Source of the DNA: Halovenus carboxidivorans
GTDB lineage: Archaea; Halobacteriota; Halobacteria; Halobacteriales; Haloarculaceae
Direction of reading: 5' to 3'
Assembly (NCBI RefSeq): GCF_009831575.1
Contig: NZ_WUUT01000005.1
Span: 248,001-312,000, forward strand
DNA length: 64,000 nt
Shown here: positions 1 through 64,000 of the stretch, in pieces
How positions within the stretch are numbered: position 1 is the stretch's first letter
How the letters are laid out: every line of letters begins with the position of its first letter
Notes under the pieces: model-generated
Seen by the model: only the letters and a program-made list of their open reading frames with translations
Database searches by the model: none
What the model was told of the DNA's origin: nothing
Program-made: the position numbers and the translations under genes

Positions 1-82
1 TCGGAGAAATAATTTCCATCGTTCAGAACACTCGTGGTGACACCGGGCTGGCTTTTTGTCGCTCCCACCCGAAGCCCCAGAT

Positions 83-538
83 ATGACGCTGCCAATCGAC
101 CCGACGGCGCTCACCGAGGAGGATATCGGTCAGAAGCGGGCGACGCTCGCGATGGACCACGAGCAAGCTATCGAGTTCGTCCGCGAGTGCTGTGAGGAGG
201 CCGGGTTCGGGATTCCGGTGGAGTTCTCCCCCTCCGAGTTACTGAACGAGAAAGTCGACGCGGACCGGGATCCCTACTACGTGTTGGGCGCCTGTAACCC
301 GCGGATGGCGAATCGGGCGCTCGACCTCTCGGAGAAGCGCATCGGTGGACTCTTCCCGTGTAACGTCATCGTCTGGGAGCGCGAACCCGGCACACAGGAG
401 GTGTACCACGTTTCGATCATGAAAATCGCGCGGCTCGTCGGGATGGCGCCCGACGACGAGGAGTGGGCAGAGTTGGTCGAAGACACCGGAGAACTCGTCG
501 ACGACCTCTTCGGGTTGATCGAATCGGAGGCGGTCTAA
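83..538 (+). CDS. DUF302-type small protein
   Basis: This is a 151-residue acidic soluble protein resembling the DUF302 family, whose members are small alpha/beta proteins of unknown biochemical role. The central part, with the GACNPRMANRALDL stretch followed by GGLFPCNVIVWE, is typical: a cysteine in a (G/A)xCNP context, then a hydrophobic strand. There is no signal peptide or membrane helix. An in-frame TTG lies 27 nt further upstream, but the ATG at 83 gives the more natural N-terminus (MTLPIDPTALTEED). It is followed after 72 nt by the phosphatase-like gene on the same strand, so the two may be co-transcribed, though the spacing is loose. The family assignment rests on motif resemblance; the function is unknown. 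Confidence 0.7.
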   Translation: MTLPIDPTALTEEDIGQKRATLAMDHEQAIEFVRECCEEAGFGIPVEFSPSELLNEKVDADRDPYYVLGACNPRMANRALDLSEKRIGGLFPCNVIVWEREPGTQEVYHVSIMKIARLVGMAPDDEEWAELVEDTGELVDDLFGLIESEAV

Positions 539-610
539 CCACCGGTTCGTTTCTCAGGAGTGAGAACACCACGCACAGACTGAAGTATCGCGAGCACATC
601 TGTTAGTACG

Positions 611-1168
611 ATGGGAAAAACAGACCGCCTCCTCCAGGACGCCCATCGACTTGGCCCCGCAGCGCCCGACGAAGAGTACGTCTACGGATCGTGTGCCCCC
701 GGCTGGCACGCGGCAGCGGACCACGAGACCTGTATCCGCGAGTGGATCGAGGATATGCGGGCCGCAGGGATGGAACGGGTCTGCTGTCTCATCGCGGCGG
801 CGGACGAGGAAGCCGAACAGGCCAACGTCGGGGTCTATCGCGAGGAGTTCGGAGCAGACCGCACGCTACACGCGTCGATTCCGACGGGGCGACTCGCCAC
901 GCCGGAGCGACTGGGATCGGAGATTCTCCCCTTCCTCGAAGCCGGGAAGGCGAACGACGAACCGGTCGTCGTACACGGGTTGTCCGGCCTCGGCCGGACC
1001 GGGCAGGTACTGGCCGCGTGGCTGGCCTACGACCGCGGCTACCGACCCGAACGGGCCGTCCGGATCGTCCAAGAGTACGGCCGCGACCCCGTCGAAACCG
1101 TGAGGGACGGCCCGGCCAGCGAGGCCGATCTGTTCGAGGTGCTGGAGACGGTCCGCGAGCGGGCGTAA
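611..1168 (+). CDS. tyrosine/dual-specificity phosphatase-like protein lacking the catalytic Cys
   Basis: A 185-residue protein with the end of a cysteine-phosphatase fold: a hydrophobic strand (EPVVVHGLSGLGRTGQV) at the place of the HCxxGxGRT phosphate loop, followed by a helix (LAAWLAYDRGY) as in haloarchaeal members. The loop keeps His122, the glycines, Arg129 and Thr130, but the nucleophilic Cys is Gly123 (codon GGG at 977-979). In cysteine phosphatases that residue is essential, so I infer a pseudophosphatase that could bind phosphorylated ligands without hydrolysing them. Earlier cysteines (CAPGW, CCLIAA) are not in a P-loop. The ATG at 611 is used. The HD phosphohydrolase gene follows 38 nt downstream on the same strand. 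Confidence 0.75.
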   Translation: MGKTDRLLQDAHRLGPAAPDEEYVYGSCAPGWHAAADHETCIREWIEDMRAAGMERVCCLIAAADEEAEQANVGVYREEFGADRTLHASIPTGRLATPERLGSEILPFLEAGKANDEPVVVHGLSGLGRTGQVLAAWLAYDRGYRPERAVRIVQEYGRDPVETVRDGPASEADLFEVLETVRERA

Positions 1169-1206
1169 GTACCGAGCCTTTTCAATCAGTGGACAGTAGC
1201 AGTAGT

Positions 1207-2433
1207 ATGGCGACGATCAAGGACAGTGTCCACGATCACATCGAGATACACGGCGTGGCCGAACAGTTGCTCGATACCCCACCGGTACAGCGACTCCGCC
1301 GGATCGGTCAACTCGGGACGGTCGATCTGGTGTACCCCTCCGCGAACCACACGCGGTTCGAGCACAGCCTCGGCGTCTACCACCTCGCCGACCGCGCGCT
1401 CGATCACCTCGGAATCGAGGGCAAGCAGGCCGAGCGTGTTCGCAGCGCCGCGCTGCTGCACGACATCGGGCACTGTCCGTACAGCCACAACATCGAGGAG
1501 GTGCTCTACCGGTACACCGGCAAGTACCACGACGAGGTCCACGATCTGATCGACTCCGGGCCAGTCGCGCAGACGCTCACCGACGCGGGGCTGAACCCCG
1601 ACCGGATCGCCGACCTGATCTCCGGCGAGGGGGAACTCGGCCAGTTGGTCTCCGGCGAACTCGACGTCGACCGGATGGACTATCTCGTCCGCGACGCCCA
1701 CCACACCGGCGTCCCCTACGGCACCATCGACCACGAGCGACTGATCCGGGAACTCCGGTTCGTCGACGGCGAACTCGTCCTCGACGAGAACAACGTCCAG
1801 ACCGCCGAGAGCCTCCTGCTCGCACGCGCGCTGATGAACCCGACCGTCTACCAGCACCACGTCGCCCGAATCGCCAAGGCGATGCTCCGCCGCGGCGTCG
1901 AGCGCGTGCTAGCCGCCGACGCGGCCGACGCCGAATCCCTCCGACGGATGGACGATTACGATCTGCTGTCGACGCTTCGGGACTGCCCGGACAGCGGGGA
2001 CATCGCCGGCCGACTCGACAGCCGGGAGCTATTCAAACGGGCCCTGTGGACGGAACTCGACGCCGTTCCGAGCGAGTTGCTCGGTGCGGACCACCAGGAG
2101 ATCCAGTCCTTCGAGCGCGAAATCGCCGCCGAGGCGAACGTCGACCGCGAGGCCGTGATCCTCGACGTGCCGTCGAAACCGGAGATGAAAGAGTCCTCCT
2201 CGCGCGTGCTCGTCAACGGAGAGGTCCGGACCCTCGACGAGCAGTCGACGCTGGTGACCGCACTCCAGCAGGCCCAGCGCGATCAGTGGCGGATGGGGGT
2301 CTACGCGCCCCAAAACGTCAGCGAACGGGTCGGCACGGCAGCAGTCAGGGTGCTCGGGCTGGATCTCGACGGCACCCGCATCCGCGATGTCCGATCCGGG
2401 ATCAACGCCCGGCTCGACGAGTTCGACCAGTAG
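1207..2433 (+). CDS. HD-domain phosphohydrolase (dNTPase-like)
   Basis: A 408-residue HD-superfamily metal-dependent phosphohydrolase of the kind related to dGTPases/dNTP triphosphohydrolases. The N-terminus has the family pattern: IHGVAEQLLDTPPVQRLRRI, then NHTRFEHSLGVYHLA (first His), AALLHDIGHCPYSHNIEE (HD pair) and DVDRMDYLVRDAHHTG (final metal Asp), so all four metal ligands appear present. Archaeal and bacterial relatives act on nucleoside triphosphates; the substrate here cannot be told from sequence. The start is the ATG at 1207. A longer open frame reaches upstream, but it only shadows the preceding gene. It ends 6 nt before the convergent FKBP gene. Confidence 0.85.
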   Translation: MATIKDSVHDHIEIHGVAEQLLDTPPVQRLRRIGQLGTVDLVYPSANHTRFEHSLGVYHLADRALDHLGIEGKQAERVRSAALLHDIGHCPYSHNIEEVLYRYTGKYHDEVHDLIDSGPVAQTLTDAGLNPDRIADLISGEGELGQLVSGELDVDRMDYLVRDAHHTGVPYGTIDHERLIRELRFVDGELVLDENNVQTAESLLLARALMNPTVYQHHVARIAKAMLRRGVERVLAADAADAESLRRMDDYDLLSTLRDCPDSGDIAGRLDSRELFKRALWTELDAVPSELLGADHQEIQSFEREIAAEANVDREAVILDVPSKPEMKESSSRVLVNGEVRTLDEQSTLVTALQQAQRDQWRMGVYAPQNVSERVGTAAVRVLGLDLDGTRIRDVRSGINARLDEFDQ

Positions 2434-2439
2434 AGGGAA

Positions 2440-2913
2440 TCAGGAAACGTCGACGACTTCGATCTCGAATTCGAGCGTCTCGCCGGCGAGTTCGTGGTTG
2501 AAATCGACGACGACGCTGTCCTCTTTGATCTCGGTGACCTGTCCGGGGAGCCCCGACTCCTTGGCTTCGACCTCGAAGCCGATTTCGAGTTCGCGGTCGC
2601 CCATCATCTCCTCGAAGGCCTCGCGGTCGTACTCCGCGACGCGGGACTCCTTGTGCGGGCCGTAGGCCTTCTCCGGCGGGATCCGCACCGCCGTCGAGTC
2701 ACCGTCTTCGAGTCCGCGAAGCGCCTCTTCGAGTCCGTCGATGACGTTGCCTTCGCCGATGTTGACCGTCAACGGCTCGTACGCGCGGTCGGGGTGTTCG
2801 TCTGCGAGCCCTGTCTCCTCCGCCAGGGCACGATCCGACGTGTCGAAGAGCGTTCCGTCTTCGAGTCGTCCGACGTATTCGATGGTCACGCTGTCGCCCT
2901 CTGAGATTGTCAT
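2440..2913 (-). CDS. FKBP-type peptidyl-prolyl cis-trans isomerase (SlyD-like)
   Basis: A 157-residue FKBP-family prolyl isomerase of the SlyD type, a cytoplasmic folding helper. The N-terminus (GDSVTIEYVGRLEDGTLFDT) and the block NIGEGNVIDGLEEALRGL are the FKBP core split by an insert-in-flap domain; the C-terminal VVDFNHELAGETLEFEIEV is the conserved end of archaeal SlyD-like proteins. There is no His-rich tail, unlike E. coli SlyD. The ATG at 2913 is favoured because the upstream open frame reads through unrelated sequence. The hypF operon ends 50 nt upstream on the same strand. SlyD takes part in nickel insertion into hydrogenase in E. coli, so its place just downstream of the hydrogenase operon is suggestive, but haloarchaea carry such genes without hydrogenase too. 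Confidence 0.88.
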   Translation of the reverse strand: MTISEGDSVTIEYVGRLEDGTLFDTSDRALAEETGLADEHPDRAYEPLTVNIGEGNVIDGLEEALRGLEDGDSTAVRIPPEKAYGPHKESRVAEYDREAFEEMMGDRELEIGFEVEAKESGLPGQVTEIKEDSVVVDFNHELAGETLEFEIEVVDVS

Positions 2914-2962
2914 ACATGTCTCTCGGTGAGCCACGCAAATAAGCGGGGCGGAGCCGAGCGAG

Positions 2963-5242
2963 TCAGCTGTCGGCCAACCGTGCGCTCGCGGCGACGGCCT
3001 GGCCGTACGCGAGGCCGGCGTCGCCGGGCGGAACGCGGTGGTGGCCGAGGTAGGTGTAGCCTGCTGTTTCGACCCGCTGGCGAACGACGCGATCGATCGC
3101 CTCGTTGTACGCGACTCCGCCGGTGAAGCCGACCGCGTCGAGAGACCGCTCGTCGGCGGCAGTGACGGCAATCTCAGCGAGGCCGAGACCGAGCAACCGC
3201 TGTGCGGTCGCAGCGACGACCGACGAGTCCCGGTGTGTGTCGAGCGAGGCGAGGCGATCCATCGCCGCGGTGGCATCGAGACGTAACTGACCGTCTCGTC
3301 GGGTGAGCGGCGGGTCCAGCGCGACCGGATCGCCCGCCGCGGCCTCCAGTCGCATCGCCGGTTCACCCCGGTAGCGCCGGACCGAGCAGACGCCCAACAG
3401 CGCCGCAACCGCGTCGAGGAATCGCCCGGCACTGGTCGAGTACGGGCTGTTGACCCCCGCAACTGGCTGTTCGAGGATCGTTTCGGCGTCAGCCCGCGAG
3501 GACGCGGCCTCGCTGTTACGCAGGAGCGATACTGCGCGCTCGCGATCCGTATCCGACAGCAGCGCCGCCGCGACGCGGGCCGGTTCCCTGACTGCAGCCT
3601 CGCCACCGGGAAGCCGAAACCGAGAGAGGCCACCGACGCGTTCGGAATCGGCAAGTCCGGAATCGAGGACCTCACCGCCCCGGACGACGCCGTCGGGGCT
3701 GTAGCCCGTGCCGTCCGCCGCGATGACGATCGCTCTGTCACGGTCGTGCTCCGCGAGCAACGACGCCGCGTGTGCGTGGTGATGCTGGACCGCCACGGTC
3801 CGCTCCGCCCGGTCGGTCGCAATAGCTGTCGTCTCCAACTCCGGGTGGCAGTCGTGAGCGACGACGTCCGGAGAGACGGACAGGAGTTCGCAGAGCCGGT
3901 TCGACGCCTCCCGGTGTGCGTCCGCGGCGGTCGGCGTTTCAGGCTCCCCGATGTGCTGTGACGGGAGAACGATATCGCCCCGAGTGAGCGCCACGGTCAC
4001 ATCGGTTCCCGCACCGACGGCGAGCACCTCGGCGTCGGCCTGTACCGGTCGGTCGAGCGGCCGCGGGACGTGCCCACGGGACCGACGGAGCAGCCGCCGG
4101 TCGCCGTTGACGGGCCGAACGACGCTGTCGTCACAGCGGTTGACGATTTCGCGGTCGTGGACGAGCGCGGCGTCCAGAGCGTCCGACAGCGCGAGGAGCG
4201 ACGACCGATCGGTCGCCATCGGCTCGCCGGGGCGGTTCGCGCTCGTCATCACCAGCGGTCCCGAGTCGAGACGCTCGAACAGCAGGTGGTGGATCCCGCT
4301 GTAGGGGAGCATGACGCCAACAGTGTCGAGGCCGGGCGCGACGGCGTCGAGCCAGTCCGTTCGCCCGTGTCCGAGGAGAACGATCGGGCGGCGCTTGCTC
4401 CGGAGGAGATCCGCGGCCCCGGGCGTGACGGTCGCAAACTCCCGGACCGAATCGAGCGAACGGGCCATCGTCGCGAGCGGCTTCGCAGGACGGCCGAGTC
4501 GGGTGCGGAGACGTTCGACGAGGTCCGGGTCGGTGCCGTCACAGGCGATGTGACAGCCACCCGTCCCCATGAGTCCGACAACTGCGCCCTCGTCCAGCCG
4601 CGTTCCGATCCAGTCGAGGGCGTCAGTTCCCGTGGCTCGGGTCGTTCCGTCGGTGTCGACGGCGGAAAGCGTCGGGCCGCAGTCCGGACAGGCGATCGTC
4701 TGTGCGTGAAACCGACGATCGGTGCGGTCTTCGTAGTCGTCTCGGCATGCCGAACAGGGTTCAAACTCCGCCATCGCGGTCGTCGCCCGGTCGTACGGGA
4801 GCGCACGAGTGACGGCAAACCGCGGACCGCAGTCGACACAGGCGGTCGCCCAGTAGTCGTGAAACCGCGATGTCTCCGAGCGGATCTCCTCACGACACGC
4901 CGCACAGAGCGCCGTATCCGGTGGGACCAGTGTCGTCCGGTTCGGACCCTCCTCGGAGGGGACGATCTCGAACTCGTCGGTCCCCTGCGGTTCGGCCTCC
5001 GAGACCTCGATGTCGGCGAGGGTAGCCAACCGCGGCGGATCGGATCGGACGCGCTGGGCCGCCCGTTCGACCGCCTGCCGGTCACCCTCGAAGTGGATCT
5101 CGACGCCGGCGTCGGTGTTCGCGACCGAACCGGTGACACCCGCCTCGGCGGCGGTGCGGGCGACAAACGGCCGAAATCCGACTCCCTGGACGGTGCCCCG
5201 AACCGTCAGCGAAAGCGCGAACCGCTCAGTGTTCGTGGGCAT
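2963..5242 (-). CDS. hypF: HypF carbamoyltransferase, hydrogenase maturation
   Basis: HypF makes the thiocarbamate on HypE from carbamoyl phosphate, the first step in making the CN ligands of the [NiFe] active site. All domains are visible in the 759 residues: acylphosphatase (VRGTVQGVGFRPFVAR, about residues 13-28), two paired CxxC zinc fingers (CAACREE, CVDCGPRF, CSACRDD, CPDCGP), a YrdC/Sua5-like domain with GLMGTGGCHIACDGT, and a C-terminal Kae1-like domain with VQHHHAHAASLLAEH and a GxxYNEA segment. Length matches the family. It overlaps hypB by 17 nt and is the last gene of the hydrogenase operon. Assignment is secure. Confidence 0.97.
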   Translation of the reverse strand: MPTNTERFALSLTVRGTVQGVGFRPFVARTAAEAGVTGSVANTDAGVEIHFEGDRQAVERAAQRVRSDPPRLATLADIEVSEAEPQGTDEFEIVPSEEGPNRTTLVPPDTALCAACREEIRSETSRFHDYWATACVDCGPRFAVTRALPYDRATTAMAEFEPCSACRDDYEDRTDRRFHAQTIACPDCGPTLSAVDTDGTTRATGTDALDWIGTRLDEGAVVGLMGTGGCHIACDGTDPDLVERLRTRLGRPAKPLATMARSLDSVREFATVTPGAADLLRSKRRPIVLLGHGRTDWLDAVAPGLDTVGVMLPYSGIHHLLFERLDSGPLVMTSANRPGEPMATDRSSLLALSDALDAALVHDREIVNRCDDSVVRPVNGDRRLLRRSRGHVPRPLDRPVQADAEVLAVGAGTDVTVALTRGDIVLPSQHIGEPETPTAADAHREASNRLCELLSVSPDVVAHDCHPELETTAIATDRAERTVAVQHHHAHAASLLAEHDRDRAIVIAADGTGYSPDGVVRGGEVLDSGLADSERVGGLSRFRLPGGEAAVREPARVAAALLSDTDRERAVSLLRNSEAASSRADAETILEQPVAGVNSPYSTSAGRFLDAVAALLGVCSVRRYRGEPAMRLEAAAGDPVALDPPLTRRDGQLRLDATAAMDRLASLDTHRDSSVVAATAQRLLGLGLAEIAVTAADERSLDAVGFTGGVAYNEAIDRVVRQRVETAGYTYLGHHRVPPGDAGLAYGQAVAASARLADS

Positions 5243-5834
5243 GCGTCGCTTGCAAATCTCGAAGTCGCCGCTCCAGTGCTTCGATTCCCTCGCCGGTCAC
5301 AGCACTGGTCAACACGACCGGGCACTCCGGATCGATCTCCCGGAGATCCGCGCGCATCCGGTCGGGATCGACACCGACAGCCTCCGCGATGTCGATCTTG
5401 TTGATGACGACGAGGTCACAGGCCTGAAACAGCAGCGGATGTTTGCGGATCACGTCCTCGCCCTCGGTGACGCTGACAACGACGACCCGCACCGTCGCGC
5501 CGAGCGGGAAATCCGCCGGACAGACCATGTTCCCGACGTTCTCGACGTACAGCGTATCGAGCCGACTGAGTTCGAACGCGCCGAGGGCGTCACCGACCCG
5601 CTCGGGATCGAGGTGACAGTCCTTCCCGGTCGTCACGTCTGCGACCGGGATACCGAGGTCTCGGTACCGGCGGGCGTCGTCGTCGCCGGCGACATCACCG
5701 GCGATAACGCCGACCCGCTCGCTGGCAGGAGAACGCGAGACCAACTGCTCGATCAGCGCCGTCTTCCCACTACCGGTCGCGCCGAGCATCTCGACGGCGT
5801 CGATATCGTTATCGTGTGTGAGCCGCTCGTGCAC
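5226..5834 (-). CDS. hypB: HypB nickel-insertion GTPase (N-terminus disturbed)
   Basis: HypB is a GTPase that, with HypA, delivers nickel to the hydrogenase large subunit. The Walker A loop (MLGATGSGKTALIEQL), the ENVGNMVCPADF metal/switch segment and the NKID guanine motif (VVINKIDIAEAVGVD) are all present. The only start codon in this frame is the GTG at 5834. The same frame upstream (about 5835-5903) still reads as clear HypB N-terminus, with a GHDHTDER histidine-rich patch and a helix of alternating acidic and basic residues, yet no ATG, GTG or TTG occurs before the end of hypA. An ATG at 6001 that overlaps the hypA stop (ATGA) is in another frame. A frameshift in the 5' part is therefore likely, either a sequence error or real damage. 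It overlaps hypF by 17 nt. Confidence 0.9.
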   Translation of the reverse strand: MHERLTHDNDIDAVEMLGATGSGKTALIEQLVSRSPASERVGVIAGDVAGDDDARRYRDLGIPVADVTTGKDCHLDPERVGDALGAFELSRLDTLYVENVGNMVCPADFPLGATVRVVVVSVTEGEDVIRKHPLLFQACDLVVINKIDIAEAVGVDPDRMRADLREIDPECPVVLTSAVTGEGIEALERRLRDLQATHAHEH

Positions 5835-5997
5835 ACGTGTAGCTTCCCGTTCGATCGCTTCCAGTACGTCTGCCGTTCTCTCGTCGGTGTGGTCGTGGCC
5901 GAACCGATGGCAGCGGACGAGTCTACGAGACTCCCGAGGCCGGGGAACGGGTCGGTTCCAGTGCGGTACAGTCCGTCGCGTCGATTTCGATGTGTGG

Positions 5998-6393
5998 TCA
6001 TGTATGCGTCGAGATGGTCTCCGAATCAGCCGGATCCGGAACCTCGATACTTCTGAGCCGACACTCCCGGCCGGCGGTCAGCGACACGCGTTCACCACAG
6101 CTCGGACACCGGACTGACGGCGCGCGCTGTCCGGCGTCCGACAACGTCGTCAGCGTGCCGCACCAGCCGCAGTCACACGTCCCGCGGGCTCGTACACGCT
6201 CGAACTCGACAGTCGCCGCCGCCGCTTTCGTTCCCTCGGCGACGGCCTCCAGACAGAACCGTAGCTGTCGGGGGGCGATGTGTGTCGCCGTCCCGACTTC
6301 GACAGTTAGCGTCTCGATCTCGGCGGCGTCGTACTCGTCGGCAACACACAGCGCCCGATCGAGGAGCCGCTGTGCGAGTGTGAGTTCGTGCAT
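5998..6393 (-). CDS. hypA: HypA nickel/zinc chaperone for hydrogenase
   Basis: HypA binds nickel and partners HypB in loading the [NiFe] site. The N-terminal MHELTLAQRLLDRAL carries the invariant Met-His-Glu nickel-binding start, and the zinc site is formed by CDCGWCG and CPSCGE about residues 74-97. At 131 residues it is slightly longer than the usual 113-120 because of a C-terminal tail. The ATG at 6393 is fixed by the MHE motif. The gene sits 1 nt from the end of hypE and its TGA overlaps an out-of-frame ATG at the presumed hypB start. Confidence 0.96.
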   Translation of the reverse strand: MHELTLAQRLLDRALCVADEYDAAEIETLTVEVGTATHIAPRQLRFCLEAVAEGTKAAAATVEFERVRARGTCDCGWCGTLTTLSDAGQRAPSVRCPSCGERVSLTAGRECRLRSIEVPDPADSETISTHT

Positions 6394-6394
6394 G

Positions 6395-7429
6395 TCAGCA
6401 GATCCGCGGTAGCTGTTGGCCGCTCGGCTCTGTCAGGTAGCGCTGCCCGATGCCCGTATCGACGACGACCCGACCGGTGTGGTCATCGACAGCGTCGCCG
6501 ATCAGCGCCGCTTGTTCGCCACCGGGGGTCGCCCGCACGGCATCGAGCACCGACTCGGCGTCCTCAGGTGCGACGCCGAGAACCATCCGTCCCTCACAGG
6601 CCACGGTCTTCGGGTCGAGTCCGAGGACCGCTGCTGCGCTATCGGTGGCGCCGCTGACAGGCACCGCCCGGTCCTCAGCGACGAGACCGACGCCGCTGCG
6701 CGCTGCGAGTTCAGTGAGGGCGGTAGCAAGCCCGCCGCGGGTCGGATCCGTCGCGGCCGTGACGGTGCCCGCCTCGCGGGCGGCCGCAACCAGGTGGTTG
6801 ACCGGCGCGACATCGCTGCGGAGGTCCGTCTCGAAGTCGAATCCCTCACGTGCAGCCAGCAGCGCGATGCCGTGCTGACCGACGGGGCCGGTCACCAACA
6901 GTCGGTCGCCAGGTGACAGGCCGTCGCTCGTGAGCTGTTCACCGCGGGGTATCCGGCCGATACCGGTGGTGTTGAGGACGATCCCGTCGAGGTCGTCGGG
7001 CGGCAGGACCTTCGTGTCGCCGGTCTGGACGCTGACGCCACACTCCTCGGCGGTCTCGGCCATCGAATCGAGGATCGTTTCGATCCGGTCGGTGGGCGTC
7101 CCCGCCTCGACCACCAGTCCACAGGTCAGCGTCAGGGGCTCGACGGCCCCCATCGCCGCGAGGTCGTTGACCGTTCCCGCGACACCGAGACGCCCCAGGT
7201 CGCCGCCCGGAAACACCGGCGGATCGACCACGTGGCTGTCGGTGGTCACGACCAGCGAGCGGTCGCCGTCCGGCAGCACCGCGCCGTCGTCAAGCGCCGG
7301 CAGGCCGACGCCGTCGGCAATCGGATCACCGAGCCGCTCCAGTACCGTCTCGGAGAGAAACGAGCGCATCTCCGCCCTCCCCGCGCCGTGTGCGGCGGTC
7401 AGCGTCTCGGCTTCGTCGTCCGCGCTCAT
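6395..7429 (-). CDS. hypE: HypE hydrogenase maturation protein
   Basis: HypE receives the carbamoyl group from HypF on its C-terminal cysteine and dehydrates it to thiocyanate, the CN donor for the active-site iron. The 344-residue protein ends in PRIC, the required terminal cysteine. It has the AIR synthase/PurM-type ATP-binding features: DDGAVLPDG, VVTTDSHVVDPPVFPGGDLG, VNDLAAMGAVEP, QTGDTKVLP and TDPTRGGLATALTELA. The ATG at 7429 overlaps the hypD stop by 4 nt (ATGA), which fixes the start; the longer open frame upstream is a shadow of hypD. Confidence 0.97.
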   Translation of the reverse strand: MSADDEAETLTAAHGAGRAEMRSFLSETVLERLGDPIADGVGLPALDDGAVLPDGDRSLVVTTDSHVVDPPVFPGGDLGRLGVAGTVNDLAAMGAVEPLTLTCGLVVEAGTPTDRIETILDSMAETAEECGVSVQTGDTKVLPPDDLDGIVLNTTGIGRIPRGEQLTSDGLSPGDRLLVTGPVGQHGIALLAAREGFDFETDLRSDVAPVNHLVAAAREAGTVTAATDPTRGGLATALTELAARSGVGLVAEDRAVPVSGATDSAAAVLGLDPKTVACEGRMVLGVAPEDAESVLDAVRATPGGEQAALIGDAVDDHTGRVVVDTGIGQRYLTEPSGQQLPRIC

Positions 7430-8538
7430 TGTCGGACCTCCCCGAACGTCTGTCTGATCCGGCACGGACCCTCGTCGCTGACCATGCACGCGCCCACGGG
7501 GCTGGCCGGCGTACACTCCTCGCCGAACAGCGGACACTCCCGCGGCGCCGCGTGGCCCGCCATAATATCCCCACAGATACACTCGGTCGTCTCACTGTCG
7601 CGGTCGACTTCGATATCGAACCGCTCCCGGGCGTCGTAGGCCGCGTACTCGGGACGGATCGCGAGCGTCGCATCGGGGACCGCCGCGATGCCGCGCCACT
7701 CGCCCTCGACGCGCTCGAAGACATCCCAGAGGGCCGTCTGCGCCGCCTGATTGCCCGTAGCGCTCACGCAGCGGGGGTAAGCGTTGACGACTGCCGGCTC
7801 GTCGTCGGCAATCGCTTCGACCAACTCGACGAGCGCGTACAACACGTCGAGCGGTTCGAACCCACCGACGACGACCGGCAGGTCGTGGGTCCCAGCGATG
7901 GGCTCGAAGACCTCCGTCCCGGTGATCGTCGCCGCGTTCCCCGCGGCGAGAAAGCCGTCGACACGGGTGTTCGGGTGCGCGGCGACGACATCCATGGCTG
8001 GCGGGACGTATTTGTGCGCCGACAGCACGGAGAAGTTGGCCGGCGGATCGTTTCGGAGGACACTCGCGGTCGGTGCCGCGGTCGTCTCGAATCCGACGCC
8101 GAAGAAGACGACCTCCTGGTCGGTTTCGGCCGCGAGCGACACGGCGTCGGCTGCGCTGTAGACGACTTCGACATCGCCACCGGCATCGCGAACCGCAGCG
8201 AGGCTTCGGTCGCCGCCGGGCACGTCGAGCATGTCTCCGTACGTGGCGACGAGTTTGCCGGACTCCGCCAGTGTGACCGCCTCGTCGACCTCCGCGCTGT
8301 CGGTCACACAGACCGGACAGCCCGGACCCATTGCGACGGTCAAACCGTCGGGCAGGATGCTCCGGAGGCCGAACTCGGCGATCGTCTGCTCGTGCGTGCC
8401 ACAGACGTGAACGATCCGGATCGAATCGTCTGCTCGGTCGACGAGTGACTCCAACCGCGCTCGTAACGCGTCGGCGCGTTCCGGGTCACGGAAGGTCAGC
8501 TCGTCGGCCCCGGAGTCGGCAGGACCCCCGGCGGTCAC
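7426..8538 (-). CDS. hypD: HypD hydrogenase maturation iron-sulfur protein
   Basis: HypD carries a [4Fe-4S] cluster and, with HypC, forms the scaffold where the Fe(CN)2CO unit is assembled. The 370 residues show the family motifs in order: VHVCGTHEQTI, GPGCPVCVT, the GVGFETTAAPTA block, LSAHKYVPPAM and the C-terminal cysteine cluster ECICGDIMAG, CPLFGEECTP, GACMVSDEGPCR. Length is normal. Both ends overlap their neighbours by 4 nt, consistent with translational coupling within the operon. Confidence 0.98.
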   Translation of the reverse strand: MTAGGPADSGADELTFRDPERADALRARLESLVDRADDSIRIVHVCGTHEQTIAEFGLRSILPDGLTVAMGPGCPVCVTDSAEVDEAVTLAESGKLVATYGDMLDVPGGDRSLAAVRDAGGDVEVVYSAADAVSLAAETDQEVVFFGVGFETTAAPTASVLRNDPPANFSVLSAHKYVPPAMDVVAAHPNTRVDGFLAAGNAATITGTEVFEPIAGTHDLPVVVGGFEPLDVLYALVELVEAIADDEPAVVNAYPRCVSATGNQAAQTALWDVFERVEGEWRGIAAVPDATLAIRPEYAAYDARERFDIEVDRDSETTECICGDIMAGHAAPRECPLFGEECTPASPVGACMVSDEGPCRIRQTFGEVRQ

Positions 8539-8828
8539 GGCTGTTCACCTCCATGCGCCGGCTCGGCGGCTGCCGCGGGCTCTGTTCGCCGGTCCGCGAG
8601 GCTAGTGCGGTCGTCCTCGATTGCGGCCTCGTACAGTTCGACGGTCCGTTCGACCTCGTGCTCCGGGATCTTGCGAATCGCGAACCCGGCGTGTGTGAGG
8701 ACGTAATCGCCGGGCGAGATCTGGTCGCCGACGATGTCGACCCGAACCCACTTCTCCGCGCCGCCGAAATCGACCAGCGCCTCCGTGCCGTCGATCTCGT
8801 CGATTTCGCCGGGGATACCGAGACACAT
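8535..8828 (-). CDS. hypC: HypC/HybG/HupF-type hydrogenase chaperone
   Basis: HypC escorts the iron precursor between HypD and the large subunit, using its N-terminal Cys2. The protein begins MCLGIPGEIDEIDG, and the OB-fold core continues with GDYVLTHAGFAIRKIPEHE, typical for the family. At 97 residues it has about 20 extra C-terminal residues rich in Ala, Glu and Pro that are not part of the usual fold. The ATG at 8828 overlaps the preceding protease stop (ATGA), and the hypC stop overlaps hypD. Confidence 0.97.
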   Translation of the reverse strand: MCLGIPGEIDEIDGTEALVDFGGAEKWVRVDIVGDQISPGDYVLTHAGFAIRKIPEHEVERTVELYEAAIEDDRTSLADRRTEPAAAAEPAHGGEQP

Positions 8829-9457
8829 CAGTCCTCACCTCCGTCCGTCGAGTCGTGGCTCTGTGACGGTCGTTGCGAGAGGAGCCGCTCGGGTCGGAGC
8901 CGCCCTCTGACGCTGTGCCCCTGTTGTTCGTGTTCGTCGACTGCGTCCGGATCGATCTCCGTCTCGCAGTCCTCGCAGTACCACGTTGCGTCCATAGCGT
9001 GATTACCTAATTTCGAGCGTTTTCGTGCCGCTTCCGCCCGGACAACAGCCGCAACCGCCGGCAGCGCCCGCCGAAGCGCCGTACTCAGGCCGATCCGGGG
9101 TTCGACCGTCGCCGGCACCGCGCCGACGACGACAATCTGGGATGGGAGGTCGTAGACACCGCGACAGCCCCGTATCGCCTCGGTAACGGTGAAATCGTGC
9201 ATCGTGACCTCTCCGAATCCCTCACCGCCCGGCTCGAAGCGGTGTATCGTACCGGGGTCGCCCGGAGCGTCGACCGCGTCGGCGACGACCGCCCGGTCGG
9301 CCCCGTCGATGGCCTCCAGGGCGAGCATTGCCGTCGTGCCGGCGAACTGTGCGCGGCCAATCGGCGCTGGTTCTGTGTCGATGCGGTCGACGAGCGCGCG
9401 CCCGAGGCCGTCGTCACCCATCGTCGGATTTCCGACGCCGACGACTGCGACCGTCAT
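8828..9457 (-). CDS. [NiFe] hydrogenase maturation protease fused to a CxxC mini-domain
   Basis: The first ~155 residues are a HyaD/HybD/HycI-type endopeptidase, which trims the C-terminus of the large subunit once nickel is in place: MTVAVVGVGNPTMGDDGLG holds the nickel-sensing acidic residue after GNxxxGDDG, and a conserved MHDFTVTEA segment follows. The frame then runs without a stop into ~55 residues starting MDATWYCEDCETEIDPDA, with a CxxC pair and two later histidines (DEHEQQGH) that look like a zinc ribbon, and an Arg/Ser-rich tail. An internal ATG at 8997 could start a separate small protein. The ATG at 9457 overlaps the large-subunit stop. The fusion is unusual for the family as I know it. 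Confidence 0.9.
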   Translation of the reverse strand: MTVAVVGVGNPTMGDDGLGRALVDRIDTEPAPIGRAQFAGTTAMLALEAIDGADRAVVADAVDAPGDPGTIHRFEPGGEGFGEVTMHDFTVTEAIRGCRGVYDLPSQIVVVGAVPATVEPRIGLSTALRRALPAVAAVVRAEAARKRSKLGNHAMDATWYCEDCETEIDPDAVDEHEQQGHSVRGRLRPERLLSQRPSQSHDSTDGGED

Positions 9458-10974
9458 TGTTCGCCCCCGGGCGCGTGCGGTTCGATCGTCGTCTCGAAGT
9501 TGTGATCCGGGCCCTGAACGTGGACGCCACAGCCCAGGCACGGGTCGAACGACCGGACGGTGCGCATCACGTCGATCGGATTGCTAACGTCCGGGACGGC
9601 GATTCCCTCGACTGCCTCCTCGAAGATGCTCGGTTCGTCGTCCGCATCCCGGGGGCCGAGATTCCAGGTCGTCGGCGTGATGATCTGGTATCGACTCACC
9701 TCGCCGTCCTCGATATCGACCCAGTGTGAGAGCGCGCCCCGGGAGGCACCCCAGAAGCCGACGCCGGAGCCGGAGAAGTCGTCGGTCCACTCGCCGGTCA
9801 TCGGCTCGTCGACATCGAGTTCGTCGAGCCACGATTCGACCAGTCCCGTGACGATCAGAAGCTCCTGAACGCGGGCCGCGAGGCGGTTGAACGTGCTGGA
9901 CCGGTTCGCGTCGCCGCCCGGCGACGCACGAATGTCACCGGGGTCACGGTCCGCAGCGATCAGCCGCGCCAGCGGCCCCGTCTCCATCGATTGGCCCTCG
10001 AAGCGCGGAGCCTTGCCCCAGGAGTAGGCGTCCGTCTTCTCGGGCGCCGGCTCCGGCGGAGGGGCCGTCGTCGCCGGGCCGCCGGAGTCGCCCGTGTACC
10101 ACGCGTGTGAGACATCCTCGGTGATTCCCCCGATCAACTCCTCGCGGTCCGGGCGGCGGAGGCGGCCGTCGGCGTAGATGCCGCGGGGAAGCACCAGCGA
10201 CCGGTCGCCGGTTCCGTAGAACATGCCGTTCGCGTAAAATCGGCCGGGTCCGACTCCGAAGCCGGTTGCACCCGCCTCCTCCGCCGCGACCAGCACCGAA
10301 CAGAGATCGTACAGGCCGGGGGCGTGGTCCGGAACTGGGCCGCGGTCGCGCGCGGTCGACAGCACCGCCTCTAACGCGTCGGTCGGACCGAGCCAGTCGC
10401 GGAATGCGGCCACGGTCTCGCGGACTTCCTCGACGGTTTCGGGGTCTGGATCGGCCGTCACACCGCCCGGCGCGTAGGTGAGCGGGTGCGGCGCTCTGCC
10501 GCCGAAGGCCGAGAACGCCTGGAGGAGTTCGCGCTGGCGTCGGAGCGCCGCCCGGTAGCCCGCGCCGTCGACCGGGTCGAGTCGGTCGAAGCCGGTGTCG
10601 GCGACGGCCTCGCTGTAATCCGGACCGGCCAGCGTGAACAGGTGGATCGTGTGGTTCCAGAGGAGGAACATCCCTTCCATAATGTCCCTGAGCAGGCGTC
10701 CGTGCAGCGGGACCGAGTCGAACATGCCCGCCCGCCGGGCGGCATCCTCGATTGCGAGAATCGACGCCTGTCGGTGACAGGTGAAACAGACGCCACAGAC
10801 CATCTGCGTGACCTGTGGGGCGTCCGAGGGCGGGCGGCCGAGGACGATGCTCTCGATTCCCCGAAACATGTTCATCTCGCTTTCGGCGCGAACGACCTCG
10901 CCATCGCTGACCGACAACGTGGTGCTGTGGTGGCCCTCGATCCGCGTGGTCGGGTCGATCTCTATCTCCGGCAC
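9454..10974 (-). CDS. [NiFe] hydrogenase large (catalytic) subunit
   Basis: The large subunit holds the Ni-Fe(CN)2CO site that splits or makes H2. Its 506 residues contain the L0 motif DPTTRIEGHH, the L1 signature RGIE-x15-QMVCGVCFTCH, TTWNLGPRD with the second-sphere arginine, and the L2 motif FDPCLGCGVH near the C-terminus. All four nickel cysteines are present. After the L2 His there are about 21 residues that the maturation protease next door should remove. Oddity: the arginine normally just before the L1 CGxC (R-x-C) is Met (Q-M-V-C). It overlaps the small-subunit gene by 13 nt and the protease gene by 4 nt. It is clearly an uptake-type relative, but I cannot fix the subgroup. Confidence 0.96.
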   Translation of the reverse strand: MPEIEIDPTTRIEGHHSTTLSVSDGEVVRAESEMNMFRGIESIVLGRPPSDAPQVTQMVCGVCFTCHRQASILAIEDAARRAGMFDSVPLHGRLLRDIMEGMFLLWNHTIHLFTLAGPDYSEAVADTGFDRLDPVDGAGYRAALRRQRELLQAFSAFGGRAPHPLTYAPGGVTADPDPETVEEVRETVAAFRDWLGPTDALEAVLSTARDRGPVPDHAPGLYDLCSVLVAAEEAGATGFGVGPGRFYANGMFYGTGDRSLVLPRGIYADGRLRRPDREELIGGITEDVSHAWYTGDSGGPATTAPPPEPAPEKTDAYSWGKAPRFEGQSMETGPLARLIAADRDPGDIRASPGGDANRSSTFNRLAARVQELLIVTGLVESWLDELDVDEPMTGEWTDDFSGSGVGFWGASRGALSHWVDIEDGEVSRYQIITPTTWNLGPRDADDEPSIFEEAVEGIAVPDVSNPIDVMRTVRSFDPCLGCGVHVQGPDHNFETTIEPHAPGGEQ

Positions 10975-12164
10975 GCCCGCTCACCCCCGCCGGACTGGTC
11001 GCCGCAGTAGTTGTCGTACAGCCAGGCGAGCGCCAGCACGGGCGCGAGCGGGGCAGCGAGGACGGCGAGAACGCCGGCCATCACCATCCCGACGAGGCCC
11101 ATCTGCCGGTCCGTCGACCGGTCGGTTGCTGCCGTGACGGCCTGGCTCGGGTCGGGATCGGTCCCGCGGTCTTCGGGGTTGTTCTCGTAAAACGGTGAGA
11201 AGCGGTCCCAGAACGCGGGTTCGACACAGCCGATACAGGGTGCGCCGGCGTTGCGACAGACCGTCGTGCCGCCGTTGCGTAGCCGCATCGAGCCGTCACA
11301 GTAGGCGTAGACACCGGCACACCCGGCCTCGTAGAGGCAGCCGTCCTCGCCGGGTTCGTCGGCGAACTCGAAACACTCGTACTCCTCGCGGAGTTCGCAG
11401 TCGTCGTGGACCAGCGGCTCGAACAGCGGAAGCGGCCGGTTGAACTCGTCGAGGACAGGCTCGTGGCCGTTGAGCAGCGCCGCGAGCGTTAACACGAGGT
11501 GATCGGCGTACAACGGACAGCCGGAGATGTTGATGACGGGCAGATCCCGACCGGTTCGGAACTCGGGGCCGAAGATCCCGCCGGGTTCGCGGCCGTCGAA
11601 CTGGAGGCCGACCGCGCCGGTGTCTGACTCGCCAACATCGTCGCTGTCGAACCGGCCAGCAGCGGGCAGTCCGCCGAATGCGGCGCAACTTCCCGCTGCA
11701 ATGACGACATCTGCCCGCTCGCCGAGTTCGACGACCCAATCGAGAATCGGCTTCGGATGGCCGTTCTCGTCGACACCCAGCGTCGCGGCACTGGGAATAC
11801 GCGTCGGAATCGCGCCCTCGACGATCAGTATGTCCGGTGTCTCCGGAAGCGCCCCCATCGCGGCTCCGCCGGACGACTCCATCACCGTCGTGTGAAACGA
11901 CATCTGTTCCCGGAGGTCGCCGATAGTTTGCTCGATGCCCGGGTCCTCGCTCTGTAGCAGCGACATCGTACAGCCAGAGCAGCTCTGACCTTGAATCCAC
12001 GCGACCTCGATATCACCGTCGACGCCTCGTTGCAGCGCCGCTTTCAGCTCCTGGAGATGTGTCTCGACGACCGTGCCAGGTTCCGACCGCGCGGCAATAT
12101 CCAGAAAGTCCGGTTGTGCGGGGGCCGATGCAGCGCCTGCCGTCAGTGCGTCTGTTCTCACCAT
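10962..12164 (-). CDS. [NiFe] hydrogenase small subunit, C-terminally membrane-anchored, no Tat signal
   Basis: The small subunit carries the iron-sulfur relay. The proximal cluster ligands are CSGC, the GSCAAFGG Cys and ISGCPLYADH; the medial and distal cysteines/His lie in HDDCELRE, DGCLYEAGCAG and CRNAGAPCIGCVEP. Near the C-terminus (about residues 355-385) is one strongly hydrophobic helix (MVMAGVLAVLAAPLAPVLAL) followed by a Cys-containing tail. There is no RRxFxK twin-arginine signal: the N-terminus is MVRTDALTAGAAS, and upstream in frame a TAA appears after 14 codons. Most membrane-bound uptake hydrogenases have both a Tat signal and this helix, so the enzyme may face the cytoplasm. 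First gene of the operon. Confidence 0.95.
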   Translation of the reverse strand: MVRTDALTAGAASAPAQPDFLDIAARSEPGTVVETHLQELKAALQRGVDGDIEVAWIQGQSCSGCTMSLLQSEDPGIEQTIGDLREQMSFHTTVMESSGGAAMGALPETPDILIVEGAIPTRIPSAATLGVDENGHPKPILDWVVELGERADVVIAAGSCAAFGGLPAAGRFDSDDVGESDTGAVGLQFDGREPGGIFGPEFRTGRDLPVINISGCPLYADHLVLTLAALLNGHEPVLDEFNRPLPLFEPLVHDDCELREEYECFEFADEPGEDGCLYEAGCAGVYAYCDGSMRLRNGGTTVCRNAGAPCIGCVEPAFWDRFSPFYENNPEDRGTDPDPSQAVTAATDRSTDRQMGLVGMVMAGVLAVLAAPLAPVLALAWLYDNYCGDQSGGGERACRR

Positions 12165-12202
12165 AGTGACGTTGGCGGCGGCCGGTCGAACGGGTTCGGC
12201 TC

Positions 12203-12229
12203 GCCGTTAATATTCATTATTATTGATTA
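12203..12229 (-). promoter_or_regulatory. AT-rich promoter of the hydrogenase operon
   Basis: The 238-nt gap between the divergent hydrogenase operon and mutL is GC-rich except for this stretch of mixed TTAATATT and ATTATTATTG. On the minus strand it gives AATAATAATGAATATTAA, about 40-60 nt before the small-subunit ATG. A TATA box here would predict a leader of roughly 20-30 nt. A second AT-rich patch at 12253-12280 could serve either strand. Confidence 0.5.
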
Positions 12230-12402
12230 GGGAAGGGCTCGTGGCCGTGAAACTTCGGGTATTTATCATTGAGTAATAACGACAGGATTCCACAGCGACG
12301 CGATAGCTTCGGTACATCAGCGGATCGAGGTACCGTGTCCTGAACGGACGGGGAGGCAAGGCAACCCTCAAGTCCGGCCTCCTCGAAGGTCTTTCCGACT
12401 GA

Positions 12403-14517
12403 ATGCCACCCTCGGAAATACAGGAACTCGATTCTCGGACCGTCGAGCGAATCGCGGCCGGCGAGGTCGTCGAACGACCAGCATCCGCGGTCAAGGAGCT
12501 ACTCGAAAACGCCATCGACGCCGACGCCTCCCGCGTGACCGTCGCGGTCGAGAGCGGCGGAACCGAGTCGATCCGGGTCAGCGACGACGGGATCGGCATG
12601 TCCGAACCCGCACTCAAACAGGCGATCAAAGAACACACGACGAGCAAGATCGGGGATATCGAGGATCTGGAGTCCGGTGTCGCCACCCTCGGATTCCGGG
12701 GCGAGGCGCTACACGCGATCGGTGCCGTCTCGCGGATGACGATCACCTCCCGCCCGCGCGGCGGCGGCCGGGGGACAGAACTCGTCGTCGAGGGCGGCGA
12801 CGTGACCTCGGTCGAACCCGCGGGCTGTCCGGAAGGGACGACCGTCGAACTCGAAGATCTCTTCTACAACGTCCCGGCCCGCCGGAAGTACCTCAAGCAG
12901 GAGTCGACGGAGTTCGACCACGTCAATCGGATCGTGACCAACTACGCGCTCGCGAACCCCGACGTGGCGATCACCCTCGAACACGACGGCCGGGAGACCT
13001 TCGCGACCAACGGCACCGGCGACCTGCGGGAAACCGTTCTGTCGGTATACGGCCGTGAGGTCGCGGAGTCGATGATCGAACTCGCGCCGGAAGATGTCGA
13101 CGACGGCCCGCTCGACGGCATCAGCGGACTGGTGAGCCACCCCGAGACCAACCGCGCGAGCCGGGAGTACTGTTCGACGTTCGTCAACGGGCGGTACGTC
13201 ACGGCGAACACCGTCAGAGACGCGGTATTCGAGGCCTACGGCGCACAACTCGCCCCGGACCGGTATCCGTTCGCGGTCGTCTTCCTCGATGTCGATCCCG
13301 CGAACGTCGACGTGAACGTCCACCCCCGGAAACTGGAGGTCCGGTTCGCGGCCGAGGAAGCCGTCAGCGAACAGATCGAATCGGCCGTCGAGAGCGCACT
13401 GCTCCGGGAGGGGTTGCTCCGGAGTAACGCCCCCCGCGGGAAGTCCGCACCCGAGGAGACGACCGTCGAACCGGAGTCGGTCGACAGAGAGCAGGTACGG
13501 ATCGACCGGCAGACAGGAGAGTCAGCGACGGATGCAGACCGTGATCCGCAGGATGGTACGGCTGAGTCGACTCCGGACCAGTCCGACGGGTCAGAGGAAG
13601 TAGCCGCGTCCACGTCAGGATCCGACGGAGCGCCGTCACGAGCCGAGGGGTACCCATCACAGTTCGACGGAGCGCCGTCGCGAAACAGAGCCCACACGAG
13701 CGGTAGCGACACTCCTGACACCGCTGACGCGGATAATCAGGCGTTCGCCGCTGGTCAGTCCGCTGAAACGGACAGTTACCCTCCCGACCCCGAAGGCAGC
13801 ACCACGTCAGATCCGGGTTCGCCTGAGCGTTCGAGCGACCGGAAGTTCACCGGCGGGGCGGAACAGCGCCGCCTCGACACGGATGTCGATCCGACGGCCC
13901 AGGAGTTCGATTCGCTCCCGTCGATGCGCGTACTCGGTCAACTACAGGAGACGTACATCGTCGCCGAAACGGCCGACGGGATGGTGCTGATCGATCAGCA
14001 CGCCGCCGACGAGCGGATCAACTACGAGCGACTCCGCGAGACGCTGGCCGGCGAGGTGACGACGCAGGCGCTCGCCGACCCCGTCGAACTCGAACTGACG
14101 GCGCGAGAGGCGGAACTGTTCAGCGCCCACGAGGAGGCGCTCGCGACCCTCGGCTTCCGGGCCGAACTGACCGACGACCGGACTGTCGAGGTGGCGACCG
14201 TTCCGTCGCTGGTCGCCGAGGCGGCCGATCCGGAACTTCTGCGAGACGTGCTCGGGGAGTTCGTGAGCGGCGAGACGGCAGCGGCGGCGACGGTCGAAGC
14301 GGCGGCGGACGAACTGATCGCCGACCTGGCCTGTTACCCCTCGATCACCGGACACACTTCGCTGACCGACGGCTCGATGATCGATCTGCTCGCCTCGCTG
14401 GACGACTGTGAGAACCCCTACGCCTGTCCGCACGGCCGGCCCGTGATCGTCGAGTTCGACGCCGAGGAGATCGAGGCCCGCTTCGAGCGCGACTACCCCG
14501 GCCACACCGAGTCGTAG
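12403..14517 (+). CDS. mutL: MutL mismatch-repair ATPase/endonuclease
   Basis: MutL couples mismatch recognition by MutS to downstream strand incision. The N-terminal GHKL ATPase is complete: ENAIDADASRV, RVSDDGIGM, LGFRGEALHAI, and the S5 domain with NGRYVTANTVRDAV and DVNVHPRKLEVRF. Residues about 335-495 are a low-complexity acidic Ser/Thr/Pro linker. The C-terminal domain has DQHAADERINYE, matching the DQHA(x)2E(x)4E metal motif of nuclease-type MutL, and CPHGRPVIVEF. It should therefore be a nicking MutL, as expected in organisms without MutH. No mutS is in the window. ATG at 12403; 704 residues. Confidence 0.96.
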   Translation: MPPSEIQELDSRTVERIAAGEVVERPASAVKELLENAIDADASRVTVAVESGGTESIRVSDDGIGMSEPALKQAIKEHTTSKIGDIEDLESGVATLGFRGEALHAIGAVSRMTITSRPRGGGRGTELVVEGGDVTSVEPAGCPEGTTVELEDLFYNVPARRKYLKQESTEFDHVNRIVTNYALANPDVAITLEHDGRETFATNGTGDLRETVLSVYGREVAESMIELAPEDVDDGPLDGISGLVSHPETNRASREYCSTFVNGRYVTANTVRDAVFEAYGAQLAPDRYPFAVVFLDVDPANVDVNVHPRKLEVRFAAEEAVSEQIESAVESALLREGLLRSNAPRGKSAPEETTVEPESVDREQVRIDRQTGESATDADRDPQDGTAESTPDQSDGSEEVAASTSGSDGAPSRAEGYPSQFDGAPSRNRAHTSGSDTPDTADADNQAFAAGQSAETDSYPPDPEGSTTSDPGSPERSSDRKFTGGAEQRRLDTDVDPTAQEFDSLPSMRVLGQLQETYIVAETADGMVLIDQHAADERINYERLRETLAGEVTTQALADPVELELTAREAELFSAHEEALATLGFRAELTDDRTVEVATVPSLVAEAADPELLRDVLGEFVSGETAAAATVEAAADELIADLACYPSITGHTSLTDGSMIDLLASLDDCENPYACPHGRPVIVEFDAEEIEARFERDYPGHTES

Positions 14518-14590
14518 AGCCGGGTAACCGTGGTAATTTATCTGTCCGTGGTATCAACTACCATCAACGGAGTCGTGGCAGGTGGCAGAG

Positions 14591-17032
14591 ATGGACGACC
14601 CGGCACGCTGTCGGCTCTGTAACGAGCCAATCGGCCCGACCGCGACGGACGAGCAGTCGTACTGCTCGCCTGGCTGTCGGCAGGTGGATCGGACACTCGG
14701 GGCGGGCGGGTCGACCGACCAGTCGACGGGAGCCACGGGGGAGGACGAGCAAACCGGAGCCGAACAGGTGTATCTCCACATCGACGGGATGCACTGTGCC
14801 ACCTGCGAGGCGTTTCTCGAACGAAGAGCGACGAACCGCGAGGGCGTGTTCGACGCCGCCGCGAGTTACGTCACCGAGACGATCAGAATCGAGTACGATC
14901 CCGAGCAGATCACCGTCGACGAACTCGAAGACGCCCTGACGACGGTCGGCTACAGCGTCGTCCCGCGAGAGAGTCTCGTGACCGTCGCCGACGTACACGA
15001 GCGCCGCTGGGACGACCGCCAACTGGACGACATGCTCGGCTTCAGGTACGCGGCGGGCGTGCTCTTCGGCCTCTTTATGATGCTCCCGTATATCACGGTC
15101 GTCTACCCCGTCCACCTCATGGACCTGCTTGGAACGGGCGATCTCGCCTTCTTCTCGGGCGGGCAGGGGCCTGGAGACGCGCTGATGGTGCTCCCGATTT
15201 TCATGATCATCACCGGTGTCGTCCTCTTTTTCACCGGGCTGCCGCTGTTGCGCGGGGCCTACGTCAGCCTCGTCATGCGTCAGCCGAACTTGGACCTGCT
15301 GGTCGCGGTGACGATCACGAGCGCGTACGTCTACGGGACGGTCGCCTTCCTCACGAGCGACCTGAACATCTACTTCGATCTGACGATTCTCATCGCGGCG
15401 GTGGTGGTCACGACAATCTACTACGAATCGCTGACGAAACAGCGCGCCGTCGATCTGTTGACCGAACTCACTGTCTCGCAGGTCACCGAGGCCAACCGCT
15501 ACGAGAGCGACGGGACGACGGAGACGGTCGACATCTCGGAGTTGGAGGCGAACGACCGGGTGCTCGTCAGGGAGGGCGAGCGCGTCCCCGTCGACGGCGT
15601 CCTCGAATCCGGGAGCTGTACCGTCGACGAGGCGGTCGTGACCGGGGAGTCCCTCCCGGTGCGGAAGGAGAGCGGCGACGAGTTGATCGGCGGGTCGATC
15701 GTCACCAGCGACGGGGCGACGATCCGGGTCGGGGATCCGCCGACAAGCAGCCTCGACGCGCTGACGACCTCGGTCTGGGATCTCCAGAGCACCACCCACG
15801 GCATCCAACGGTGGAGTGATCGGCTGGCCGAGCGAGTGATCCCGGGTGTGGTCGCTGTGGCCGTGTGCGCGGCCGCCGCCGGCGTCTGGCTGAACGGACT
15901 CCTGGGCGGCGTCCTGGCGGGGCTCGGCGTGCTGTTCATCGCGAACCCGTGGGGGCTGGGGCTGTCGACGCCGCTTTCGGTCGCGCGGAGCATCGAGGCG
16001 GCGATCAGCCACGGGATCATCGTCTTCGACGAGACGGTCTTCGAGCGACTCCGGGAGACCGACACGGTCGTCTTCGACAAGACAGGGACGCTGACGACCG
16101 GGGAGATGAACATACTGACGACCGACGTGCCCGACCAGGCACTGGCGAAAGCCGCCGAACTCGAACAACACGCCGCACACCCGGCGGGCAAGGCGATCGC
16201 CTCGGCCGTCGAGTTCGGCGCCGAGGCCCGGCCGGACGGGGGAACCGGTCGCGGCGAAACTGTCGACCCGCCGGAGGAGACGACTCCGACGGAGCGCGTC
16301 AGCAACGTCCGGAGCCACGACACCGGTATCGAGGGCGATGTCGAGGGCGAGCGGCTCCTGGTCGGGAACCTCGCGTTGTTCGCCGAGCGGGATTGGGCCG
16401 TCTCCAGAGAGATCGAACGGAAGGCGGTCGGGTACCGAGAGGCCGGGGATCTGCCGGTCGTCATCGGCCGGGAGGGCGAAGCAGAGGGGCTGGTCGTCCT
16501 GGGGGACGACCCCCGCGAAGAGTGGGAGGAGATCCTTCGTCGGCTCGCGGATCGGGAGATCAGGACGGTCGTGTTGACCGGCGACGACGCGTCGGCCGCG
16601 TCGCTGTTCGACGATCACCCCGCGGTCGAACACGTCTTCGCGGGGGTGCCACCGGCCGGGAAGACGGCGACGATCCATCGGCTCCAGCAGGACGGCCACG
16701 TGACGATGGTCGGAGACGGTACGAACGACGGCCCCGCGCTCGCCGCGGCGGATCTGGGCATTTCGCTCGGGGGTGGCACGGCGCTGGCTTCGGAGGCGGC
16801 CGATATCACGGTGCTCGACGACGACCTCTCGAACGTCGAGACGGCTTTCGAGTTGGCCGCCGGTGCGCGTGAACGACTGCGACAGAACACGGCTCTCGCG
16901 CTCGGTTTCAACGCCGTAACGATTCCGCTCGGCCTCGCCGGGTGGCTGAACCCGCTGTTCGTCATGGGCGCGGGCGTGCTGACGATCTGTGCGGTGAGTC
17001 TGAACGCGACGCGACCGTTGATCGGCCCATAA
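14591..17032 (+). CDS. P1B-like heavy-metal ATPase with NPW in place of CPC
   Basis: An 813-residue P-type ATPase of CopA-like layout. It starts with a TRASH/YHS-like zinc ribbon (CRLCNEP...YCSPGC), then an HMA domain with GMHCATC, eight predicted helices, the actuator TGES (VVTGESLPV), the phosphorylation site FDKTGTLT near residue 496, the HP pair (HAAHPAGKAI) and the hinge GDGTNDGPAL. The pump parts are intact. The transmembrane metal site is not: the usual CPC in helix 6 is NPW (ANPWGLGLSTP, near residue 452), and helices 7 and 8 lack the usual copper pattern. Substrate is unknown. A GTG at 14582 is an alternative start. The convergent 872-residue open frame opposite is a shadow. Confidence 0.9.
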   Translation: MDDPARCRLCNEPIGPTATDEQSYCSPGCRQVDRTLGAGGSTDQSTGATGEDEQTGAEQVYLHIDGMHCATCEAFLERRATNREGVFDAAASYVTETIRIEYDPEQITVDELEDALTTVGYSVVPRESLVTVADVHERRWDDRQLDDMLGFRYAAGVLFGLFMMLPYITVVYPVHLMDLLGTGDLAFFSGGQGPGDALMVLPIFMIITGVVLFFTGLPLLRGAYVSLVMRQPNLDLLVAVTITSAYVYGTVAFLTSDLNIYFDLTILIAAVVVTTIYYESLTKQRAVDLLTELTVSQVTEANRYESDGTTETVDISELEANDRVLVREGERVPVDGVLESGSCTVDEAVVTGESLPVRKESGDELIGGSIVTSDGATIRVGDPPTSSLDALTTSVWDLQSTTHGIQRWSDRLAERVIPGVVAVAVCAAAAGVWLNGLLGGVLAGLGVLFIANPWGLGLSTPLSVARSIEAAISHGIIVFDETVFERLRETDTVVFDKTGTLTTGEMNILTTDVPDQALAKAAELEQHAAHPAGKAIASAVEFGAEARPDGGTGRGETVDPPEETTPTERVSNVRSHDTGIEGDVEGERLLVGNLALFAERDWAVSREIERKAVGYREAGDLPVVIGREGEAEGLVVLGDDPREEWEEILRRLADREIRTVVLTGDDASAASLFDDHPAVEHVFAGVPPAGKTATIHRLQQDGHVTMVGDGTNDGPALAAADLGISLGGGTALASEAADITVLDDDLSNVETAFELAAGARERLRQNTALALGFNAVTIPLGLAGWLNPLFVMGAGVLTICAVSLNATRPLIGP

Positions 17033-17070
17033 CGGTTTTGAGGTGGGGACTACAGATGGAATTCCTGTTG

Positions 17071-17078
17071 CTTTATAC
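17071..17078 (+). promoter_or_regulatory. TATA box for GTP cyclohydrolase III
   Basis: CTTTATAC stands out in GC-rich DNA and is centred 26 nt before the GTG at 17101, the spacing expected when transcription starts at the start codon (leaderless). This decides against the upstream in-frame ATG at 17056, which would lie before the box. Confidence 0.65.
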
Positions 17079-17100
17079 GCGTCAGACCCAAGTCTGCGCT

Positions 17101-17886
17101 GTGACGAACGACAACGAGGACGTTCAGCTGTCGCTTGTCCAGCTGGACAACTACGGTCCGTGGACGGTGACGCCGTCGCCACGGCGGGAAACTGATCTGC
17201 AGTCTCTGCAAGCTCACCTGTACGCTGATTTTGCGGACTTCGTGGGCCGCGAAGACGGCTACGCCTTCTTCGATCGGTTCGACAACATCATCGGTGTCAC
17301 GAACGGCATCGACCGGCGAACCCACGAGCGGTTCCAGGAACACGTCCGCAACCGGTATCCGGTGACCGCGAGCATCGGCATCGGTGCGGCGCCGACGCCG
17401 GTCGCGGCGCTGGGCAGGGCCACCGAACAGCTCCAAGACGCCGGCAGCGCTCAGGACCCGAACAGAACCGAGATTCTCGCCGCCGACGGGACGGTCGCGC
17501 CCGGCGAGGGCGAGGTGACGATTGCGCACTTCGACATCGTCGACGTGACCGGCACCTACACGGACAGCGAACACGCCGCGCGAACGACGCTCGACGTGCG
17601 CCGCGCGACCCTCGAACTCGCCGAGTACATGCAGACCGAACACGACAGCATCGCCCGCTTCGTCGGCGGTGACAACATCATCGCAGTCTGCCCACACCTC
17701 TCCGAAGACTGCTTCGACGAGGCCCGAGACGCCGTCCGCGAGCGGGCGGACATCGAGCTACAGGTCGGAGTCGGCCGGGGACTGACCGCGCACGACGCCG
17801 GCTATCGGGCCAAACTCGCTCTGGAGGAGTGTCGGGAGAACGGCCACCGCGTCCACCAGATCACGACCCAGGTCGCGACGGACTGA
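17101..17886 (+). CDS. gch3: GTP cyclohydrolase III (archaeal)
   Basis: Archaeal GTP cyclohydrolase III opens GTP to 2-amino-5-formylamino-6-ribosylamino-4-pyrimidinone phosphate, the entry to riboflavin and deazaflavin (F420) synthesis. The 261-residue protein matches the family from the start: LVQLDNYGPWTVTPSPRRE, the repeated ferredoxin-like/GGDEF-related halves each with a metal-loop segment (FDRFDNIIGVTNG and FVGGDNIIAVCPHL), and SIGIGAAPTPVAAL. The two-fold repeat is visible. GTG at 17101 is preferred over the ATG at 17056 because of the TATA box between them. The gene stands alone. Confidence 0.92.
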   Translation: MTNDNEDVQLSLVQLDNYGPWTVTPSPRRETDLQSLQAHLYADFADFVGREDGYAFFDRFDNIIGVTNGIDRRTHERFQEHVRNRYPVTASIGIGAAPTPVAALGRATEQLQDAGSAQDPNRTEILAADGTVAPGEGEVTIAHFDIVDVTGTYTDSEHAARTTLDVRRATLELAEYMQTEHDSIARFVGGDNIIAVCPHLSEDCFDEARDAVRERADIELQVGVGRGLTAHDAGYRAKLALEECRENGHRVHQITTQVATD

Positions 17887-17957
17887 GGCCGACCCCGCCA
17901 CGGTTGACGGCAGAGCCCATCCGAACCGTTTTGCGCCGCCCGTGCCGAACGGCAGAC

Positions 17958-19178
17958 ATGACAGAGGTTCCACTCGGGGAGAAATCGATTACCGTCGGGT
18001 TACCCTCGTGTGAGGTAACGACGGCCGTCCCCGACGGCGGCGAGTCCGTCGACGTCGAATCGGCCGCGGAGAGGGCCATGCGTGACCCGCTCGGAGATCC
18101 GTTAGCACCGCAGGTCGACGCCGAGGATTCGGTCGCGGTCGTCGTGACCGACGTGACCCGTGCCACACCCGACGATCTGTTGCTCGATAGCCTGCTCGCG
18201 GAGTTGGAAGACGGTGGCGTGGCCCGCGAGCAGGTGACCGTCGTGGTCGGACTGGGCCTGCACCGGCCGCTGACTGGGGAGGAACTCGACGAGGCGCTGG
18301 GTGAGCACGCCGATCTCGCGGTCAACCACGACCCGGACCGGACCCGAACGGTCGGGACCGTCGAGGGCTGTCCGATCGATATCTTCGAGCCAGTCGCGGA
18401 CGCAGACGTGATCTGCTCGACGGGAATGGTCGAACCCCACCAGTACGCCGGCTTCTCCGGCGGGGCGAAGACGGCGGTGATCGGAGCGGGCGGGGAGTCA
18501 CAGATCAGATACAGTCACGGCCCGGAGATGCTCGCGCGGGACGGCGTCCGCCTGGGTCGGATCGACGACAACCCCTTTCGAGGGTTTATCGACGACGCCG
18601 GCGACGCCGTCGGCGTCGACTTCTGTCTCAACGTCACGCACGGCCCGGCGGGGATCACGGGCGTAGCGGCGGGCGACCCGCGGCGGGTCGTCGAATCGCT
18701 CGCTGAGACGGCGAGAACGGCGCTATCGGTCGAACTGACCGAGGAGTACGACGCTGTCGTTGCTGGGATTGGAGCCCCGAAGGACGCGAACCTCTACCAG
18801 GCGAGCCGCGCGGCCACGTACGTCGTCCTCGGGGCGAACGACCCGCTGCGAACCGGCGGACGTGTCGTCCTCCCAGCCCGGCTTCCGGAGGGCGCGGGCG
18901 AGGGTCGCGGCGAACGGCGATTTCACGAGCGGCTCTCGACGGCGGAGAGCGCCGAATCGCTGTACGAGGAGCTTCGGACGGGCTACGAACCCGGGACACA
19001 GCGGGCGTTCGTCCTCGCGCGGGCGCTGCGCGACCACGAGGTGTGGGTGACACACAGCGAGTGCCCGGACCTCGTCGAGGACTGTCTCATGTCCGCCGAG
19101 GCGGAGGTTAGTGACGCAATCGACCCCGGCAGTGACGTGCTCGTGGTGCCGGACGCGCTGAACACGCTGCTCGTCTGA
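17958..19178 (+). CDS. LarA-like (DUF2088) nickel-pincer racemase family protein
   Basis: A 406-residue protein of the LarA family, whose founder is lactate racemase with a nickel-pincer nucleotide cofactor. Diagnostic pieces are VVVTDVTRATPD near the N-terminus, the glycine-rich VGLGLHRPLTGEE with its catalytic-type histidine, GMVEPHQYAGFSGGAKTAVIGAGG, and HGPEML. Homologues act on various 2-hydroxy acids, and many archaeal members have no known substrate. No larB, larC or larE is nearby, so cofactor supply is unexplained within the window. The ATG at 17958 is preceded by a GC-rich 70-nt gap. It ends 2 nt from the convergent ABC permease. Confidence 0.85.
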   Translation: MTEVPLGEKSITVGLPSCEVTTAVPDGGESVDVESAAERAMRDPLGDPLAPQVDAEDSVAVVVTDVTRATPDDLLLDSLLAELEDGGVAREQVTVVVGLGLHRPLTGEELDEALGEHADLAVNHDPDRTRTVGTVEGCPIDIFEPVADADVICSTGMVEPHQYAGFSGGAKTAVIGAGGESQIRYSHGPEMLARDGVRLGRIDDNPFRGFIDDAGDAVGVDFCLNVTHGPAGITGVAAGDPRRVVESLAETARTALSVELTEEYDAVVAGIGAPKDANLYQASRAATYVVLGANDPLRTGGRVVLPARLPEGAGEGRGERRFHERLSTAESAESLYEELRTGYEPGTQRAFVLARALRDHEVWVTHSECPDLVEDCLMSAEAEVSDAIDPGSDVLVVPDALNTLLV

Positions 19179-19180
19179 GG

Positions 19181-20584
19181 TCACCTCCGGAGTCGGTCGT
19201 GCCACCGACGGGGCGCTCGGACCGCGAGGACCGCGCCGACAGCGGCGGCGACGGCCGCGACCCCGACAGCGACGGCTGTCGAGGTCACCGGAGCGGTTCC
19301 GTGGGCCAGCGCGGCGACCAGAAGCGGGACCGAGACCAGCGCCAACGCCGCCCCGTAGACCGCGAACAGCGCCGTGTCGAACAGCAGTTCGTTGGCCGAA
19401 AAGCCGGTCAGATACGCCGTGACACCGAAGACGTAGAGGGCGACCAGCGGGAAGACGGCGATCCCCACGAGCAGATCCGCGGCCGGATACCGAAGGACGC
19501 CGGCCGCGAGGTATGCGGCTCCGAACGGTGCCGCACAGGCGTAAAACGCCAGCAGTTTCCCCCGAAACACCGCTTGTAGGCCGTCGGGATAGCGCAGGTA
19601 CTCCGCCGGGTCGTCCGCCTGTGTCACCCAGTTGTAGGTCGTGAACGTGCCGAGGCCGAGCAGCGTGCCGAAGGCGATACCGCCGGACGGATCGAGCGTC
19701 GTCGCGGCCGCGAGTCGGTCGAGCAACAGAAGTGCGACACCGAACAGGACGCCCAGCGAGAACCCGACTTTCCAGACCGAGCCGCTGGAGCGGGTCACTT
19801 CGAGCAGTGATCTGGCGGTGTGAACGTCCGTCGCCGAGCGGAGCCGTCGAAACCGGGACGGGTCGGTCCGGCGGAGCGCCCGACCCGAAGTCGGATCGAA
19901 CGACAGCGGGCCGGCGACGAGAACCACGGCCAGAGCGAGGAGGCCGGTCGCGGCGGTCCGGACCCCCGGGTCGACGAAGACACCGTAGGGGGTGAACTGA
20001 ACCATCACCGCGGGTTCGAGAACGACAGCGGCGACCAGAGCGGCAACGACAGCCACCAGCACGCCGCGGTTCTGCGTTGCGATGCCGGCCAGCGCCAGGC
20101 TGGTCCCGGTGCCGAGTGCGAAGGTTCCGGCGACGGTCAGCCACAGCAACGCCAGCGACGGCACTGTGAGCCCGCCCGTGAGAGCGACCGGGACGAAGCC
20201 GACGACCACCGGCGTCAAGAAAAAGCAGAGGTAGTAGACGATGTCCTTCCAGATGAACACGCCGAGCAGTCGTCGCCGGGAGACCGGCAGCGTCCGCGCC
20301 GAGAAGACGAGCAGGGTCACGTCGCCGAGGACATCTCGGAGCGCGTCGCGGCCGACCAGTCCGATGGTGCCGACCTGCAACCCGAAGAAGAAAACCAGCC
20401 CGTGCAGGCCGGCAGCGAGTGTCCCGACTGCGGTTCCCGTCAGCGCGAACAGAGACAGGCCGCCGCCGGCGAGAAGCGCAATCAGAACCGGGAAGGCCAG
20501 GAACCGCTCCCGGCCGAACAGTTCGGCGTGCAGGCGGTACTCCTCGATTAGCATCCGGGAGAACAGCCGGGTCGTCCGACTCAC
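19181..20584 (-). CDS. ABC-2 type transporter permease
   Basis: A 467-residue multispanning membrane protein with about ten to twelve hydrophobic stretches (for example PVLIALLAGGGLSLFALTG, GLVFFFGLQVGTIGLVG and LVALYVFGVTAYLTGF) separated by short Arg-rich loops, as in ABC-2 permeases of haloarchaea. It overlaps the ATPase gene by 4 nt, and the two must form one exporter. No substrate-binding protein is encoded nearby, so export of a small molecule or a lipid is more likely than import, but the substrate is unknown. Confidence 0.85.
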   Translation of the reverse strand: MSRTTRLFSRMLIEEYRLHAELFGRERFLAFPVLIALLAGGGLSLFALTGTAVGTLAAGLHGLVFFFGLQVGTIGLVGRDALRDVLGDVTLLVFSARTLPVSRRRLLGVFIWKDIVYYLCFFLTPVVVGFVPVALTGGLTVPSLALLWLTVAGTFALGTGTSLALAGIATQNRGVLVAVVAALVAAVVLEPAVMVQFTPYGVFVDPGVRTAATGLLALAVVLVAGPLSFDPTSGRALRRTDPSRFRRLRSATDVHTARSLLEVTRSSGSVWKVGFSLGVLFGVALLLLDRLAAATTLDPSGGIAFGTLLGLGTFTTYNWVTQADDPAEYLRYPDGLQAVFRGKLLAFYACAAPFGAAYLAAGVLRYPAADLLVGIAVFPLVALYVFGVTAYLTGFSANELLFDTALFAVYGAALALVSVPLLVAALAHGTAPVTSTAVAVGVAAVAAAVGAVLAVRAPRRWHDRLRR

Positions 20585-21297
20585 TGCGGCGACACCTCCC
20601 GGGCAACCTCGGTTTCGTAGGCGCTGAGCAACCCGTCGTCCATCGTCGCCGGATCGCGCTGTGTCCGGAGGCGGCCGTCAGCGATGATTCCGACCTCGGT
20701 ACAGAGCTGTTCGGCGACCTCGACGAAGTGTGTCGAGAGAAAGAGAGTGTTGCCGTCGGCACAGTACTCCCGGAGCGTCGCCTTCACCTCCGACTGCATC
20801 AGCGGGTCGAGATTGACGAGCGGTTCGTCGATGAAGGCCAGATCCGGCTCGTGGATGAACACCTGCGCGAGCATGACCCGCTGGCGTTCACCCTCCGAGA
20901 GATCGGAACTCATCGTGTCGAGGATGCCCCGGAAATCGAGGACGTCGGCCCACTCGGCGATCCGGTCGTCGATATCCGGAATCGAGCGTACGTCACCGAC
21001 GAACTCCAGGTACTCCCGGGGCGTGAGGAAACTCGGCGGATCCTCTCGTTCGGGCAGAATCCCGATCGATCTGCGGACCTCGATGGGCTCTGTCACCGGG
21101 TCGGTGCCGAGGACGCGAGCCTCGCCCGCCGTCGGCGTCCGCTGGCCGGTGAGAATCTCTATTGTCGTCGTCTTGCCGGAGCCGTTCGGGCCGAGCAGTC
21201 CGTAGAGTTCGCCCGCCTCGACCGTGAGGTCGAGTCCGTCCAGGGCCGCTACGTCGCCGTATTCCTTGCGCAACCCGTCGACCTCGATTGCGGCCAT
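20581..21297 (-). CDS. ABC-2 type transporter ATP-binding protein
   Basis: A 238-residue ATPase subunit with Walker A GLLGPNGSGKTTTIEIL, signature DLSEGERQRVMLAQ, Walker B LAFIDEPLVNLDP and the switch histidine in FLSTHFVE. The pattern (single domain, C-terminal helical tail) fits exporters of the DrrA/CcmA kind. The ATG at 21297 is chosen over an in-frame TTG nine bases earlier. It is translationally coupled to the downstream permease by a 4-nt overlap. Confidence 0.93.
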   Translation of the reverse strand: MAAIEVDGLRKEYGDVAALDGLDLTVEAGELYGLLGPNGSGKTTTIEILTGQRTPTAGEARVLGTDPVTEPIEVRRSIGILPEREDPPSFLTPREYLEFVGDVRSIPDIDDRIAEWADVLDFRGILDTMSSDLSEGERQRVMLAQVFIHEPDLAFIDEPLVNLDPLMQSEVKATLREYCADGNTLFLSTHFVEVAEQLCTEVGIIADGRLRTQRDPATMDDGLLSAYETEVAREVSPQ

Positions 21298-21387
21298 AGT
21301 CGGCAATCGGAACGGACCGAATTAAATCCCGGCCCCGTGGTCTCGGCGCTGGTCGTGCCCGCGGAGAGCCCGGCGACATCAGTACAA

Positions 21388-21394
21388 TTTTTAT
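21388..21394 (+). promoter_or_regulatory. TATA box for the 149-residue hypothetical gene
   Basis: TTTTTAT in an otherwise GC-rich 120-nt divergent gap, centred 27 nt before the GTG at 21418. The spacing fits a leaderless transcript and supports that start. Confidence 0.55.
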
Positions 21395-21417
21395 CGGAGC
21401 ATCGCAGAGATGGGAGT

Positions 21418-21864
21418 GTGAAAATCGGGAGCTTTCGCGGGCGGCCGTCGAAGGCACACATGCTGTGGACCCGCACAACCGACAGCGGCAAACCGATGAA
21501 GCGGTTCGACGACACTCACTTCAAGCGGTGGGTGAACCACTGCGGGTTCGATTTCGACACGCGCAAGCGGATCGACCACGACAGAGCAGACTCCTCGCGG
21601 ACCCAGTACCGGTGCGTGTTCAAGTGGGGGAAGACGAAACAGAAGCAGGTCGAAATCGCCGACAAGGAGGTCACTCTCGGCAGCCAGAAGGCCCCGATCA
21701 CGTTTATCGAAATCGACGAAGAGGGGCTCGCTCGCGTCAAAGTCGGCGATACCGAGAAGATTTACAACATCGTCGAGATGCGTCACGACGGCGCCGCCCT
21801 GCTGATCAAGACCGCCGGCGGCGAGAAGAAGAAACTCGACGGCAAGAAGCTCTCGGGCGGGTAG
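21418..21864 (+). CDS. uncharacterised basic haloarchaeal protein
   Basis: I do not recognise a named family. The 148-residue protein begins MKIGSFRGRPSKAHMLW and is unusual for a haloarchaeon in being Lys-rich, with paired basic patches (KRWVNHCGFDFDTRKR, KWGKTKQKQVEIADKE and GGEKKKLDGKKLSGG at the C-terminus). The middle (VTLGSQKAPITFIEIDEEG and RVKVGDTEKIYNIVEM) looks like a small beta-rich fold. The basic surface hints at nucleic-acid binding, which is inference. The GTG at 21418 is supported by the TATA box. It is divergent from the ABC exporter and 45 nt upstream of the thiol oxidoreductase gene. Confidence 0.75.
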   Translation: MKIGSFRGRPSKAHMLWTRTTDSGKPMKRFDDTHFKRWVNHCGFDFDTRKRIDHDRADSSRTQYRCVFKWGKTKQKQVEIADKEVTLGSQKAPITFIEIDEEGLARVKVGDTEKIYNIVEMRHDGAALLIKTAGGEKKKLDGKKLSGG

Positions 21865-21909
21865 CGTCGAGTCGTGACCCTCAATACGGTGGTCCGACAA
21901 CGCCTAGCT

Positions 21910-22578
21910 ATGATAACAGATGGACCCGACCGTCGGCCGGCGTCCCGACGGCGGTTTCTCGGAGCAGTCGCGGCGGGGACCGTCGCGCTCGCCGGCTGTA
22001 CTGGCAGCTCCGATCCCGGCACCAGCGGGTCGGGCGAGCAACGCGAGACACTGTCCGAACCGCCCGAGTGGCCGCCGGTCCTCGGTGACCCCGAGGCGGC
22101 AGTCACCCTCGAAGTGTTCGAGGATTTCAACTGCCCGCACTGCCAGGAGTACAGCACCGAGCAGTTCCCGGAGGTCAAATCGGAGTATCTCGACCCCGGC
22201 TCGATCCGGTACGAGCACCGAGACCTCCCGTTCATTCACGCGACCTCCTGGCAGGCGGCCAGCGCCGTCAGGGAGGTCTACCGGCTCTACGGCGGGGACG
22301 TGTTCTGGGAGTACAAATCCAAACTGATGGAAAGCGGCAGTCAGATCCGGAACAATGCGCCGGGAATCTTCGGAGAGATCGCGGCCCAGTTGAATCTCGA
22401 TTCGGAGGCCGTCCGGGAGGCGGCCGCGAACCGAGCGCACGACGAGAGAGTCCAAGCAGACCGATCACGGGCTGTCGAGTACGGCGTCGAAGCGACTCCC
22501 GGGTTCGTCGTGGACGGGAGCGTGATGAGTGGGCTCGCTGACGCCCGGAGTACCATCGACAGCAAACTCTCGGAGTAA
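21910..22578 (+). CDS. Tat lipoprotein, DsbA/thioredoxin-fold oxidoreductase
   Basis: A 222-residue exported thiol-disulfide protein. The N-terminus has a twin-arginine signal (SRRRFLGAVAAGTVALAGC) ending in a lipobox Cys, so the folded protein should be lipid-anchored on the outer face of the membrane. The domain is DsbA-like: VTLEVFEDFNCPHCQEYS with the CPHC active site, a helical insert, and the cis-proline loop VEATPGFVVDG. Such haloarchaeal proteins are thought to form or repair disulfides in exported proteins. The ATG at 21910 is fixed by the signal peptide. trm56 starts 3 nt after its stop, probably in the same transcript. Confidence 0.92.
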   Translation: MITDGPDRRPASRRRFLGAVAAGTVALAGCTGSSDPGTSGSGEQRETLSEPPEWPPVLGDPEAAVTLEVFEDFNCPHCQEYSTEQFPEVKSEYLDPGSIRYEHRDLPFIHATSWQAASAVREVYRLYGGDVFWEYKSKLMESGSQIRNNAPGIFGEIAAQLNLDSEAVREAAANRAHDERVQADRSRAVEYGVEATPGFVVDGSVMSGLADARSTIDSKLSE

Positions 22579-22581
22579 CTC

Positions 22582-23115
22582 ATGCAGGACAGACCACCCG
22601 TGACTGTCCTGCGACTGGGACATCGCCCGGGGCGCGACGAGCGCATGACCACCCACGTCGGACTCACCGCCCGGGCGCTCGGTGCCGACCGAGTCGTGTT
22701 GGCCAACGACGGAGCGAGCCGTCGCGATACCATCGAAGACATCACGGACCGCTTCGGCGGCCCCTTCGCCGTGGAGGAGACAGAACGGCCGATCGACAGG
22801 ATCGAGGCGTTCGACGGCGTCGTCGTCCATCTGACGATGTACGGCCTTCCGGTGCAGGACGTGGAGGCGGAGATTCGGGACGCCCACGAGACCGATCCGG
22901 TGCTCGTCGTCGTCGGCGCGGAGAAGGTGCCGTGGGACGTCTACGAGCACGCGGAGTACAACGTCGGGGTCACGAACCAGCCACACTCGGAGGTGGCCTC
23001 TCTCGCGGTCTTTCTCGACCGACTGTTCGAGGGGGCGGAACTGGACCGGGAATGGGAGGACGCCGAGCGCCGGGTCGTCCCGCAGGAGGCCGGCAAACGC
23101 GTCGACGAGACGTGA
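22582..23115 (+). CDS. trm56: tRNA (cytidine(56)-2'-O)-methyltransferase Trm56
   Basis: Trm56 is the archaeal SPOUT-class enzyme that methylates the ribose of C56 in the tRNA T-loop using S-adenosylmethionine. The 177 residues match the family: VLRLGHRPGRDERMTTHVGL at the N-terminus, the knot-forming VHLTMYGLPVQD, and VVVGAEKVPWDVYEHAEYN followed by VTNQPHSEVASLAVFLDR. Length is typical. ATG at 22582, 3 nt after the lipoprotein stop; it converges on the dioxygenase gene with 1 nt between stops. Confidence 0.95.
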   Translation: MQDRPPVTVLRLGHRPGRDERMTTHVGLTARALGADRVVLANDGASRRDTIEDITDRFGGPFAVEETERPIDRIEAFDGVVVHLTMYGLPVQDVEAEIRDAHETDPVLVVVGAEKVPWDVYEHAEYNVGVTNQPHSEVASLAVFLDRLFEGAELDREWEDAERRVVPQEAGKRVDET

Positions 23116-23116
23116 G

Positions 23117-24088
23117 CTACCGCTCGGCGGTCGGAATCTCGATTGGCGTGAGATTGGCTTCGATCTGGTCCCGCTGGGCCTCGAACTCGCCCGGGAGGAC
23201 GAGCCGTTCACCGAGCGCGTCGAGGGGTTCGTCGCTGTCGTACCCGGGGCCGTTCGTCGCCAACTCGAAGAGGATGCCCGCGTGCTCCCGGAAGTACACC
23301 GAACGGAACCAGTGGCGGTCGATCTGCGAAGTCGGGTTCAGCCCCTCCTTGCGAACCGCCGCCCGCATCGCGTCCTGATCCTCGTCGGTCGGCGTCTGGA
23401 ACGCGACGTGGTGGACCGTGCCGTGGCCCTGTCGACCCCCTTCGATGGTCGGGACGACGTCGACGTACTTGCCCACGTGACCCGTCGCAGCGAAGCGGGT
23501 TCGCTCCTCGCCCGCGTCGGCGTCGGTCTGTTCGGTTCCGGTCTCTTCGAGCCCCATCGTTTCGAGCAGTTCCTGTGTCGGAATCGGATCGGCCACCCAC
23601 AGCGTCACCGAGTGAAAGCCGCGGATGGCGTGCTCCTCGGGGACGAACTCGGTCCACGGGTCGGTCGGGTCGTCGTCCGGAATCTCCGTCTCGACCAGTT
23701 CGACCGGAAGCCCGTCGGGGTCGCTGAAGGGGAGCACGGTCTCCCCGAACCGTTCGAGTCGGTCGTCGTACTCGACGCCGTACTCCTCGAAGCGGTCCTC
23801 CCAGAAGTCGAGACTTCCCGGTGGAACGCGGAAGGCGGTTCGGGAGACCTGCCCGGAGCCGACCTTGCCGGCGCTGAGGTCCTCCCACGGGAAGAAGGTC
23901 ATACTCGTTCCCGGTGTGCCCTCGCTGTCGGCGTAGAAGAAGTGGTACGTTCCGGGGTCGTCCTGGTTGATCGACCGCTTGACGAGTCGAAGCCCGAGCG
24001 TCTCCACCCAGAAGTCGATGTTCGCCTGCGGGTCGCCTGCGACGCAGGTGACGTGGTGAATGCCCGGTGTCGGTGACGGATCTGCCAT
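23117..24088 (-). CDS. VOC-family ring-cleaving dioxygenase
   Basis: A 323-residue two-domain glyoxalase/bleomycin-resistance (VOC) protein of the type annotated as ring-cleaving dioxygenase. The first module begins GIHHVTCVAGDPQANIDFWV and the second begins IRGFHSVTLWVADP. Each supplies a His at the start and a Glu at the end (GILFELATNGPGY), which could form the metal site. Haloarchaeal members are poorly characterised; catechol-type cleavage is assumed by homology. The ATG at 24088 is used; the longer upstream frame belongs to the opposite reading of the next gene. Alone in its transcript. Confidence 0.87.
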   Translation of the reverse strand: MADPSPTPGIHHVTCVAGDPQANIDFWVETLGLRLVKRSINQDDPGTYHFFYADSEGTPGTSMTFFPWEDLSAGKVGSGQVSRTAFRVPPGSLDFWEDRFEEYGVEYDDRLERFGETVLPFSDPDGLPVELVETEIPDDDPTDPWTEFVPEEHAIRGFHSVTLWVADPIPTQELLETMGLEETGTEQTDADAGEERTRFAATGHVGKYVDVVPTIEGGRQGHGTVHHVAFQTPTDEDQDAMRAAVRKEGLNPTSQIDRHWFRSVYFREHAGILFELATNGPGYDSDEPLDALGERLVLPGEFEAQRDQIEANLTPIEIPTAER

Positions 24089-24135
24089 ACCACAAGTAGG
24101 GGCCGAGCCTACTTCAGTCTCCGCTGACACGGATG

Positions 24136-26496
24136 TTACCGGTCGAGCGAGGAGCGAAGCGCCTGGCTGAAGTCGTACGCGGAGTCGTACCGGGCACCGG
24201 GATCCGTTTCGAGGGCGCGCATGACCGGGTCGTCGACCGAGGCGGGGAGATCGGCGACCGAACTCGGCGGCGTGATTTCGCCGTCGAGAATCGCCGACCG
24301 CTCGGCGGCGACCGGCGGCTCCCCGGTGAGTCCGTAGTACGCGACGGCACCGAGCCCGTAGATGTCGACGGTGCCGGCAGCGCTGTCGAACTCGGCGGAG
24401 AGCAACTCCGGCGCGGTGTATGCCGTGATCCGCTCGTCGCCGCGGGCTTCGACGACGGCCCGGCGAAGCCCCCAGTCGTCGACGACTCCCTGCGGGCCCT
24501 CGCCACCCTCGAGAACGTGAACCACGTCGGGGGTCAGGTCCTCGTGGCGGACGTTGTACAGTTCCATCCGCCGAATCGCCTCCGCGGCATCTGTCACGGC
24601 GGCGACGACGCCTTCGGGGTCGGTGCCGGCGAGATCCGCGACGGTCCGTGTCCCGGAGAAATCCTCCACGGCGACCCAGGGCTGCGGCCGGCTGTCCCGG
24701 TCGTAAATCGAGACGACGTTCGGGTGCGTGTGGCCGTTGTACCACTTCGAGACCGCGTTCGTGAACGCATCCGCGGCGTCGTCGTCGGCGTCAGCGAGCG
24801 CGTAGACGCGGGCATCGCCGGGCGCGTTCGTGTGCGTGCCCCGGAGGACGCTGAGACCGTCGGTGTTAGAGAGGCGTGTCAGACTAGCCAGAGCCGGGAC
24901 TTCCCGTTCGAGCAGCGGAGCGACGTTGCCGCCGGCGACTTCGATATCGGTTTCGAGGCGGCGAAGCCACTCGAATCGGTCGTTTGCCATCGCGACGATA
25001 TCGGGGTATCGCTCCCCGGCGTCCGCACGCGTCTCCTCGAGGAGCGAGCGAGCGTGGCTACAGGTGTCGAGGGCGCGCTCGTCGTCACCGTCTTCGAGTT
25101 GGACCTCTGCGTTGTCGAGCAGGCGGTCGATTTCCTCGATCCGGTCGGCGAGTTCCGCCTCGGAGACGGATTGCTCGACCGCACCGGCGGACGCTCCCTG
25201 TGGGTCGGTCGGGCCCGCGCCGGAGGGGACTCCTCCGGCAGACGCCGACTCCTCGGGTCGCTCCGAGGAACTGCCACCCGACAGCAACGCGTATCCGCCG
25301 ATGAGCGTGGCCGCGCCGCCGCTGGCGAGCGCAACCGCGACCGGTGGGCTCGTCGGATCGACTGGCAGAGAGCTGAGAATCTGTCCGGGGTCGGCCGACG
25401 CATCGGAGCCTCCCTGTTCACTCCCCGAGTCGCCGGTACCACCGTCGGAGGTCGGGGGAGTCGGCGGTTCGGTGACGCGGAACTGAGCGAGGGCACTGTC
25501 GTCCCCGGTCCTGATCTCGTAGCTGTACGTTCCCGGGTCGGCCGGTGCCCGGAGGTCAGTGAACCGGACGGTGGTGCTCTCGTTCGGAGAGAGCCTGATG
25601 CTTCGGCGTTCGACCGTCTCGGCGCCGATCACCAGTTCGATCTGTCGCTCCCCTTGCTGTCCGCCGGTGTTCACGATGGTTCCGACCAGTGCGTCGATCC
25701 GCTGTTCGGGTTCGACAGAGAGGCTTTGCGGTCGGATCTCCTCGACGGTGAACTGCGCCGGGTCGGGAGGCACGACCGTTAGCTGTCCCTCGACAGCGTC
25801 GTCGGGGGTGCGAATCGCGTGAGTGAACGTCCGTTCGTCGTCTATCTCCGGGGCGGGAATCGAAAATTCGACCGAGACCGACTCTCCGGAGTCCAGTGTC
25901 ACCTCCTGGGATCCGGCATCGATCGTATCGAGCAGAAGCCGTACCTGCGCGGTTCCGGTACCCGATCCGGTGTTCGTGACCGTCGCCGAGATGGGAACCT
26001 CCTCGCCGGGTTCGACGGTAGCGGTCTGGGGGCGGAGATTCGAGACCGAGAAGACGGGGTTGTCCGGAACGACGAGGACGACCCCCTCTGCGGAACTGTC
26101 TTCGCTCGCGACCGAGAAAGTAAATCGCCGCCGGTCCGTGACATCGGGAACGGGTAATCGAAACGCCACCTGTCTGCTCGCGTCGGCCGCGAGATCCACC
26201 CGCTGGGTCGAAACGACACTACCCGCTAACCGGGCTTCGATCAACTGGCTGCCGTAGACCGTCCCGGTGTTACGGACGGTCGTTGTCACTCGGATCTCCC
26301 CGCCGGGCCGAGTCTCGACCACGGTCGGAGAGAGGTCGGTGACGGTGAACGTCGCGCCGTCGGTCTGCGCGGCCACTTCGCCCGCGCCCGCGGTTCCGGC
26401 GCCGAGGAGTGCCGACGCGGCGACCACATTCCGTAAAAACGCCCGCCGACTCGGCGATACGTCGTCATCGCCGGCCGCCGGGCCGTGTTCTCTCAT
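24136..26496 (-). CDS. Tat-exported CARDB-repeat receptor with cytoplasmic kinase-like domain
   Basis: A 786-residue receptor-like protein. Residues about 15-45 are a twin-arginine signal (SRRAFLRNVVAASALLGAG). About 45-365 hold three CARDB-like beta-sandwich repeats, each ending in an NTG motif (VRNTGTVYG, VTNTGSGTG, VNTGGQQG). A Ser/Gly/Asp linker leads to one membrane helix near 383-405 (VAVALASGGAATLIGGYALL). The cytoplasmic part has a charged helical segment and then a protein-kinase-like C-lobe with HEDLTPDVVHV for HRDLKPxN, DDWG for DFG, and YTAPELL. The Asn and Lys of the catalytic loop are lost and no glycine-rich loop is evident, so it is probably a pseudokinase. Ligand unknown. Confidence 0.85.
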   Translation of the reverse strand: MREHGPAAGDDDVSPSRRAFLRNVVAASALLGAGTAGAGEVAAQTDGATFTVTDLSPTVVETRPGGEIRVTTTVRNTGTVYGSQLIEARLAGSVVSTQRVDLAADASRQVAFRLPVPDVTDRRRFTFSVASEDSSAEGVVLVVPDNPVFSVSNLRPQTATVEPGEEVPISATVTNTGSGTGTAQVRLLLDTIDAGSQEVTLDSGESVSVEFSIPAPEIDDERTFTHAIRTPDDAVEGQLTVVPPDPAQFTVEEIRPQSLSVEPEQRIDALVGTIVNTGGQQGERQIELVIGAETVERRSIRLSPNESTTVRFTDLRAPADPGTYSYEIRTGDDSALAQFRVTEPPTPPTSDGGTGDSGSEQGGSDASADPGQILSSLPVDPTSPPVAVALASGGAATLIGGYALLSGGSSSERPEESASAGGVPSGAGPTDPQGASAGAVEQSVSEAELADRIEEIDRLLDNAEVQLEDGDDERALDTCSHARSLLEETRADAGERYPDIVAMANDRFEWLRRLETDIEVAGGNVAPLLEREVPALASLTRLSNTDGLSVLRGTHTNAPGDARVYALADADDDAADAFTNAVSKWYNGHTHPNVVSIYDRDSRPQPWVAVEDFSGTRTVADLAGTDPEGVVAAVTDAAEAIRRMELYNVRHEDLTPDVVHVLEGGEGPQGVVDDWGLRRAVVEARGDERITAYTAPELLSAEFDSAAGTVDIYGLGAVAYYGLTGEPPVAAERSAILDGEITPPSSVADLPASVDDPVMRALETDPGARYDSAYDFSQALRSSLDR

Positions 26497-26555
26497 TCGG
26501 CCGTCAATTGGAGAGAGTTACTAATAAACGTTCGTCGTTTAGCTAGGTCGGTGGT

Positions 26556-26867
26556 TCAACCGGGCATCGGGCAGAGGCTGGCGGTCAGAACGACCGTCTC
26601 GTCAGTCTCGTTGCGTGCGCCGTGGGAGACCCCCCGGTCGTGATGGACGATCCCGGGGGCGGTGATTTCCGCCTCGGTTCCATCCTGGATGACCGTCACG
26701 GTTCCCTCGGTGACCTGGAAGATGTTCGTCGATTCCGGGTGCTCGTGCGGGGAGAGTTCCGCACCGGGACCCAGCGCGAACGCCTTGACGAGGACATCCT
26801 CGGAGACGACTAACTCCGTGTCCAGAACCTCGCCGTCGTCCGGATCGAGTGATTCGTACAGATCCAT
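26556..26867 (-). CDS. small cupin-domain protein
   Basis: A 103-residue single-domain cupin. The metal-binding motifs are visible: ELSPHEHPESTNIFQVTEG (two His and a Glu in motif 1) and GVSHGARNE (His in motif 2). Such small cupins range from isomerases to sensors; no substrate can be inferred. The ATG at 26867 is taken; a GTG at 26894 would add nine residues (start MSARSISNE). The gene is divergent from the acyl-CoA ligase. Confidence 0.8.
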   Translation of the reverse strand: MDLYESLDPDDGEVLDTELVVSEDVLVKAFALGPGAELSPHEHPESTNIFQVTEGTVTVIQDGTEAEITAPGIVHHDRGVSHGARNETDETVVLTASLCPMPG

Positions 26868-26985
26868 CTCGTTGGAGATACTGCGTGCGGACACTTACTG
26901 TTAGGGGTGTGGGTCTGCGAGGTGCTGATGCCGTCTGTGCCGGGGCGTGACCGACGGTGGACGCGCGGGCCGGCCATGAGCGGGG

Positions 26986-26996
26986 AAATTTTTAAC
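26986..26996 (+). promoter_or_regulatory. TATA box for the acyl-CoA ligase
   Basis: AAATTTTTAAC is centred 29 nt before the ATG at 27020 and only 14 nt before the in-frame ATG at 27005, so it supports a leaderless start at 27020. Confidence 0.6.
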
Positions 26997-27019
26997 ACGA
27001 CGCTATGGGAGCATATGCC

Positions 27020-28579
27020 ATGGACGCCAGTGAGCTTTCGGAGGCCGCGAGGTCGGGTAACGCCGCGCGGTTGCACGAGGAGACGGCACGCCATCACGGG
27101 GACGCACTCGCCGTCGAGTATCACGGAACGACACTCACACACGACGAACTGAGCGCGGAGAGCGCCGCGTTTGCCGGTGCCCTCGCTGACCACGGGATCG
27201 AACCCGGCGACGTACTGCTGCAGTATCTCCCGAACTGTCCGGCGTACTTGACCGGGGCGCTGGGGGCGTTCAAAGCCGGCGTCGCGGTCTCGCCGGTGAA
27301 TCCGCAGTACCGCAAGCGGGAGTTGACGTACCAACTGGAGGATACCGGGGCGTCAGTCGTGTTGACACACACGGCGCTGCTCGACCATCTCAGGGAGGCG
27401 CTGGCCGAAATCGACTGGGATCCGCTGGTCGTCGCAGTCGCCGCCAGCGACGACGACGTGGAGATGTTCTCGGAGATGCGCAGCGACCCCACGTTCGTCG
27501 AGCAGGACGACGACGATATCGCGCTGTTGCCGTACACGTCGGGGACGACGGGGAAGCCGAAAGGCGTCGAACTGACCCACGCGAACTTCCGGGCGCAGAT
27601 GTTCCAGACCCTCGGCCAGGCGAACGACATCCCCGACGAGGAGGTCAGGAGTCTGGTCTGGTTGCCGCTGTATCATATCACCGGGTTCACCCACACGGCG
27701 TGGCAGCCACTGCTCCGAGGCGGCAGCGTCTATCTCCGGAGTGCGGCCAACTGGAAGGGCGAGGCCGGGATGCAACTCATCGAAGAGGAGGGGATCACAC
27801 ACTTCGTCGGGGTGACGGCGATGTACGTCGACATGGTCGAACACGAGGAGTTCGACTCCTACGATCTGACGAGCCTCGAGATGGCCGCCGAAGGGGGAGC
27901 GAAACTGCCCGAGGCGATACAGGAACGGTTCCAGGAGGGGACCGGCGTCGAGATGGACGAGGGGTACGGACTGACCGAGACACACGGCGCGACACACACG
28001 CAGGTGAACTCGACGTACGGGACGAAACACGGCTCGGTCGGCCAGCCGACGCGGCTGACGGACTGCAAGATTGTCGACGAAGCCGGCGAAGAGGTCCAAC
28101 CGGGCGAGCAGGGAGAGTTACTCGTCCGCGGACCACAGGTGATGAAGGGATACCACGACATGCCCGAGACGACCGAGGCGGCGTTTACCGAGCGTGGCTA
28201 CTTCAAAACCGGCGACATCGCCCGCCGGGACGAGCACAACTACTACGAGATTCTCGACCGCAAGAAGCACATGATCAACACGGCCGGCTACAACGTCTAT
28301 CCGAGCGAACTGGAGGAGTTGCTGGCCGAACACGAGGCTGTCGCGGAGGGGGCCGTCGTCGCGATTCCGGACGAACGCCGCAACGAGGTCCCCAAGGCCT
28401 TCGTCGTCCCGAGCGAGGGCGTCGAGCCCGGCGAAGAGGTCACCGAGGAAGAGATCAAGCAGTACTTCCTCGACCGGGTCGCCGCGTACAAACACCCCCG
28501 GGAGGTCGAGTTCATCGACGAACTGCCCCGGACCGCCAGCGGCAAGATCCAGAAATACAAGCTCCGCGGCGAGGACTAA
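27020..28579 (+). CDS. fatty-acid/acyl-CoA ligase (AMP-forming)
   Basis: A 519-residue member of the adenylate-forming family, which activates a carboxylic acid with ATP and joins it to CoA. The AMP-binding core is clear: LLPYTSGTTGKPKGVELTH (P-loop), EGYGLTETHGATH, GYFKTGDIARRDEHNYYEIL, DRKKHMINTAGYNVYPSE and the catalytic lysine in PRTASGKIQKYKLR. Closest in style to long- or medium-chain acyl-CoA ligases; chain length cannot be read. The ATG at 27020 is chosen from the TATA spacing. It precedes glutamate dehydrogenase by 62 nt. Confidence 0.92.
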   Translation: MDASELSEAARSGNAARLHEETARHHGDALAVEYHGTTLTHDELSAESAAFAGALADHGIEPGDVLLQYLPNCPAYLTGALGAFKAGVAVSPVNPQYRKRELTYQLEDTGASVVLTHTALLDHLREALAEIDWDPLVVAVAASDDDVEMFSEMRSDPTFVEQDDDDIALLPYTSGTTGKPKGVELTHANFRAQMFQTLGQANDIPDEEVRSLVWLPLYHITGFTHTAWQPLLRGGSVYLRSAANWKGEAGMQLIEEEGITHFVGVTAMYVDMVEHEEFDSYDLTSLEMAAEGGAKLPEAIQERFQEGTGVEMDEGYGLTETHGATHTQVNSTYGTKHGSVGQPTRLTDCKIVDEAGEEVQPGEQGELLVRGPQVMKGYHDMPETTEAAFTERGYFKTGDIARRDEHNYYEILDRKKHMINTAGYNVYPSELEELLAEHEAVAEGAVVAIPDERRNEVPKAFVVPSEGVEPGEEVTEEEIKQYFLDRVAAYKHPREVEFIDELPRTASGKIQKYKLRGED

Positions 28580-28641
28580 GTCGACGAGACATCACACTGG
28601 CGTGAGGGAGCTTCTTATGCACTGGAGTGTAACCAGATGAC

Positions 28642-29949
28642 ATGGATAGCGATCTGGGACCAGAAGGGGTCGAAACCGTCTGTGAGGTGTGTGAAGTCGA
28701 ACTGGATCGGATTACGGAGGTCGCGCAACTAACCGATCAGGACATCGAGCTACTGCGCCAGCCACGGCGTCGGATCAACGCCAACATCCCCGTCCGGATG
28801 GACGACGGCTCTATCGACGTGTTCCCGTCCTTTCGGATCCAGTACAACGGCGCTCGGGGACCGACAAAAGGCGGGATTCGGTTTCATCCCGGCGTCAACG
28901 AGAGCGAAGTCGACGAACTCGCCTTCCTGATGACACTGAAATGCGCCGTGGTCGATATCCCATTCGGCGGCGCCAAAGGCGGGGTGCAGGTCGACCCGTC
29001 GGAGCTTTCGGCCGGCGAACTCGAACGGCTCTCGCGGGCGTACGTCAGAGAGTACCACGACACGATCGGACCGCAGAGTGACATCCCAGCGCCGGACGTG
29101 AACACGGACGCGCAGATCATGGCCTGGATGCGCGACGAGTACGAACGGCTCGAAGGCGAACACGCCCCGGGTGCGATTACGGGCAAGCCGCCCGCGCTGG
29201 ACGGCAGCGAGGGGCGTGACACGGCGACCGCTCTCGGCGGAGCCGAGATTCTCGACGCCTTCGTCGACCACGCCGACATCGACGGTCAGATCGACGTGGC
29301 GATTCAGGGCTTCGGCAACGTCGGGTCACACCTGGCGCGGTTTCTCCACGACCGGGGGTACAACGTCGTCGCGGTCAGCAACGCCGCCGGCGGGATCCGT
29401 GATCCGACCGGACTCGCGGTCACCGAACTGATCGACGGCTACGAGAGCGAACACGACCTGTTCGAGTTCGACGCGACCGAGATATCCAACGAGGAACTGC
29501 TGACGGCTGATGTCGACGTGTTGATCCCGGCGGCTATCGAGGACCAGATCACCCAATCGAACATGGCCGAGATACAGGCTGCGGCCGTACTCGAAATGGC
29601 CAACGGGCCGACGACGCCAGCAGCCGACGAGTATCTCGCAGAGCAGGGGATACCGGTCATCCCCGATATCCTCGCCAACGCCGGCGGCGTCACCGTCTCC
29701 TACTTCGAGTGGGTGCAGAACACGACGAACGAGTACTGGACGGAACGGCGGGTTCAGGAGAAACTCCGAAAACAGATGCGGACGGCGTTCGAGGCAGTTG
29801 CCGAACTTAAAACCGACGGGCAGCCCGACCGGACGTGGCGAGAGGCCGCCTACACCAGAGCGGTAGACGCCGTGTTGACGGCCGAGAGCTACCGGAGTAA
29901 CATTCCGGATCCGACCGACCGTAGCGGGTCAGGAGTGAGTCCAGACTGA
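28642..29949 (+). CDS. gdhB: glutamate dehydrogenase
   Basis: A 435-residue hexameric-type glutamate dehydrogenase that interconverts glutamate and 2-oxoglutarate plus ammonia. It contains GPTKGGIRFHPGV (substrate lysine), the catalytic-lysine block PFGGAKGGVQVDP, IPAPDVNTDAQIMAW, the Rossmann loop QGFGNVGSHLARFL and NAGGVTVSYFEWVQN. Haloarchaea usually carry several paralogues differing in cofactor use; NAD versus NADP preference is not clear here. The N-terminus has an extra CEVCEVELD stretch. ATG at 28642. Confidence 0.94.
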   Translation: MDSDLGPEGVETVCEVCEVELDRITEVAQLTDQDIELLRQPRRRINANIPVRMDDGSIDVFPSFRIQYNGARGPTKGGIRFHPGVNESEVDELAFLMTLKCAVVDIPFGGAKGGVQVDPSELSAGELERLSRAYVREYHDTIGPQSDIPAPDVNTDAQIMAWMRDEYERLEGEHAPGAITGKPPALDGSEGRDTATALGGAEILDAFVDHADIDGQIDVAIQGFGNVGSHLARFLHDRGYNVVAVSNAAGGIRDPTGLAVTELIDGYESEHDLFEFDATEISNEELLTADVDVLIPAAIEDQITQSNMAEIQAAAVLEMANGPTTPAADEYLAEQGIPVIPDILANAGGVTVSYFEWVQNTTNEYWTERRVQEKLRKQMRTAFEAVAELKTDGQPDRTWREAAYTRAVDAVLTAESYRSNIPDPTDRSGSGVSPD

Positions 29950-30018
29950 GACGGTCAGGCGACGCCATCTCACCCACCGGGGGAACGATGACCGGCGGGG
30001 ACCGTCGGGACGGGTCGC

Positions 30019-31053
30019 TCAGTCGATAGAGATGTGGTCCGATTCCTCGTTGAGTGCCAGGTTCGTCGCGATTTCGGCGTTTCGGACGGCGTACTGCGCG
30101 GTCTGATCGAGGCTGACGAGTACCTCCCGGACCTGCAGTAGCTGTTGGTTGTCCATCTCGGGCAGGTCCGCGAGAATCTCCTGTTCGCGGGTGCTGATCT
30201 CCTCGAAGCGCTGTTTGACCTCGATTGCGGCGTCGTAATCGCGTTCGACGGCCGACTCGACGGCGAGTTCGGTCAGTTCGTTCACCTCGTCGGTGAACTC
30301 CCGGATCCGTCGCATCGTCGACTGGTCGATGTTCAGCGAGTGGCCGTCTGCCTCCAGTGCGATGTCAGCGATGTCTTCGGCGTTGTCGGCGGTCAGTTCG
30401 AGATTCTTCGCGATGGAGCGGTAGCCGATCAGCGGGAAGCCGTCGGTCAGGCCGACCGCCCGGGCCAAGTTCGGGTTCTGGTAGGAGGTGAAGATCAGCC
30501 GAAGCAGAAGGACGAAAATCTTGTTCGCCTGCCGCTCGCGGTTGAGCGCGCGCTGTGCGAGGTCGGGGTTGCTGTGGGCCAGCGATTTCACTGCCTCGTT
30601 TCGCATCGTCGACCCGGTCGATTCCAGTCGTTCGAGCAGATTGTCGAGCGTGAAGTCCTCCGGGTCGACCGAACACCGGATGGCGATGTTCTCCGGCGTC
30701 TCCTCGATGACGCCGAGGCCCATCAGTTGCGTTTCGGCGTTGTAGACGGCGTTTATGTGCTGGCTGTCGAGCGTTTCCCCCTCGTCGGCACGAACGTGGA
30801 TGACCCGACGGCCGAGAACGTACTGCGAGACGATCGCGCGCTCGACGGCGTCTGCCCCGAGGCCGCTGGCGTTGATCACCGCCTCACTCTCCTCTGAGTG
30901 AACGGATTCGGGCATGACGGTCAGTGTGCCCTTACCGCCGAGTCTGAGCGACACCTCGTCTCCCTTCTCGACATCGTACTCCTGTGCCCACTCCGCGGGC
31001 AGCGTCATCGCAAGCGTCGACGGTCCCAGTCGCTGGACTTTCCGCGTTTCCAT
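30019..31053 (-). CDS. AbrB/SpoVT-domain plus PhoU-like regulatory protein
   Basis: A 344-residue haloarchaeal PhoU-like protein. The N-terminus (METRKVQRLGPSTLAMTLPA, followed by KGDEVSLR) is a SpoVT-AbrB beta-hairpin DNA-binding-type domain. The rest is helical with PhoU-like repeats (RNEAVKSLAHSNPDLAQRAL; NAEDIADIALEADG). PhoU proteins damp phosphate-uptake signalling; the archaeal fusions are presumed regulators. No pst genes adjoin it. ATG at 31053; upstream is an AT-rich patch (31074-31092) fitting its promoter. Confidence 0.86.
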   Translation of the reverse strand: METRKVQRLGPSTLAMTLPAEWAQEYDVEKGDEVSLRLGGKGTLTVMPESVHSEESEAVINASGLGADAVERAIVSQYVLGRRVIHVRADEGETLDSQHINAVYNAETQLMGLGVIEETPENIAIRCSVDPEDFTLDNLLERLESTGSTMRNEAVKSLAHSNPDLAQRALNRERQANKIFVLLLRLIFTSYQNPNLARAVGLTDGFPLIGYRSIAKNLELTADNAEDIADIALEADGHSLNIDQSTMRRIREFTDEVNELTELAVESAVERDYDAAIEVKQRFEEISTREQEILADLPEMDNQQLLQVREVLVSLDQTAQYAVRNAEIATNLALNEESDHISID

Positions 31054-31150
31054 ACTCCCTTTACGTTCGCACTGCTACCTTAATCTTATCAATACGTCCT
31101 TGGTCACTCCAAGGGCGACCGGGGACTGTTCCAGTCGGTTCGTGGAGAAA

Positions 31151-32218
31151 TCAGAGTACTTCCATGAGTCGGGTCTCGTACCGACCGACGCGCACGCGCT
31201 GCCAGCCCCGCAGCGACTCGTCGAGCGCCTCGTCGCCGGTATCGACGCGGAGCGCACCGATGTCTTCGAGTTTCCGCCGCGAGGCGACGATCTCGATCTC
31301 GGAGTTACGGATGATCTCCGGCGAGATCTGTTGGTTGCCGCGGCCGAAAATGAACCCCTGGCCGCCAATCGGCGAGACGACCACCGTGTTGCGCTCGCCC
31401 AGCACCGCGGCGATATCATCGGCCGCGCCGTCGGAGACGAGGACTTCGCCGTCGCGGTACACGTCGACGCCGAGCGCGGTGCCGTCGATGCCGAGTTTCT
31501 CCTTGATCGTGCCGAGGGTGCCGCCCGGACCCAGAATGTAGGTTCGGCCCGGTTCCACGTCCTCTGCGAACCCCTCCGCGAGGCCCTCGACGGTGCCGCC
31601 GCTGAGCTGTTTGCCGCCCTGTCGCTGCGGGGCGACGGGGACCGTCGCCAGCGCCCGGAGTTCAGTGTGGACCTCTCCCTCGCGGTACTCGTCCTCGTCG
31701 ATGTCGTTCACCTCGGCGCGCTCGGTGGAGTCGAAGGAGACGGCGACGTGAGCCGCGGCCTCCGGCGTGACCGCGAACACCGCCGAGTAGACCTTCACAC
31801 CGGCAGGGACGCCGAGAATCGGCAGATCCCCGCCGGCGTCGGCAATCGTCTCGGCGACATCGGCCGCGGTGCCGTCCCCGCCGACGAACAATACGAGATC
31901 GAGATCCGCCTCCAGAAAGGCCCGAACTGCTCGGCGGGTGTCCTCGGGGGTGGTCTGTTCGCGTTCCGGGCGCCCGAGCACTTCGGGGTCGAAGCCGTGC
32001 TCGACGGCCTCCGCTTCGCCCATGAGACCACCCCAGGTGTACAGCGTGACCTCGGCACCGGTGTCAGCGAGTTCTGTGAGCATCTCCCCGGCCCGGTCGG
32101 GTGCGCGCATCTCCGCGCCGCGTGCCCGCGCCTCTTCGACTTTCCCGTCAGTTCCTTTGAGTCCGACGCGGCCGCCCATCCCCGCGATGGGGTTGACCAC
32201 GAACCCGAGTCGACGCAT
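31151..32218 (-). CDS. ATP-NAD kinase family protein
   Basis: A 355-residue protein of the NAD-kinase/diacylglycerol-kinase fold family, of the long haloarchaeal type related to AcoX-like proteins. Motifs seen are GFVVNPIAGMGGRVGLKGTDG at the N-terminus, LVLFVGGDGTAADV (the GGDGT nucleotide loop) and TVVVSPIGGQGFIFGRGNQQ. It probably phosphorylates a nucleotide cofactor, but NAD has not been shown for this branch as far as I know. The ATG at 32218 places the first strand correctly; an upstream start at 32245 would add nine unrelated residues. Confidence 0.85.
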   Translation of the reverse strand: MRRLGFVVNPIAGMGGRVGLKGTDGKVEEARARGAEMRAPDRAGEMLTELADTGAEVTLYTWGGLMGEAEAVEHGFDPEVLGRPEREQTTPEDTRRAVRAFLEADLDLVLFVGGDGTAADVAETIADAGGDLPILGVPAGVKVYSAVFAVTPEAAAHVAVSFDSTERAEVNDIDEDEYREGEVHTELRALATVPVAPQRQGGKQLSGGTVEGLAEGFAEDVEPGRTYILGPGGTLGTIKEKLGIDGTALGVDVYRDGEVLVSDGAADDIAAVLGERNTVVVSPIGGQGFIFGRGNQQISPEIIRNSEIEIVASRRKLEDIGALRVDTGDEALDESLRGWQRVRVGRYETRLMEVL

Positions 32219-32290
32219 CACCGACACTACGGGCGAAGCCGACAAAAGCGAACCGGAACGCCTTACTACACCCGCCTGTCAGCATCGTAC

Positions 32291-32413
32291 ATGACAGTAC
32301 TGAACGCGACGCAGGTTGGCGTCGGCGCCGGACCGATCAACATCGCGGCTGCAGTCGTTCTTCTCGGTGGGATCGTTCTCGCTGCGCTGTGGGTGCGTTC
32401 GCTCACGCGGTGA
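32291..32413 (+). CDS. 40-residue single-helix membrane protein
   Basis: A very short gene encoding MTVLNATQVGVGAG, one hydrophobic helix (INIAAAVVLLGGIVLAALWV), and RSLTR. The ATG at 32291 has an AT-leaning patch (TTACTACA) about 27 nt upstream, fitting leaderless transcription, and codon third positions are GC-rich. It is divergent from the NAD-kinase-like gene and convergent with the CinA-like gene. The topology is N-out/C-in by the positive-inside rule. Function unknown. Confidence 0.65.
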   Translation: MTVLNATQVGVGAGPINIAAAVVLLGGIVLAALWVRSLTR

Positions 32414-32440
32414 GAACGCCCTGCAGGCGCACGGCGGCTC

Positions 32441-33130
32441 TTATTCGGGAGATTCGACACGCTCGGTCAGCCAGTCGGCGGCGGCCTCGACGGCGTCTTT
32501 GTCTGTGCTCTGAATCCGCAGTCGCACGTACTCGCCGGGGTAGCTCCCGACCTTGACCCCGAACTGCTCCTGGACCTCCCGCACGCGGTCCAGCAGTTGA
32601 CTCTCCGGTTCGGCCGCCTCGACGACCGCACGGTGTTTCTGCGTGCCGCCGAACTCGTCAGCGATCAACTCGAACATCGCCCGCATCTCCGCAGGAACCC
32701 CGGGGAGGACGTAGACGTTTTCGATCGTACAGCCGGGGGCGACGCCCTCTGGATTGGGAAGCATCTCCGCGCGCTCCGGGATGTGCGTCGTGCCCGGCGC
32801 GAGGTCGTCGCCGGAGTAGCCGCCGCCCTCCGTCAGCCAGCGTTCGACCTCCTCGTCGGCGGCCAGTTCAGTCCCGAACGCGGCCGCGACCGCCTCCATC
32901 GTCATGTCGTCGTGTGTCGGTCCGAGCCCGCCGGTGACGATCACTCTCTCGTAGGCCGCCCGGTACTCGTTGACGACGCGGGCAATCTCGCTCACGTCGT
33001 CCGGAACGACGGTGATTCGGGAGACAGTCGCTCCCGCCTCTGTCAGTCGCTCGGCCAGCCACGAGGCGTTCGTGTTGACCGTATCCCCCGAGAGAATCTC
33101 GTCACCGACGGCGATCAGCGCAACGCGCAT
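32441..33130 (-). CDS. CinA/MoaB-like molybdopterin-binding domain protein
   Basis: A 229-residue single-domain relative of the CinA N-terminus. It begins MRVALIAVGDEILSGDTVNTN and has the glycine-rich TGGLGPTHDDMTMEAVA and VYVLPGVPAEMRAMFE segments. Stand-alone archaeal members have the MoCF fold; related proteins hydrolyse ADP-ribose or bind molybdopterin, so the real substrate is unclear. The ATG at 33130 is fixed by the start of the first strand. Confidence 0.88.
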   Translation of the reverse strand: MRVALIAVGDEILSGDTVNTNASWLAERLTEAGATVSRITVVPDDVSEIARVVNEYRAAYERVIVTGGLGPTHDDMTMEAVAAAFGTELAADEEVERWLTEGGGYSGDDLAPGTTHIPERAEMLPNPEGVAPGCTIENVYVLPGVPAEMRAMFELIADEFGGTQKHRAVVEAAEPESQLLDRVREVQEQFGVKVGSYPGEYVRLRIQSTDKDAVEAAADWLTERVESPE

Positions 33131-33197
33131 ACACGCCGGTACGGACTCGACGGTACAAAGGGGCACTGACTCCCGAGGCCGACCGCCGCAGCGACGG

Positions 33198-33974
33198 TCA
33201 CCGCATCCCCGGCGGCGGCCCGTCGTCGCCGATGTCGTCGTCTTCCATCTCGACATCTAACCCGACATCCTCACGTTTCTTCTTGGCACGCCGAACCTGC
33301 CGATAGTAGTAGGTGACGCCACCGATTCCGACAGAGACGACCACCGCGAGCAGTCCGCCGAAGATGTACATGTCCCTGACGAGGTAGTAGCGAACGGAGA
33401 TCGGATCGCCGGCGTTCATGTCGTTCCAGACCAGCGTCGTCCGGTCGTTTGCGACGGTGTTCTCGTCCGGAGTCGGATTCACCCGGGAGAGCCCCCACAG
33501 TCCGACGCGGGTGCCTTTCGGCAACTCCATCCGGACCGTGCCGTCGACGAGGACGGGCCCGCTCCAACTTTTGCCGCTCCGAGGTGCGGTGTATCCGACC
33601 GACCCGTTCTCCGCCGGCAGTCGGATCGTCGTCTCGTCCCGGTTCCGCGTGGCTCCGAGTCCGGGGTGGGTCGCGTTGACGACGGTGCCGTTCGAGAATC
33701 GGAACTTCAAGTCCCCTATCTCGACCGAGGTTTCGCCCCGGAAGGTGTCTTCCCGGTAGACCGCCAGTTCGGACTGGCCCTCGACATCGACGACAGCCGC
33801 GTACGTGTTCGAGCCGACGGTCAGGTTGATACGCATCGTCGCGTTCGAGTCCCAGTCGTACTCCTGGTCACCCGTGAGCTGTTCGTCGTCGATTTCGCCG
33901 CCGCCGAACAGCGTACAGCCGGAGAGGAAGACCAGCGCGACCAGCGCGAGCACTGCGCGATGTCTGTTGTTCAT
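33198..33974 (-). CDS. DUF5803-type membrane-anchored lipoprotein
   Basis: A 258-residue protein with a Sec lipoprotein signal (LALVALVFLSGCTLFGGG, lipobox Cys20), an extracytoplasmic beta-rich domain, a transmembrane helix near residue 205-225 (MYIFGGLLAVVVSVGIGGVTYYY) and a basic then acidic cytoplasmic tail. The layout and the NPTPDENTVANDRTTLVW region resemble the haloarchaeal DUF5803 family. Function unknown. It is followed by nothing on its strand until cinA, and is preceded directly by the DUF2110-TFE pair. Confidence 0.78.
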   Translation of the reverse strand: MNNRHRAVLALVALVFLSGCTLFGGGEIDDEQLTGDQEYDWDSNATMRINLTVGSNTYAAVVDVEGQSELAVYREDTFRGETSVEIGDLKFRFSNGTVVNATHPGLGATRNRDETTIRLPAENGSVGYTAPRSGKSWSGPVLVDGTVRMELPKGTRVGLWGLSRVNPTPDENTVANDRTTLVWNDMNAGDPISVRYYLVRDMYIFGGLLAVVVSVGIGGVTYYYRQVRRAKKKREDVGLDVEMEDDDIGDDGPPPGMR

Positions 33975-34643
33975 TTATGATGGGACGACACAGAGCAGTT
34001 CGGCCGGGAGGTACTCGCCGATTCCGGCGAGCAGCCCCGGCGGGTCGGTATCCTCCGCACAGATAATGCTCTGTTCGAGCAGACCGAGTCGCTCGACGGT
34101 GACGATATCCTGGGCGTGGCCGGCCCGGTTGACCGTCGCCCGAACCTCCGCCCGGGTCGCGCTGTTGACGTTGACGCGGCCGTTGCCACGCTGCCAGTCG
34201 TACAGTTCGTCACGCTGGCTGTCGGCCAACCGCGGGGGTTCGTCGTAAACGAACGTCAGCGGCACGTGCTGGACGAGTCCGAACCGGGTTCGGATCGATT
34301 CGGGATCACCCGGGCCGAGTCCGAGTTCGTCACTCGGGATTCGGATCGGTCGGCCGGCATCGAGCACGAGCGCGTCCTCGTCCCAGGAGTCGAGCGTCCC
34401 GACGTATGTTTCGCCGACCTCGAAGGAGTCGGGAATCGTTCCCCACTCCTCGGCGAGGAGGTTCGCGGCGACCGTCTCGTCGTCGCCGGTCAGGGTCACC
34501 TCGGGAAAGCCGTCGTCTCTGAGGCCGACATCGACGGTCACGTCGAGATCACCGACGGCGTTGTCGAGAAGCGAACGTAGGGACTTGAGCGTGCGCTCGC
34601 GGGCGTCGCCGCTGACGTAACACTTCGTCGCGAGGACGACCAT
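33975..34643 (-). CDS. DUF2110 family protein
   Basis: A 222-residue archaeal protein of the DUF2110 family, commonly encoded next to transcription factor E, as here. It begins MVVLATKCYVSGDARER and contains a central beta-barrel-like stretch (FEVGETYVGTLDSWDEDALV) reminiscent of an S1/KOW-type fold, and a helix-hairpin-helix-like NVNSATRAEVRATVN segment, so nucleic-acid binding is plausible. Its start overlaps the tfe stop by 1 nt, which implies co-translation with tfe. No enzymatic role is known. Confidence 0.85.
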   Translation of the reverse strand: MVVLATKCYVSGDARERTLKSLRSLLDNAVGDLDVTVDVGLRDDGFPEVTLTGDDETVAANLLAEEWGTIPDSFEVGETYVGTLDSWDEDALVLDAGRPIRIPSDELGLGPGDPESIRTRFGLVQHVPLTFVYDEPPRLADSQRDELYDWQRGNGRVNVNSATRAEVRATVNRAGHAQDIVTVERLGLLEQSIICAEDTDPPGLLAGIGEYLPAELLCVVPS

Positions 34644-35176
34644 TAGACCTCGATTTCGGCGCTCTCGACGCCGAGTTCGTCTCGCAGTTGTTCGATGCGC
34701 TCCTCCATCGCCTCGATCAGGCGTGTGTTCTCCATCGGCTGCAGTTCAGCGCCCGTCTCCGGACACTGGAAGCCGAACTCCATCGCCTCGCCGAACTCGA
34801 AGCGGATGCCCGCCTCCTCGGAGAGGTAGAACTCGTTTTCCATCTCGTACTCGTAGCGGGCTTCGAGCGCGGCCAGCAGGCGATGCATCTCGGTTTCGAG
34901 CTGTTCGGGAATCTCCTCGTACTCGAAGGTCCAGAGATAGGTCAGCCAGCCGGAGTCCTCGTCGCGAAGCCGTCGGTAGCTCGCCAGGTCGTTCTCGTAG
35001 AGAATAAAGAGTGCCCGGCGAACGTCGTTGAGCTCGAGTCCGAGTTCTTCAGCTAGCTCCTCGTCGGTGACCTCGCCGTCCGGCGGGGCCGCCGCGACGG
35101 GCATCCCCTTCGGTCCGACGAGTTCGTGGAGGTACTTCTGAATGACCGGATCTTCGAGCAGTTCCTCAAAAGCCAT
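34643..35176 (-). CDS. tfe: transcription initiation factor E alpha subunit
   Basis: TFE helps RNA polymerase open the promoter. The 177-residue protein has the winged-helix domain (VIQKYLHELVGPKGMP through EELAEELGLELNDVRRALFIL) and the YLWTFEYEEIPEQLE linker. The C-terminal part FYLSEEAGIRFEFGEAMEF, followed by CPETG, is where a four-cysteine zinc ribbon normally sits. Here only one cysteine remains: the first CxxC is SEEA and the last Cys is T. The zinc ribbon is thus degenerate, although its hydrophobic frame is kept. The gene is co-transcribed with DUF2110. Confidence 0.93.
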   Translation of the reverse strand: MAFEELLEDPVIQKYLHELVGPKGMPVAAAPPDGEVTDEELAEELGLELNDVRRALFILYENDLASYRRLRDEDSGWLTYLWTFEYEEIPEQLETEMHRLLAALEARYEYEMENEFYLSEEAGIRFEFGEAMEFGFQCPETGAELQPMENTRLIEAMEERIEQLRDELGVESAEIEV

Positions 35177-35269
35177 TGCTCTTAGCTGGGGGTGTCATCC
35201 GGTTAAAAGCATCGGATAGCTCAGCCGATACGCGCCGCCCGGGTCGGCCCCGAGCGGCAGGGTCGACAG

Positions 35270-36088
35270 TCAGACGCCGATCTGACCGCGGACCATCGAG
35301 AGTCCGGTCTTGAGGTAGGACGGACGGGTGATCTGGTCGTGTTCCGACCGCGTCAGTTTGAAGTCGAAGACGTCGATGTTCTCGGCGAGATGCTCCCGGG
35401 AGGTGGACATCGGAATGGTGATCACGTTCTCGTGTTGGGTCGCCCACCGGATCGCCACCTGCGGGCCGCTCTTGTCGTAGACGCGACCGATCTCCGCCAG
35501 CAGGTCGTCGTCGATTGCGCCGCCGTTGGCCAGGGGGCTGTAGCCCGTCAGGATCACGTCTTCCTGCTGGCAGTAGGAGAGCAGTTCCCGCTGGGGCCAC
35601 CACGGATGGAAGAGCACCTGGTTGGTGAAAATCGGCACGTCGGAGAGGTTCTGTGCGCGTTTGAGTCGGTCGACGCCGAAGTTGCTCACGCCGATAAACC
35701 GCGTGAGGCCCTGCCTGACACACTCGTTGAGTCCGTCGATAACCGCCGGCAGATCTGCGAGCGGATGCGGCCAGTGGATCAACAGCAGGTCGACCTGGTC
35801 GACCTCCAGGCGATTGAGACTCGCCCGGACGGACTCGACGATGTCCGCGACAGACCGGTGGGCCGGATTGACCTTCGTCGTGAGAAAGATCTCCGACCGA
35901 TCCACGTCTGCATCCGCGATCGCGCTACCGACACCGGCCTCGTTCTCGTACAACTGTGCGGTATCGACGTGTCGATAGCCCAGTTCCAGCGCCGTCGAGA
36001 CGCTCTCGTAGGCGACCTGGGTCTCCATCTGCCACGTCCCGACACCGACCTTCGGCACCTCGACACCGTCCTTCCTGACGTACTCCAT
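35270..36088 (-). CDS. aldo/keto reductase
   Basis: A 272-residue NADPH-dependent aldo/keto reductase. The catalytic tetrad is visible as Asp and Tyr in RHVDTAQLYENE, Lys in LTTKVNPAH and His in LLIHWPHP; the phosphate-binding end is VITIPMSTSREHLAEN. It reduces aldehydes or ketones in the cytoplasm, and the physiological substrate is unknown (2,5-diketogluconate reductase-like by style). ATG at 36088. Flanked by a divergent aglJ gene. Confidence 0.92.
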   Translation of the reverse strand: MEYVRKDGVEVPKVGVGTWQMETQVAYESVSTALELGYRHVDTAQLYENEAGVGSAIADADVDRSEIFLTTKVNPAHRSVADIVESVRASLNRLEVDQVDLLLIHWPHPLADLPAVIDGLNECVRQGLTRFIGVSNFGVDRLKRAQNLSDVPIFTNQVLFHPWWPQRELLSYCQQEDVILTGYSPLANGGAIDDDLLAEIGRVYDKSGPQVAIRWATQHENVITIPMSTSREHLAENIDVFDFKLTRSEHDQITRPSYLKTGLSMVRGQIGV

Positions 36089-36190
36089 ACCGGTTGGTTC
36101 GACCCGGATACCCTAATGGATACTGGTACCGGCCGGTCGTCGAATCGACGGGATTCTTACCGTCCGACTGCCGCTCTGCGAACACGTACG

Positions 36191-36197
36191 TTTTTTT
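36191..36197 (+). promoter_or_regulatory. T-tract TATA-like box for aglJ
   Basis: Seven consecutive T centred 28 nt before the ATG at 36222. It lies too near the alternative in-frame start at 36204, so it supports MVDRDEVCVLIPTYN as the true N-terminus. Confidence 0.55.
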
Positions 36198-36221
36198 GTG
36201 TAAGTGATCTACGTCCCGGTA

Positions 36222-37238
36222 ATGGTCGACCGAGACGAGGTCTGTGTTCTCATTCCGACGTACAACGAGGCCGCGGCTATCGGTGAAGTCATCGAGCGGT
36301 TTCTAGCTGTCGGCTACGAGAACGTCCTCGTCATCGACGGCGGATCGACGGACGGAACGCGTGATATCGCGGAGGAGGCCGGCGCGCACGTCGTCGTCCA
36401 GAGCGGCGAGGGCAAGGGCCAGGCCGTCCGGGAAGCCGTCGATATGATCGACGCCCCCTACGTCTTGATGGTCGACGGCGACGCGACGTACCGACCCGAG
36501 CAGGCCGACCGCATGATCGAACCACTTCAGGAGGGAACGGCCGAACACGTCATCGGGGACCGCTTCGCCGACATGCAAGACGGTGCGATGACTCGGCTGA
36601 ACCAGGTCGGGAACCGGATCATCAACCGGGTGTTCAGCGTCGTGCACGGCCGCGACCTGCAGGACATCCTCAGCGGCTACCGGGCGTTTACCACCGACTC
36701 CTTCGGTCGGCTCTCGCTGTCGGCCGACGGGTTCGGTATCGAGACCGAACTCGCCGTCGAGTGCGTGCGACACGACATCAAGACTGCCGTCGTCCCGATC
36801 ACCTACGAGTCCCGGCCCGAGGGATCGGAGACGAACCTCCGGCCGTTTCGCGACGGCGGGAACATCCTCCTCACGCTGTATCGGCTGGCGAAAAAGAACA
36901 ATCCGATCTTCTACTTCGGGAGCATCGGCGTGTTGAGCGGCCTCATCGGCGTCGGACTGGCGGTGTTCGTCCTCTACTCCTGGATAGTCGTCGGCATCTC
37001 CCGGGAGGTGATCGCTCTGGCGAGCGGCGTCGCGCTGCTTTTCGGCCTCCAACTGGTGATGTTCGGGGTGCTGTCGGATCTGATCGTCACCGCGAACCGA
37101 CAGCAGCGCCGCCAGTTCCAGCGGATCGAACGCCGCCTCGACCGCCTCGAACCGGACGACGGGGCGGAGCCGTCCGGGACAGCGAGACCGCCGGGCGAAG
37201 AGACGGTTGCGGTCTCGGAGGACGGGACTGAGGATTAG
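36222..37238 (+). CDS. aglJ: AglJ-like dolichyl-phosphate glycosyltransferase
   Basis: AglJ adds the first hexose of the N-linked glycan onto dolichol phosphate in haloarchaea. The 338-residue protein is a GT2 enzyme: CVLIPTYNEAAAIGEVIE, VIDGGSTDGTRDIAEEAGA, MVDGDATYRPEQAD (the DxD equivalent) and DILSGYRAFTTDSFGRL. Two transmembrane helices follow (SIGVLSGLIGVGLAVFVLYS; VIALASGVALLFGLQLVMFG) with a basic tail, which places it on the inner face of the membrane. No other agl gene is in the window. Its stop overlaps the convergent DUF5789-like gene by 4 nt. Confidence 0.9.
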   Translation: MVDRDEVCVLIPTYNEAAAIGEVIERFLAVGYENVLVIDGGSTDGTRDIAEEAGAHVVVQSGEGKGQAVREAVDMIDAPYVLMVDGDATYRPEQADRMIEPLQEGTAEHVIGDRFADMQDGAMTRLNQVGNRIINRVFSVVHGRDLQDILSGYRAFTTDSFGRLSLSADGFGIETELAVECVRHDIKTAVVPITYESRPEGSETNLRPFRDGGNILLTLYRLAKKNNPIFYFGSIGVLSGLIGVGLAVFVLYSWIVVGISREVIALASGVALLFGLQLVMFGVLSDLIVTANRQQRRQFQRIERRLDRLEPDDGAEPSGTARPPGEETVAVSEDGTED

Positions 37239-37558
37239 AACGGAACCAGCGCGCGGAGCCGACCGATGAGTCCGGTCGAACTCCGTTTCTCCTCGAACAC
37301 TGGATGCATAGCGTTGAGCAGGTCCTGCTTGGACTCGAAGCGCTCCTGCTCGCAGGCCGCGAGCGCCTCGGCGAGCGTGATCTTCGCTCCGGAGGGGTCG
37401 ACAGCCAGCCGGAGGTCGCCGTGTGCGGCCTCGAGTTCCCCGGCCGAAATCGGGAAACTGACACCCCTGTCGTCGACTCGCGCCTCCAGCGCGACGATGC
37501 CGAACTCGACCGTATCCGGTTCGTCGTCCAGGTCGTTCGATGGTGGCCGTGCTGCCAT
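37235..37558 (-). CDS. DUF5789-like small haloarchaeal protein
   Basis: A 107-residue acidic protein. The core VEFGIVALEARVDDRGVSFP, followed by SAGELEAAHGDLRLAVD and ITLAEALAA, resembles the haloarchaeal DUF5789 family, small proteins of unknown role. There is no membrane segment or metal motif. ATG at 37558; the last 4 nt overlap the convergent aglJ gene. Confidence 0.68.
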   Translation of the reverse strand: MAARPPSNDLDDEPDTVEFGIVALEARVDDRGVSFPISAGELEAAHGDLRLAVDPSGAKITLAEALAACEQERFESKQDLLNAMHPVFEEKRSSTGLIGRLRALVPF

Positions 37559-37626
37559 TATCCGGAGTATAGCCAGCGAACCCGTTAAGTGTGCTGGGTC
37601 GAGCGGACGGTCTCGAACGCCGGCGA

Positions 37627-38496
37627 CTACTCCGGGCTCTCGTAGTCGGGGTTGGTCATCTGTGCGGACATCGGCGCGGGGTCGCCCTCGGTGAGGTTGT
37701 ACTCAGAGAAGTCACGGACGCCGGCCTCCCAGAGCAGTTCCTCGTCGTAGACCGCGTTGCCGGTGAACTCGGCCGGATCGCGGCTGAGAATTTCGAGCAC
37801 GGTGTCCGAGACGATCTGTGGAGTCCGCCAGTCGTCCTCGGTTCCCATCCCGAAGTACCGGGTCGCGCGCGTGTCGATCGCCGTCGCGGGCCAGAACGCG
37901 TTGCAGCCGATGTCGAAATTGCTGAGTTCGCCCGCCAGCGACAGCGTCATGAACGTCATCCCGAGTTTCGACCACGTGTACGGCCCGCTTCCGGGCGCGC
38001 GGTCGGTCTCGATCGGCGGGGCGTTCGTCAGGACCCACGTGTCCTTGTCTTCGATCTGTTTGAGGTGGTCGACGAAGTAGTGACAGGTGAGATACGTCCC
38101 GCGGACGTTGACATCGTTGAGCAGGTCGAAGCGGTTCGGCGGGAGATCCTCGATTTTCTCGGGCTGGATCGCACTGGCGTTGTTGATGACGATGTTGATC
38201 TCGCCGAAGTGATCGATTGCCTCCTCGACGGCGGCCTCGACGTTTTCCTCCTCGCGGACGTCGAGTTGGATCGGCAGCGCCTCGACACCGTGCTCCTCGG
38301 CCTCGCGGGCAGTCTGTTCGATAGAGCCGTCGAGGTCTTTCTCCTCCTTGTACTCGCCGCCCTCGCTCGTCTTGCCGGTCGAGACGATGTTGCACCCCTG
38401 TTTTGCGAGATCGAGCGCGATGGCCTTCCCGATACCGCGGGTCGTGCCTGTGATGAACGCTGTACTCCCGGAGAGATCTGGTTTATTGATACCCAT
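37627..38496 (-). CDS. short-chain dehydrogenase/reductase (HSDL2-like)
   Basis: A 289-residue SDR with the cofactor loop TGTTRGIGKAIALDLAKQG (TGxxxGIG), the NNASAIQPEKIEDLP motif and the catalytic YxxxK as GPYTWSKLGMTFMTLSLAGE. The NASAI and WSK variants are typical of the hydroxysteroid-dehydrogenase-like-2 branch, whose substrates are unclear. The threonine and arginine after TGT suggest NADP use, as inference. ATG at 38496 follows GGGTATCAAT-type sequence; an AT-rich patch at 38480-38490 lies within the N-terminal coding region. Confidence 0.9.
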   Translation of the reverse strand: MGINKPDLSGSTAFITGTTRGIGKAIALDLAKQGCNIVSTGKTSEGGEYKEEKDLDGSIEQTAREAEEHGVEALPIQLDVREEENVEAAVEEAIDHFGEINIVINNASAIQPEKIEDLPPNRFDLLNDVNVRGTYLTCHYFVDHLKQIEDKDTWVLTNAPPIETDRAPGSGPYTWSKLGMTFMTLSLAGELSNFDIGCNAFWPATAIDTRATRYFGMGTEDDWRTPQIVSDTVLEILSRDPAEFTGNAVYDEELLWEAGVRDFSEYNLTEGDPAPMSAQMTNPDYESPE

Positions 38497-38584
38497 CCCC
38501 AGGCGGTTTGATACCGACCCTCTTAAGCGTACCCGTATCCGGGTGACCGAAGCCCATTTGCTTGGCCTCGCCCTACACTGGTCC

Positions 38585-39136
38585 GTGACAGAGGAGTACG
38601 AGGCGGTCGTGTACGACCTCGACGGGACGCTCGCCCGCCTGGCGGTCGACTGGGAGCAGGTTCGTGACGATGTCGCCTCGAAGCTACGCGCCCGGGAGAT
38701 CGATGTCGACGAGAAGAGCCTCTGGGAACTGTTCGAGTACGCCCACGGCGGTCCGCTCGAACGGACTGTCGAGGAGGCGATTCAGGACCACGAACGCGAG
38801 GGCGCACGCAGATCGGAACGGCTGGCGCTGGCAGACGAACTGCCGCTGGAGGTGCCGGTCGGCGTCTGTTCGCTCAACTGCGAGGCCGCCTGCCGGATCG
38901 CCCTGGAGATACACGGACTGGATCGACACGTCGAAGCCATCGTCGGTCGAGACAGCATCAGTGCCTACAAGCCGGATCCGGAACCACTTCTGGAGACGAT
39001 CCGCTCGCTCGGAGTGGCACCGACGGAAGCGCTGTTCGTCGGGGACTCAGATAGCGACGAACTGGCGGCGGACCGTGCCGGCGTCGACTTCCAGTACGTC
39101 TCCGAACGGTTGGACGACGGCTGGTTTCGGCAGTAG
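38585..39136 (+). CDS. HAD-superfamily hydrolase
   Basis: A 183-residue phosphatase of the haloacid dehalogenase superfamily. All four motifs are visible: VVYDLDGTLARL (nucleophile Asp and acid/base Asp), VGVCSLNCE (Ser, motif II), AYKPDPEPLLE (Lys, motif III) and FVGDSDSDELAADRAG (motif IV), with a small helical cap between I and II. Substrate unknown. The start is taken as the GTG at 38585 (VTEEYEAVVYD), since upstream in-frame codons give no conserved sequence; a GTG about 43 nt further upstream is possible. Confidence 0.87.
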   Translation: MTEEYEAVVYDLDGTLARLAVDWEQVRDDVASKLRAREIDVDEKSLWELFEYAHGGPLERTVEEAIQDHEREGARRSERLALADELPLEVPVGVCSLNCEAACRIALEIHGLDRHVEAIVGRDSISAYKPDPEPLLETIRSLGVAPTEALFVGDSDSDELAADRAGVDFQYVSERLDDGWFRQ

Positions 39137-39140
39137 GACC

Positions 39141-39341
39141 TCAGAGGTATCGGCGGGCCAGTTGGTGTGCTACCCCCGCCGGACCGAGCACCCAGAGGAG
39201 GACGAACCCGACCGTCTCCGTCGACGGGGCCGAACTGGAGAGCGCGCTGTAGTAAAACAGGGCCGCCGTCGCGACCGTACCGACGACCGCCGCGACGTAC
39301 TCGGGGTCTCGCCACGATGTCGGAAAACTGCTGTCGGACAT
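39141..39341 (-). CDS. small two-helix membrane protein
   Basis: A 66-residue protein with two hydrophobic segments (YVAAVVGTVATAALFYYSAL and VGFVLLWVLGPAGVAHQLA) joined by a short Ser-rich loop, and a basic C-terminus (RRYL). It is convergent with the HAD gene (4 nt between stops). Not recognised. Its codon usage and hydrophobic pattern support a real gene. Confidence 0.65.
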   Translation of the reverse strand: MSDSSFPTSWRDPEYVAAVVGTVATAALFYYSALSSSAPSTETVGFVLLWVLGPAGVAHQLARRYL

Positions 39342-39389
39342 ATCTCAGTGTTCACAGACAGAGACTTGGTAGTTTTCACAGGGGCCGAC

Positions 39390-40070
39390 TCAGTTCTCGC
39401 TCGCGTCGAACTCGTGGCCGCATTCGGGACAGCAGACCTCGTCGTGACGGAGCGCGACGCTGTGTTCGCGTACGTCCCGCATCACCTCGGTGATCCGGTC
39501 CTCCGCTTCGAGCTCCTCCTCGACGGAGAGGTTCACTCCCTCGACTTCGAGCAGGAACTTCGCGACTTCGGTGGCCTCGTACATCACGTCGTCCAGTTCC
39601 TCTGCGGTGAAGAAGTCACACATCGCTCCGTAGAGGAAAGTCGCACCGGCCTTCCGGACCTTCTCCTCGAAGGAGTGGCGGGCCTGGTTGACCGCCTGTG
39701 GACTGTACGTGTCGGTCATGAAGGGGACGAGGTGCGGCAGGTTCTCACCGATTTTCGTCATCTCGACGCCTGTCTCCGTCCGAAAGTCAGCACAGAGGCG
39801 GGCAATCGCCCACTCCCGGGCGGTGATGTACGTGCGATCCCGGAGGAACTCGTTCGCCCTGTCGTAGGTGCTGCCGTCGATCTTCGAGAACTTCGTGTAC
39901 GCCTGCACGTCCTCGGGAACGTCGGAGTCCGTGACCTCGTCGGTACCCTCCGATTCGTCGTCAACGAAGTCCTCGGCGTCGGGTGTGGGTCGAGACGGCT
40001 CACCTTCACCTCCGGCCTCGCGCCGGTCGTCCGACTCGGGGTCGGTTGGCTGTCCTGGGTTCTCGGCCAT
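39390..40070 (-). CDS. DUF5806-like protein with C-terminal CxxC
   Basis: A 226-residue cytoplasmic protein. The first ~55 residues are disordered and acidic. The remainder is helical (TKFSKIDGSTYDRANEFLRD, TAREWAIARLCADFRTETG) and matches my recollection of the haloarchaeal DUF5806 family. It ends in a zinc-knuckle-like CCPECGHEF. Function unknown; a DNA- or RNA-binding role is possible but unproven. ATG at 40070. Confidence 0.7.
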   Translation of the reverse strand: MAENPGQPTDPESDDRREAGGEGEPSRPTPDAEDFVDDESEGTDEVTDSDVPEDVQAYTKFSKIDGSTYDRANEFLRDRTYITAREWAIARLCADFRTETGVEMTKIGENLPHLVPFMTDTYSPQAVNQARHSFEEKVRKAGATFLYGAMCDFFTAEELDDVMYEATEVAKFLLEVEGVNLSVEEELEAEDRITEVMRDVREHSVALRHDEVCCPECGHEFDASEN

Positions 40071-40133
40071 ACAGATGGCTGGTACCCGCGGGTGAAAAAC
40101 GTACCCGATCCCGTGACCCCTCCCGTCGCTGTT

Positions 40134-40144
40134 CTTTTATATAC
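40134..40144 (+). promoter_or_regulatory. TATA box for the UspA-GNAT pair
   Basis: CTTTTATATAC, centred 25 nt before the ATG at 40164, is a near-ideal haloarchaeal TATA box for a leaderless transcript. Confidence 0.7.
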
Positions 40145-40163
40145 GGCGGTCGTCGCTGTAGAT

Positions 40164-40523
40164 ATGCGCGTCCTCGTTGGGATCGAAGACACCGACCACG
40201 GCATCAAGGCACTCGAATCCACAGTCGAACGTGCAAAACAGACGGGAGACGACCTGACTGTCGCCATCTACGCGACCGACGGTTCGATCGAGGAGACGGA
40301 ATCGGCGGTCCGCGACCGGATCGAGACGCTCGACGTCGACTGTGCGGTCGAACGCATCGACTCGGACCCGGGAAGCAGGTTGGTCGAACTGGCGGAACGA
40401 GAGGAGTACGACCAGATCGTACTCTCGGGGGGACAGCGGAGTCCGCTGGGCAAGATCAAACTCGACGACGTACACGAGTTCGTCCTGCTCAACTCCCGAA
40501 CTACGGTGAAACTCGTCAGATGA
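40164..40523 (+). CDS. universal stress protein family (UspA-like)
   Basis: A 119-residue UspA-fold protein (MRVLVGIEDTDHGIKALEST at the N-terminus, then VAIYATDG, EYDQIVLSGG and a final TTVKLVR). The usual G-x2-G-x9-G(S/T) ATP loop is reduced to GGQRSPLGKIK, so it is probably a non-ATP-binding member. The preceding TATA box gives a leaderless start. Its stop overlaps the GNAT start (ATGA), so both are translated together. Confidence 0.85.
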   Translation: MRVLVGIEDTDHGIKALESTVERAKQTGDDLTVAIYATDGSIEETESAVRDRIETLDVDCAVERIDSDPGSRLVELAEREEYDQIVLSGGQRSPLGKIKLDDVHEFVLLNSRTTVKLVR

Positions 40524-41041
40524 GCGTCGAATATCCGGACGAGCCGGTCGATGGCTTCCCGACCCCGCCGCGGACGGTGACGGACCGAGAGGGCCGCGAG
40601 ATCGAACTCACGCGTGCCGACGGGGACACCGAGGATCTCGTCGAGATGTACCTCGACTTCGAGGAGGAGGACCGAGCGCAGGGAATCCCACCGACGAAAG
40701 AGCCGGATATCCGGGAGTGGCTCGACGCGGTGATGACCGACGACGGACTCAACGTGATCGCCCGAAACGAGGGCAACGCCGTCGGCCACGTGATGCTGGT
40801 CAGCGACAGCGACGGTGCCTACGAACTCGCGATCTTCGTCCTCCAGCCGTACCAGGGCGCGGGGATCGGGACCGCCCTCGTCGAGACGGCCCTCGGCGCG
40901 GCGGCGGAGGAGGGGATCGACCGCGTCTGGCTCTCAGTCGAACGCTGGAACAAGCCAGCGGTCAACCTCTACGAGAAGATCGGGTTCCAGTCCTGTGGCG
41001 GCGAACGGTTCGAGCGGATGATGGCGCTGCGACTCGCGTGA
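40520..41041 (+). CDS. GNAT-family N-acetyltransferase
   Basis: A 173-residue acetyltransferase. The acetyl-CoA loop is FVLQPYQGAGIGTALVETAL (Q/RxxGxG/A), and the C-terminal VERWNKPAVNLYEKIGFQSCG is the standard GNAT motif B. The N-terminal ~30 residues are an acidic extension. The acceptor is unknown. Translationally coupled to the upstream UspA gene. Confidence 0.9.
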   Translation: MSVEYPDEPVDGFPTPPRTVTDREGREIELTRADGDTEDLVEMYLDFEEEDRAQGIPPTKEPDIREWLDAVMTDDGLNVIARNEGNAVGHVMLVSDSDGAYELAIFVLQPYQGAGIGTALVETALGAAAEEGIDRVWLSVERWNKPAVNLYEKIGFQSCGGERFERMMALRLA

Positions 41042-41052
41042 CCGGCCGGCGG

Positions 41053-41502
41053 TCACACCGACAACACTGGCTGCTCGGCGTATTCGAGGACGTGCAGAGC
41101 GGCTTTCCCGAGGATCTCTTCCGGCGAGCCGTGTGCGGTGACCCGGGGAACGACCAGAAAGTCAGCGCCGAGGTTGTCAGCAACGGTCAGAATGACGCTA
41201 CCGGGGGTCTGATCCAGCCTGTCGGCGGAGAAGCCGATAGCCCCTGACTGGGTGAGTTCGACCGATCCGTCTTCCGGGAGATGCTGGCGAGCGTGACCGG
41301 TGATCCACTGCTGGCGTTCTGCGACGGTGTCGCTGGCCAGGTCCCCGGCCTCCAGTCCGCGGACGATCCGCTGATCGATGACGTGGAGCAGGTGCAGATC
41401 CGCGTCGTATCGGGCTGCGACCTCGGCGGCGTACTCCGCGGCCTCGGCGGCCTCCTGCGTGTTGTCCGCGGCCGAGAGGACGAGATCGATATCGAGGGCC
41501 AT
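41053..41502 (-). CDS. universal stress protein UspA family
   Basis: A 149-residue UspA-fold protein starting MALDIDLVLSAADNTQEAAE, with a LHLLHVIDQR strand and a terminal region GSPEEILGKAALHVLEYAEQPVLSV. The ATP loop appears modified (TAHGSPEEILGK), so nucleotide binding is uncertain. It is divergent from the next UspA gene across a 120-nt gap containing AT-rich stretches on both strands (GAGTAAAAAAG at 41522-41532), and convergent with the GNAT gene. Confidence 0.87.
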   Translation of the reverse strand: MALDIDLVLSAADNTQEAAEAAEYAAEVAARYDADLHLLHVIDQRIVRGLEAGDLASDTVAERQQWITGHARQHLPEDGSVELTQSGAIGFSADRLDQTPGSVILTVADNLGADFLVVPRVTAHGSPEEILGKAALHVLEYAEQPVLSV

Positions 41503-41622
41503 AGGCGCTATTCCGGCGGGCGAGTAAAAAAGCCGCCGGTCAGTCCCGCCACGCGGGGAGGCGGTCCCGAGAGACTGCAACGAACCCGGCTGTTTTTTGT
41601 CCTGCCCGCCGATTGATGGGGT

Positions 41623-42066
41623 ATGTTCGAGACTGTCGTGATCGCGACCGACGGCTCCGAGAGCGCCGAGCGGAGCGTTCGGGCGGCGGTCGACTTCGCC
41701 ACCCGCTTCGACGCCGAGGTACACGCCCTCTACGTCGCCGACACCGACGAAATCGAGAACTCGCCAGCGGAGATCCGCGACGACCTCGAAACGGCGATCG
41801 AAGCGGCCGGCGACGAGGCCCTCTCGTTCGCACAGGAGCACGCGGAGGGCTCGATCCCGCTGACCACGGCCGTTCGAGAGGGCGACCCGGCGAGCGAGAT
41901 TGTCGACTACGCCGACGAGATCGACGCCGACGTGATCGCGATGGGAACCCGTGGCCGCCACGGCGAGCACGCCTTCCTGCTCGGGAGCGTCGCGGAGGCG
42001 GTCGTGCGCACGGCACCCCAGCCGGTCCTGACGGTGCGACAGCTCGAAAGCACCGAAGCCGCCTGA
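41623..42066 (+). CDS. universal stress protein UspA family, ATP-binding type
   Basis: A 147-residue UspA with the full pattern: FETVVIATDGSESAERSVRA, HALYVADTDE, and the ATP loop IAMGTRGRHGEHAFLLGSVA (G-x2-G-x8-9-GS), ending PQPVLTVRQ. Probably an ATP-binding stress protein. The ATG at 41623 is preceded by a TTTTTTG tract about 30 nt upstream (41594-41600). The DHH phosphoesterase follows 47 nt later. Confidence 0.93.
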   Translation: MFETVVIATDGSESAERSVRAAVDFATRFDAEVHALYVADTDEIENSPAEIRDDLETAIEAAGDEALSFAQEHAEGSIPLTTAVREGDPASEIVDYADEIDADVIAMGTRGRHGEHAFLLGSVAEAVVRTAPQPVLTVRQLESTEAA

Positions 42067-42113
42067 GGCGGCGCGACCGGGCTCCTTTTGAGGGTTGCTC
42101 TGCTGGTGTGGGT

Positions 42114-43190
42114 ATGGAAGATTGGCTGATCGATGACGACCGACTCTCGATCGGTCGGAAGTCTGTTCTCCCGGGCGAGGGGTTTTTCCGACCGGATTCG
42201 GTCGAAGCCGAACAGAAGGAGCGCGAAGCCGCCGAGACACTGAAAGACGCATCCGTGATCGTCGTGGCCGATCCGGACGCCGACGGACTCGCCTGTACCG
42301 CGCTCGTGCGCCTCGCCCACGGCGAGGGAGCGCTGTTACCGACCGGGCCGCACGAACTCGGAGAGTCCCTGGCGTGGATCGCCGAGTACGCCGATTCCGA
42401 CGCGCAGTTGTTCATCTGCGATCTCTGCCCCGACAGCGAGGACGACATCGCCGACATCGGGGTTATCGACGATCATCTCGACGGCGTCACGTGGTACGAC
42501 CACCACCAGTGGGACGACGACCTCGCCGCCGCGGTTCGGGACGCGGGTGTCGATCTGACCGTCGGCGAGTCCGAGGAGGTCTGCACGGCCGATGTCGCCC
42601 TGGCCGAACTCGACACGGAGTTCGAGGACAAGTACGCCGAACTCGCTGCCGTGACCCGGGACCACGATCTGTGGATCCGGGAGGACGAACGCTCCGACGA
42701 CCTGGCCGATTACGCACACTGGGTCGAACCGGAGACCTACATCGAGACTGTCGTCGAACACGGGGCTGATCTCCCGCCGGAGGCCGAGGAGTTACTGGCG
42801 GAGCGCCGCGTCGAGAAGGAGGCGCTCATCGAGAAGGCCGTCGAACGCGCGGAGATCCGGGAGGTCGGACCGTGGACGGTCGGCGTCACATACGGCCGCT
42901 GTTCGCAAAACGAGGTCGCCGAGGCGATGCGCGAGCAGGGCACCGACGCGGCCGTCATCGTCAAACCGGCCGGATCGGCCTCGATCCGCGGGACAGAGGA
43001 GTTCCAGCGCTGTCACGAGGTGGCCGCACAGGTCAACGGCGGCGGTCATCCAAAGGCAGCGGGCTGCAAGCCCGACATCTACGACGACATGCTCGATTAC
43101 GCACACCACTGGACGACCCACGGCGCGGTCGCAAAACAGGCAATTGTCGACGCCTTCCGACGGCTCGATCCCGAAGAGTCACCGGAGTAA
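42114..43190 (+). CDS. DHH/DHHA1 family phosphoesterase
   Basis: A 358-residue protein of the DHH superfamily (RecJ/NrnA-like exonuclease or c-di-nucleotide phosphodiesterase). The metal motifs are VVADPDADGLACTAL, the CDLCPD aspartate, WYDHHQWDDD (DHH) and the DHHA1 segment QVNGGGHPKAAGCK. Haloarchaea carry several such proteins, some linked to replication (GAN/RecJ) and some not. This one lacks extra nucleic-acid-binding domains, so a nano-RNase or similar role is inferred. ATG at 42114. Confidence 0.9.
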   Translation: MEDWLIDDDRLSIGRKSVLPGEGFFRPDSVEAEQKEREAAETLKDASVIVVADPDADGLACTALVRLAHGEGALLPTGPHELGESLAWIAEYADSDAQLFICDLCPDSEDDIADIGVIDDHLDGVTWYDHHQWDDDLAAAVRDAGVDLTVGESEEVCTADVALAELDTEFEDKYAELAAVTRDHDLWIREDERSDDLADYAHWVEPETYIETVVEHGADLPPEAEELLAERRVEKEALIEKAVERAEIREVGPWTVGVTYGRCSQNEVAEAMREQGTDAAVIVKPAGSASIRGTEEFQRCHEVAAQVNGGGHPKAAGCKPDIYDDMLDYAHHWTTHGAVAKQAIVDAFRRLDPEESPE

Positions 43191-43192
43191 CT

Positions 43193-43606
43193 CTACTCGA
43201 CAACCCACTTGTCGGAGTACCGAGCGCCGCAGTCGCAGGCGACGTAGGCGTGGATGACCGGGCCGTCGGCGTAGATGCCGCCGACTTCCTCGTTCTGTTC
43301 CTCGGCGAACGAGAAGATGAACTTCGGCGTGTGGTCGTCTCCGTCGGGGCAGGCCGCCGTGATGCAGTCCTCCGAGACCGTGCCGTCCCGTTTCATCGCC
43401 TCCTGTGCGAGTGCCATCGGATCGATCCCGGTCGCCTGCTGGAAGATCCCCCGCGCCTGATCACCGTCCATCAGGAGAACGATACCGTTTTCGACGCGCT
43501 CGCCGTGTGCTTCCAGCGCCTCCGCGTTCGAGACGCTCTCGTCGTGCAGAAAGATGTGGATGTCCGACGGCCGCTCCCCAGCCAGAAACGCCTCGCGATC
43601 ACTCAT
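43193..43606 (-). CDS. DUF5807-like haloarchaeal protein
   Basis: A 137-residue acidic protein resembling the DUF5807 family. It begins MSDREAFLAGERPSDIHIFL and ends in a metal-site-like VACDCGARYSDKWVVE; a further CITAACPDGDDH lies mid-protein, so a bound metal is plausible. No known role. It is convergent with the DHH gene (2 nt between stops). Confidence 0.72.
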   Translation of the reverse strand: MSDREAFLAGERPSDIHIFLHDESVSNAEALEAHGERVENGIVLLMDGDQARGIFQQATGIDPMALAQEAMKRDGTVSEDCITAACPDGDDHTPKFIFSFAEEQNEEVGGIYADGPVIHAYVACDCGARYSDKWVVE

Positions 43607-43653
43607 GTCCCACCCTGCGATAGCCGGCGGAATAAGCCCTCTGGAATCGCCAC

Positions 43654-43881
43654 TTACTCCTCCGCGTAGCGGATTTCCTCGATCTCTCTGCGGCGACCCT
43701 CGCCCTCGTACTTGTACACCACTCCGTCCTCCTCGTCGGCGACGGCTCTGTGTGAACCATCACAGAACGGCCGGTCATCTGACAGCCCACACTGGCAGAT
43801 GTAGGCCTTCCCGTCGTCACCGAAGTCGTCTTCGTCGATCGGTTTCGGACCGGTCGCCTCGTGGGTGACCTCTCGTGCCAT
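43654..43881 (-). CDS. CDGSH iron-sulfur domain protein
   Basis: A 75-residue stand-alone CDGSH (mitoNEET-type) protein. The [2Fe-2S] ligands are in YICQCGLSDDRPFCDGSH: C-x-C-x2-S-x3-P-x-C-D-G-S-H, with three Cys and one His. Such small soluble proteins are redox or cluster-transfer factors. ATG at 43881; it is downstream of nothing on its strand and is followed at 43935 upstream by the arl cluster. Confidence 0.93.
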   Translation of the reverse strand: MAREVTHEATGPKPIDEDDFGDDGKAYICQCGLSDDRPFCDGSHRAVADEEDGVVYKYEGEGRRREIEEIRYAEE

Positions 43882-43934
43882 GCGAGGACATTGCTCGGGA
43901 GCGGGTTAAAAAGATCGGCCGCACGTCTCGGGAT

Positions 43935-45686
43935 TCAGACCGCCAGGAAGGTGCTGACGACCACGCGAGTCAGGATGGCAGTGAGTGCGGCGATCCAGGA
44001 CATCGCTACGAAGTGGAGGTAGGTGTTGATCTTGTGACCCCCGTCGACGGTCCGGATCATCAGCGCCGAAAGCATCGCCGAGAACATGATGACGACGACC
44101 AGCAGAAACTCGATCAGCGGGATGTTGTACATTTCGGTGTTGATGAGTTGGCCGGCGAACCCGCCAGCGTTGCCGATATTGATGTTCATGTTGCTGAGAA
44201 TACGGACGACTTCCAGTCCGATGAAGAAGGCGAACGTCGCCGCCGCGGTGATCCCGTACAACAGCCCGATCAGCGTCGTCGCCGCCTGACTGCGCTGCTG
44301 ACGGAGGCGGTTGACCTCGCTCATGTTCTCACCGATCAGTTCCCCGAGGATCTGCGGGTCACCGCCCATCTCCCGGCCGATCAGGTACATCTCACTGAAC
44401 GTCTGGATCAGGTACGAACGACAGTCGGCGGTGAAGTACCGCCAGGCCTCGGCGGGTTCGATCCGCATGTTGAGCCGCTTGTACAGGTCGTCGATGTTCT
44501 CCGTCAGCGGCCCGAAGTCTTTCTCCCGCAGGGTGCGCAACACGTCGGAACTGGTCGACTGTTTGACCGACTCGGTCGTTCCGAGCGCCCGAATGAAACT
44601 CGGAAACTCGTCGTCTCGGGCCTTGACGAGTTTCTCCTGGCGATAGAGTACGATCCCCGGAATCAGAAGCGGGGTCACCGGGATCACCGCGTACAGCGGC
44701 AGCGGCATCGGAGTCCCGAAAAAGGGGATGAGCATCGAGATGCGGATCGGAAGGATCCCGAGCAGACCGCCGTAGGTGACGAACGTGACCAGCAGTGACA
44801 GCGCCACGCCGGTCCAGAAACTCGCCCTGATTCGAGGCTCTGCTTGGGAGGGCTTCTCCGGCGGGTGATACCACCGCGGGTCGTACGGCGAGAGCGAACG
44901 CAGGGCCATGTAGAACCCGCTCTGGATGAAGATGTACATCACGATGACGGCGCTGACGGTCATCGTCGGATCGGTCCCGGTCAGCACCGGCAACACGACC
45001 GCGAACACCAGCGCGAACGTCATCGACAGCACCATCGACAGGTAGAGGTCTTTCATCACGTCGAGATTGTTCAGCGTCGACTCGTAGACGGTCGAGTACT
45101 CCTGGATGATACTCTCCTGCTCGGTGAGCAGATACTCACGCAGGGACTGACCGGCGCTGATGGTGTACGCCAGACGCTCAAAAAAGTCAGCGACGGTGTC
45201 GCTCGGAACTTCCTGAGCGCGGCGACGGCAGGCGTCGTCGAGACTTTGGTTCCACGTGTCGACGAGTTCGACGACTCGGCCCATCTCCTTGGCGAGTTCG
45301 CCGTACTCCTCTTCCTGTGCCAGCGACCGGAAGACCTCCATCCGGTCGATTTTCGTGATAGCCAGCACCGTCATGTGCGTGACCATCAGGTGGAACTGGT
45401 TGTCGAGTTGGCGACGGCGCTGGCTGACGAGAATCTTCGGATAGAAGACCGCCGACGCGAACGCGAGCAGTCCCAAAAGCGGGATCGGCACGCGGACGAC
45501 CAGCGGCTGGCCGGTCAAAAAGAAGGGCGCGGCAATCGTCACGAAGAAGAACGCGAGTGCCGGGACCAGAATGAACGTGATGTACTGGCCCATCGGCATC
45601 TGCATCCGGCGGTAGGACTCAAGCAGCGACTTGATGTTCTCCGTAACCGTCAGGTCAATCGCCGGATCCGCACTATCAGTAGCCAT
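43935..45686 (-). CDS. arlJ: ArlJ (FlaJ) archaellum membrane platform
   Basis: ArlJ is the polytopic membrane protein on which the archaellum filament is assembled and rotated by ArlI. The 583 residues include two GspF/TadC-like halves with hydrophobic segments such as YITFILVPALAFFFVTIAAP, MSMTFALVFAVVLPVLTG and LGILPIRISMLIPFFG, and the cytoplasmic loops rich in basic residues that contact ArlI (FRSLAQEEEYGELAKEMGR; IGREMGGDPQILGELIGENM). It is the last gene of the operon. Its ATG overlaps the arlI stop by 1 nt. Confidence 0.96.
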   Translation of the reverse strand: MATDSADPAIDLTVTENIKSLLESYRRMQMPMGQYITFILVPALAFFFVTIAAPFFLTGQPLVVRVPIPLLGLLAFASAVFYPKILVSQRRRQLDNQFHLMVTHMTVLAITKIDRMEVFRSLAQEEEYGELAKEMGRVVELVDTWNQSLDDACRRRAQEVPSDTVADFFERLAYTISAGQSLREYLLTEQESIIQEYSTVYESTLNNLDVMKDLYLSMVLSMTFALVFAVVLPVLTGTDPTMTVSAVIVMYIFIQSGFYMALRSLSPYDPRWYHPPEKPSQAEPRIRASFWTGVALSLLVTFVTYGGLLGILPIRISMLIPFFGTPMPLPLYAVIPVTPLLIPGIVLYRQEKLVKARDDEFPSFIRALGTTESVKQSTSSDVLRTLREKDFGPLTENIDDLYKRLNMRIEPAEAWRYFTADCRSYLIQTFSEMYLIGREMGGDPQILGELIGENMSEVNRLRQQRSQAATTLIGLLYGITAAATFAFFIGLEVVRILSNMNINIGNAGGFAGQLINTEMYNIPLIEFLLVVVIMFSAMLSALMIRTVDGGHKINTYLHFVAMSWIAALTAILTRVVVSTFLAV

Positions 45687-47365
45687 TAGTCTTGCCTGTA
45701 GATATCGAAGGGGAGTCCTTCGACACCGTCGCGCTGGAAGTCAGTTATCAGTTCGTTCACTTCGTGGTAGCCGACGATCCCCTCCTGGATCGCCCGCTCG
45801 ATGATCCGGGCTCGGAAGTCCAGATCGTCGTAGATATCCCGGGTATCCTCGTAGCCGAGCAGGGTCGCAATCTGTTCTTCGAGGACGTAGGAGTTGTTCC
45901 GGCCCTGGAAGACGATTTCGTCCTCGACGGGATCCCAGTAGAACGCCTGGCGGGTGACGACGCCGTCCATCTCCTTGGAGTAGCCCTCGATCTCCTGCAC
46001 CGAGGTGACGCGTCGGAGCACGTCGTCGCCCTGCTTGACTCGGTTCTGGAACAGCGCCACGTCGGCGTTGTCCATGAACGTCTCGGGGATGTTGATCGGG
46101 TCGCCGGTGAACCGCTGGATCATCGAGACGATATCGCTGGCGTGGAAGGTCAGCATGACGGGGTGACCGGTCTGTGCCGCCTGGAACGCCATCCGACCCT
46201 CCTCGCCACGAACCTCACCCACGATGATGTAGTCCGGGCGGGATCGGAGCGCGGCCGCGACCAGATCGAACATGGAAATCGAGGTCTCCTCGTCGTCACC
46301 CTCCCGGGTCAGCAGTTGCTGCCAGGTGTCGTGCGGCGGCATGACCTCGGCGGTGTCCTCCGCGGTGTAGATCTTCGCATCGCGGGGGATGAACGCCATG
46401 ATCGAGTTCAGCGTCGTCGTCTTCCCGGAGGCCGTCTCACCGACGACGAAGACGGTCTGCTCGTTTTCGAGACAGAGCCAGAGGTACGCTGACAGTTCCG
46501 GACTGAGCGTGTTCCAGGCGGTAATCTGGAAGATCGACAGCGGCACCTCGTCGCCCTGACGGATCGTCAGCGAGGGGCCTTTCAGGCTCACGTCGTCGGA
46601 GTAGATGAGATTCAGACGCGACCCGTCCGGCAGCGTCGAGTCCACGATCGGATCGGAGTCACTCACCGGGTCGCCCATCCGCTCGCCCATGTTCTTGAGC
46701 CACTGGTCGAAGTGCTCGTCGCTCTCCCACTCGACGGTGGTCTCGATCATGCTGTAGACGGAGTGATCGGTGAAACACTGGTTCGGCCCGATCACGTGGA
46801 TGTCCTCGTTCGCCGGGTCGCGCATAACTGGTTCGAGCGGCCCGAGGCCGACGATATCGCGGTTCAGCCGATACCGGATGTTCTCGTAGGTCTGCTCGGT
46901 GAGTTCGACCTTGCCCACGTCGGTGATGTTCTTCAGGCGGGTCAGGACGCCGCTGTCGGACTCCGATTCCGGCTCCTTGATCTTCGTCGTCTCCTCCATC
47001 AACTCCTCGATGCGGTCGTCGTACTCGGCCTCGTCCTGTGGGGCGGGTTTGGTGACACTGCGTTCGAGCAGTTTGTCCCGAACGCGGTTGAAGACGGACC
47101 ACTCGTCGTCCGAGAGGTCCGGCTCGATGACGTAGTATTTCATGTCCTGTCCCACGTCGCCGTAGATGTGGCAGTAGATCGGCCCCCCGACCGGGTAGAG
47201 CACGTTCGGCCGATCCGACTCGTACTCGTCGTCGGCCTCCTCGATGAACAGCGGGAACTCCCCCGTGATCTGTTTGAACTTCATCAGGTGCTCACGCAGG
47301 TGGGGCCGACGGGCCGCGTGTTGCCTGAGTTCGTCCGAAGGAGTTGGCTGTCCGTGCTCTGTCAT
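45686..47365 (-). CDS. arlI: ArlI (FlaI) archaellum motor ATPase
   Basis: ArlI is the hexameric type II/IV secretion-family ATPase that powers both assembly and rotation. The 559 residues contain Walker A VVGETASGKTTTLNSIM (about residue 308), the Asp box VMPPHDTWQQ, Walker B PDYIIVGEVRGEEGRMAFQA and the His box QTGHPVMLTFHA. The N-terminal ~230 residues form the ArlI-specific domain. Two nt separate it from arlH1 upstream. Confidence 0.97.
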   Translation of the reverse strand: MTEHGQPTPSDELRQHAARRPHLREHLMKFKQITGEFPLFIEEADDEYESDRPNVLYPVGGPIYCHIYGDVGQDMKYYVIEPDLSDDEWSVFNRVRDKLLERSVTKPAPQDEAEYDDRIEELMEETTKIKEPESESDSGVLTRLKNITDVGKVELTEQTYENIRYRLNRDIVGLGPLEPVMRDPANEDIHVIGPNQCFTDHSVYSMIETTVEWESDEHFDQWLKNMGERMGDPVSDSDPIVDSTLPDGSRLNLIYSDDVSLKGPSLTIRQGDEVPLSIFQITAWNTLSPELSAYLWLCLENEQTVFVVGETASGKTTTLNSIMAFIPRDAKIYTAEDTAEVMPPHDTWQQLLTREGDDEETSISMFDLVAAALRSRPDYIIVGEVRGEEGRMAFQAAQTGHPVMLTFHASDIVSMIQRFTGDPINIPETFMDNADVALFQNRVKQGDDVLRRVTSVQEIEGYSKEMDGVVTRQAFYWDPVEDEIVFQGRNNSYVLEEQIATLLGYEDTRDIYDDLDFRARIIERAIQEGIVGYHEVNELITDFQRDGVEGLPFDIYRQD

Positions 47366-47367
47366 AG

Positions 47368-48132
47368 TTATGCCACGCTACGAGATTCGATAACGATGCC
47401 GGTCCCCTGTCGGACCGAGAAACCGATCGTGTCACCGACCTGCTCGCCCATCCCCGCGAACCGCAACACGTTGATCTGCCGGCGCACCTCGTTGCCCACT
47501 TCCACCATCTCCAGTTCGATGAACACGTCCGCAATCGACCGGAACGGTCCGAGTGCCTCTTCGTCTAGCGTCGTCGGGTCCACCGTCAGGATGATCACTT
47601 TCCCTTCGGAGATGATATCGCGGAAGAAGGAGATGATCTCCAGGGCCGCCTGGCGCTCCTCGTTCTCCCGGACCAAGGCCTCGAACTTCGGATCGTTACG
47701 CAAAATCGCGTCGAAGGTGTCGATGATAACCACGTCCGAGTCCCACATCACCTCCGCCTCCATCAGTCGGCGTAGCAACTCTTTGCGGTCGTCTTCCTCG
47801 TCGTCCATCGTGAACGTGTTTTTGGAATCGCCGATCGCGGCGTGGAGATAGAGAATGTTCTCGTCGAGCATGTGATCGACCATGCCGTAGTCCAGCGAGT
47901 GCATCTGCTCTAAAAACGAACCGACGGTCAGTTCCGTCGACAGCAGCGTCACCATGGTCCCCTCTTCGCAGAGACCGTAGGAGAAGCGCTGGCTCATCGC
48001 GGACTTGCCGGCCCCGTACTCGCCTTCGATCAGAACGATACTTCCGGGGGGCAGACCGCCACCGAGTTCCTTGTTCAGCCGGTCCCGTTCACCGAGTCCG
48101 ATCGAATACAGGTCCTGTTGTGCCAGACTCAT
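47368..48132 (-). CDS. arlH: ArlH (FlaH) archaellum KaiC-like ATP-binding protein, copy 1
   Basis: ArlH is a KaiC/RecA-fold protein that binds ATP and couples ArlI to the cytoplasmic ring. The 254-residue protein has Walker [16 protein letters not shown] and Walker [13 protein letters not shown]. It is a near-perfect duplicate of the ArlH encoded at 50732-51496, differing only at residue 62 (Thr here, Ser there). At DNA level long identical tracts alternate with clusters of silent changes. It directly precedes arlI. The 166-nt gap before it (48133-48298) is GC-rich and shows no gene. Confidence 0.96.
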
Positions 48133-48298
48133 GCTATCTCCTCCGTTCGCGTCAGATCAACCGAACAGTCGGTGCCTGCTGTCGTTGCGGCGCGCTGTCT
48201 GAGCGGACAGTTAGAGAGGTGTCCCGATAACCGTGTTGGCCGACTCCGCGGCCGCCGGGGTCGGCTATCCGGGCGCTGTCCACGCGCGATCAGAGACG

Positions 48299-49498
48299 TC
48301 ACAGCGGCTCACCTCCGCCAAAGACGGCCGTTTGCTGTGCGGCGTCACCTCCGTTGAGTTGGTCGATGTATTCGAGGCTCTGTCGGTGGTGGTCGACCGA
48401 GAGCGATCCGCGCTCGCCGCTCTCGAACTTGTCGAGGTGCGCCTCGAGCTGGTCTGCCACCGGCTCGGTGATCCAGTCGATAGTTTCGTAGTACCGGACC
48501 GCCTCCGAAGCACCCCGGGAACCGAGCTCGTCGACGAGATATTCGAGCCACTCGATGACGACCAGATCACCGGTGAGGCCGTCCGGGACCTGGGTCAGAT
48601 ACGGTTTGCCGGATTCCGGCGAGGACGTATCTGTCGTCTGCTCGGTTTCGGACCGTTGGCTCACAGACGATTCAGAGACGGTTTGTTCGGCCGCAGGCTC
48701 CCTCGGGTCTTCGACGGTGTCGTCGAACAACTCGTCGTCCCCGATGTCGTCGGCCGTATCGGTCGTGTCACTCGCGACCTCCTCGTCCTCGAACTGGGCT
48801 GCCGTATCGTCGGTGTCACCGACCTCCTCGAACTCGGCTTCGTCGTCGAGTTCGCCTTCGATGTCGTCGAACTCCGCCTCGTCGTCGAGCTCGCCACCCA
48901 CCTCCTCGAACGCTTCGTCGTCTGCGTCCGTGGACGACTCCTGGAAGGCGTCGCCCATCTCGGCATCGACCTCTTCCTCACCGCCGTCTGGGTCCTCCTC
49001 GACGAGGTCGTCGTCGAAAAAGCCCTCGGCGTCGGCCTCGGCGATGTCCTCGTCGACGTCCTCCTCTTCCTGCTCCTCGTCGTCGGTAAACAGACCGAAG
49101 GAACTGTCCTGTGCCTCCATCTGGCCGCCGCCCATCCCCATCCCGGCGTCCATCTCGTCGGCGAAGGGATTGACGCCCCGGGTCACCATCTCGTAGATGT
49201 CCAGCAGTTTCCGGACGTTCTCTTCGACCTCTTCGACGCTGTTGGAGATCTGCTCGTTCTCGTTGCGAACGGTGTTCACCGTCGAGGAGAGACTGCCGAC
49301 CTCGTTTTCCAGTTCGTCCAGCCGGTGTTCCAGTTCGTCGACGTTCCCGCCGCCACCGCCGGCCATCTCGTCGCCGCCCTCCATCTCGTCGAACCCGTCG
49401 TCTAATCCGCCCAACTCCTCGTCGCCTTCGAGACCGCCGAGGTCGTCCCCGCCCTCGTCCAGATCGCCCAACCCGCCGAGGTCGTCGCTACCACTCAT
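48299..49498 (-). CDS. ArlC/D/E-type archaellum switch-complex protein, copy 1
   Basis: A 399-residue cytoplasmic adaptor. After an acidic Gly/Asp N-terminus comes the ArlC coiled coil ([20 protein letters not shown] through [20 protein letters not shown]), a long acidic linker, and the C-terminal archaellum D/E domain (SGKPYLTQVPDGLTGDLVVI, then WLEYLVDELGSRGASEAVRYY). ArlCDE proteins bind the Che adaptor CheF and the ArlHI motor and relay switching. Its coiled-coil region is identical in DNA over 291 nt to the gene at 55120-56523, whereas the C-terminal domain has diverged. It follows actin-like gene 1 after 74 nt. Confidence 0.92.
   Translation of the reverse strand: MSGSDDLGGLGDLDEGGDDLGGLEGDEELGGLDDGFDEMEGGDEMAGGGGGNVDELEHRLDELENEVGSLSSTVNTVRNENEQISNSVEEVEENVRKLLDIYEMVTRGVNPFADEMDAGMGMGGGQMEAQDSSFGLFTDDEEQEEEDVDEDIAEADAEGFFDDDLVEEDPDGGEEEVDAEMGDAFQESSTDADDEAFEEVGGELDDEAEFDDIEGELDDEAEFEEVGDTDDTAAQFEDEEVASDTTDTADDIGDDELFDDTVEDPREPAAEQTVSESSVSQRSETEQTTDTSSPESGKPYLTQVPDGLTGDLVVIEWLEYLVDELGSRGASEAVRYYETIDWITEPVADQLEAHLDKFESGERGSLSVDHHRQSLEYIDQLNGGDAAQQTAVFGGGEPL
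49114..49404. repeat. 291-nt identical ArlC-core repeat, copy A
   Basis: This stretch, coding the ArlC coiled coil and neighbouring Gly/Asp-rich sequence, is base-for-base identical to 56019-56309. Identity falls off sharply at both edges. The absence of silent differences inside, while the rest of the genes differ widely, indicates recent gene conversion. Confidence 0.9.
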
Positions 49499-49572
49499 TG
49501 TGAGCCATATTCGCCAGTCTGCCTATTCAATCCACCGTTTGTGATATCAAACGTGATAATAGTTTGGGGCCG

Positions 49573-50643
49573 TCAGCCGACGAATCGCGTCGCGATACGG
49601 TGAGCCCCGAGCGTTGCAGCGATATCGGGGCGCTGGGGAGCGGTGACAGTCAGGTCCTCGTCGACGACCGACCTCACCCGGCGCTGGAACTCCGCGACGA
49701 GACCTGGGATACAGGCCATGCCGCCGGTGAGGACGATTGGCTGGTCGAGCGCGAGCCGATGGACCCGGTGGTACTGGCTCGACAGTGCCGGGAGAAACTC
49801 GCCGGCGAAAATATCGACGACTCCGTCGAGATACTCCTCGACGGGATCCATGATCGACCGCTCGATAGTGAATTCGTGTCGACCGCCGCCGGGTTGCTGG
49901 ATGACGTCCGTCACGGGCTCGAACGACTCGAAATCGGCGTGTTGCTCTTTGTACTCCCGGGCGGTGTTGATGTCGATGTGCACCCGGCTCTGTGTCTCGT
50001 TTTCGACGTTGCTGATGATCTTCCGGTCGACCTCGTTTCCGGTGGTCCGCCCGCTCCGGTAGGGGGCGATCTGTTCGCCGCGGCGAAAGGCGGCGGCCTC
50101 GACGTGTGTCGCGCCGAGATTCATCGCCGCGAAGACCTGCTCGATGGCTTCCAATCCCTCGCCCAGCGCCGGAATGGCGCCGCAGAGCATCTCAGGATAG
50201 CGTTCGATGCCGACCTGACCGATCGGACTCTGTTCGATCACCCGCCGGAGGTTCGCCTGGCCGGCCTCGTCGTCGCTCATCGGAGTGACGTAGACGACGG
50301 CACTGTGTTCGGGCACGTCGTGTGACGCCACGACTGCATCGAAAAACTGACTCGTGAGTTCAGTCTGTCGGCCGGCGTCGGGAAGTCCGGATCGGAGCGG
50401 AAACTCCACGCTCTCGGGATACTCCGCGGCTGCGTCGTCGCCGTAGGCGTACTTCGTCTCGCCCGTGATCGGATTCTCGTACTCTGCCAGACAGGTCAGC
50501 GTCTGGACGACCTGGACTCCGGAGCCGTCGGGTGCGGGAAACGCGATAACCGTCCGCGTTGACCCGATTTTGACGCCGACAGGCACTGGCGAACCGCCGT
50601 CCGTGACGGCATCGTCCGACCCGTGGTCGGCGCCTCGATACAT
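49573..50643 (-). CDS. actin/MreB-fold protein in the archaellum cluster, copy 1
   Basis: A 356-residue protein with an MreB/Hsp70-like actin-fold layout: phosphate-1 region VGVKIGSTRTVIAF, phosphate-2 region AAMNLGATHVEAAAFRRGEQ, helix pattern TGNEVDRKIISNVENE and TAREYKEQHADF as in MreB, and the adenosine motif IVLTGGMACIPGLVAEF. The phosphate-1 Asp (DxGT) is Lys, and the phosphate-2 Asp (DxGGG) is Asn with one Gly missing, so ATP hydrolysis is probably lost or altered. The ATG at 50643 lies 29 nt after a TATA-like GTTATAT at 50669-50675; a longer form from 50670 is possible. It sits between ArlH2 and ArlCDE and is paralogous to 52998-54122. Confidence 0.85.
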   Translation of the reverse strand: MYRGADHGSDDAVTDGGSPVPVGVKIGSTRTVIAFPAPDGSGVQVVQTLTCLAEYENPITGETKYAYGDDAAAEYPESVEFPLRSGLPDAGRQTELTSQFFDAVVASHDVPEHSAVVYVTPMSDDEAGQANLRRVIEQSPIGQVGIERYPEMLCGAIPALGEGLEAIEQVFAAMNLGATHVEAAAFRRGEQIAPYRSGRTTGNEVDRKIISNVENETQSRVHIDINTAREYKEQHADFESFEPVTDVIQQPGGGRHEFTIERSIMDPVEEYLDGVVDIFAGEFLPALSSQYHRVHRLALDQPIVLTGGMACIPGLVAEFQRRVRSVVDEDLTVTAPQRPDIAATLGAHRIATRFVG

Positions 50644-50668
50644 ATCTCTCCGTTCTCCGTACTCGGAC

Positions 50669-50675
50669 ATATAAC
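50669..50675 (-). promoter_or_regulatory. TATA-like box for actin-like gene 1
   Basis: On the minus strand this reads GTTATAT, centred 29 nt before the ATG at 50643. The same arrangement precedes actin-like gene 2, suggesting that each copy of the module carries its own promoter. Confidence 0.5.
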
Positions 50676-50731
50676 AACCGGAACCCGACGGAGAGTATCA
50701 GTCGGCAATCAGTTCGTTCGAGAATCTCCGG

Positions 50732-51496
50732 TTACGCCACACTACGAGATTCGATAACGATGCCGGTCCCCTGTCGGACCGAGAAACCGATCGTGTCACC
50801 GACCTGCTCGCCCATCCCCGCGAACCGCAACACGTTGATCTGCCGGCGCACCTCGTTGCCCACTTCCACCATCTCCAGTTCGATGAACACGTCCGCAATC
50901 GACCGGAACGGTCCGAGTGCTTCCTCATCCAGCGTCGTCGGATCGACGGTGAGAATGATCACTTTCCCTTCGGAGATGATATCGCGGAAGAAAGAGATGA
51001 TCTCCAGGGCCGCCTGGCGCTCCTCGTTCTCCCGGACCAAGGCCTCGAACTTCGGATCGTTACGCAAAATCGCGTCGAAGGTGTCGATGATAACCACGTC
51101 CGAGTCCCACATCACCTCCGCCTCCATCAGTCGGCGTAGCAACTCTTTGCGGTCGTCTTCCTCGTCGTCCATCGTGAACGTGTTTTTCGAGTCGCCGATG
51201 GCCGCATGCAGGTAGAGGATGTTCTCGTCGAGCATGTGATCGACCATGCCGTAGTCCAGCGAGTGCATCTGCTCTAAAAACGAGCCGACGGTCAGTTCCG
51301 TCGACAGCAGTGAGACCATCGTTCCTTCCTCACAGAGACCGTAGGAGAAGCGCTGGCTCATCGCGGACTTGCCGGCCCCGTACTCGCCTTCGATCAAGAC
51401 GATGCTTCCGGGGGGCAGACCGCCACCGAGTTCCTTGTTCAGCCGGTCCCGTTCACCGAGTCCGATCGAATACAGGTCCTGTTGTGCTAAGCTCAT
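50732..51496 (-). CDS. arlH: ArlH (FlaH), copy 2
   Basis: This is the second 254-residue ArlH, identical to copy 1 except for Ser instead of Thr at residue 62, with the same Walker A (GEYGAGKS) and Walker B ([10 protein letters not shown]). Haloarchaea normally have one arlH directly upstream of arlI; this extra copy is separated from arlI by actin-like 1, ArlCDE and ArlH1. It starts 1 nt after the membrane-anchored ArlCDE stop, so those two are translated as a pair. Silent differences from copy 1 are clustered (near 50917-50958, 51188-51215 and 51311-51335), with an identical block of more than 180 nt between the first two. Confidence 0.96.
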
Positions 51497-51497
51497 G

Positions 51498-52847
51498 TCA
51501 GTCCTCGCTCGCGTGCTTCAGCTCTTCGACGTAATCGAGGCTCCGAAGGTGGTGTTCGACAGAGAGGTCTTCCTGCGAAGCCTCCTCGAAAGCATCGAGA
51601 TACTCGTCCAGTTCGGCAACGGCGTCCTCGGTTAGCCAGCCGATTGTCTCGTAGTAGTCGAGCGCTCTGAGCGTGCCGTGGATGCCGACCTCCTCCACCA
51701 GGTATTCGAGCCACTCGACGGTCATGACCTCCGTCGAGAAGCCCTCCGGGAGCGAGTCGACGTAGGGCTTGCCCTCGCTGAGGTCACCGCCGGGCGCGGA
51801 CTCCGTCGCAGGCTGGACTACAGACGGCTGTTCCTCGACTGCCTCCGGTTCGACATCCGGTTCGGCACGCTCCCGTTCGGCGGCCACGTCGGCCGGTTCG
51901 TCGGTGGCTGTCGCCGGCTCAGTACTCGACTCTGCGGTCTGCGGCGTTTCCGTACTCGGCTCGGCGCTCTCCGGGGGTTCGATCAGTTGTCCTCCGTCGC
52001 TGGCGGCCGGTGCGGTGGACTCCCCGCCCGCGTCGATCATCTCCTCGGTGCCGAACTCCGGTTCGGGCCCCTCGGATTCGGGCGCCGCCTCGGAGTCGGA
52101 CTCGAAGGAGGTCTCGAAAGCGCCGTCGTCGACTTCCTCGACCGCTTCGACGGCCTCGTGTTCGTCGTCCTCCCGTTCGGTCTGCTCGGCCTGCTTGCGC
52201 TGCTGGAAGGCGTCGTCCGGTTCGCCGCCCGAATCGACGACCTCCTCGACGCTGTCGACACAGTGCTCCTCTCTGATCTCCGCCCCCTCGCTGTCGAACA
52301 GGTCGGCGGCGCTGTCGTCTGCGACATCCGTTTCGATCTCCTCGATCTCGTCCTCCTTCTCGAACTGCTCGTCTCCCGGGCTTTCGTGGGCTACGGCCGC
52401 CGTTTCGGGCTCCGCGTCACCGGCGAAGGGGTTGACACCACGGGTTGCCATGCGGTAGAGATTCAGGAGTCGACCGGTGTTCTCCTCGATATCGGTGACG
52501 CTCTCGGAGATCTGTTCGTTCTCGTTGCGGACAGTCTTGACCGTCGAAGAGAGGCTATCGACTTCGTTCTCCAGTTCGTCCAGCCGGTGTTCGAGTTCTT
52601 CGTCCCCGGACGCTTCGGACCGATCTCTCGTCGCGTTTTCGGCCGCCTTGCGCTCCGGTTCTGCGTCGGCGAATCCGGTCGTTCCGCCGTCGCTGATCGG
52701 CTCGCCGCCTCCGTCGTCGGTCGAGACTGCTCCCCGCAGGACAAAAACGGCCCCCAGCAAGGCAACGACGGCGACTGCGACGGCCGCTGCCGCCGCCGGA
52801 CCCTGCAGGAGAGACTGCAGGCTGGTCGCGAGGACAGTCGTACTCAT
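51498..52847 (-). CDS. membrane-anchored ArlC/D/E-type protein, copy 2
   Basis: A 449-residue archaellum adaptor with an added membrane anchor. Residues about 15-42 form one strong hydrophobic helix ([20 protein letters not shown]), followed by a charged stretch, the ArlC coiled coil ([27 protein letters not shown]), a ~230-residue acidic linker and the C-terminal D/E domain ([30 protein letters not shown]). Only a short N-terminus would lie outside, and the long part is cytoplasmic. Typical euryarchaeal ArlC, D and E are soluble; a one-helix membrane protein with a coiled coil is reminiscent of crenarchaeal ArlX. It has its own TATA box 27 nt upstream and is coupled to ArlH2. Confidence 0.9.
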
Positions 52848-52870
52848 AGATGTTATGTGAAGGATAACAC

Positions 52871-52877
52871 TTTTTAA
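52871..52877 (-). promoter_or_regulatory. TATA box for membrane-anchored ArlCDE
   Basis: The minus strand reads TTAAAAA, centred 27 nt before the ATG at 52847, which fits a leaderless transcript. It lies in the 150-nt gap (52848-52997) after actin-like gene 2; nothing else was seen in that gap. Confidence 0.6.
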
Positions 52878-52997
52878 TCTACCGTCTCCGGTCTCATAGT
52901 TGATACTATCGGCTCTCGCCGGAGTAGCGTCCGCAAAATGGCCGGAACTGCTCGGACAGTCGGTGAAACTGCGGCAGAGTGCCGATTCTTGACCTCG

Positions 52998-54122
52998 TTA
53001 CTGGGTTTCAGCGAGCTGTGCGGCGATCCGCTGAGCGCCGATCGTCGCCGCGAGGTCGGCTCGGTCCGGCGCGATAGCGTTGATTTCGCGGCCGAGTTCC
53101 TCGCTGGCGCGCTCCTCGAACTCCTCGACGATGCCGGGGATACAAGCCATCCCGCCCGTGAGGACAATCGGCTGATCGAGGGCGAGCTGATAGACCTTCA
53201 TGTGGTCGTTCGCCAGCTGTGAGAGGAAGGTGTTGGCGAACTCCTCGACGACGTCGTCGAGGTACTCGTCGACGGCCTCCATCACGGACCACTCGATTGT
53301 GAACTCGTGGCGGCCGCCGCCGGGCTGCTGGATGATGTCCGTGAAGGGTTCGAACTCGTCGAAATCGGCGTGTTGCTCCTTGTACTCCCGGGCGGTGTTG
53401 GTGTCGATGTTGACCCGGCCCTGGGTCTCCTCCTCGACGTAGTTCGCGATTGCCCGGTCGACCTCGTTTCCGGTCACGGCACCGGTCCGGAACGGCGAAA
53501 GTTGCTCGCCGCGGCGGTACGCAGAGGCTTCGAGGTTCGTCGACCCGAGGTTGAGCGCGACGAAAATCTCCTCGACGGCTTCGAGTTCGTTGCCGACTGC
53601 CGGAATCGCGCCACAGAGCGATTCTGGGTAGCTCTCGATCAGTCGGTTGCCGATGTCACTCTGCTCGATGACCTCTCGGAGGTTCTCGATCCCGGCGGGG
53701 TTGTTGATCGTCGGGACCGCGTAGACGACGACGCTGTCCTCGGGAATGTCGTGAGAGTCGATAACCGAATTGAAGAACTGTTTCGTTAGTTCGGCGCGGT
53801 CCTCGTCTTCCGGCAGGCCCGACCGGAGCATGTACTGGACCTTGTCCGGGTACTCCGTCGCTGCCTCCTCGCCGTAGAGATACTTCGTTTCCCCCGTCAG
53901 CGGATCCTCGTACTCGGCCAGACAGGTCAGCGTCTGGATGGTCCGGAGTCCGGCCCCGGTCTCGGACGGGAGCGCGATCACGGTTCGGGTGCTCCCCAGT
54001 TTGACCCCGATCGGTGTCGCGCTTCCACCCGACGACGCGCTTCCGACGTTCCCTGCGGACTCGGCGCTCTCTTCGCTTTCCGGTTGGCTCTCCTCGGCTT
54101 CTGCGTCTGCCTCGTTGCTCAT
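52998..54122 (-). CDS. actin/MreB-fold protein in the archaellum cluster, copy 2
   Basis: A 374-residue paralogue of the actin-like protein at 49573-50643, colinear throughout. After ~35 disordered acidic residues it shows PIGVKLGSTRTVIALPSETG (phosphate 1, Lys for Asp), FVALNLGSTNLEASAYRRGE (phosphate 2, Asn for Asp), TGNEVDRAIANYVEEE, TAREYKEQHADFDEF and IVLTGGMACIPGIVEEFEER. The same active-site changes in both copies imply that they predate the duplication. It is encoded directly after arlG. The ATG at 54122 is preferred over 54134 because of a TATA box 30 nt upstream. Confidence 0.86.
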   Translation of the reverse strand: MSNEADAEAEESQPESEESAESAGNVGSASSGGSATPIGVKLGSTRTVIALPSETGAGLRTIQTLTCLAEYEDPLTGETKYLYGEEAATEYPDKVQYMLRSGLPEDEDRAELTKQFFNSVIDSHDIPEDSVVVYAVPTINNPAGIENLREVIEQSDIGNRLIESYPESLCGAIPAVGNELEAVEEIFVALNLGSTNLEASAYRRGEQLSPFRTGAVTGNEVDRAIANYVEEETQGRVNIDTNTAREYKEQHADFDEFEPFTDIIQQPGGGRHEFTIEWSVMEAVDEYLDDVVEEFANTFLSQLANDHMKVYQLALDQPIVLTGGMACIPGIVEEFEERASEELGREINAIAPDRADLAATIGAQRIAAQLAETQ

Positions 54123-54145
54123 ACGAGCGGCCATTGAATGCGCTG

Positions 54146-54156
54146 AAATATATAAG
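54146..54156 (-). promoter_or_regulatory. TATA box for actin-like gene 2
   Basis: On the minus strand this is CTTATATATTT, one of the best TATA matches in the window, centred about 30 nt before the ATG at 54122. It lies in the 54-nt gap after arlG and shows that the downstream archaellum genes can be expressed independently of arlF-arlG. Confidence 0.65.
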
Positions 54157-54176
54157 AACCGGTCGTCGCAACTGCG

Positions 54177-54650
54177 TTACTGCTCCCAGACGAACACGTC
54201 CTCGCCGCCCTGGACTCTGACCTGAGCGCGGTTCTCACCCGGGTCGTTGATCGTGACATCGCTCACGTCGACCACAATCTCGACCACTTCGCCCTCGCTC
54301 CAGACTTCCGCACCCTCGAGTAGTGTGATCCGACCGGAGCCGATTCCCGTCACGAACTGGCCATTTATGAGGACATCGATGTCCTCTGGCTGTGTCGATA
54401 ACTCCGAACTGCCGGTGTTTTTGACGTACAGCGTGACGTTGGTCGTGCTGCCGCTGCTGTTCGTCGAGGTTGCGCCGGCGTCGTTGATGATCGAGATGTC
54501 GGAACGGATCTCGTCGCTGGTCGAGAAGCCCTGATCCTCGATTGCGCGGCTGATGTCGTCGACGGTCGTCGTCAGGAGACCGGCGACTGAACCCGCGACG
54601 AGCATCGCCGCGATGAAGATGATCAGATGGGAGACTGAGACGCTCGCCAT
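54177..54650 (-). CDS. arlG: ArlG (FlaG) archaellum stator-type protein
   Basis: ArlG forms, with ArlF, the pseudoperiplasmic filament thought to anchor the motor in the envelope. The 157 residues comprise an archaellin-like N-terminal helix (SVSHLIIFIAAMLVAGSVAG) and an outer beta-sandwich domain (TNVTLYVKNTGSSELSTQ; INDPGENRAQVRV). There is no processing site of the prepilin type. Two nt from arlF. Confidence 0.93.
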   Translation of the reverse strand: MASVSVSHLIIFIAAMLVAGSVAGLLTTTVDDISRAIEDQGFSTSDEIRSDISIINDAGATSTNSSGSTTNVTLYVKNTGSSELSTQPEDIDVLINGQFVTGIGSGRITLLEGAEVWSEGEVVEIVVDVSDVTINDPGENRAQVRVQGGEDVFVWEQ

Positions 54651-54651
54651 G

Positions 54652-55116
54652 TTAGTTCACCACCCTGATCTGTTCGGTAGCCGCCACTTCGTTCACCGTG
54701 ACGAGTTTCGCCGTATCTCCGTCTGCCGGGGTCGCCGGCAGGTCGTTGTCACCGATCGTGAGCGTGAGTTGTTCCTGGGGCGCCCAGAGTTCGTCCGCCG
54801 GCGAGTCCGTAATGCTGACGTTTGCCTGCCCGAACCCCGTGTAGTTACCACTCACCAGCAGCGAGAGTTCGAGCGGTTGGAGCGGTTCTGCTCCCGTGTT
54901 GTTCGCGATGATAGTCAGTTCACCCTGAGTTGAGTTGTACTCCGCTGTCGTGATGTTGATCGCGGTGTTCAGCGTCTCCACGTTTCCCTCCTGTGTTTCG
55001 ACCTGTGCCTCCTGTACCTGCTCGACTGCCCCCATCGTGGCCGAGTAGAAGGTTCCGAAGGCGATCAGGAACGCGACGAAGAGAAGGGCTGTGGCACCAC
55101 TGACGCTGAACCCCAT
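54652..55116 (-). CDS. arlF: ArlF (FlaF) archaellum stator protein
   Basis: ArlF binds the S-layer and caps the ArlG filament as part of the archaellum stator. The 154 residues have an N-terminal membrane helix (GATALLFVAFLIAFGTFYSA), a short coiled segment (VEQVQEAQVETQEGN) and a beta-sandwich outside domain with the typical ANNTGAEPLQPLELSLLV. It starts 3 nt after the upstream ArlCDE stop, so it belongs to that transcript. Confidence 0.93.
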   Translation of the reverse strand: MGFSVSGATALLFVAFLIAFGTFYSATMGAVEQVQEAQVETQEGNVETLNTAINITTAEYNSTQGELTIIANNTGAEPLQPLELSLLVSGNYTGFGQANVSITDSPADELWAPQEQLTLTIGDNDLPATPADGDTAKLVTVNEVAATEQIRVVN

Positions 55117-55119
55117 GTG

Positions 55120-56523
55120 TTAGTGCTGTCGCCCTCCGATCGAGTCCAGTCCGGAGGTAGCCGAGACGGTTCCGTTGAGTTGGTTGATGTACTCGAGGCT
55201 CTGCTTGTGGTGATCGATCACGAGCGAGCCACGTCCGGTCTCCTGAAATCCACTCAGATACGCGTCCATCTCGTCCGCAACATCTTCGCTGATCCAGCCG
55301 ACTGACTCGTAGTAGTCGATCGCTTTCGATGTCTCTCGAATGCCCGCCTGGTTCACCAGGAATTCGAGCCACTCGACGACGATCACGTCCGAACCGTAGC
55401 CTTCGGGAAGGCTGGCGATGTACGGTTTCCCGTCGGTCGAACTGCTCGCGGTCGACTCGCTTGTTGTCGTCTCTGTCGCCCCGCCGGCGGTCGTCGTCTG
55501 CGTCGACTGGGTTTCCGTCGCCTTCTGCTGGGCCGTTTCCTGCGTGGCTGTCTCTGCCGGCGTCTCCTCGACGGTCTCGTCGAAGAGGTCGTCGTCACCG
55601 AGGTCGTCTCCAGATTCCTCGACGCCTGCATCCGCGTCCATCTCTTCGAGACCCCCAGCCGCTTCGGCGTTGCCGACCTCCTCGAACCCGTCGTCGAGGC
55701 CATCGTCCATCTCCTCGAACCCGTCGTCGTCGAGACCGTCGTCGTCGAGGTCGCCCTCGTCGTCCCAGTCGGCTTCTCCGGACTCGTACTCGTCTTTGAG
55801 GTCCTCGAAGGACGTGCCGCCACCGCTGTCGTCGGAGGAACTCTCGGGTTCGTCGTCGACACCACCCATCCCGCCGAGATCGTCGGCGCCTTCGTCTTCC
55901 TCCTCGACGAGGTCGTCGTCGAAAAAGCCCTCGGCGTCGGCCTCGGCGATGTCCTCGTCGACGTCTTCCTCTTCCTGCTCCTCGTCGTCGGTGAACAGGC
56001 CAAACGAGCCGTCTTGACCCTCCATCTGGCCGCCGCCCATCCCCATCCCGGCGTCCATCTCGTCGGCGAAGGGATTGACGCCCCGGGTCACCATCTCGTA
56101 GATGTCCAGCAGTTTCCGGACGTTCTCTTCGACCTCTTCGACGCTGTTGGAGATCTGCTCGTTCTCGTTGCGAACGGTGTTCACCGTCGAGGAGAGACTG
56201 CCGACCTCGTTTTCCAGTTCGTCCAGCCGGTGTTCCAGTTCGTCGACGTTCCCGCCGCCACCGCCGGCCATCTCGTCGCCGCCCTCCATCTCGTCGAACC
56301 CGTCGTCTAGCCCACCGAGATCACCGCCGTCGTCATCGAGGTCACCGAGTCCGCCCAAATCGTCGCCACCGCCGCCGTCCATCTGGCCGCCGCCGTCGTC
56401 GGCCATCAGTCCGCCGCCACCGCCGCCGAGGTCGTCCCCACCGCCGTCGAGGGTCTCGCCGCCCTCTTCGTCCTCGTCGGCCATGATCGAATCGACCATA
56501 TCACGGATGCTCACAGCAACCAC
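55120..56523 (-). CDS. ArlC/D/E-type archaellum switch-complex protein, copy 3
   Basis: First gene of the archaellum operon. It encodes 467 residues: a Gly/Asp-rich N-terminus (GGGGGGLMADDGGGQMDGGG), the ArlC coiled coil shared with copy 1, a long acidic then Thr/Ser-rich linker, and the D/E domain (GKPYIASLPEGYGSDVIVVE; WLEFLVNQAGIRETSKAIDY). Residues from GGLDDGFDEMEGGDE to GFFDDDLVEE are almost identical to copy 1, including a 291-nt identical DNA tract. Possible starts are GTG at 56523 or 56514 and ATG at 56499; the exact one is uncertain because no TATA box lies at leaderless distance. Confidence 0.9.
   Translation of the reverse strand: MVAVSIRDMVDSIMADEDEEGGETLDGGGDDLGGGGGGLMADDGGGQMDGGGGDDLGGLGDLDDDGGDLGGLDDGFDEMEGGDEMAGGGGGNVDELEHRLDELENEVGSLSSTVNTVRNENEQISNSVEEVEENVRKLLDIYEMVTRGVNPFADEMDAGMGMGGGQMEGQDGSFGLFTDDEEQEEEDVDEDIAEADAEGFFDDDLVEEEDEGADDLGGMGGVDDEPESSSDDSGGGTSFEDLKDEYESGEADWDDEGDLDDDGLDDDGFEEMDDGLDDGFEEVGNAEAAGGLEEMDADAGVEESGDDLGDDDLFDETVEETPAETATQETAQQKATETQSTQTTTAGGATETTTSESTASSSTDGKPYIASLPEGYGSDVIVVEWLEFLVNQAGIRETSKAIDYYESVGWISEDVADEMDAYLSGFQETGRGSLVIDHHKQSLEYINQLNGTVSATSGLDSIGGRQH
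56019..56309. repeat. 291-nt identical ArlC-core repeat, copy B
   Basis: Identical partner of 49114-49404, on the same strand and about 6.9 kb away. Direct-repeat recombination between them would delete arlF, arlG, both actin-like genes, the membrane-anchored ArlCDE and ArlH2, leaving one chimeric ArlCDE. Confidence 0.9.
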
Positions 56524-56827
56524 CTCCGCTGACCGTCGTTCGGCGCGAGCGAGTCAGCGTCGACGCTCGCACGCCCCGGACGGACAGAAAGCTAGTTGTC
56601 GCGCTGTCTGACCCACTCATCATACATCAGGATCAGTGCTTACGCTCTTGAATGTATTGTTTCTGGTATCGCAATTGATAATACGAGTTTAATTTTGCCA
56701 TTATTTTTTCGGAACTTTCTACATTGCGCCGAAAGAAACGTCCGACTTTTCTTCCAGGGAGTTTCAGCGCTGAGAATCGTCAGACACGGATCGGCGTCTG
56801 TCAGCCGTCTGACGGGGGCGCGGGGAG
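56524..56827 (-). promoter_or_regulatory. intergenic region upstream of the archaellum operon
   Basis: This 304-nt gap between cheD and the archaellum operon holds no gene I can support. Positions 56641-56725 are strikingly AT-rich for this genome, with minus-strand AAAATTAAAC at 56686-56696 and a long A/T run at 56697-56712. I take this as the main arl promoter region with a leader of up to ~140 nt, possibly also a T-rich terminator for the che genes arriving from the other side. Confidence 0.45.
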
Positions 56828-57349
56828 CTACAGCCGCTGGTCCTCGCGGTTCGCGCTCTTGACTAGGAGGTTGCCCGTCTCGGTTTCGAGTCTGAGCGAC
56901 CGGCCGTGGTCGCCCCCCACATCCTCGCCTACGATGGGGATATCTGCAGCGGTGAGCGTCTCTCTGACCTGCGTGATGTTGCGGTCTCCGATGCCCGAGC
57001 CACCCTCAGAGAAGTCGAGCATGTCGCTCCCGCCGGCGATTTTCGCTTCGAGTTCGCCCGCGTCGGCACCGGCGGCCTCCATCTCGTCGATGAGGAGTTC
57101 GGTGCCCGTGTCGGCGAACTTCGCGGGCTTGCCGTCGTCCATCTCGTCCGCGACCGGCAACATCACGTGAATGAGTCCCGCGATGTTGGTCGGGTCGTGA
57201 TAGAGCGCGACCCCGACACAGGAGCCCAGTCCGCTGGTCGTCAGCTCTGCGGTCTCCGTCGTTACTTCGTACTCCGCGATCCCGACCTTGATCCGTTCCG
57301 GCCGAGAGTCGGTCGCTTGCTCGGTCTGACTGCCGTCGTACACCTTCAT
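56828..57349 (-). CDS. cheD: CheD chemoreceptor glutamine deamidase
   Basis: CheD deamidates receptor glutamines and partners CheC in adaptation. The 173-residue protein has the catalytic Cys44 in LGSCVGVALY and His61 in GLIHVMLPVAD, and the conserved GGSDML and IGDRNI segments. The N-terminal ~20 residues are an extra charged extension. It starts 2 nt after the cheC stop, last gene of a cheY-cheC-cheD operon. Confidence 0.95.
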   Translation of the reverse strand: MKVYDGSQTEQATDSRPERIKVGIAEYEVTTETAELTTSGLGSCVGVALYHDPTNIAGLIHVMLPVADEMDDGKPAKFADTGTELLIDEMEAAGADAGELEAKIAGGSDMLDFSEGGSGIGDRNITQVRETLTAADIPIVGEDVGGDHGRSLRLETETGNLLVKSANREDQRL

Positions 57350-57351
57350 GA

Positions 57352-58566
57352 TCAGAAGATCTGTCCGGCGTCGGCGTCGGTCTTGTCCGCCCGTTCGACG
57401 TCGAGTTCGTCGAGCGCTTCTCGAAGCTCCTGTTCGTTCGGCAGCGCGTGAATCTCGCTCTCGAACTCGACTTCGTCGGTCTTCATCTTGGAGTCGATAA
57501 CGAACGCGTGCTGTTGGTGCTGGCCGAGTTGGGCCGCCAGCGGGTCGATGATCGCACGCCCCATGTCGTGAACCAGCCGGGGTGGGGTGTGATCGACGGA
57601 CTGCTGGAGCACGTTCGCCCAGCCGTCGACGAAACCGCTGGTCATGATGTTACCGAGCTCCTCGATGGCCATCTTGTGCTGTTCGGTCAGTTCGTCGCTG
57701 TCCATCTCGACGGGCATCAGTCCCTCGGCGACGGTGATCGCCGACTGCTCGTCGAACAGCACGAGCAGGAACCCGCTGGGCGCGCCGGTGAACTCGACTG
57801 CCGTCCCGACGAAGGTCTCCTCGCCGAACTGCCGCGGAACGTCCTCGATCGGGACGAACGAGATCTGTGACACCTCGGCCTCCGTCTCGATGCCGGACAT
57901 CTGTTGGACGTTCTCCGCCGCGCGCTCGGTCCCTTGTTGTGTCATCTGGTTGAACACGGCCAGTTTCTCGATGGGAATGGCGTCGGCGTCGGTCTCGGCG
58001 TATTCGGCCATCAGCTCCGCCATCGGCTCGTACTCGGGAAGCATGTAGATGAAGAAGTTCACGCTCTCGCCCTCCCAGCCGATCTCACTGCGGAAGACGA
58101 ACAGTTGATCGTGCTCGCCGGTCTCGGGCCCGTCCGGGAGGATCTCCGCACCCTCGCCCTCGATATATCCCGGTGGCGTGTGTTCGATGCTCGCACCGAG
58201 ATGTTCTGCCCAGCCGTCGATGAACCCGCTCATCATGATGTTCCCGACCTCCTGTACGGCGGATTGTCCCATACTGTCGTCGGTGGACGCGCCGGGCATC
58301 ATCGACTCGACGATCTCTTCGGTCTGGCCCCGCTCGAAGACCAGAACGGTATCGCCACTCAGCGCGCCCTCGAAGCCGAACTCGACGCCGACGAACGATC
58401 CCGCACCGAGTTCTTCACCGATATCGGCCCGGTCGATCAGCGAGATCTTCGTCACGTCGACAGTCGCGTCGATGCCCGTCATCTGAGCCATCGACGCGGT
58501 CGCTTCCTGTGCGCCCTCGTGGGCTAACCGGTTGAATGTGTCGAGCGACTGAACATCGATCTTCAT
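57352..58566 (-). CDS. cheC: tandem CheC-domain chemotaxis protein
   Basis: A 404-residue protein with two CheC-like domains in a row (about residues 1-205 and 206-404). CheC removes phosphate from CheY-P. Each domain keeps one E-x2-N active motif, in VQEVGNIMMSGFIDGWAEHL and IEELGNIMTSGFVDGWANVL. The matching motif of the first helix (E-x2-N in classical CheC) is missing in both: FNRLAHEGAQEATASM and FNQMTQQGTERAAENV. Each domain would thus have one phosphatase site. It stands 2 nt from cheY and 2 nt from cheD. Confidence 0.92.
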   Translation of the reverse strand: MKIDVQSLDTFNRLAHEGAQEATASMAQMTGIDATVDVTKISLIDRADIGEELGAGSFVGVEFGFEGALSGDTVLVFERGQTEEIVESMMPGASTDDSMGQSAVQEVGNIMMSGFIDGWAEHLGASIEHTPPGYIEGEGAEILPDGPETGEHDQLFVFRSEIGWEGESVNFFIYMLPEYEPMAELMAEYAETDADAIPIEKLAVFNQMTQQGTERAAENVQQMSGIETEAEVSQISFVPIEDVPRQFGEETFVGTAVEFTGAPSGFLLVLFDEQSAITVAEGLMPVEMDSDELTEQHKMAIEELGNIMTSGFVDGWANVLQQSVDHTPPRLVHDMGRAIIDPLAAQLGQHQQHAFVIDSKMKTDEVEFESEIHALPNEQELREALDELDVERADKTDADAGQIF

Positions 58567-58568
58567 CG

Positions 58569-58928
58569 CTACGACGGGACGACGTCCTGGATTGCTTCCA
58601 TCACGCTGGGTTTCTGGAAGGGTTTGGTGATGTACCCGTCGGCACCGGCCTTGACGGCCTCTTTCATCTTCTCTTCCTGGCCGACACTCGTGCACATGAT
58701 GACGTTGGCACTGGGATCGGTGTTTTTGATCTCGTCGGTCGCTTCGATCCCGTCCCGGATCGGCATCACGATGTCCATCATGACCAGGTCTGGTTTCTCC
58801 TCTTTGAACACCTCGACGGCCTCGACGCCGTTTTCGACCTCCCCAACGATAGTGTGGTTCTCTTCGAGAATCTCGCGGAGGAGGTTTCGCATGAACTCGG
58901 AGTCGTCGGCAATCAGTACTTCTGCCAT
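58569..58928 (-). CDS. cheY: CheY response regulator
   Basis: CheY carries the chemotaxis signal from CheA to the archaellum through CheF and ArlCDE. The 119 residues contain the acidic pair Asp8-Asp9 (LIADDSEFMRNLL), phospho-acceptor Asp52 (VMMDIVMP), Thr80 (IMCTSVG) and Lys102 (ITKPF), all canonical. First gene of the che operon; an AT-rich CATTTATTTGG (58959-58968) lies ~35 nt upstream. No cheA, cheB, cheR, cheW or cheF is in the window. Confidence 0.96.
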   Translation of the reverse strand: MAEVLIADDSEFMRNLLREILEENHTIVGEVENGVEAVEVFKEEKPDLVMMDIVMPIRDGIEATDEIKNTDPSANVIMCTSVGQEEKMKEAVKAGADGYITKPFQKPSVMEAIQDVVPS

Positions 58929-59025
58929 ATCTGCTCACTCAGTGGTTCCGCGAACATCCAAATAAATGCTTCCCGTTAATTATCGGCGTTGATACTAGCA
59001 AAACCAAGCGGAGCCGACCACTCGC

Positions 59026-59736
59026 TCAGAGTTTGACGCCGTCGTCGTCTCGGACCGCTTCGAGGAGGTCAGCGATGGTGTCGTTCGGTCCCAGATCGGT
59101 CGATTTGACGAGGTTCTCGACGCTCTCCGGCGGGTACCGAATCGGGACGTTCGATTCCATCAGCAGGATGCCGAGCACCTCTTCGACCGGCATGTTGCTG
59201 TCGACCTGCTGACCGTACCACAGCATCAGGCTCTCGAACACCGTGATCAGGTCGTTCGATTCGAGCCGGCGCTGGCTGACCGCCCCGTCGAACTGAGCGG
59301 TCACGTCGAAGGCGTACTTCGAGTTACTTCGTTCGTATTTCTGTCGGAGCCATCGGCGGACATCTGATTCGGTGAGCTGACCGTGTTGGCTGCCCTGGGC
59401 GCTCGGTTGATTCCTCGGCCGACGGTTTCCGGGCTGGTTGCCGCCGCGACCGGCAGCGCCACCGGCCTGGCCGCCCTGACCCCCCGGGGCAGGCTGACCG
59501 CCCGACCCACCGCGACCGCCGCCTCCGCCCCGTTGTGGGTTCTGCGCGGGATCACCACCGCCCCGTGACTGATTGCCCCCGCTTCCCGTCCGCGTTTCCG
59601 GCGAGACGACGAACCGTCCCTCGTCGATCTGCTCGACGTGCTCGCTCTCGGTGATGTCGAGCTCGTTCGGGGAGAGGATCGCCCCCTCGTCGGCGCGACC
59701 CCCGTTGTTCGTGTCGTCGCCTGACCCCTCGACCAT
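59026..59736 (-). CDS. uncharacterised protein with Gly/Gln-rich linker upstream of che genes
   Basis: Not a family I can name with certainty; it may belong to a haloarchaeal family seen near che/arl loci. The 236 residues have an acidic start with ILSPNELDITESEHVEQIDE followed by GRFVVSP, a ~90-residue Gly/Gln/Arg/Pro low-complexity linker (GGGGGRGGSGGQPAPGGQGG and so on), and a folded helical end (TESDVRRWLRQKYERSNSKY; VFESLMLWYGQQV; MPVEEVLGILLM). The linker resembles disordered, phase-separating segments. Upstream of cheY on the same strand, with 97 nt between. Confidence 0.72.
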   Translation of the reverse strand: MVEGSGDDTNNGGRADEGAILSPNELDITESEHVEQIDEGRFVVSPETRTGSGGNQSRGGGDPAQNPQRGGGGGRGGSGGQPAPGGQGGQAGGAAGRGGNQPGNRRPRNQPSAQGSQHGQLTESDVRRWLRQKYERSNSKYAFDVTAQFDGAVSQRRLESNDLITVFESLMLWYGQQVDSNMPVEEVLGILLMESNVPIRYPPESVENLVKSTDLGPNDTIADLLEAVRDDDGVKL

Positions 59737-59811
59737 AGTGGTACTCTGTGAGCCAACCCTAAAAGTATGTCTCCCGTTATCGACAGTGGTAGCTGGTCAC
59801 ACGGGACGGCG

Positions 59812-60435
59812 TTACCGGTCCGGTACCGTCGCGATGGTCGTGATCGCCCGCGGACTGTTCGCGCTGGCCTGCTGGATGCGATGCTCGAACTCCTCGAATC
59901 CCGCCTCGGTGAACATCCGGTCGGCTTCCTCCTCGTCGTAAAACAGCATAATCGCGTCGGCCATCTTCTGAAAGACGGTGTTGTTCGGATAATCCGGCCC
60001 CACGATCAGTACCGTACTCCCGGGCTTGCCGACACGGCGACACTCCCGGAGCGCGGTGACCGGGTTGGGCCAGTACTCGATAGAGCCCGACGACCAGACG
60101 ATGTCGAAGGTATCGTCGGCGAAGGGCAACCGCTCGGCGTCTCCCTTGTGAAACCGGACCGGGCCGCGCTTGCCGAACTTCTGGTATGCCTTCGAGAGCT
60201 GGTGGGGGCTCTGATCGAGTCCGTAGATCCGTTCTGTGTGCTGGAGCAGCCCTTCGGTCGCAAACCCCGTCCCACAGCCGATATCGAGGACGCGGTCCTC
60301 GGGACCGATATCGAGCCAACTGATCGCCTCGTCACGCATCTCCTCGTTCCAGATGAAGGGATTGATCCGGTCGTACACCTGCGAGAGGTACTTGTAGAAG
60401 GTGCGTGCGCGTGCCTTGTCTTCCAGAACGCCCAT
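59812..60435 (-). CDS. class I SAM-dependent methyltransferase
   Basis: A 207-residue class I methyltransferase with motif I VLDIGCGTGFATEGL, motif II acidic loop GLDQSPHQLSKA, FADDTFDIVWSSGSIEYWP (motif IV) and VGKPGSTVLIVGP. The N-terminus FYKYLSQVYDRINPFIWNEE matches quinone-ring methyltransferases (UbiE and plant MPBQ-type), so methylation of menaquinone or a similar ring is plausible; haloarchaea make methylated menaquinones. The ATG at 60435 has a TATA box 27 nt upstream. Single-gene transcript. Confidence 0.87.
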   Translation of the reverse strand: MGVLEDKARARTFYKYLSQVYDRINPFIWNEEMRDEAISWLDIGPEDRVLDIGCGTGFATEGLLQHTERIYGLDQSPHQLSKAYQKFGKRGPVRFHKGDAERLPFADDTFDIVWSSGSIEYWPNPVTALRECRRVGKPGSTVLIVGPDYPNNTVFQKMADAIMLFYDEEEADRMFTEAGFEEFEHRIQQASANSPRAITTIATVPDR

Positions 60436-60457
60436 TGGGGTAGTATTCGACTCTGCG

Positions 60458-60467
60458 GATATAATTC
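60458..60467 (-). promoter_or_regulatory. TATA box for the methyltransferase
   Basis: The minus strand reads GAATTATATC, centred 27 nt before the ATG at 60435, consistent with a leaderless transcript. Confidence 0.65.
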
Positions 60468-60522
60468 TCGGGATTCCGGCTCCCGCCGCCGGGGTTACGG
60501 TCCCGGCAGAGCGGATCGGTGT

Positions 60523-62397
60523 TCAGTCGTCTGCTTCCGTGTCGACGCTATCCGGGCCGGTTCCACTCAGGCGCTGTGAGAGCAGATACCCCAGTCCGCC
60601 GGCACCGCCGAGCGCGGCCGGGATTCCGAACCCGGGACCGCTTCCATCGGAGCTATCCCCGCCGTCGTCCCCGCTTTGGGTGTCGCTTCCATCGCTGTCG
60701 GTCGTGCCGTCGGATCCGTCCGCGCTGTCGGTTCCGTCTTCGCCGTCCATGTCCTCGCCGTCCATCTCGCTGTTGCCGGTCCCGGCGTCGGGGAGTTCGC
60801 TACTCGCTGGCACGGACAACTGCACCGTCGTGTCAGCGCTAATCTCGATCCCAGCGTTGTCGTCGGACGGTCGGTAGATCGACCCGCCGAACAGATCGAT
60901 CACCTCCGCGGAGGTGAGTTCGTCTTCGCGGGCGCTCATCGCGACCCGTAGCGTATCGCCGGCTTCGAGGTGGCCGTGGACGCCGAACAGTTCGAGTTCG
61001 ATCTCGCCGCCCTCGGTCACTGCGAGCGGGGTTACCCGATCCTTGATCGTCACGGCCTCACCGTCACGGACCCGCTGGAGCGCGACGAACAGGTGACTGC
61101 GACCCTCTCCGGTCGGGGTCGCCTCGAACTGCACAGTCGGGAGTCCGAGAATCTCCGTCGATTCCTCGATGTCGATGTCGACGCTCGCGACGTTTCCGTC
61201 GGCCCCGCTGAGTTCGACCGCCTCGGAGATGGTTCTGGATGTCGACCGCTCCGGATGCGGGGGGAACTGGTCGGCGGCCGCGAACTCGTCGGCCGCCCGG
61301 TCGTAGTAGTGCAGCGTCGACACGTCCGGATCTCCGTCGCCTTTGAGGTGGGCTTCGTGCCACTGCAGCGCGAGCTGATCGACGAACTGCGCCGACGTGT
61401 CCGACCCCGGCGGGTACGAATCCGGCTGGCCGAGGACGTGGGTGCCGTCCTGGCCGAGCACCAGTGTCGCCTGGCTGCCGTCGGTCTGCAGTTTCCGGAA
61501 GTTTCGCACTCCCTCGTTGATCGGGAACAACTGGTCCGTGAGTTCCGGAACCAACAGCGCGGGCGTATCCTCGATGGCGTCGTACGTGACCGGCGACCGC
61601 TGACGATAGTACTGCCGGTCTGCTTGGGTCATATACCCCCGTTCGAGGATGCCGTTTGTGGTCTCGGTGTTGCTCTCGGCGATGTTTCCGCTCTGGGCTC
61701 CGAATTCGAGGGCCTGGATCCATCCCCGTTTGATTACGCCGTTGGGCGCGAGCGACTGTGCGAGATTGTTCCACGTCGCCCGCGGGACGATGGCGTTCAG
61801 CCGGTCGTCCGCCGACGCCGTCCTGAGCTGGATCCCACCCCCGTAGGAGGTGCCGTCCATGCCGATGACGGGGTCGTTCTCCCCTTCGGTCATCACCGCG
61901 TCCTGATTCGCCAGATAGTCGATCAGCGCGCTGGCATCTCGCCGTTCGAGTTCGCTCGTCGAGTTGACCTGGCCGCCCGAGCCCTGTCCCTGGTTCTCGC
62001 CCTGTCCGAACCCCCGGGAGGTGTACGCCAGGACGACGTATCCCCGACTCGCGTACATCTCCGCGAGCGGTACGTCCTCGGAGTACTCACTCTCCCCGTC
62101 GGGAAGTGTCGTGAGGTCCTTCTTGCTGCCGCCCCATCCGTGGGTCATCAGAATCGCGGGATGTGGGCCCTCAGCGGTCGGTTCGTAGTACGTCGTGTCG
62201 AGTTCCGTCCCGTCGAAGGATTCGATCCGCCGCTCCTCTTTCTCGAAGGTTTGCTGGCCGAGCCCTAACGCTGACCCCCGTCGGGCGAACGGATCGACGT
62301 TCGTTACGCTTGCGAGTCCCCCCAACCCGGCGGCCGCGCCGATATACTTCAGCACGTTCCGCCGCGTCTCTGCTGGCAGGTTGGTCTCGTCTACCAT
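60523..62397 (-). CDS. Tat-exported CocE/NonD-family hydrolase with C-terminal anchor
   Basis: A 624-residue secreted alpha/beta hydrolase of the CocE/X-Pro dipeptidyl-peptidase (S15) group. Residues about 8-35 form a twin-arginine-like signal (ETRRNVLKYIGAAAGLGGLA). The hydrolase core has HPAILMTHGWGGSKKD, the nucleophile elbow GMDGTSYGGGIQL (GxSxGG), an acid in LVPELTDQLFPINEG and the histidine in GQDGTHVLG. A jelly-roll C-terminal domain follows, then a ~60-residue Asp/Ser/Gly-rich stalk and a final hydrophobic helix with basic end (GFGIPAALGGAGGLGYLLSQ), so it is a surface-anchored esterase or peptidase. ATG at 62397. Confidence 0.88.
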   Translation of the reverse strand: MVDETNLPAETRRNVLKYIGAAAGLGGLASVTNVDPFARRGSALGLGQQTFEKEERRIESFDGTELDTTYYEPTAEGPHPAILMTHGWGGSKKDLTTLPDGESEYSEDVPLAEMYASRGYVVLAYTSRGFGQGENQGQGSGGQVNSTSELERRDASALIDYLANQDAVMTEGENDPVIGMDGTSYGGGIQLRTASADDRLNAIVPRATWNNLAQSLAPNGVIKRGWIQALEFGAQSGNIAESNTETTNGILERGYMTQADRQYYRQRSPVTYDAIEDTPALLVPELTDQLFPINEGVRNFRKLQTDGSQATLVLGQDGTHVLGQPDSYPPGSDTSAQFVDQLALQWHEAHLKGDGDPDVSTLHYYDRAADEFAAADQFPPHPERSTSRTISEAVELSGADGNVASVDIDIEESTEILGLPTVQFEATPTGEGRSHLFVALQRVRDGEAVTIKDRVTPLAVTEGGEIELELFGVHGHLEAGDTLRVAMSAREDELTSAEVIDLFGGSIYRPSDDNAGIEISADTTVQLSVPASSELPDAGTGNSEMDGEDMDGEDGTDSADGSDGTTDSDGSDTQSGDDGGDSSDGSGPGFGIPAALGGAGGLGYLLSQRLSGTGPDSVDTEADD

Positions 62398-62452
62398 ACT
62401 ACCATTGGACTCTCGTAATGCACACTTGAAGCTTCGGTCACACATGAGAGCG

Positions 62453-62463
62453 TATATTTAAAT
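62453..62463 (-). promoter_or_regulatory. TATA-like box for the CocE-like hydrolase
   Basis: TATATTTAAAT on the plus strand (ATTTAAATATA on the minus) is centred 60 nt before the ATG at 62397, predicting a leader of about 30 nt. The rest of the 212-nt gap (62398-62609) shows no gene. Confidence 0.5.
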
Positions 62464-62609
62464 CGGGATTGCACAGTAAGAAATAGTCGAGCTGGCCACT
62501 ACAGCGTACGAGTTTGGTAGCACTCCGATGAACACTGTACGATACAGAACAGCGCCGTACGGTACACCAGAGTTATATCTTATTCACCGCGGTGCGGTCA
62601 GGTACGCGA

Positions 62610-62906
62610 TTACGCAGGCTCGGGCTGGAAGATGTCGGGTTCGGGACTGCCCCCGACGTTGATGATGCCGAGTAGCCCTTTTCTGGCGACGCGGGTCAGC
62701 GCGTGGTCGACCAGTTTGATCGGACCGGGCACCGGCGTGTCGATCTCCGCGATGGCGACACTCCCCGGCACCACGGGCGCGGTCTCAATGTAGTGGTCGG
62801 GGTCGGACGCAACTGCGCCGTCGCGGTAGAACGTCTCCCAGACGTTGCCGATGGCGTGCCAGGAGCTGGTGAGGTTGGGCCCGCCGTTGGCGTGGAAGAT
62901 CCGCAC
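62610..62906 (-). pseudogene. nirK: C-terminal remnant of copper nitrite reductase (nirK)
   Basis: The 98 codons correspond to the last quarter of a copper nitrite reductase: IFHANGGPNLTSSWHAIGNV (containing the type 2 copper His), ETFYRDGAVASDP, an ETAPVVPGSVAIAEI segment and PGPIKLVDHALTRVARKGLL. The first three quarters, including the type 1 copper domain and the signal peptide, are absent, and an in-frame TGA immediately precedes the first codon (GTG at 62906). TATA-like stretches at 62916-62925 and 62933-62940 sit just upstream, so the fragment might still be transcribed. I call it a truncated gene. Confidence 0.85.
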
Positions 62907-63138
62907 TCAAATTTCGATTATAAACACACCAGTATAAATTCAAGTTGTGTCCTGGCTCGACGAGAGCGACGACCCTTCGCCGTGTCGACTTGGGTTTCAG
63001 AGGGTGTGGTACTTGTCACAGCGGTGTCACCGCTGGGAGAGGTCAACGGATGTGTCAGTTCGAGTTATCGCTTCGGACTCATCGGATCACAATCCACAGG
63101 ATTTGTAAGCGTTGCCACGGATGTTTCGCATGGGGCGA
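62907..63138. other. non-coding stretch between nirK remnant and tRNA-Gly
   Basis: No supported gene. Positions 62907-62945 are AT-rich. A short perfect inverted repeat CAGCGGTGTCACCGCTG lies at 63019-63035. The lower GC and poor codon bias compared with neighbours fit a degraded, formerly mobile region. Confidence 0.6.
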
Positions 63139-63209
63139 GCGCCGGTGGTCTAGTGGTAGGACATGAGCTTCCCAAGCTCATAGCCCGGGTTCAATTCCCG
63201 GCCGGCACA
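63139..63209 (+). tRNA. tRNA-Gly (anticodon CCC)
   Basis: A 71-nt cloverleaf can be drawn: acceptor GCGCCGG with CCGGCAC and discriminator A, D-arm GTCTAGTGGTAGGAC, anticodon arm TGAGC-TTCCCAA-GCTCA with anticodon CCC, variable TAGC, T-arm CCGGG-TTCAATT-CCCGG. CCA is not encoded. All stems pair except positions 2 and 71, which give C opposite A. A partial copy 131 bp downstream keeps the pairing G, so the gene's 3' end may have been rewritten by an integration event. Confidence 0.93.
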
Positions 63210-63320
63210 GTTCTGCGAGGAACGGACGTGACGAGCGAACGAGCAGGCAAGGGAATTGAGCAAGCGAGTCGCAGTCCCGGAACGGCGCGAAGCGCCGGAC
63301 GCCCGGAACGTCTCGCCCAG

Positions 63321-63340
63321 TTCAATTCCCGGCCGGCGCA
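63321..63340 (+). repeat. tRNA-Gly 3'-end fragment (att-like)
   Basis: This 20-nt segment repeats 63190-63209 (T-loop to discriminator base of the tRNA-Gly) with one difference, G at 63338 for A at 63207. Such a duplicated tRNA 3' end is the usual footprint of an integrase-driven element. No integrase gene remains between or beside the copies, so the element has been lost or shrunk. Confidence 0.7.
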
Positions 63341-63435
63341 TCTCGTTCCTCCTTCCGGTCGTCACTCGATGCGCCGCCCGTAGATTGCGAAGCCTCCGGC
63401 TTCGCTCACTCCCCGCCGGCGCTGTTTGTACGAAC

Positions 63436-63549
63436 GCAGTGAGCAACGCAATCGCCAACGGGAATTGAAGTAGAGCACTCGCGCGCATCGGAGCAGTGAG
63501 CAACGCAATCGCCAACGGGAATTGAAGTAGAGCACTCGCGCGCATCGGA
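63436..63549. repeat. tandem duplication of a 57-bp unit
   Basis: Two adjacent identical 57-bp units, 63436-63492 and 63493-63549, each containing GCAGTGAGCAACGCAATCGC and a GGGAATTGAAGTAGAGC stretch. They have no spacers, so this is not a CRISPR. The minus-strand open frame that repeats in step with it is a consequence of the duplication. Confidence 0.85.
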
Positions 63550-63569
63550 GCGAGCACGTCTGCGCGTGG

Positions 63570-63594
63570 TTCGATTCCCGGCCCGGCCAGCGCA
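63570..63594 (+). repeat. second tRNA-like 3'-end fragment
   Basis: TTCGATTCCCGGCCCGGCCA, then GCGCA, resembles a T-loop plus acceptor strand of a tRNA but matches the upstream tRNA-Gly imperfectly, so it may derive from another attachment event or tRNA. Confidence 0.45.
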
Positions 63595-63676
63595 CTCCTC
63601 CGAGGAGTGGGGGTGACGAGCGAGGCAACTCCGAAATTGAATCACGCAAATCCAAGCGCTAGCGGGAATTCGTACC

Positions 63677-63700
63677 CAGGTTCGAGTCCTGCTCAGCGCA
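63677..63700 (+). repeat. third tRNA-like 3'-end fragment
   Basis: CAGGTTCGAGTCCTG at 63677-63691 forms a T-arm hairpin (CAGG/CCTG with a TTCGAGT loop), followed by CTCAGCGCA at 63692-63700, like the 3' strand of an acceptor. No 5' part of a tRNA is present. Confidence 0.45.
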
Positions 63701-63733
63701 GTGAGGGAGGTTTCCGGCGAACAGCCGACCGGG

Positions 63734-64000
63734 TCAGTCTGTCTCGGCGGACATCGTCTCTTCTCCGCGTTCCAGCACGGCTTCGTAGCTCGCCGCAATC
63801 GGGTATTTCCAGCCCCGGTCGAACGATTTTCCGGTGATCCGAAGCGGCGGCGGCGTCTGCCAGCGTTTGAACTCCGAGCGGGCGATTCGTGAGAGGGCCT
63901 CGTCGACGACGTGGTCGGGAAACTCCGCGCGCAGGTCCGCACCCGTCACCTGACCGTGGATGTAGGACTTGAGAACGGGGTCGAGTTGGTCGTACGGAGG
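63734..64000 (-). CDS. nadE: NAD synthetase, C-terminal part (runs off the window)
   Basis: The visible 88 residues are the end of NAD synthetase, which amidates nicotinic acid adenine dinucleotide in the last step of NAD synthesis. They read in from the window edge as PPYDQLDPVLKSYIHGQVTG and include RIARSEFKRWQTPPPLRIT and GKSFDRGWKYPIA, the conserved C-terminus with the KRxxxPPLR motif that closes the active site. The ATP-binding N-terminal part lies beyond 64000. The frame is open to the edge. Confidence 0.88.
   Translation of the reverse strand, partial: PPYDQLDPVLKSYIHGQVTGADLRAEFPDHVVDEALSRIARSEFKRWQTPPPLRITGKSFDRGWKYPIAASYEAVLERGEETMSAETD

Follow-up and report, generated by a model that had tools for sequence, protein, structure and literature searches.

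Identification of a P1B-type ATPase with an altered membrane motif

The window, i.e. the whole stretch of 64,000 nucleotides from Halovenus carboxidivorans that was analysed here, encodes a P-type ATPase on its forward strand, flanked by genes for MutL and GTP cyclohydrolase III (Table 1). A preliminary description had pointed to the tripeptide NPW in place of the CPC motif of this P1B-type protein, and this reading is confirmed by the translation, which contains NPWGLGLSTP from position 15944 onwards. A DNA pattern specifying P-W, 41 codons and DKTGT matches the window once, and 100 shuffled versions gave no match. The HMA and catalytic domains score well over the Pfam cut-offs and both cysteines of the HMA domain are present, in agreement with the intact ATPase core and HMA domain reported earlier. 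The N-terminal head had been termed TRASH-like: its four cysteines are indeed in place, but the head gives no significant Pfam match, and in a CPC-containing paralogue from the same genome PF12156 is matched below threshold (18.6 bits against a cut-off of 27). An AlphaFold2 model of the protein (mean pLDDT 84.7, pTM 0.84) has the copper pump LpCopA (PDB: 3rfu; Z 28.9, rmsd 4.0, 626 aligned) as its best fold match, tied with 4umv and 4bbj, and P-type ATPases were the only folds among the matches listed. A search of the PDB with one short helix fragment found nothing.

Table 1. The xPW-type ATPase gene, its motifs and its neighbours in the window; residue numbers are those of the 816-residue protein
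Feature	Coordinates	Strand	Basis
mutL, upstream neighbour	12403..14517	+	Order shared with two other Halovenus-group genomes
P1B ATPase of xPW type (816 aa; start codon GTG, codon 4 ATG)	14582..17032	+	Window ORF reading; E1-E2_ATPase, Hydrolase and HMA Pfam hits
Four-Cys N-terminal head (C10, C13, C28, C32)	14609..14677	+	xPW alignment: kept in 79/80, 80/81, 80/80 and 80/82
HMA domain, residues 66-124, CxxC = C72/C75	14777..14953	+	Pfam; alignment
Part of helix MA holding Y156 and F165, both specific to the clade	15047..15076	+	Alignment
L237, at the position of AfCopA M158, the Met of Cu+ entry	15290..15292	+	PDB sequence alignment; clade alignment
C346, clade-invariant A-domain Cys adjoining TGES (15641-15652)	15617..15619	+	84/84 xPW, 0/41 CPC clade
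N455-P456-W457, place of CPC (helix 6, core helix M4)	15944..15952	+	Translation; DNA pattern; alignment
DKTGT phosphorylation motif (D499)	16076..16090	+	84/84 xPW
HP motif of N domain (H533-P534)	16178..16183	+	84/84 xPW
GDGTND hinge motif	16712..16729	+	xPW: first Asp 83/84, second 82/84
F776-N777, place of YN motif	16907..16912	+	xPW clade: Tyr 79/82, Asn 82/82
GTP cyclohydrolase III, downstream neighbour	16942..17886	+	Order shared with two other Halovenus-group genomes
G798...I802, place of MxxSS	16973..16987	+	Met: 0/83 xPW, 39/39 CPC clade
LarA-like protein (lactate racemase N-terminal domain), two genes after the ATPase	17829..19178	+	Order shared with two other Halovenus-group genomes

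Relationship to known P1B ATPases

The window protein has all the hallmarks of the P-type ATPase superfamily (DKTGT, TGES, GDGxND, and the E1-E2 and HAD domains), as well as those of the P1B family, namely the HP motif, the HMA domain and the P1B helix layout, and it scores 395.2 bits with the P1B profile TIGR01525 (cut-off 346.25). Together with two other proteins bearing an equivalent motif (xPW hereafter, where 'x' is variable) it falls below the cut-offs of the copper ATPase profile TIGR01511 (349, 341 and 354 against 397) and the cadmium profile TIGR01512 (287, 294 and 286 against 313.5), whereas the CPC paralogue of the same genome passes both (431 with TIGR01511). Of the marks of P1B-1 copper pumps, the CPC of M4 and the Met of the MxxSS motif of M6 are absent from the window protein and from the xPW clade, and the YN of M5 reads FN in the window. 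The earlier statement that copper-pump residues of helices 7-8 are changed thus holds for the Tyr, the Met and the second Ser, but the Asn is retained. The P1B-2 (ZntA) and P1B-4 ATPases share the superfamily and fold of the xPW proteins (4umv, Z 28.7); neither the CPC in M4 nor a passing TIGR01512 score that mark P1B-2 Zn/Cd pumps is found in the window protein. Likewise, it has neither the SPC of P1B-4 nor the CPH of CopB, the last motif residue being Trp throughout the xPW clade. Both P1B-2 and P1B-4 (SPC) ATPases have Cys at the second motif position, the place that Trp takes in xPW. CopB-type (CPH) Cu+ ATPases often have their genes a few kb from xPW on a shared plasmid island (at 7 of the 17 loci opened) but, unlike the xPW proteins, retain Cys and His in M4 and form a separate clade in the tree. 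The P5A ATPase ATP13A1/Spf1 is a protein dislocase. It is a P-type ATPase with no ion cargo that has kept the catalytic cycle, and offers an analogy only. It is unrelated to xPW at the subfamily level and is a lower-ranking fold match (Z 22.4).

The closest architectural counterparts are the FixI/CcoI (CopA2-type) P1B-1 ATPases, whose layout of an N-terminal Cys head followed by one HMA domain (as given in PMC8475189) is that of the window protein. The two groups are alike in the N-terminal Cys motif, HMA domain, eight helices, fold and catalytic motifs, and the xPW clade branches inside the CPC clade of this layout. They differ in that xPW proteins lack the CPC, the entry Met and the MxxSS Met, have Trp at the second Cys, carry one more invariant Cys, located in the A domain, and mostly have SxxC where CxxC would stand in the HMA domain.

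Published reviews list subgroups P1B-1 to P1B-7, the substrate of P1B-7 being given as unknown (PMC7558416, PMC6884021), and for this helix a rhizobial survey records CPC, CPH and CPD (PMC5552934). No xPW-type motif appears in the portions available of a review of haloarchaeal metal handling (PMC3600143), a Haloferax copper survey (PMC9240420) or a 2023 review of P-type ATPases (PMC10654040), and no paper naming an SPW, CPW or NPW motif in P1B ATPases was found in the open-licence literature. The suggestion that no described subgroup carries such a motif therefore stands for this literature, and xPW may represent a P1B variant not described before in it, with a possible overlap with P1B-6 and P1B-7, for which the comparison covered substrate tables.

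Phyletic distribution and origin of the xPW clade

We aligned 137 P1B sequences, including 84 with the xPW motif, and compared these with 41 sequences of a CPC clade having the same four-Cys head. The Trp is present in all 84, while the first residue may be Ser, Cys, Ala, Thr, Asn or Gly (SPW 56, CPW 20, APW 3, TPW 3, GPW 1, NPW 1). Hence the signature is xPW and not NPW, as had initially been supposed; the only other NPW protein is 78% identical to that of the window and is encoded by a partial gene (L042) below the length cut of the alignment. The closest full-length homologue has CPW (62% identity). Close CPC homologues, as expected of a strain-specific mutation, were not encountered, the nearest CPC protein in the genome being a paralogue with 46% identity. 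In this genome, which is 98% complete, CPC is the motif of all three remaining P1B genes; they code for that paralogue, with the same head, a CopA-like protein with two HMA domains and a ZntA-like protein.

Matches to the DNA pattern occur in 103 of 292 Halobacteria genomes, spanning 31 of 76 genera and 66 of 75 genomes of a single family (f3), but in none of 311 genomes from the rest of the phylum. The reversed pattern, used as a control, had no match in the 292 Halobacteria genomes and matched one genome among the 311 others. In IMG/VR there were 11 matches, all due to chance and none in a P1B frame, and two bacterial homologues (L099 and L100) are both CPC. The conserved subfamily for which a search across archaea had been suggested is thus real. 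Two xPW loci of the same genus (L020 and L025) have one in-frame TAG in the search table; a script reading of the frame met no stop over about 800 aa.

In a FastTree phylogeny the xPW proteins form one clade (support 0.69, or 0.80 with 59 sequences), which is also recovered by IQ-TREE after removal of the two motif columns (35 xPW sequences; SH-aLRT 95.2, ultrafast bootstrap 73) and branches from within CPC sequences, with 100/100 support for the node concerned. Given these values a single origin of xPW is likely, with moderate support, and duplication of a CPC copper pump of FixI/CopA2-like layout provides the best explanation for its emergence. That xPW is a conserved haloarchaeal subfamily derived from a copper pump can be proposed with high confidence. 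Other P1B homologues are present in all 40 xPW genomes tested, and xPW therefore adds to the ordinary pumps instead of replacing them.

Residues lost, retained and gained

The Cu+ path listed for AfCopA comprises M158, E205 and D336 at the entry, C380 and C382, Y682 and N683, and M711, S714 and S715 (PMC9433437). We mapped these positions by means of the CPC paralogues, PDB sequence alignments and this residue list. At the place of M158, Met is found in 0/82 xPW proteins versus 40/41 of the CPC clade, being replaced by Thr in 75/82 and by Leu in the window. The place of C380 is Cys in 20/84 versus 41/41, that of C382 is Trp in all 84 versus Cys in 41/41, and that of S715 retains Ser in 6/83 versus 39/39. 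Met is likewise depleted in helix MA, at residues 164 (3/83 versus 41/41) and 167 (12/83 versus 41/41). With the loss of the M711 equivalent (Table 1), the sulphur ligands of the mapped path are all gone save the first Cys in 20 of the 84 proteins. The acidic residues are largely retained, with Glu at the place of E205 (E282) in 83/84 and Asp at that of D336 (D413) in 68/83, and the catalytic residues, i.e. the phosphorylated Asp, TGE and HP, are present in 84/84.

On the cytosolic side, the first HMA Cys is lost in 65/82 relatives and kept in the window, while the second is kept in 79/82 and in the window. The gene models of four relatives (L104, L201, L202 and L203) have deposited starts about 120 bases inside the conserved frame, which would remove the four-Cys head. 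Besides W457, three residues are newly invariant, or almost so, in the xPW clade: C346 (84/84), where the CPC clade has Ala, Gly or Val; F165 (83/83), where it has mostly Met or Ala; and Y156 (81/82), where it has Tyr in 0/41.

Selection on the membrane helices and catalytic domains

Whole-gene dN/dS values for 14 pairs range between 0.14 and 0.39, and on this account the gene is under purifying selection. We compared conservation by region in 48 non-redundant xPW and 33 CPC sequences. Relative to the P domain, conservation of M3-M6 is 0.705 in xPW (95% bootstrap 0.69-0.72) as against 1.055 in CPC proteins (1.02-1.10), a gap that persists in each of five bins of P-domain identity, whereas the A domain is nearly equal in the two (0.88 versus 0.92). 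Pooled dN/dS values follow the same trend: for 34 xPW pairs M3-M6 has 0.38 versus 0.23 for the P domain, and for 17 CPC pairs 0.27 versus 0.28. These comparisons indicate that constraint on M3-M6 is selectively reduced in xPW with respect to its CPC relatives, and that on the catalytic domains is not. In M3-M6, where polar and aromatic residues as well as Met, Pro and Gly were examined, only R410, W457 and S466 are clade-specific and at least 93% conserved, and according to the clade alignment these helices have gained no conserved carboxylate, His, Cys or Met. As a switch to another metal should leave behind a new conserved set of ligands, this argues by inference, and chiefly against a new metal site of high affinity.

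Conserved gene neighborhoods

The order mutL, xPW, GTP cyclohydrolase III and LarA-like gene is common to three Halovenus-group genomes, namely that of the window, one represented by two contigs (L042 and L154 together), and L152. A DsbA/thioredoxin-like protein is encoded a few genes downstream of the ATPase in the window (21874-22578, +). The window also contains, in a haloarchaeon, a NiFe hydrogenase cluster (2963-12164, -) coding for HypF, a HypB-like protein (CobW/HypB/UreG), HypA, a HypE-like protein (AIRS), HypD, HypC, the HycI protease, and the large and small subunits, and the LarA-like gene also lies near this nickel hydrogenase cluster. A nickel role for the ATPase based on this cluster and LarA was rejected, as the five genes upstream of mutL in L152 include no hydrogenase (by eye) and only the four-gene order itself is shared. 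Among the loci examined, chromosomal xPW genes, that of the window included, have no copper-related neighbors; their recurrent neighbors in other genera (sulfatase, DCC1-like, MFS and LMF1) include no metal genes and provide no functional lead.

The plasmid-borne members present a different picture. We opened 17 annotated loci among the 60 listed (2743 records matched), and xPW was present at all 17. Genes connected with copper proteins, respiratory oxidases or disulfides lie within 8 kb of xPW at 14 of them, in a count confined to xPW loci, and the other three have no such neighbors; several of the islands are near copies, and the 14 are therefore not 14 independent cases. The islands code for plastocyanin-type proteins, multicopper oxidase, the CPH-type ATPase, a CopZ-like HMA protein, CydAB, Cox proteins, DsbB/thioredoxin and SCO/CcdA/TlpA. 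Coupling to cytochrome bd, as a CydDC-like thiol exporter, was considered as a general role but found no support, since cydA is present in 19 of 37 xPW genomes outside family f3 versus 174 of 292 overall, and the window genome lacks it.

Functional implications

P-type ATPases are normally triggered by the binding of their cargo near M4. In AfCopA a Cu+ signal was seen at the Cys whose place is taken by Trp in xPW (PMC9433437), and this Trp may plug or re-pack the metal site at M4. With the soft ligands gone, a bulky Trp in place and the motor intact, the xPW cycle would no longer depend on Cu+ at M4-M6, and these proteins are probably not Cu+ pumps. The alternatives of a different substrate or of a non-transporting ATPase, raised in the preliminary description of what proves to be a genuine non-canonical subgroup, remain the best reading. 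Features outside that description are the loss of the cytosolic entry Met and, in most relatives, of the first HMA Cys, the additional A-domain Cys, and the islands of copper and oxidase genes that surround plasmid members. Of the functions considered we tentatively place a regulatory or accessory ATPase first, followed by a pump whose cargo is not a metal or is bound weakly, with a residual Cu+ pump well behind.

The first of these, to which we give somewhat less than even odds, is that xPW works as a thiol-gated accessory ATPase that carries no metal through the M4-M6 site. The four-Cys head, C75 of the HMA domain and C346 of the A domain are candidates for the gate of the ATP-driven cycle because they have been kept or added by selection on the cytosolic side. 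The TGES loop, which C346 adjoins, drives dephosphorylation. More specifically, and with correspondingly less assurance, the lineage might have given up metal transport and kept the full phosphorylation cycle, with Trp sealing the ion site and these cysteines gating a redox/thiol- or copper-responsive machine that would regulate or aid copper and respiratory-oxidase assembly, or export a low-molecular-weight thiol. The role would then be regulatory or accessory, tied in the plasmid members to the handling of copper and respiratory oxidases. Several observations count against an accessory function: E282, D413 and Y-N are largely kept, and therefore a pathway may survive; M3-M6 is still under purifying selection, perhaps more than a pure sensor would require; in some members the first Cys of CPC persists; the proximity of plasmid xPW genes to copper genes would also suit a copper role; and the chromosomal genes read, with that of the window among them, lack copper neighbors.

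There is perhaps one chance in three that xPW is instead a true pump with a different cargo. This might be a hard or an organic cation, a small thiol or a metal-thiol adduct, none of which would need Cys or Met ligands, and the Trp would line a new site together with the aromatics of helix MA. The retention of the full catalytic cycle, the clade-specific W457, S466, Y156 and F165, the purifying selection on the helices, and the presence of cydAB, Dsb, CcdA/TlpA and cox genes in the vicinity of several plasmid members are all consistent with such a pump, but the extra constraint on M3-M6 has disappeared, these helices offer no new conserved set of charged or metal-binding ligands, and the cytochrome bd link is not general.

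It is rather unlikely that xPW still exports Cu+ through a site that has weakened or moved and is made up of E282, D413 and Y/N, joined in some members by the Cys that is left. The former residues are largely conserved, a CPH pump accompanies xPW at some of the opened plasmid loci and cupredoxin or multicopper oxidase genes at most, and the M158A mutant of AfCopA is stated to retain Cu+-stimulated ATPase activity in vitro (PMC9433437). On the other hand, four of four Met/Cys path positions are changed in the window, three of them are lost clade-wide, and the xPW proteins fail the TIGR01511 cut-off that the CPC paralogue passes. That the gene is a copper pump in decay, a pseudogene or a mutation of one strain, which the reduced helix constraint alone would favor, is highly improbable, as the motif recurs in relatives with an invariant Trp, intact catalytic residues and dN/dS well under 1, and the gene is found in most genomes of family f3.

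The classification of P1B ATPases follows the metal ligands of their membrane helices, and a conserved branch without those ligands breaks this rule, in effect providing a natural experiment on how ATP hydrolysis is coupled to cargo. It also bears on genome annotation, where haloarchaeal 'heavy metal translocating P-type ATPases' are labelled as metal exporters, many of which may not pump metal. A possible partner is encoded at five loci (L043:7810-9021 (-), L046, L103, L104 and L108), where a protein of about 400 aa with no Pfam match lies just downstream of xPW in convergent orientation.

Follow-up and report, generated by a model that had tools for sequence, protein, structure and literature searches.

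The window, a stretch of 64,000 nucleotides from Halovenus carboxidivorans, contains an archaellum (arl) gene cluster on the minus strand. In the order of transcription it comprises a DUF7500 gene (59026-59736), cheC (at 57352), cheD (at 56828), ArlCE1, ArlF, ArlG, a first salactin gene, TM-ArlCDE, ArlH1, a second salactin gene, ArlCE2, ArlH2, ArlI and ArlJ (Table 1). Three of these genes encode proteins of the ArlCE type, and the present analysis concerns the middle one, TM-ArlCDE, which runs from an ATG at 52847 to a stop at 51498 and codes for 449 amino acids. The same layout, but with one ArlH gene, was found in isolate SHR40 (G146, locus L074), and a short contig of the MAG LUM.6 (G160, L075) carries a portion of it; an assembly artefact was thereby ruled out as the source of the triplication. 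The other congeners that were examined have one ArlCE each (L078, L079, L084). The single ArlH of L074 follows TM-ArlCDE and the one in the examined part of L075 follows ArlCE2; the two ArlH genes of the window differ at 35 of 765 nt.

Two of the neighbouring gene families deserve a separate remark. The DUF7500 gene has a CsmR-like site of its own (two mismatches), and the presence of homologues in most related haloarchaeal arl/che loci makes its product a candidate motility protein. Salactin was found directly after arlD, on the same strand, in 10 of 20 arlD regions that were partly chosen for it (L212-L217, L219, L220, L230 and L231), including that of a Haloferax-type genome; the salactin paper describes poor synteny (PMC10746226). 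Judged by gene order, this placement suggests a link between salactin and the archaellum. Both salactin genes of the window genome are located in the arl cluster, and its ArlD is encoded on another contig (L218, contig C3) with no adjoining salactin, unlike in many relatives.

Table 1. Features of the arl cluster, with positions in the window
Feature	Positions	Strand	Basis
TM-ArlCDE: FlaC coil, D/E domain and predicted N-terminal membrane helix	51498..52847	minus	ORF list, Pfam, AlphaFold
N-terminal hydrophobic helix, residues 17-40	52728..52799	minus	KD19 2.81, AlphaFold helix
Coiled coil, residues 81-135	52443..52607	minus	AlphaFold; FlaC_arch 88-141
D/E domain, residues 359-444	51516..51773	minus	Arch_fla_DE (Pfam)
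TATA-like element TTAAAAAG, centred about 26 nt before the TM-ArlCDE ATG	52870..52877	minus	sequence
CsmR-like palindrome TATCAACTATGAGA of TM-ArlCDE, its end 44 nt away from the ATG	52892..52905		motif from PMC13286277
CsmR-like site of ArlCE1, one mismatch	56667..56680		motif scan
CsmR site 46 nt upstream of the ArlCE2 ATG, exact match	49545..49558		motif scan
Non-hydrophobic leader ORF of 40 codons, in place of the helix codons of relatives	56501..56623	minus	stop 10-20 nt past ArlCE1 start
ArlCE1, soluble paralogue; post-helix SIRDMVDSIM and ELK linker motif kept	55120..56523	minus	sequence
ArlCE2, soluble paralogue without helix and ELK motif	48299..49498	minus	sequence
ArlF	54652..55116	minus	NCBIfam
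ArlG	54177..54650	minus	NCBIfam
ArlH1	50732..51496	minus	NCBIfam
ArlH2	47368..48132	minus	near-copy of ArlH1
ArlI	45686..47365	minus	position, conserved order and homologues in related loci; not by profile
ArlJ	43935..45686	minus	position, conserved order and homologues in related loci; not by profile
Salactin 1, directly upstream of TM-ArlCDE	52998..54134	minus	profile/annotation
Salactin 2, between ArlH1 and ArlCE2	49573..50670	minus	profile/annotation

Domain architecture of TM-ArlCDE

Residues 88-141 of TM-ArlCDE match the Pfam family FlaC_arch (PF05377; E 2.9e-17, 63.3 bits against a cut-off of 27.8) and residues 359-444 match Arch_fla_DE (PF04659; E 1.4e-23, 83 bits against a cut-off of 21). 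Ahead of these domains lies a strongly hydrophobic segment, whose best 19-residue Kyte-Doolittle window (KD19; residues 19-37) reaches 2.81. In related loci, the corresponding values are about 2-3 for three membrane proteins (ArlF, ArlG and ArlJ), whereas soluble ArlH, ArlI, CheC, CheD and salactin reach at most about 1.5 within their first 120 residues. The ArlCE copies without anchor give about -0.3 to 0.9. AlphaFold predicted helices at residues 3-13, 17-40 and 81-135 and three more in the D/E domain, connected by a disordered linker; the pLDDT of the predicted membrane helix was low (about 55-70). The helix is conserved in the orthologue of isolate SHR40 (L074:9009-10526). A PDB sequence search gave nothing beyond a bZIP coil, Foldseek returned no significant match, and a plasmid tblastn search gave no match.

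TM-ArlCDE shares with the ArlCDE proteins the coil, the D/E domain, the location in the arl cluster and a position in the ArlCE tree, and a single N-terminal membrane helix of the ArlX type is predicted ahead of its cytosolic coil. The earlier note on this DNA had described a coiled coil and a D/E domain behind a strong N-terminal helix, which is borne out by the Pfam matches, KD19 and AlphaFold, and had assigned the gene a TATA box of its own, which is indeed present. The membrane-anchored ArlCDE-type protein that it postulated is well supported.

Promoter spacing, selection and topology

A palindrome was spotted in the promoters of these genes before it was compared with the published CsmR motif, TATCA(N4)TGATA, which is located upstream of the BRE/TATA in Haloferax (2026 ChIP-seq study, PMC13286277). 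Allowing at most two mismatches, the window holds ten sites of this type against 3.9 expected, a number reached by no shuffle, and five of the ten precede DUF7500, cheC, ArlCE1, TM-ArlCDE and ArlCE2. Of 70 named loci, 58 have the helix-bearing ATG exactly 45 or 46 nt downstream of the end of the palindrome, and several of the exceptions reflect another in-frame start picked by the script. In the window the distance is 44 nt. Moreover, pN/pS over codons 2-34 of ArlCE was 0.18-0.32 in four species groups, which indicates purifying selection, and for the helix region of TM-ArlCDE the comparison of two species gave a pN of 0.31 against a pS of 0.60. On the basis of the fixed spacing and these ratios, the helix of haloarchaeal ArlCE is very probably translated, and it is highly likely that the helix of TM-ArlCDE is translated and, by prediction, inserted. 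A start of translation after the hydrophobic segment, which the earlier note had named as evidence against an anchor, is contradicted by the fixed distance from promoter to ATG; a wrong start codon was likewise ruled out by that spacing together with the purifying selection.

Upstream of ArlCE1, and likewise in G126 (the Haloferax-type genome), G115 and G138, a non-hydrophobic ORF of 38-47 codons begins with the ATG that stands at the usual spacing behind the palindrome. The stop of this leader overlaps the ArlCE start in L074, G126, G115 and G138; by locus, such leader ORFs lie at 56501-56623 in the window and in L203, L088 and L204. Such an ORF, ending at or near the start of ArlCE, suggests that the two may be translationally coupled.

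The charges that flank the helix fit an orientation with the N-terminus outside and the C-terminus inside: K/R is absent ahead of the helix in 59 of 63 N-termini, and in 58 of the 63 it occurs at least once in the 12 residues that follow the helix. From this pattern a signal peptide was judged unlikely. The exceptions are the Halorussus-type proteins, in which K2 precedes a less hydrophobic segment that has no K/R directly after it. The Halobacterium protein (MKF...), which lies outside the set of 63 sequences, resembles these in having K2 and no K/R directly after the segment, and the topology is therefore less clear in both groups.

Distribution of the helix and division of features among the paralogues

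The search for the same architecture elsewhere in haloarchaea, as advised in the earlier note, covered 78 named loci from four families, and in nearly all of them ArlCE starts with a homologous hydrophobic segment (KD19 1.2-2.4). These loci are not a census but relatives among the matches listed, in order of their similarity to an alignment in which most proteins bear the helix. Helix-bearing relatives are found in the Haloarculaceae, in Halorubrum and other Haloferacaceae, in Halobacterium and in Halorussus, and their hydrophobic segments have a common ending (e.g. VPALLVVLSGGLVGMSIKSMFDSIMSDDE in Haloarcula, APTAAWAVATLGLVGASVLDRFLDD in Halorubrum, MKFIHLTPTAIVFVQLGALAVGMASWLDDDE in Halobacterium and MKLIGLSDQFVHLLGTGLVGMGIMDFMDEEE in Halorussus). 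The helix is absent from the genomes of families f6 and f7 (Natrialbaceae-like) and of three genera of f4, including G126. The latter we take to be a Haloferax, as its PCNA is closely like that of Haloferax volcanii (3hi8) when read by eye; the PCNA query matched 3hi8 from end to end with a single visible difference. Considering its absence from f6, f7 and Haloferax, the helix must be dispensable for some archaella. Outside the Halobacteria, the N-termini of relatives are mostly short and basic, with no hydrophobic helix. A gain of the helix in a single lineage was ruled out by its wide distribution. The helix is the usual, and probably the ancestral, state of haloarchaeal ArlCE, so that the word "added" in the earlier note does not apply: the derived proteins are the two soluble paralogues. 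In one Halorubrum genome (L083, around 8056) the helix lies in another frame than the rest of ArlCE, probably through a frameshift in glycine-coding repeats, whether by sequencing error or phase variation.

In a tree of the coil and D/E domain, the bootstrap of which is not fully settled, the three copies of the window and their orthologues in L074 and L075 form one clade (97/94) that is nested inside the helix-bearing ArlCE of the Haloarculaceae. The simplest reading is that ArlCE was triplicated in the Halovenus-type clade and that ArlCE1 and ArlCE2 lost the anchor. Among the three paralogues the anchor is kept by TM-ArlCDE only. The ELK linker motif, which occurs in nearly all single-copy ArlCE that were tested, is kept by ArlCE1 only, leaving ArlCE2 with neither anchor nor ELK. 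The motifs FGLF and AEGFF are kept in ArlCE1 and ArlCE2 and lost in TM-ArlCDE, and the coil and linker of the latter have diverged while the coils of the former are unchanged. The best local match between ArlCE1 and ArlCE2 is identical at 402 of 412 nt, a near-identity suggestive of gene conversion. A frameshift that would join a helix to ArlCE1 was ruled out, as there is no hydrophobic frame upstream of that gene. TM-ArlCDE lacks linker motifs that other anchored ArlCE proteins keep, and may therefore fulfil the ancestral function only in part.

Proposed role and comparison with known systems

We propose that TM-ArlCDE is an anchored ArlCE paralogue that tethers the switch ring of the archaellum to the membrane in this genome, an account that, taken as a whole, we consider reasonably probable. 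A leaderless mRNA would be made from the CsmR-type promoter and translated from the first ATG, and therefore the helix would be included. The helix would then cross the membrane once as an anchor, leaving a short N-terminus outside and the acidic linker, the coil and the D/E domain inside. The switch ring of Haloferax binds ArlH and CheF. By tethering such a ring, TM-ArlCDE would play the role of the single ArlX helix in Crenarchaeota. The anchored ArlCE would represent the ancestral haloarchaeal design, and the triplication of the Halovenus type would have divided its features, with the anchor in TM-ArlCDE, ELK in ArlCE1 and the unchanged coil in both ArlCE1 and ArlCE2.

In both the window and L074, TM-ArlCDE stands between a pair of salactin genes, a position that lends itself to another explanation, namely that the helix is real but that the protein has left the switch ring and serves as a membrane scaffold or polar adaptor linking archaella to the adjacent salactins. 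Salactin filaments grow from the cell poles (PMC10746226), salactin follows arlD in many genomes, and the coil and linker of TM-ArlCDE diverged while the coils of ArlCE1 and ArlCE2 stayed identical. Against this reading stand the intact D/E domain and a promoter that matches those of the other ArlCE genes in type, and deletion of salactin in Halobacterium made no difference to motility (PMC10746226); we consider such a function unlikely. The long branches, together with the loss of FGLF, AEGFF and ELK in both species, might also mean that the helix inserts but that TM-ArlCDE is a redundant and decaying relic of the triplication. Against such decay stand the open frame, the gene's own CsmR site and TATA box, the conserved D/E domain, its retention in three species and the excess of pS over pN in the helix region, which make a relic quite improbable. 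That the mature protein is soluble, its hydrophobic segment being a cleaved signal peptide or untranslated, seems to us very improbable. Many relatives do have an internal in-frame ATG (GMSIRN), and K2 of Halorussus and Halobacterium resembles the n-region of a signal peptide, but the distance from palindrome to ATG is fixed, the region is under purifying selection, 59 of the 63 N-termini have no basic n-region, and the known partners of the domains are cytoplasmic.

Returning to the membrane tether, a wider picture can be drawn in which the ancestral ArlCE ring was tethered in an ArlX-like manner and the Halovenus-type motor has its tether, linker motif and coil split over three paralogues and its ring linked to salactin filaments. 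In this full form the picture is rather unlikely.

A tether bears on how the motor of the archaellum is held still against its rotor, and reviews build on the view that ArlX is tethered and ArlCDE is not. Three of them state that ArlCDE has no transmembrane helix or tether (PMC8978795, PMC12024892, PMC9087265), whereas an older review called FlaC, FlaD and FlaE of Methanococcus voltae membrane proteins (PMC4187195). No earlier report of the haloarchaeal ArlCE helix was found in the open-licence literature. TM-ArlCDE has the FlaC coil, the long acidic linker, the D/E domain, the place in the arl cluster and the CsmR-type promoter in common with haloarchaeal ArlCE (FlaCE). The difference lies in the tether, which is absent from the description in the reviews and from the Haloferax-type G126 but predicted in TM-ArlCDE and most of its haloarchaeal relatives. 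FlaC, FlaD and FlaE of Methanococcus belong to the same coil and D/E families, although in most of the non-haloarchaeal relatives examined a short basic segment takes the place of the hydrophobic helix.

ArlX (FlaX) is the cytoplasmic ring protein of Crenarchaeota and forms rings of about 30 nm. According to the literature, it has no D/E domain and no link to chemotaxis in this group. It has a single membrane helix at the N-terminus ahead of a cytosolic coil, as predicted for TM-ArlCDE, and ArlH as partner and a role in the ring would be expected for both. The likeness seen here is one of design. Of the intermediate between ArlX and ArlCDE suggested in the earlier note, the similarity of design is supported and the evolutionary intermediate is not. 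If most haloarchaea do tether ArlCE, a ring fixed to the membrane would be common to both archaeal designs, and Haloferax, the haloarchaeon mainly used as a model, would be the exception that lost its tether.
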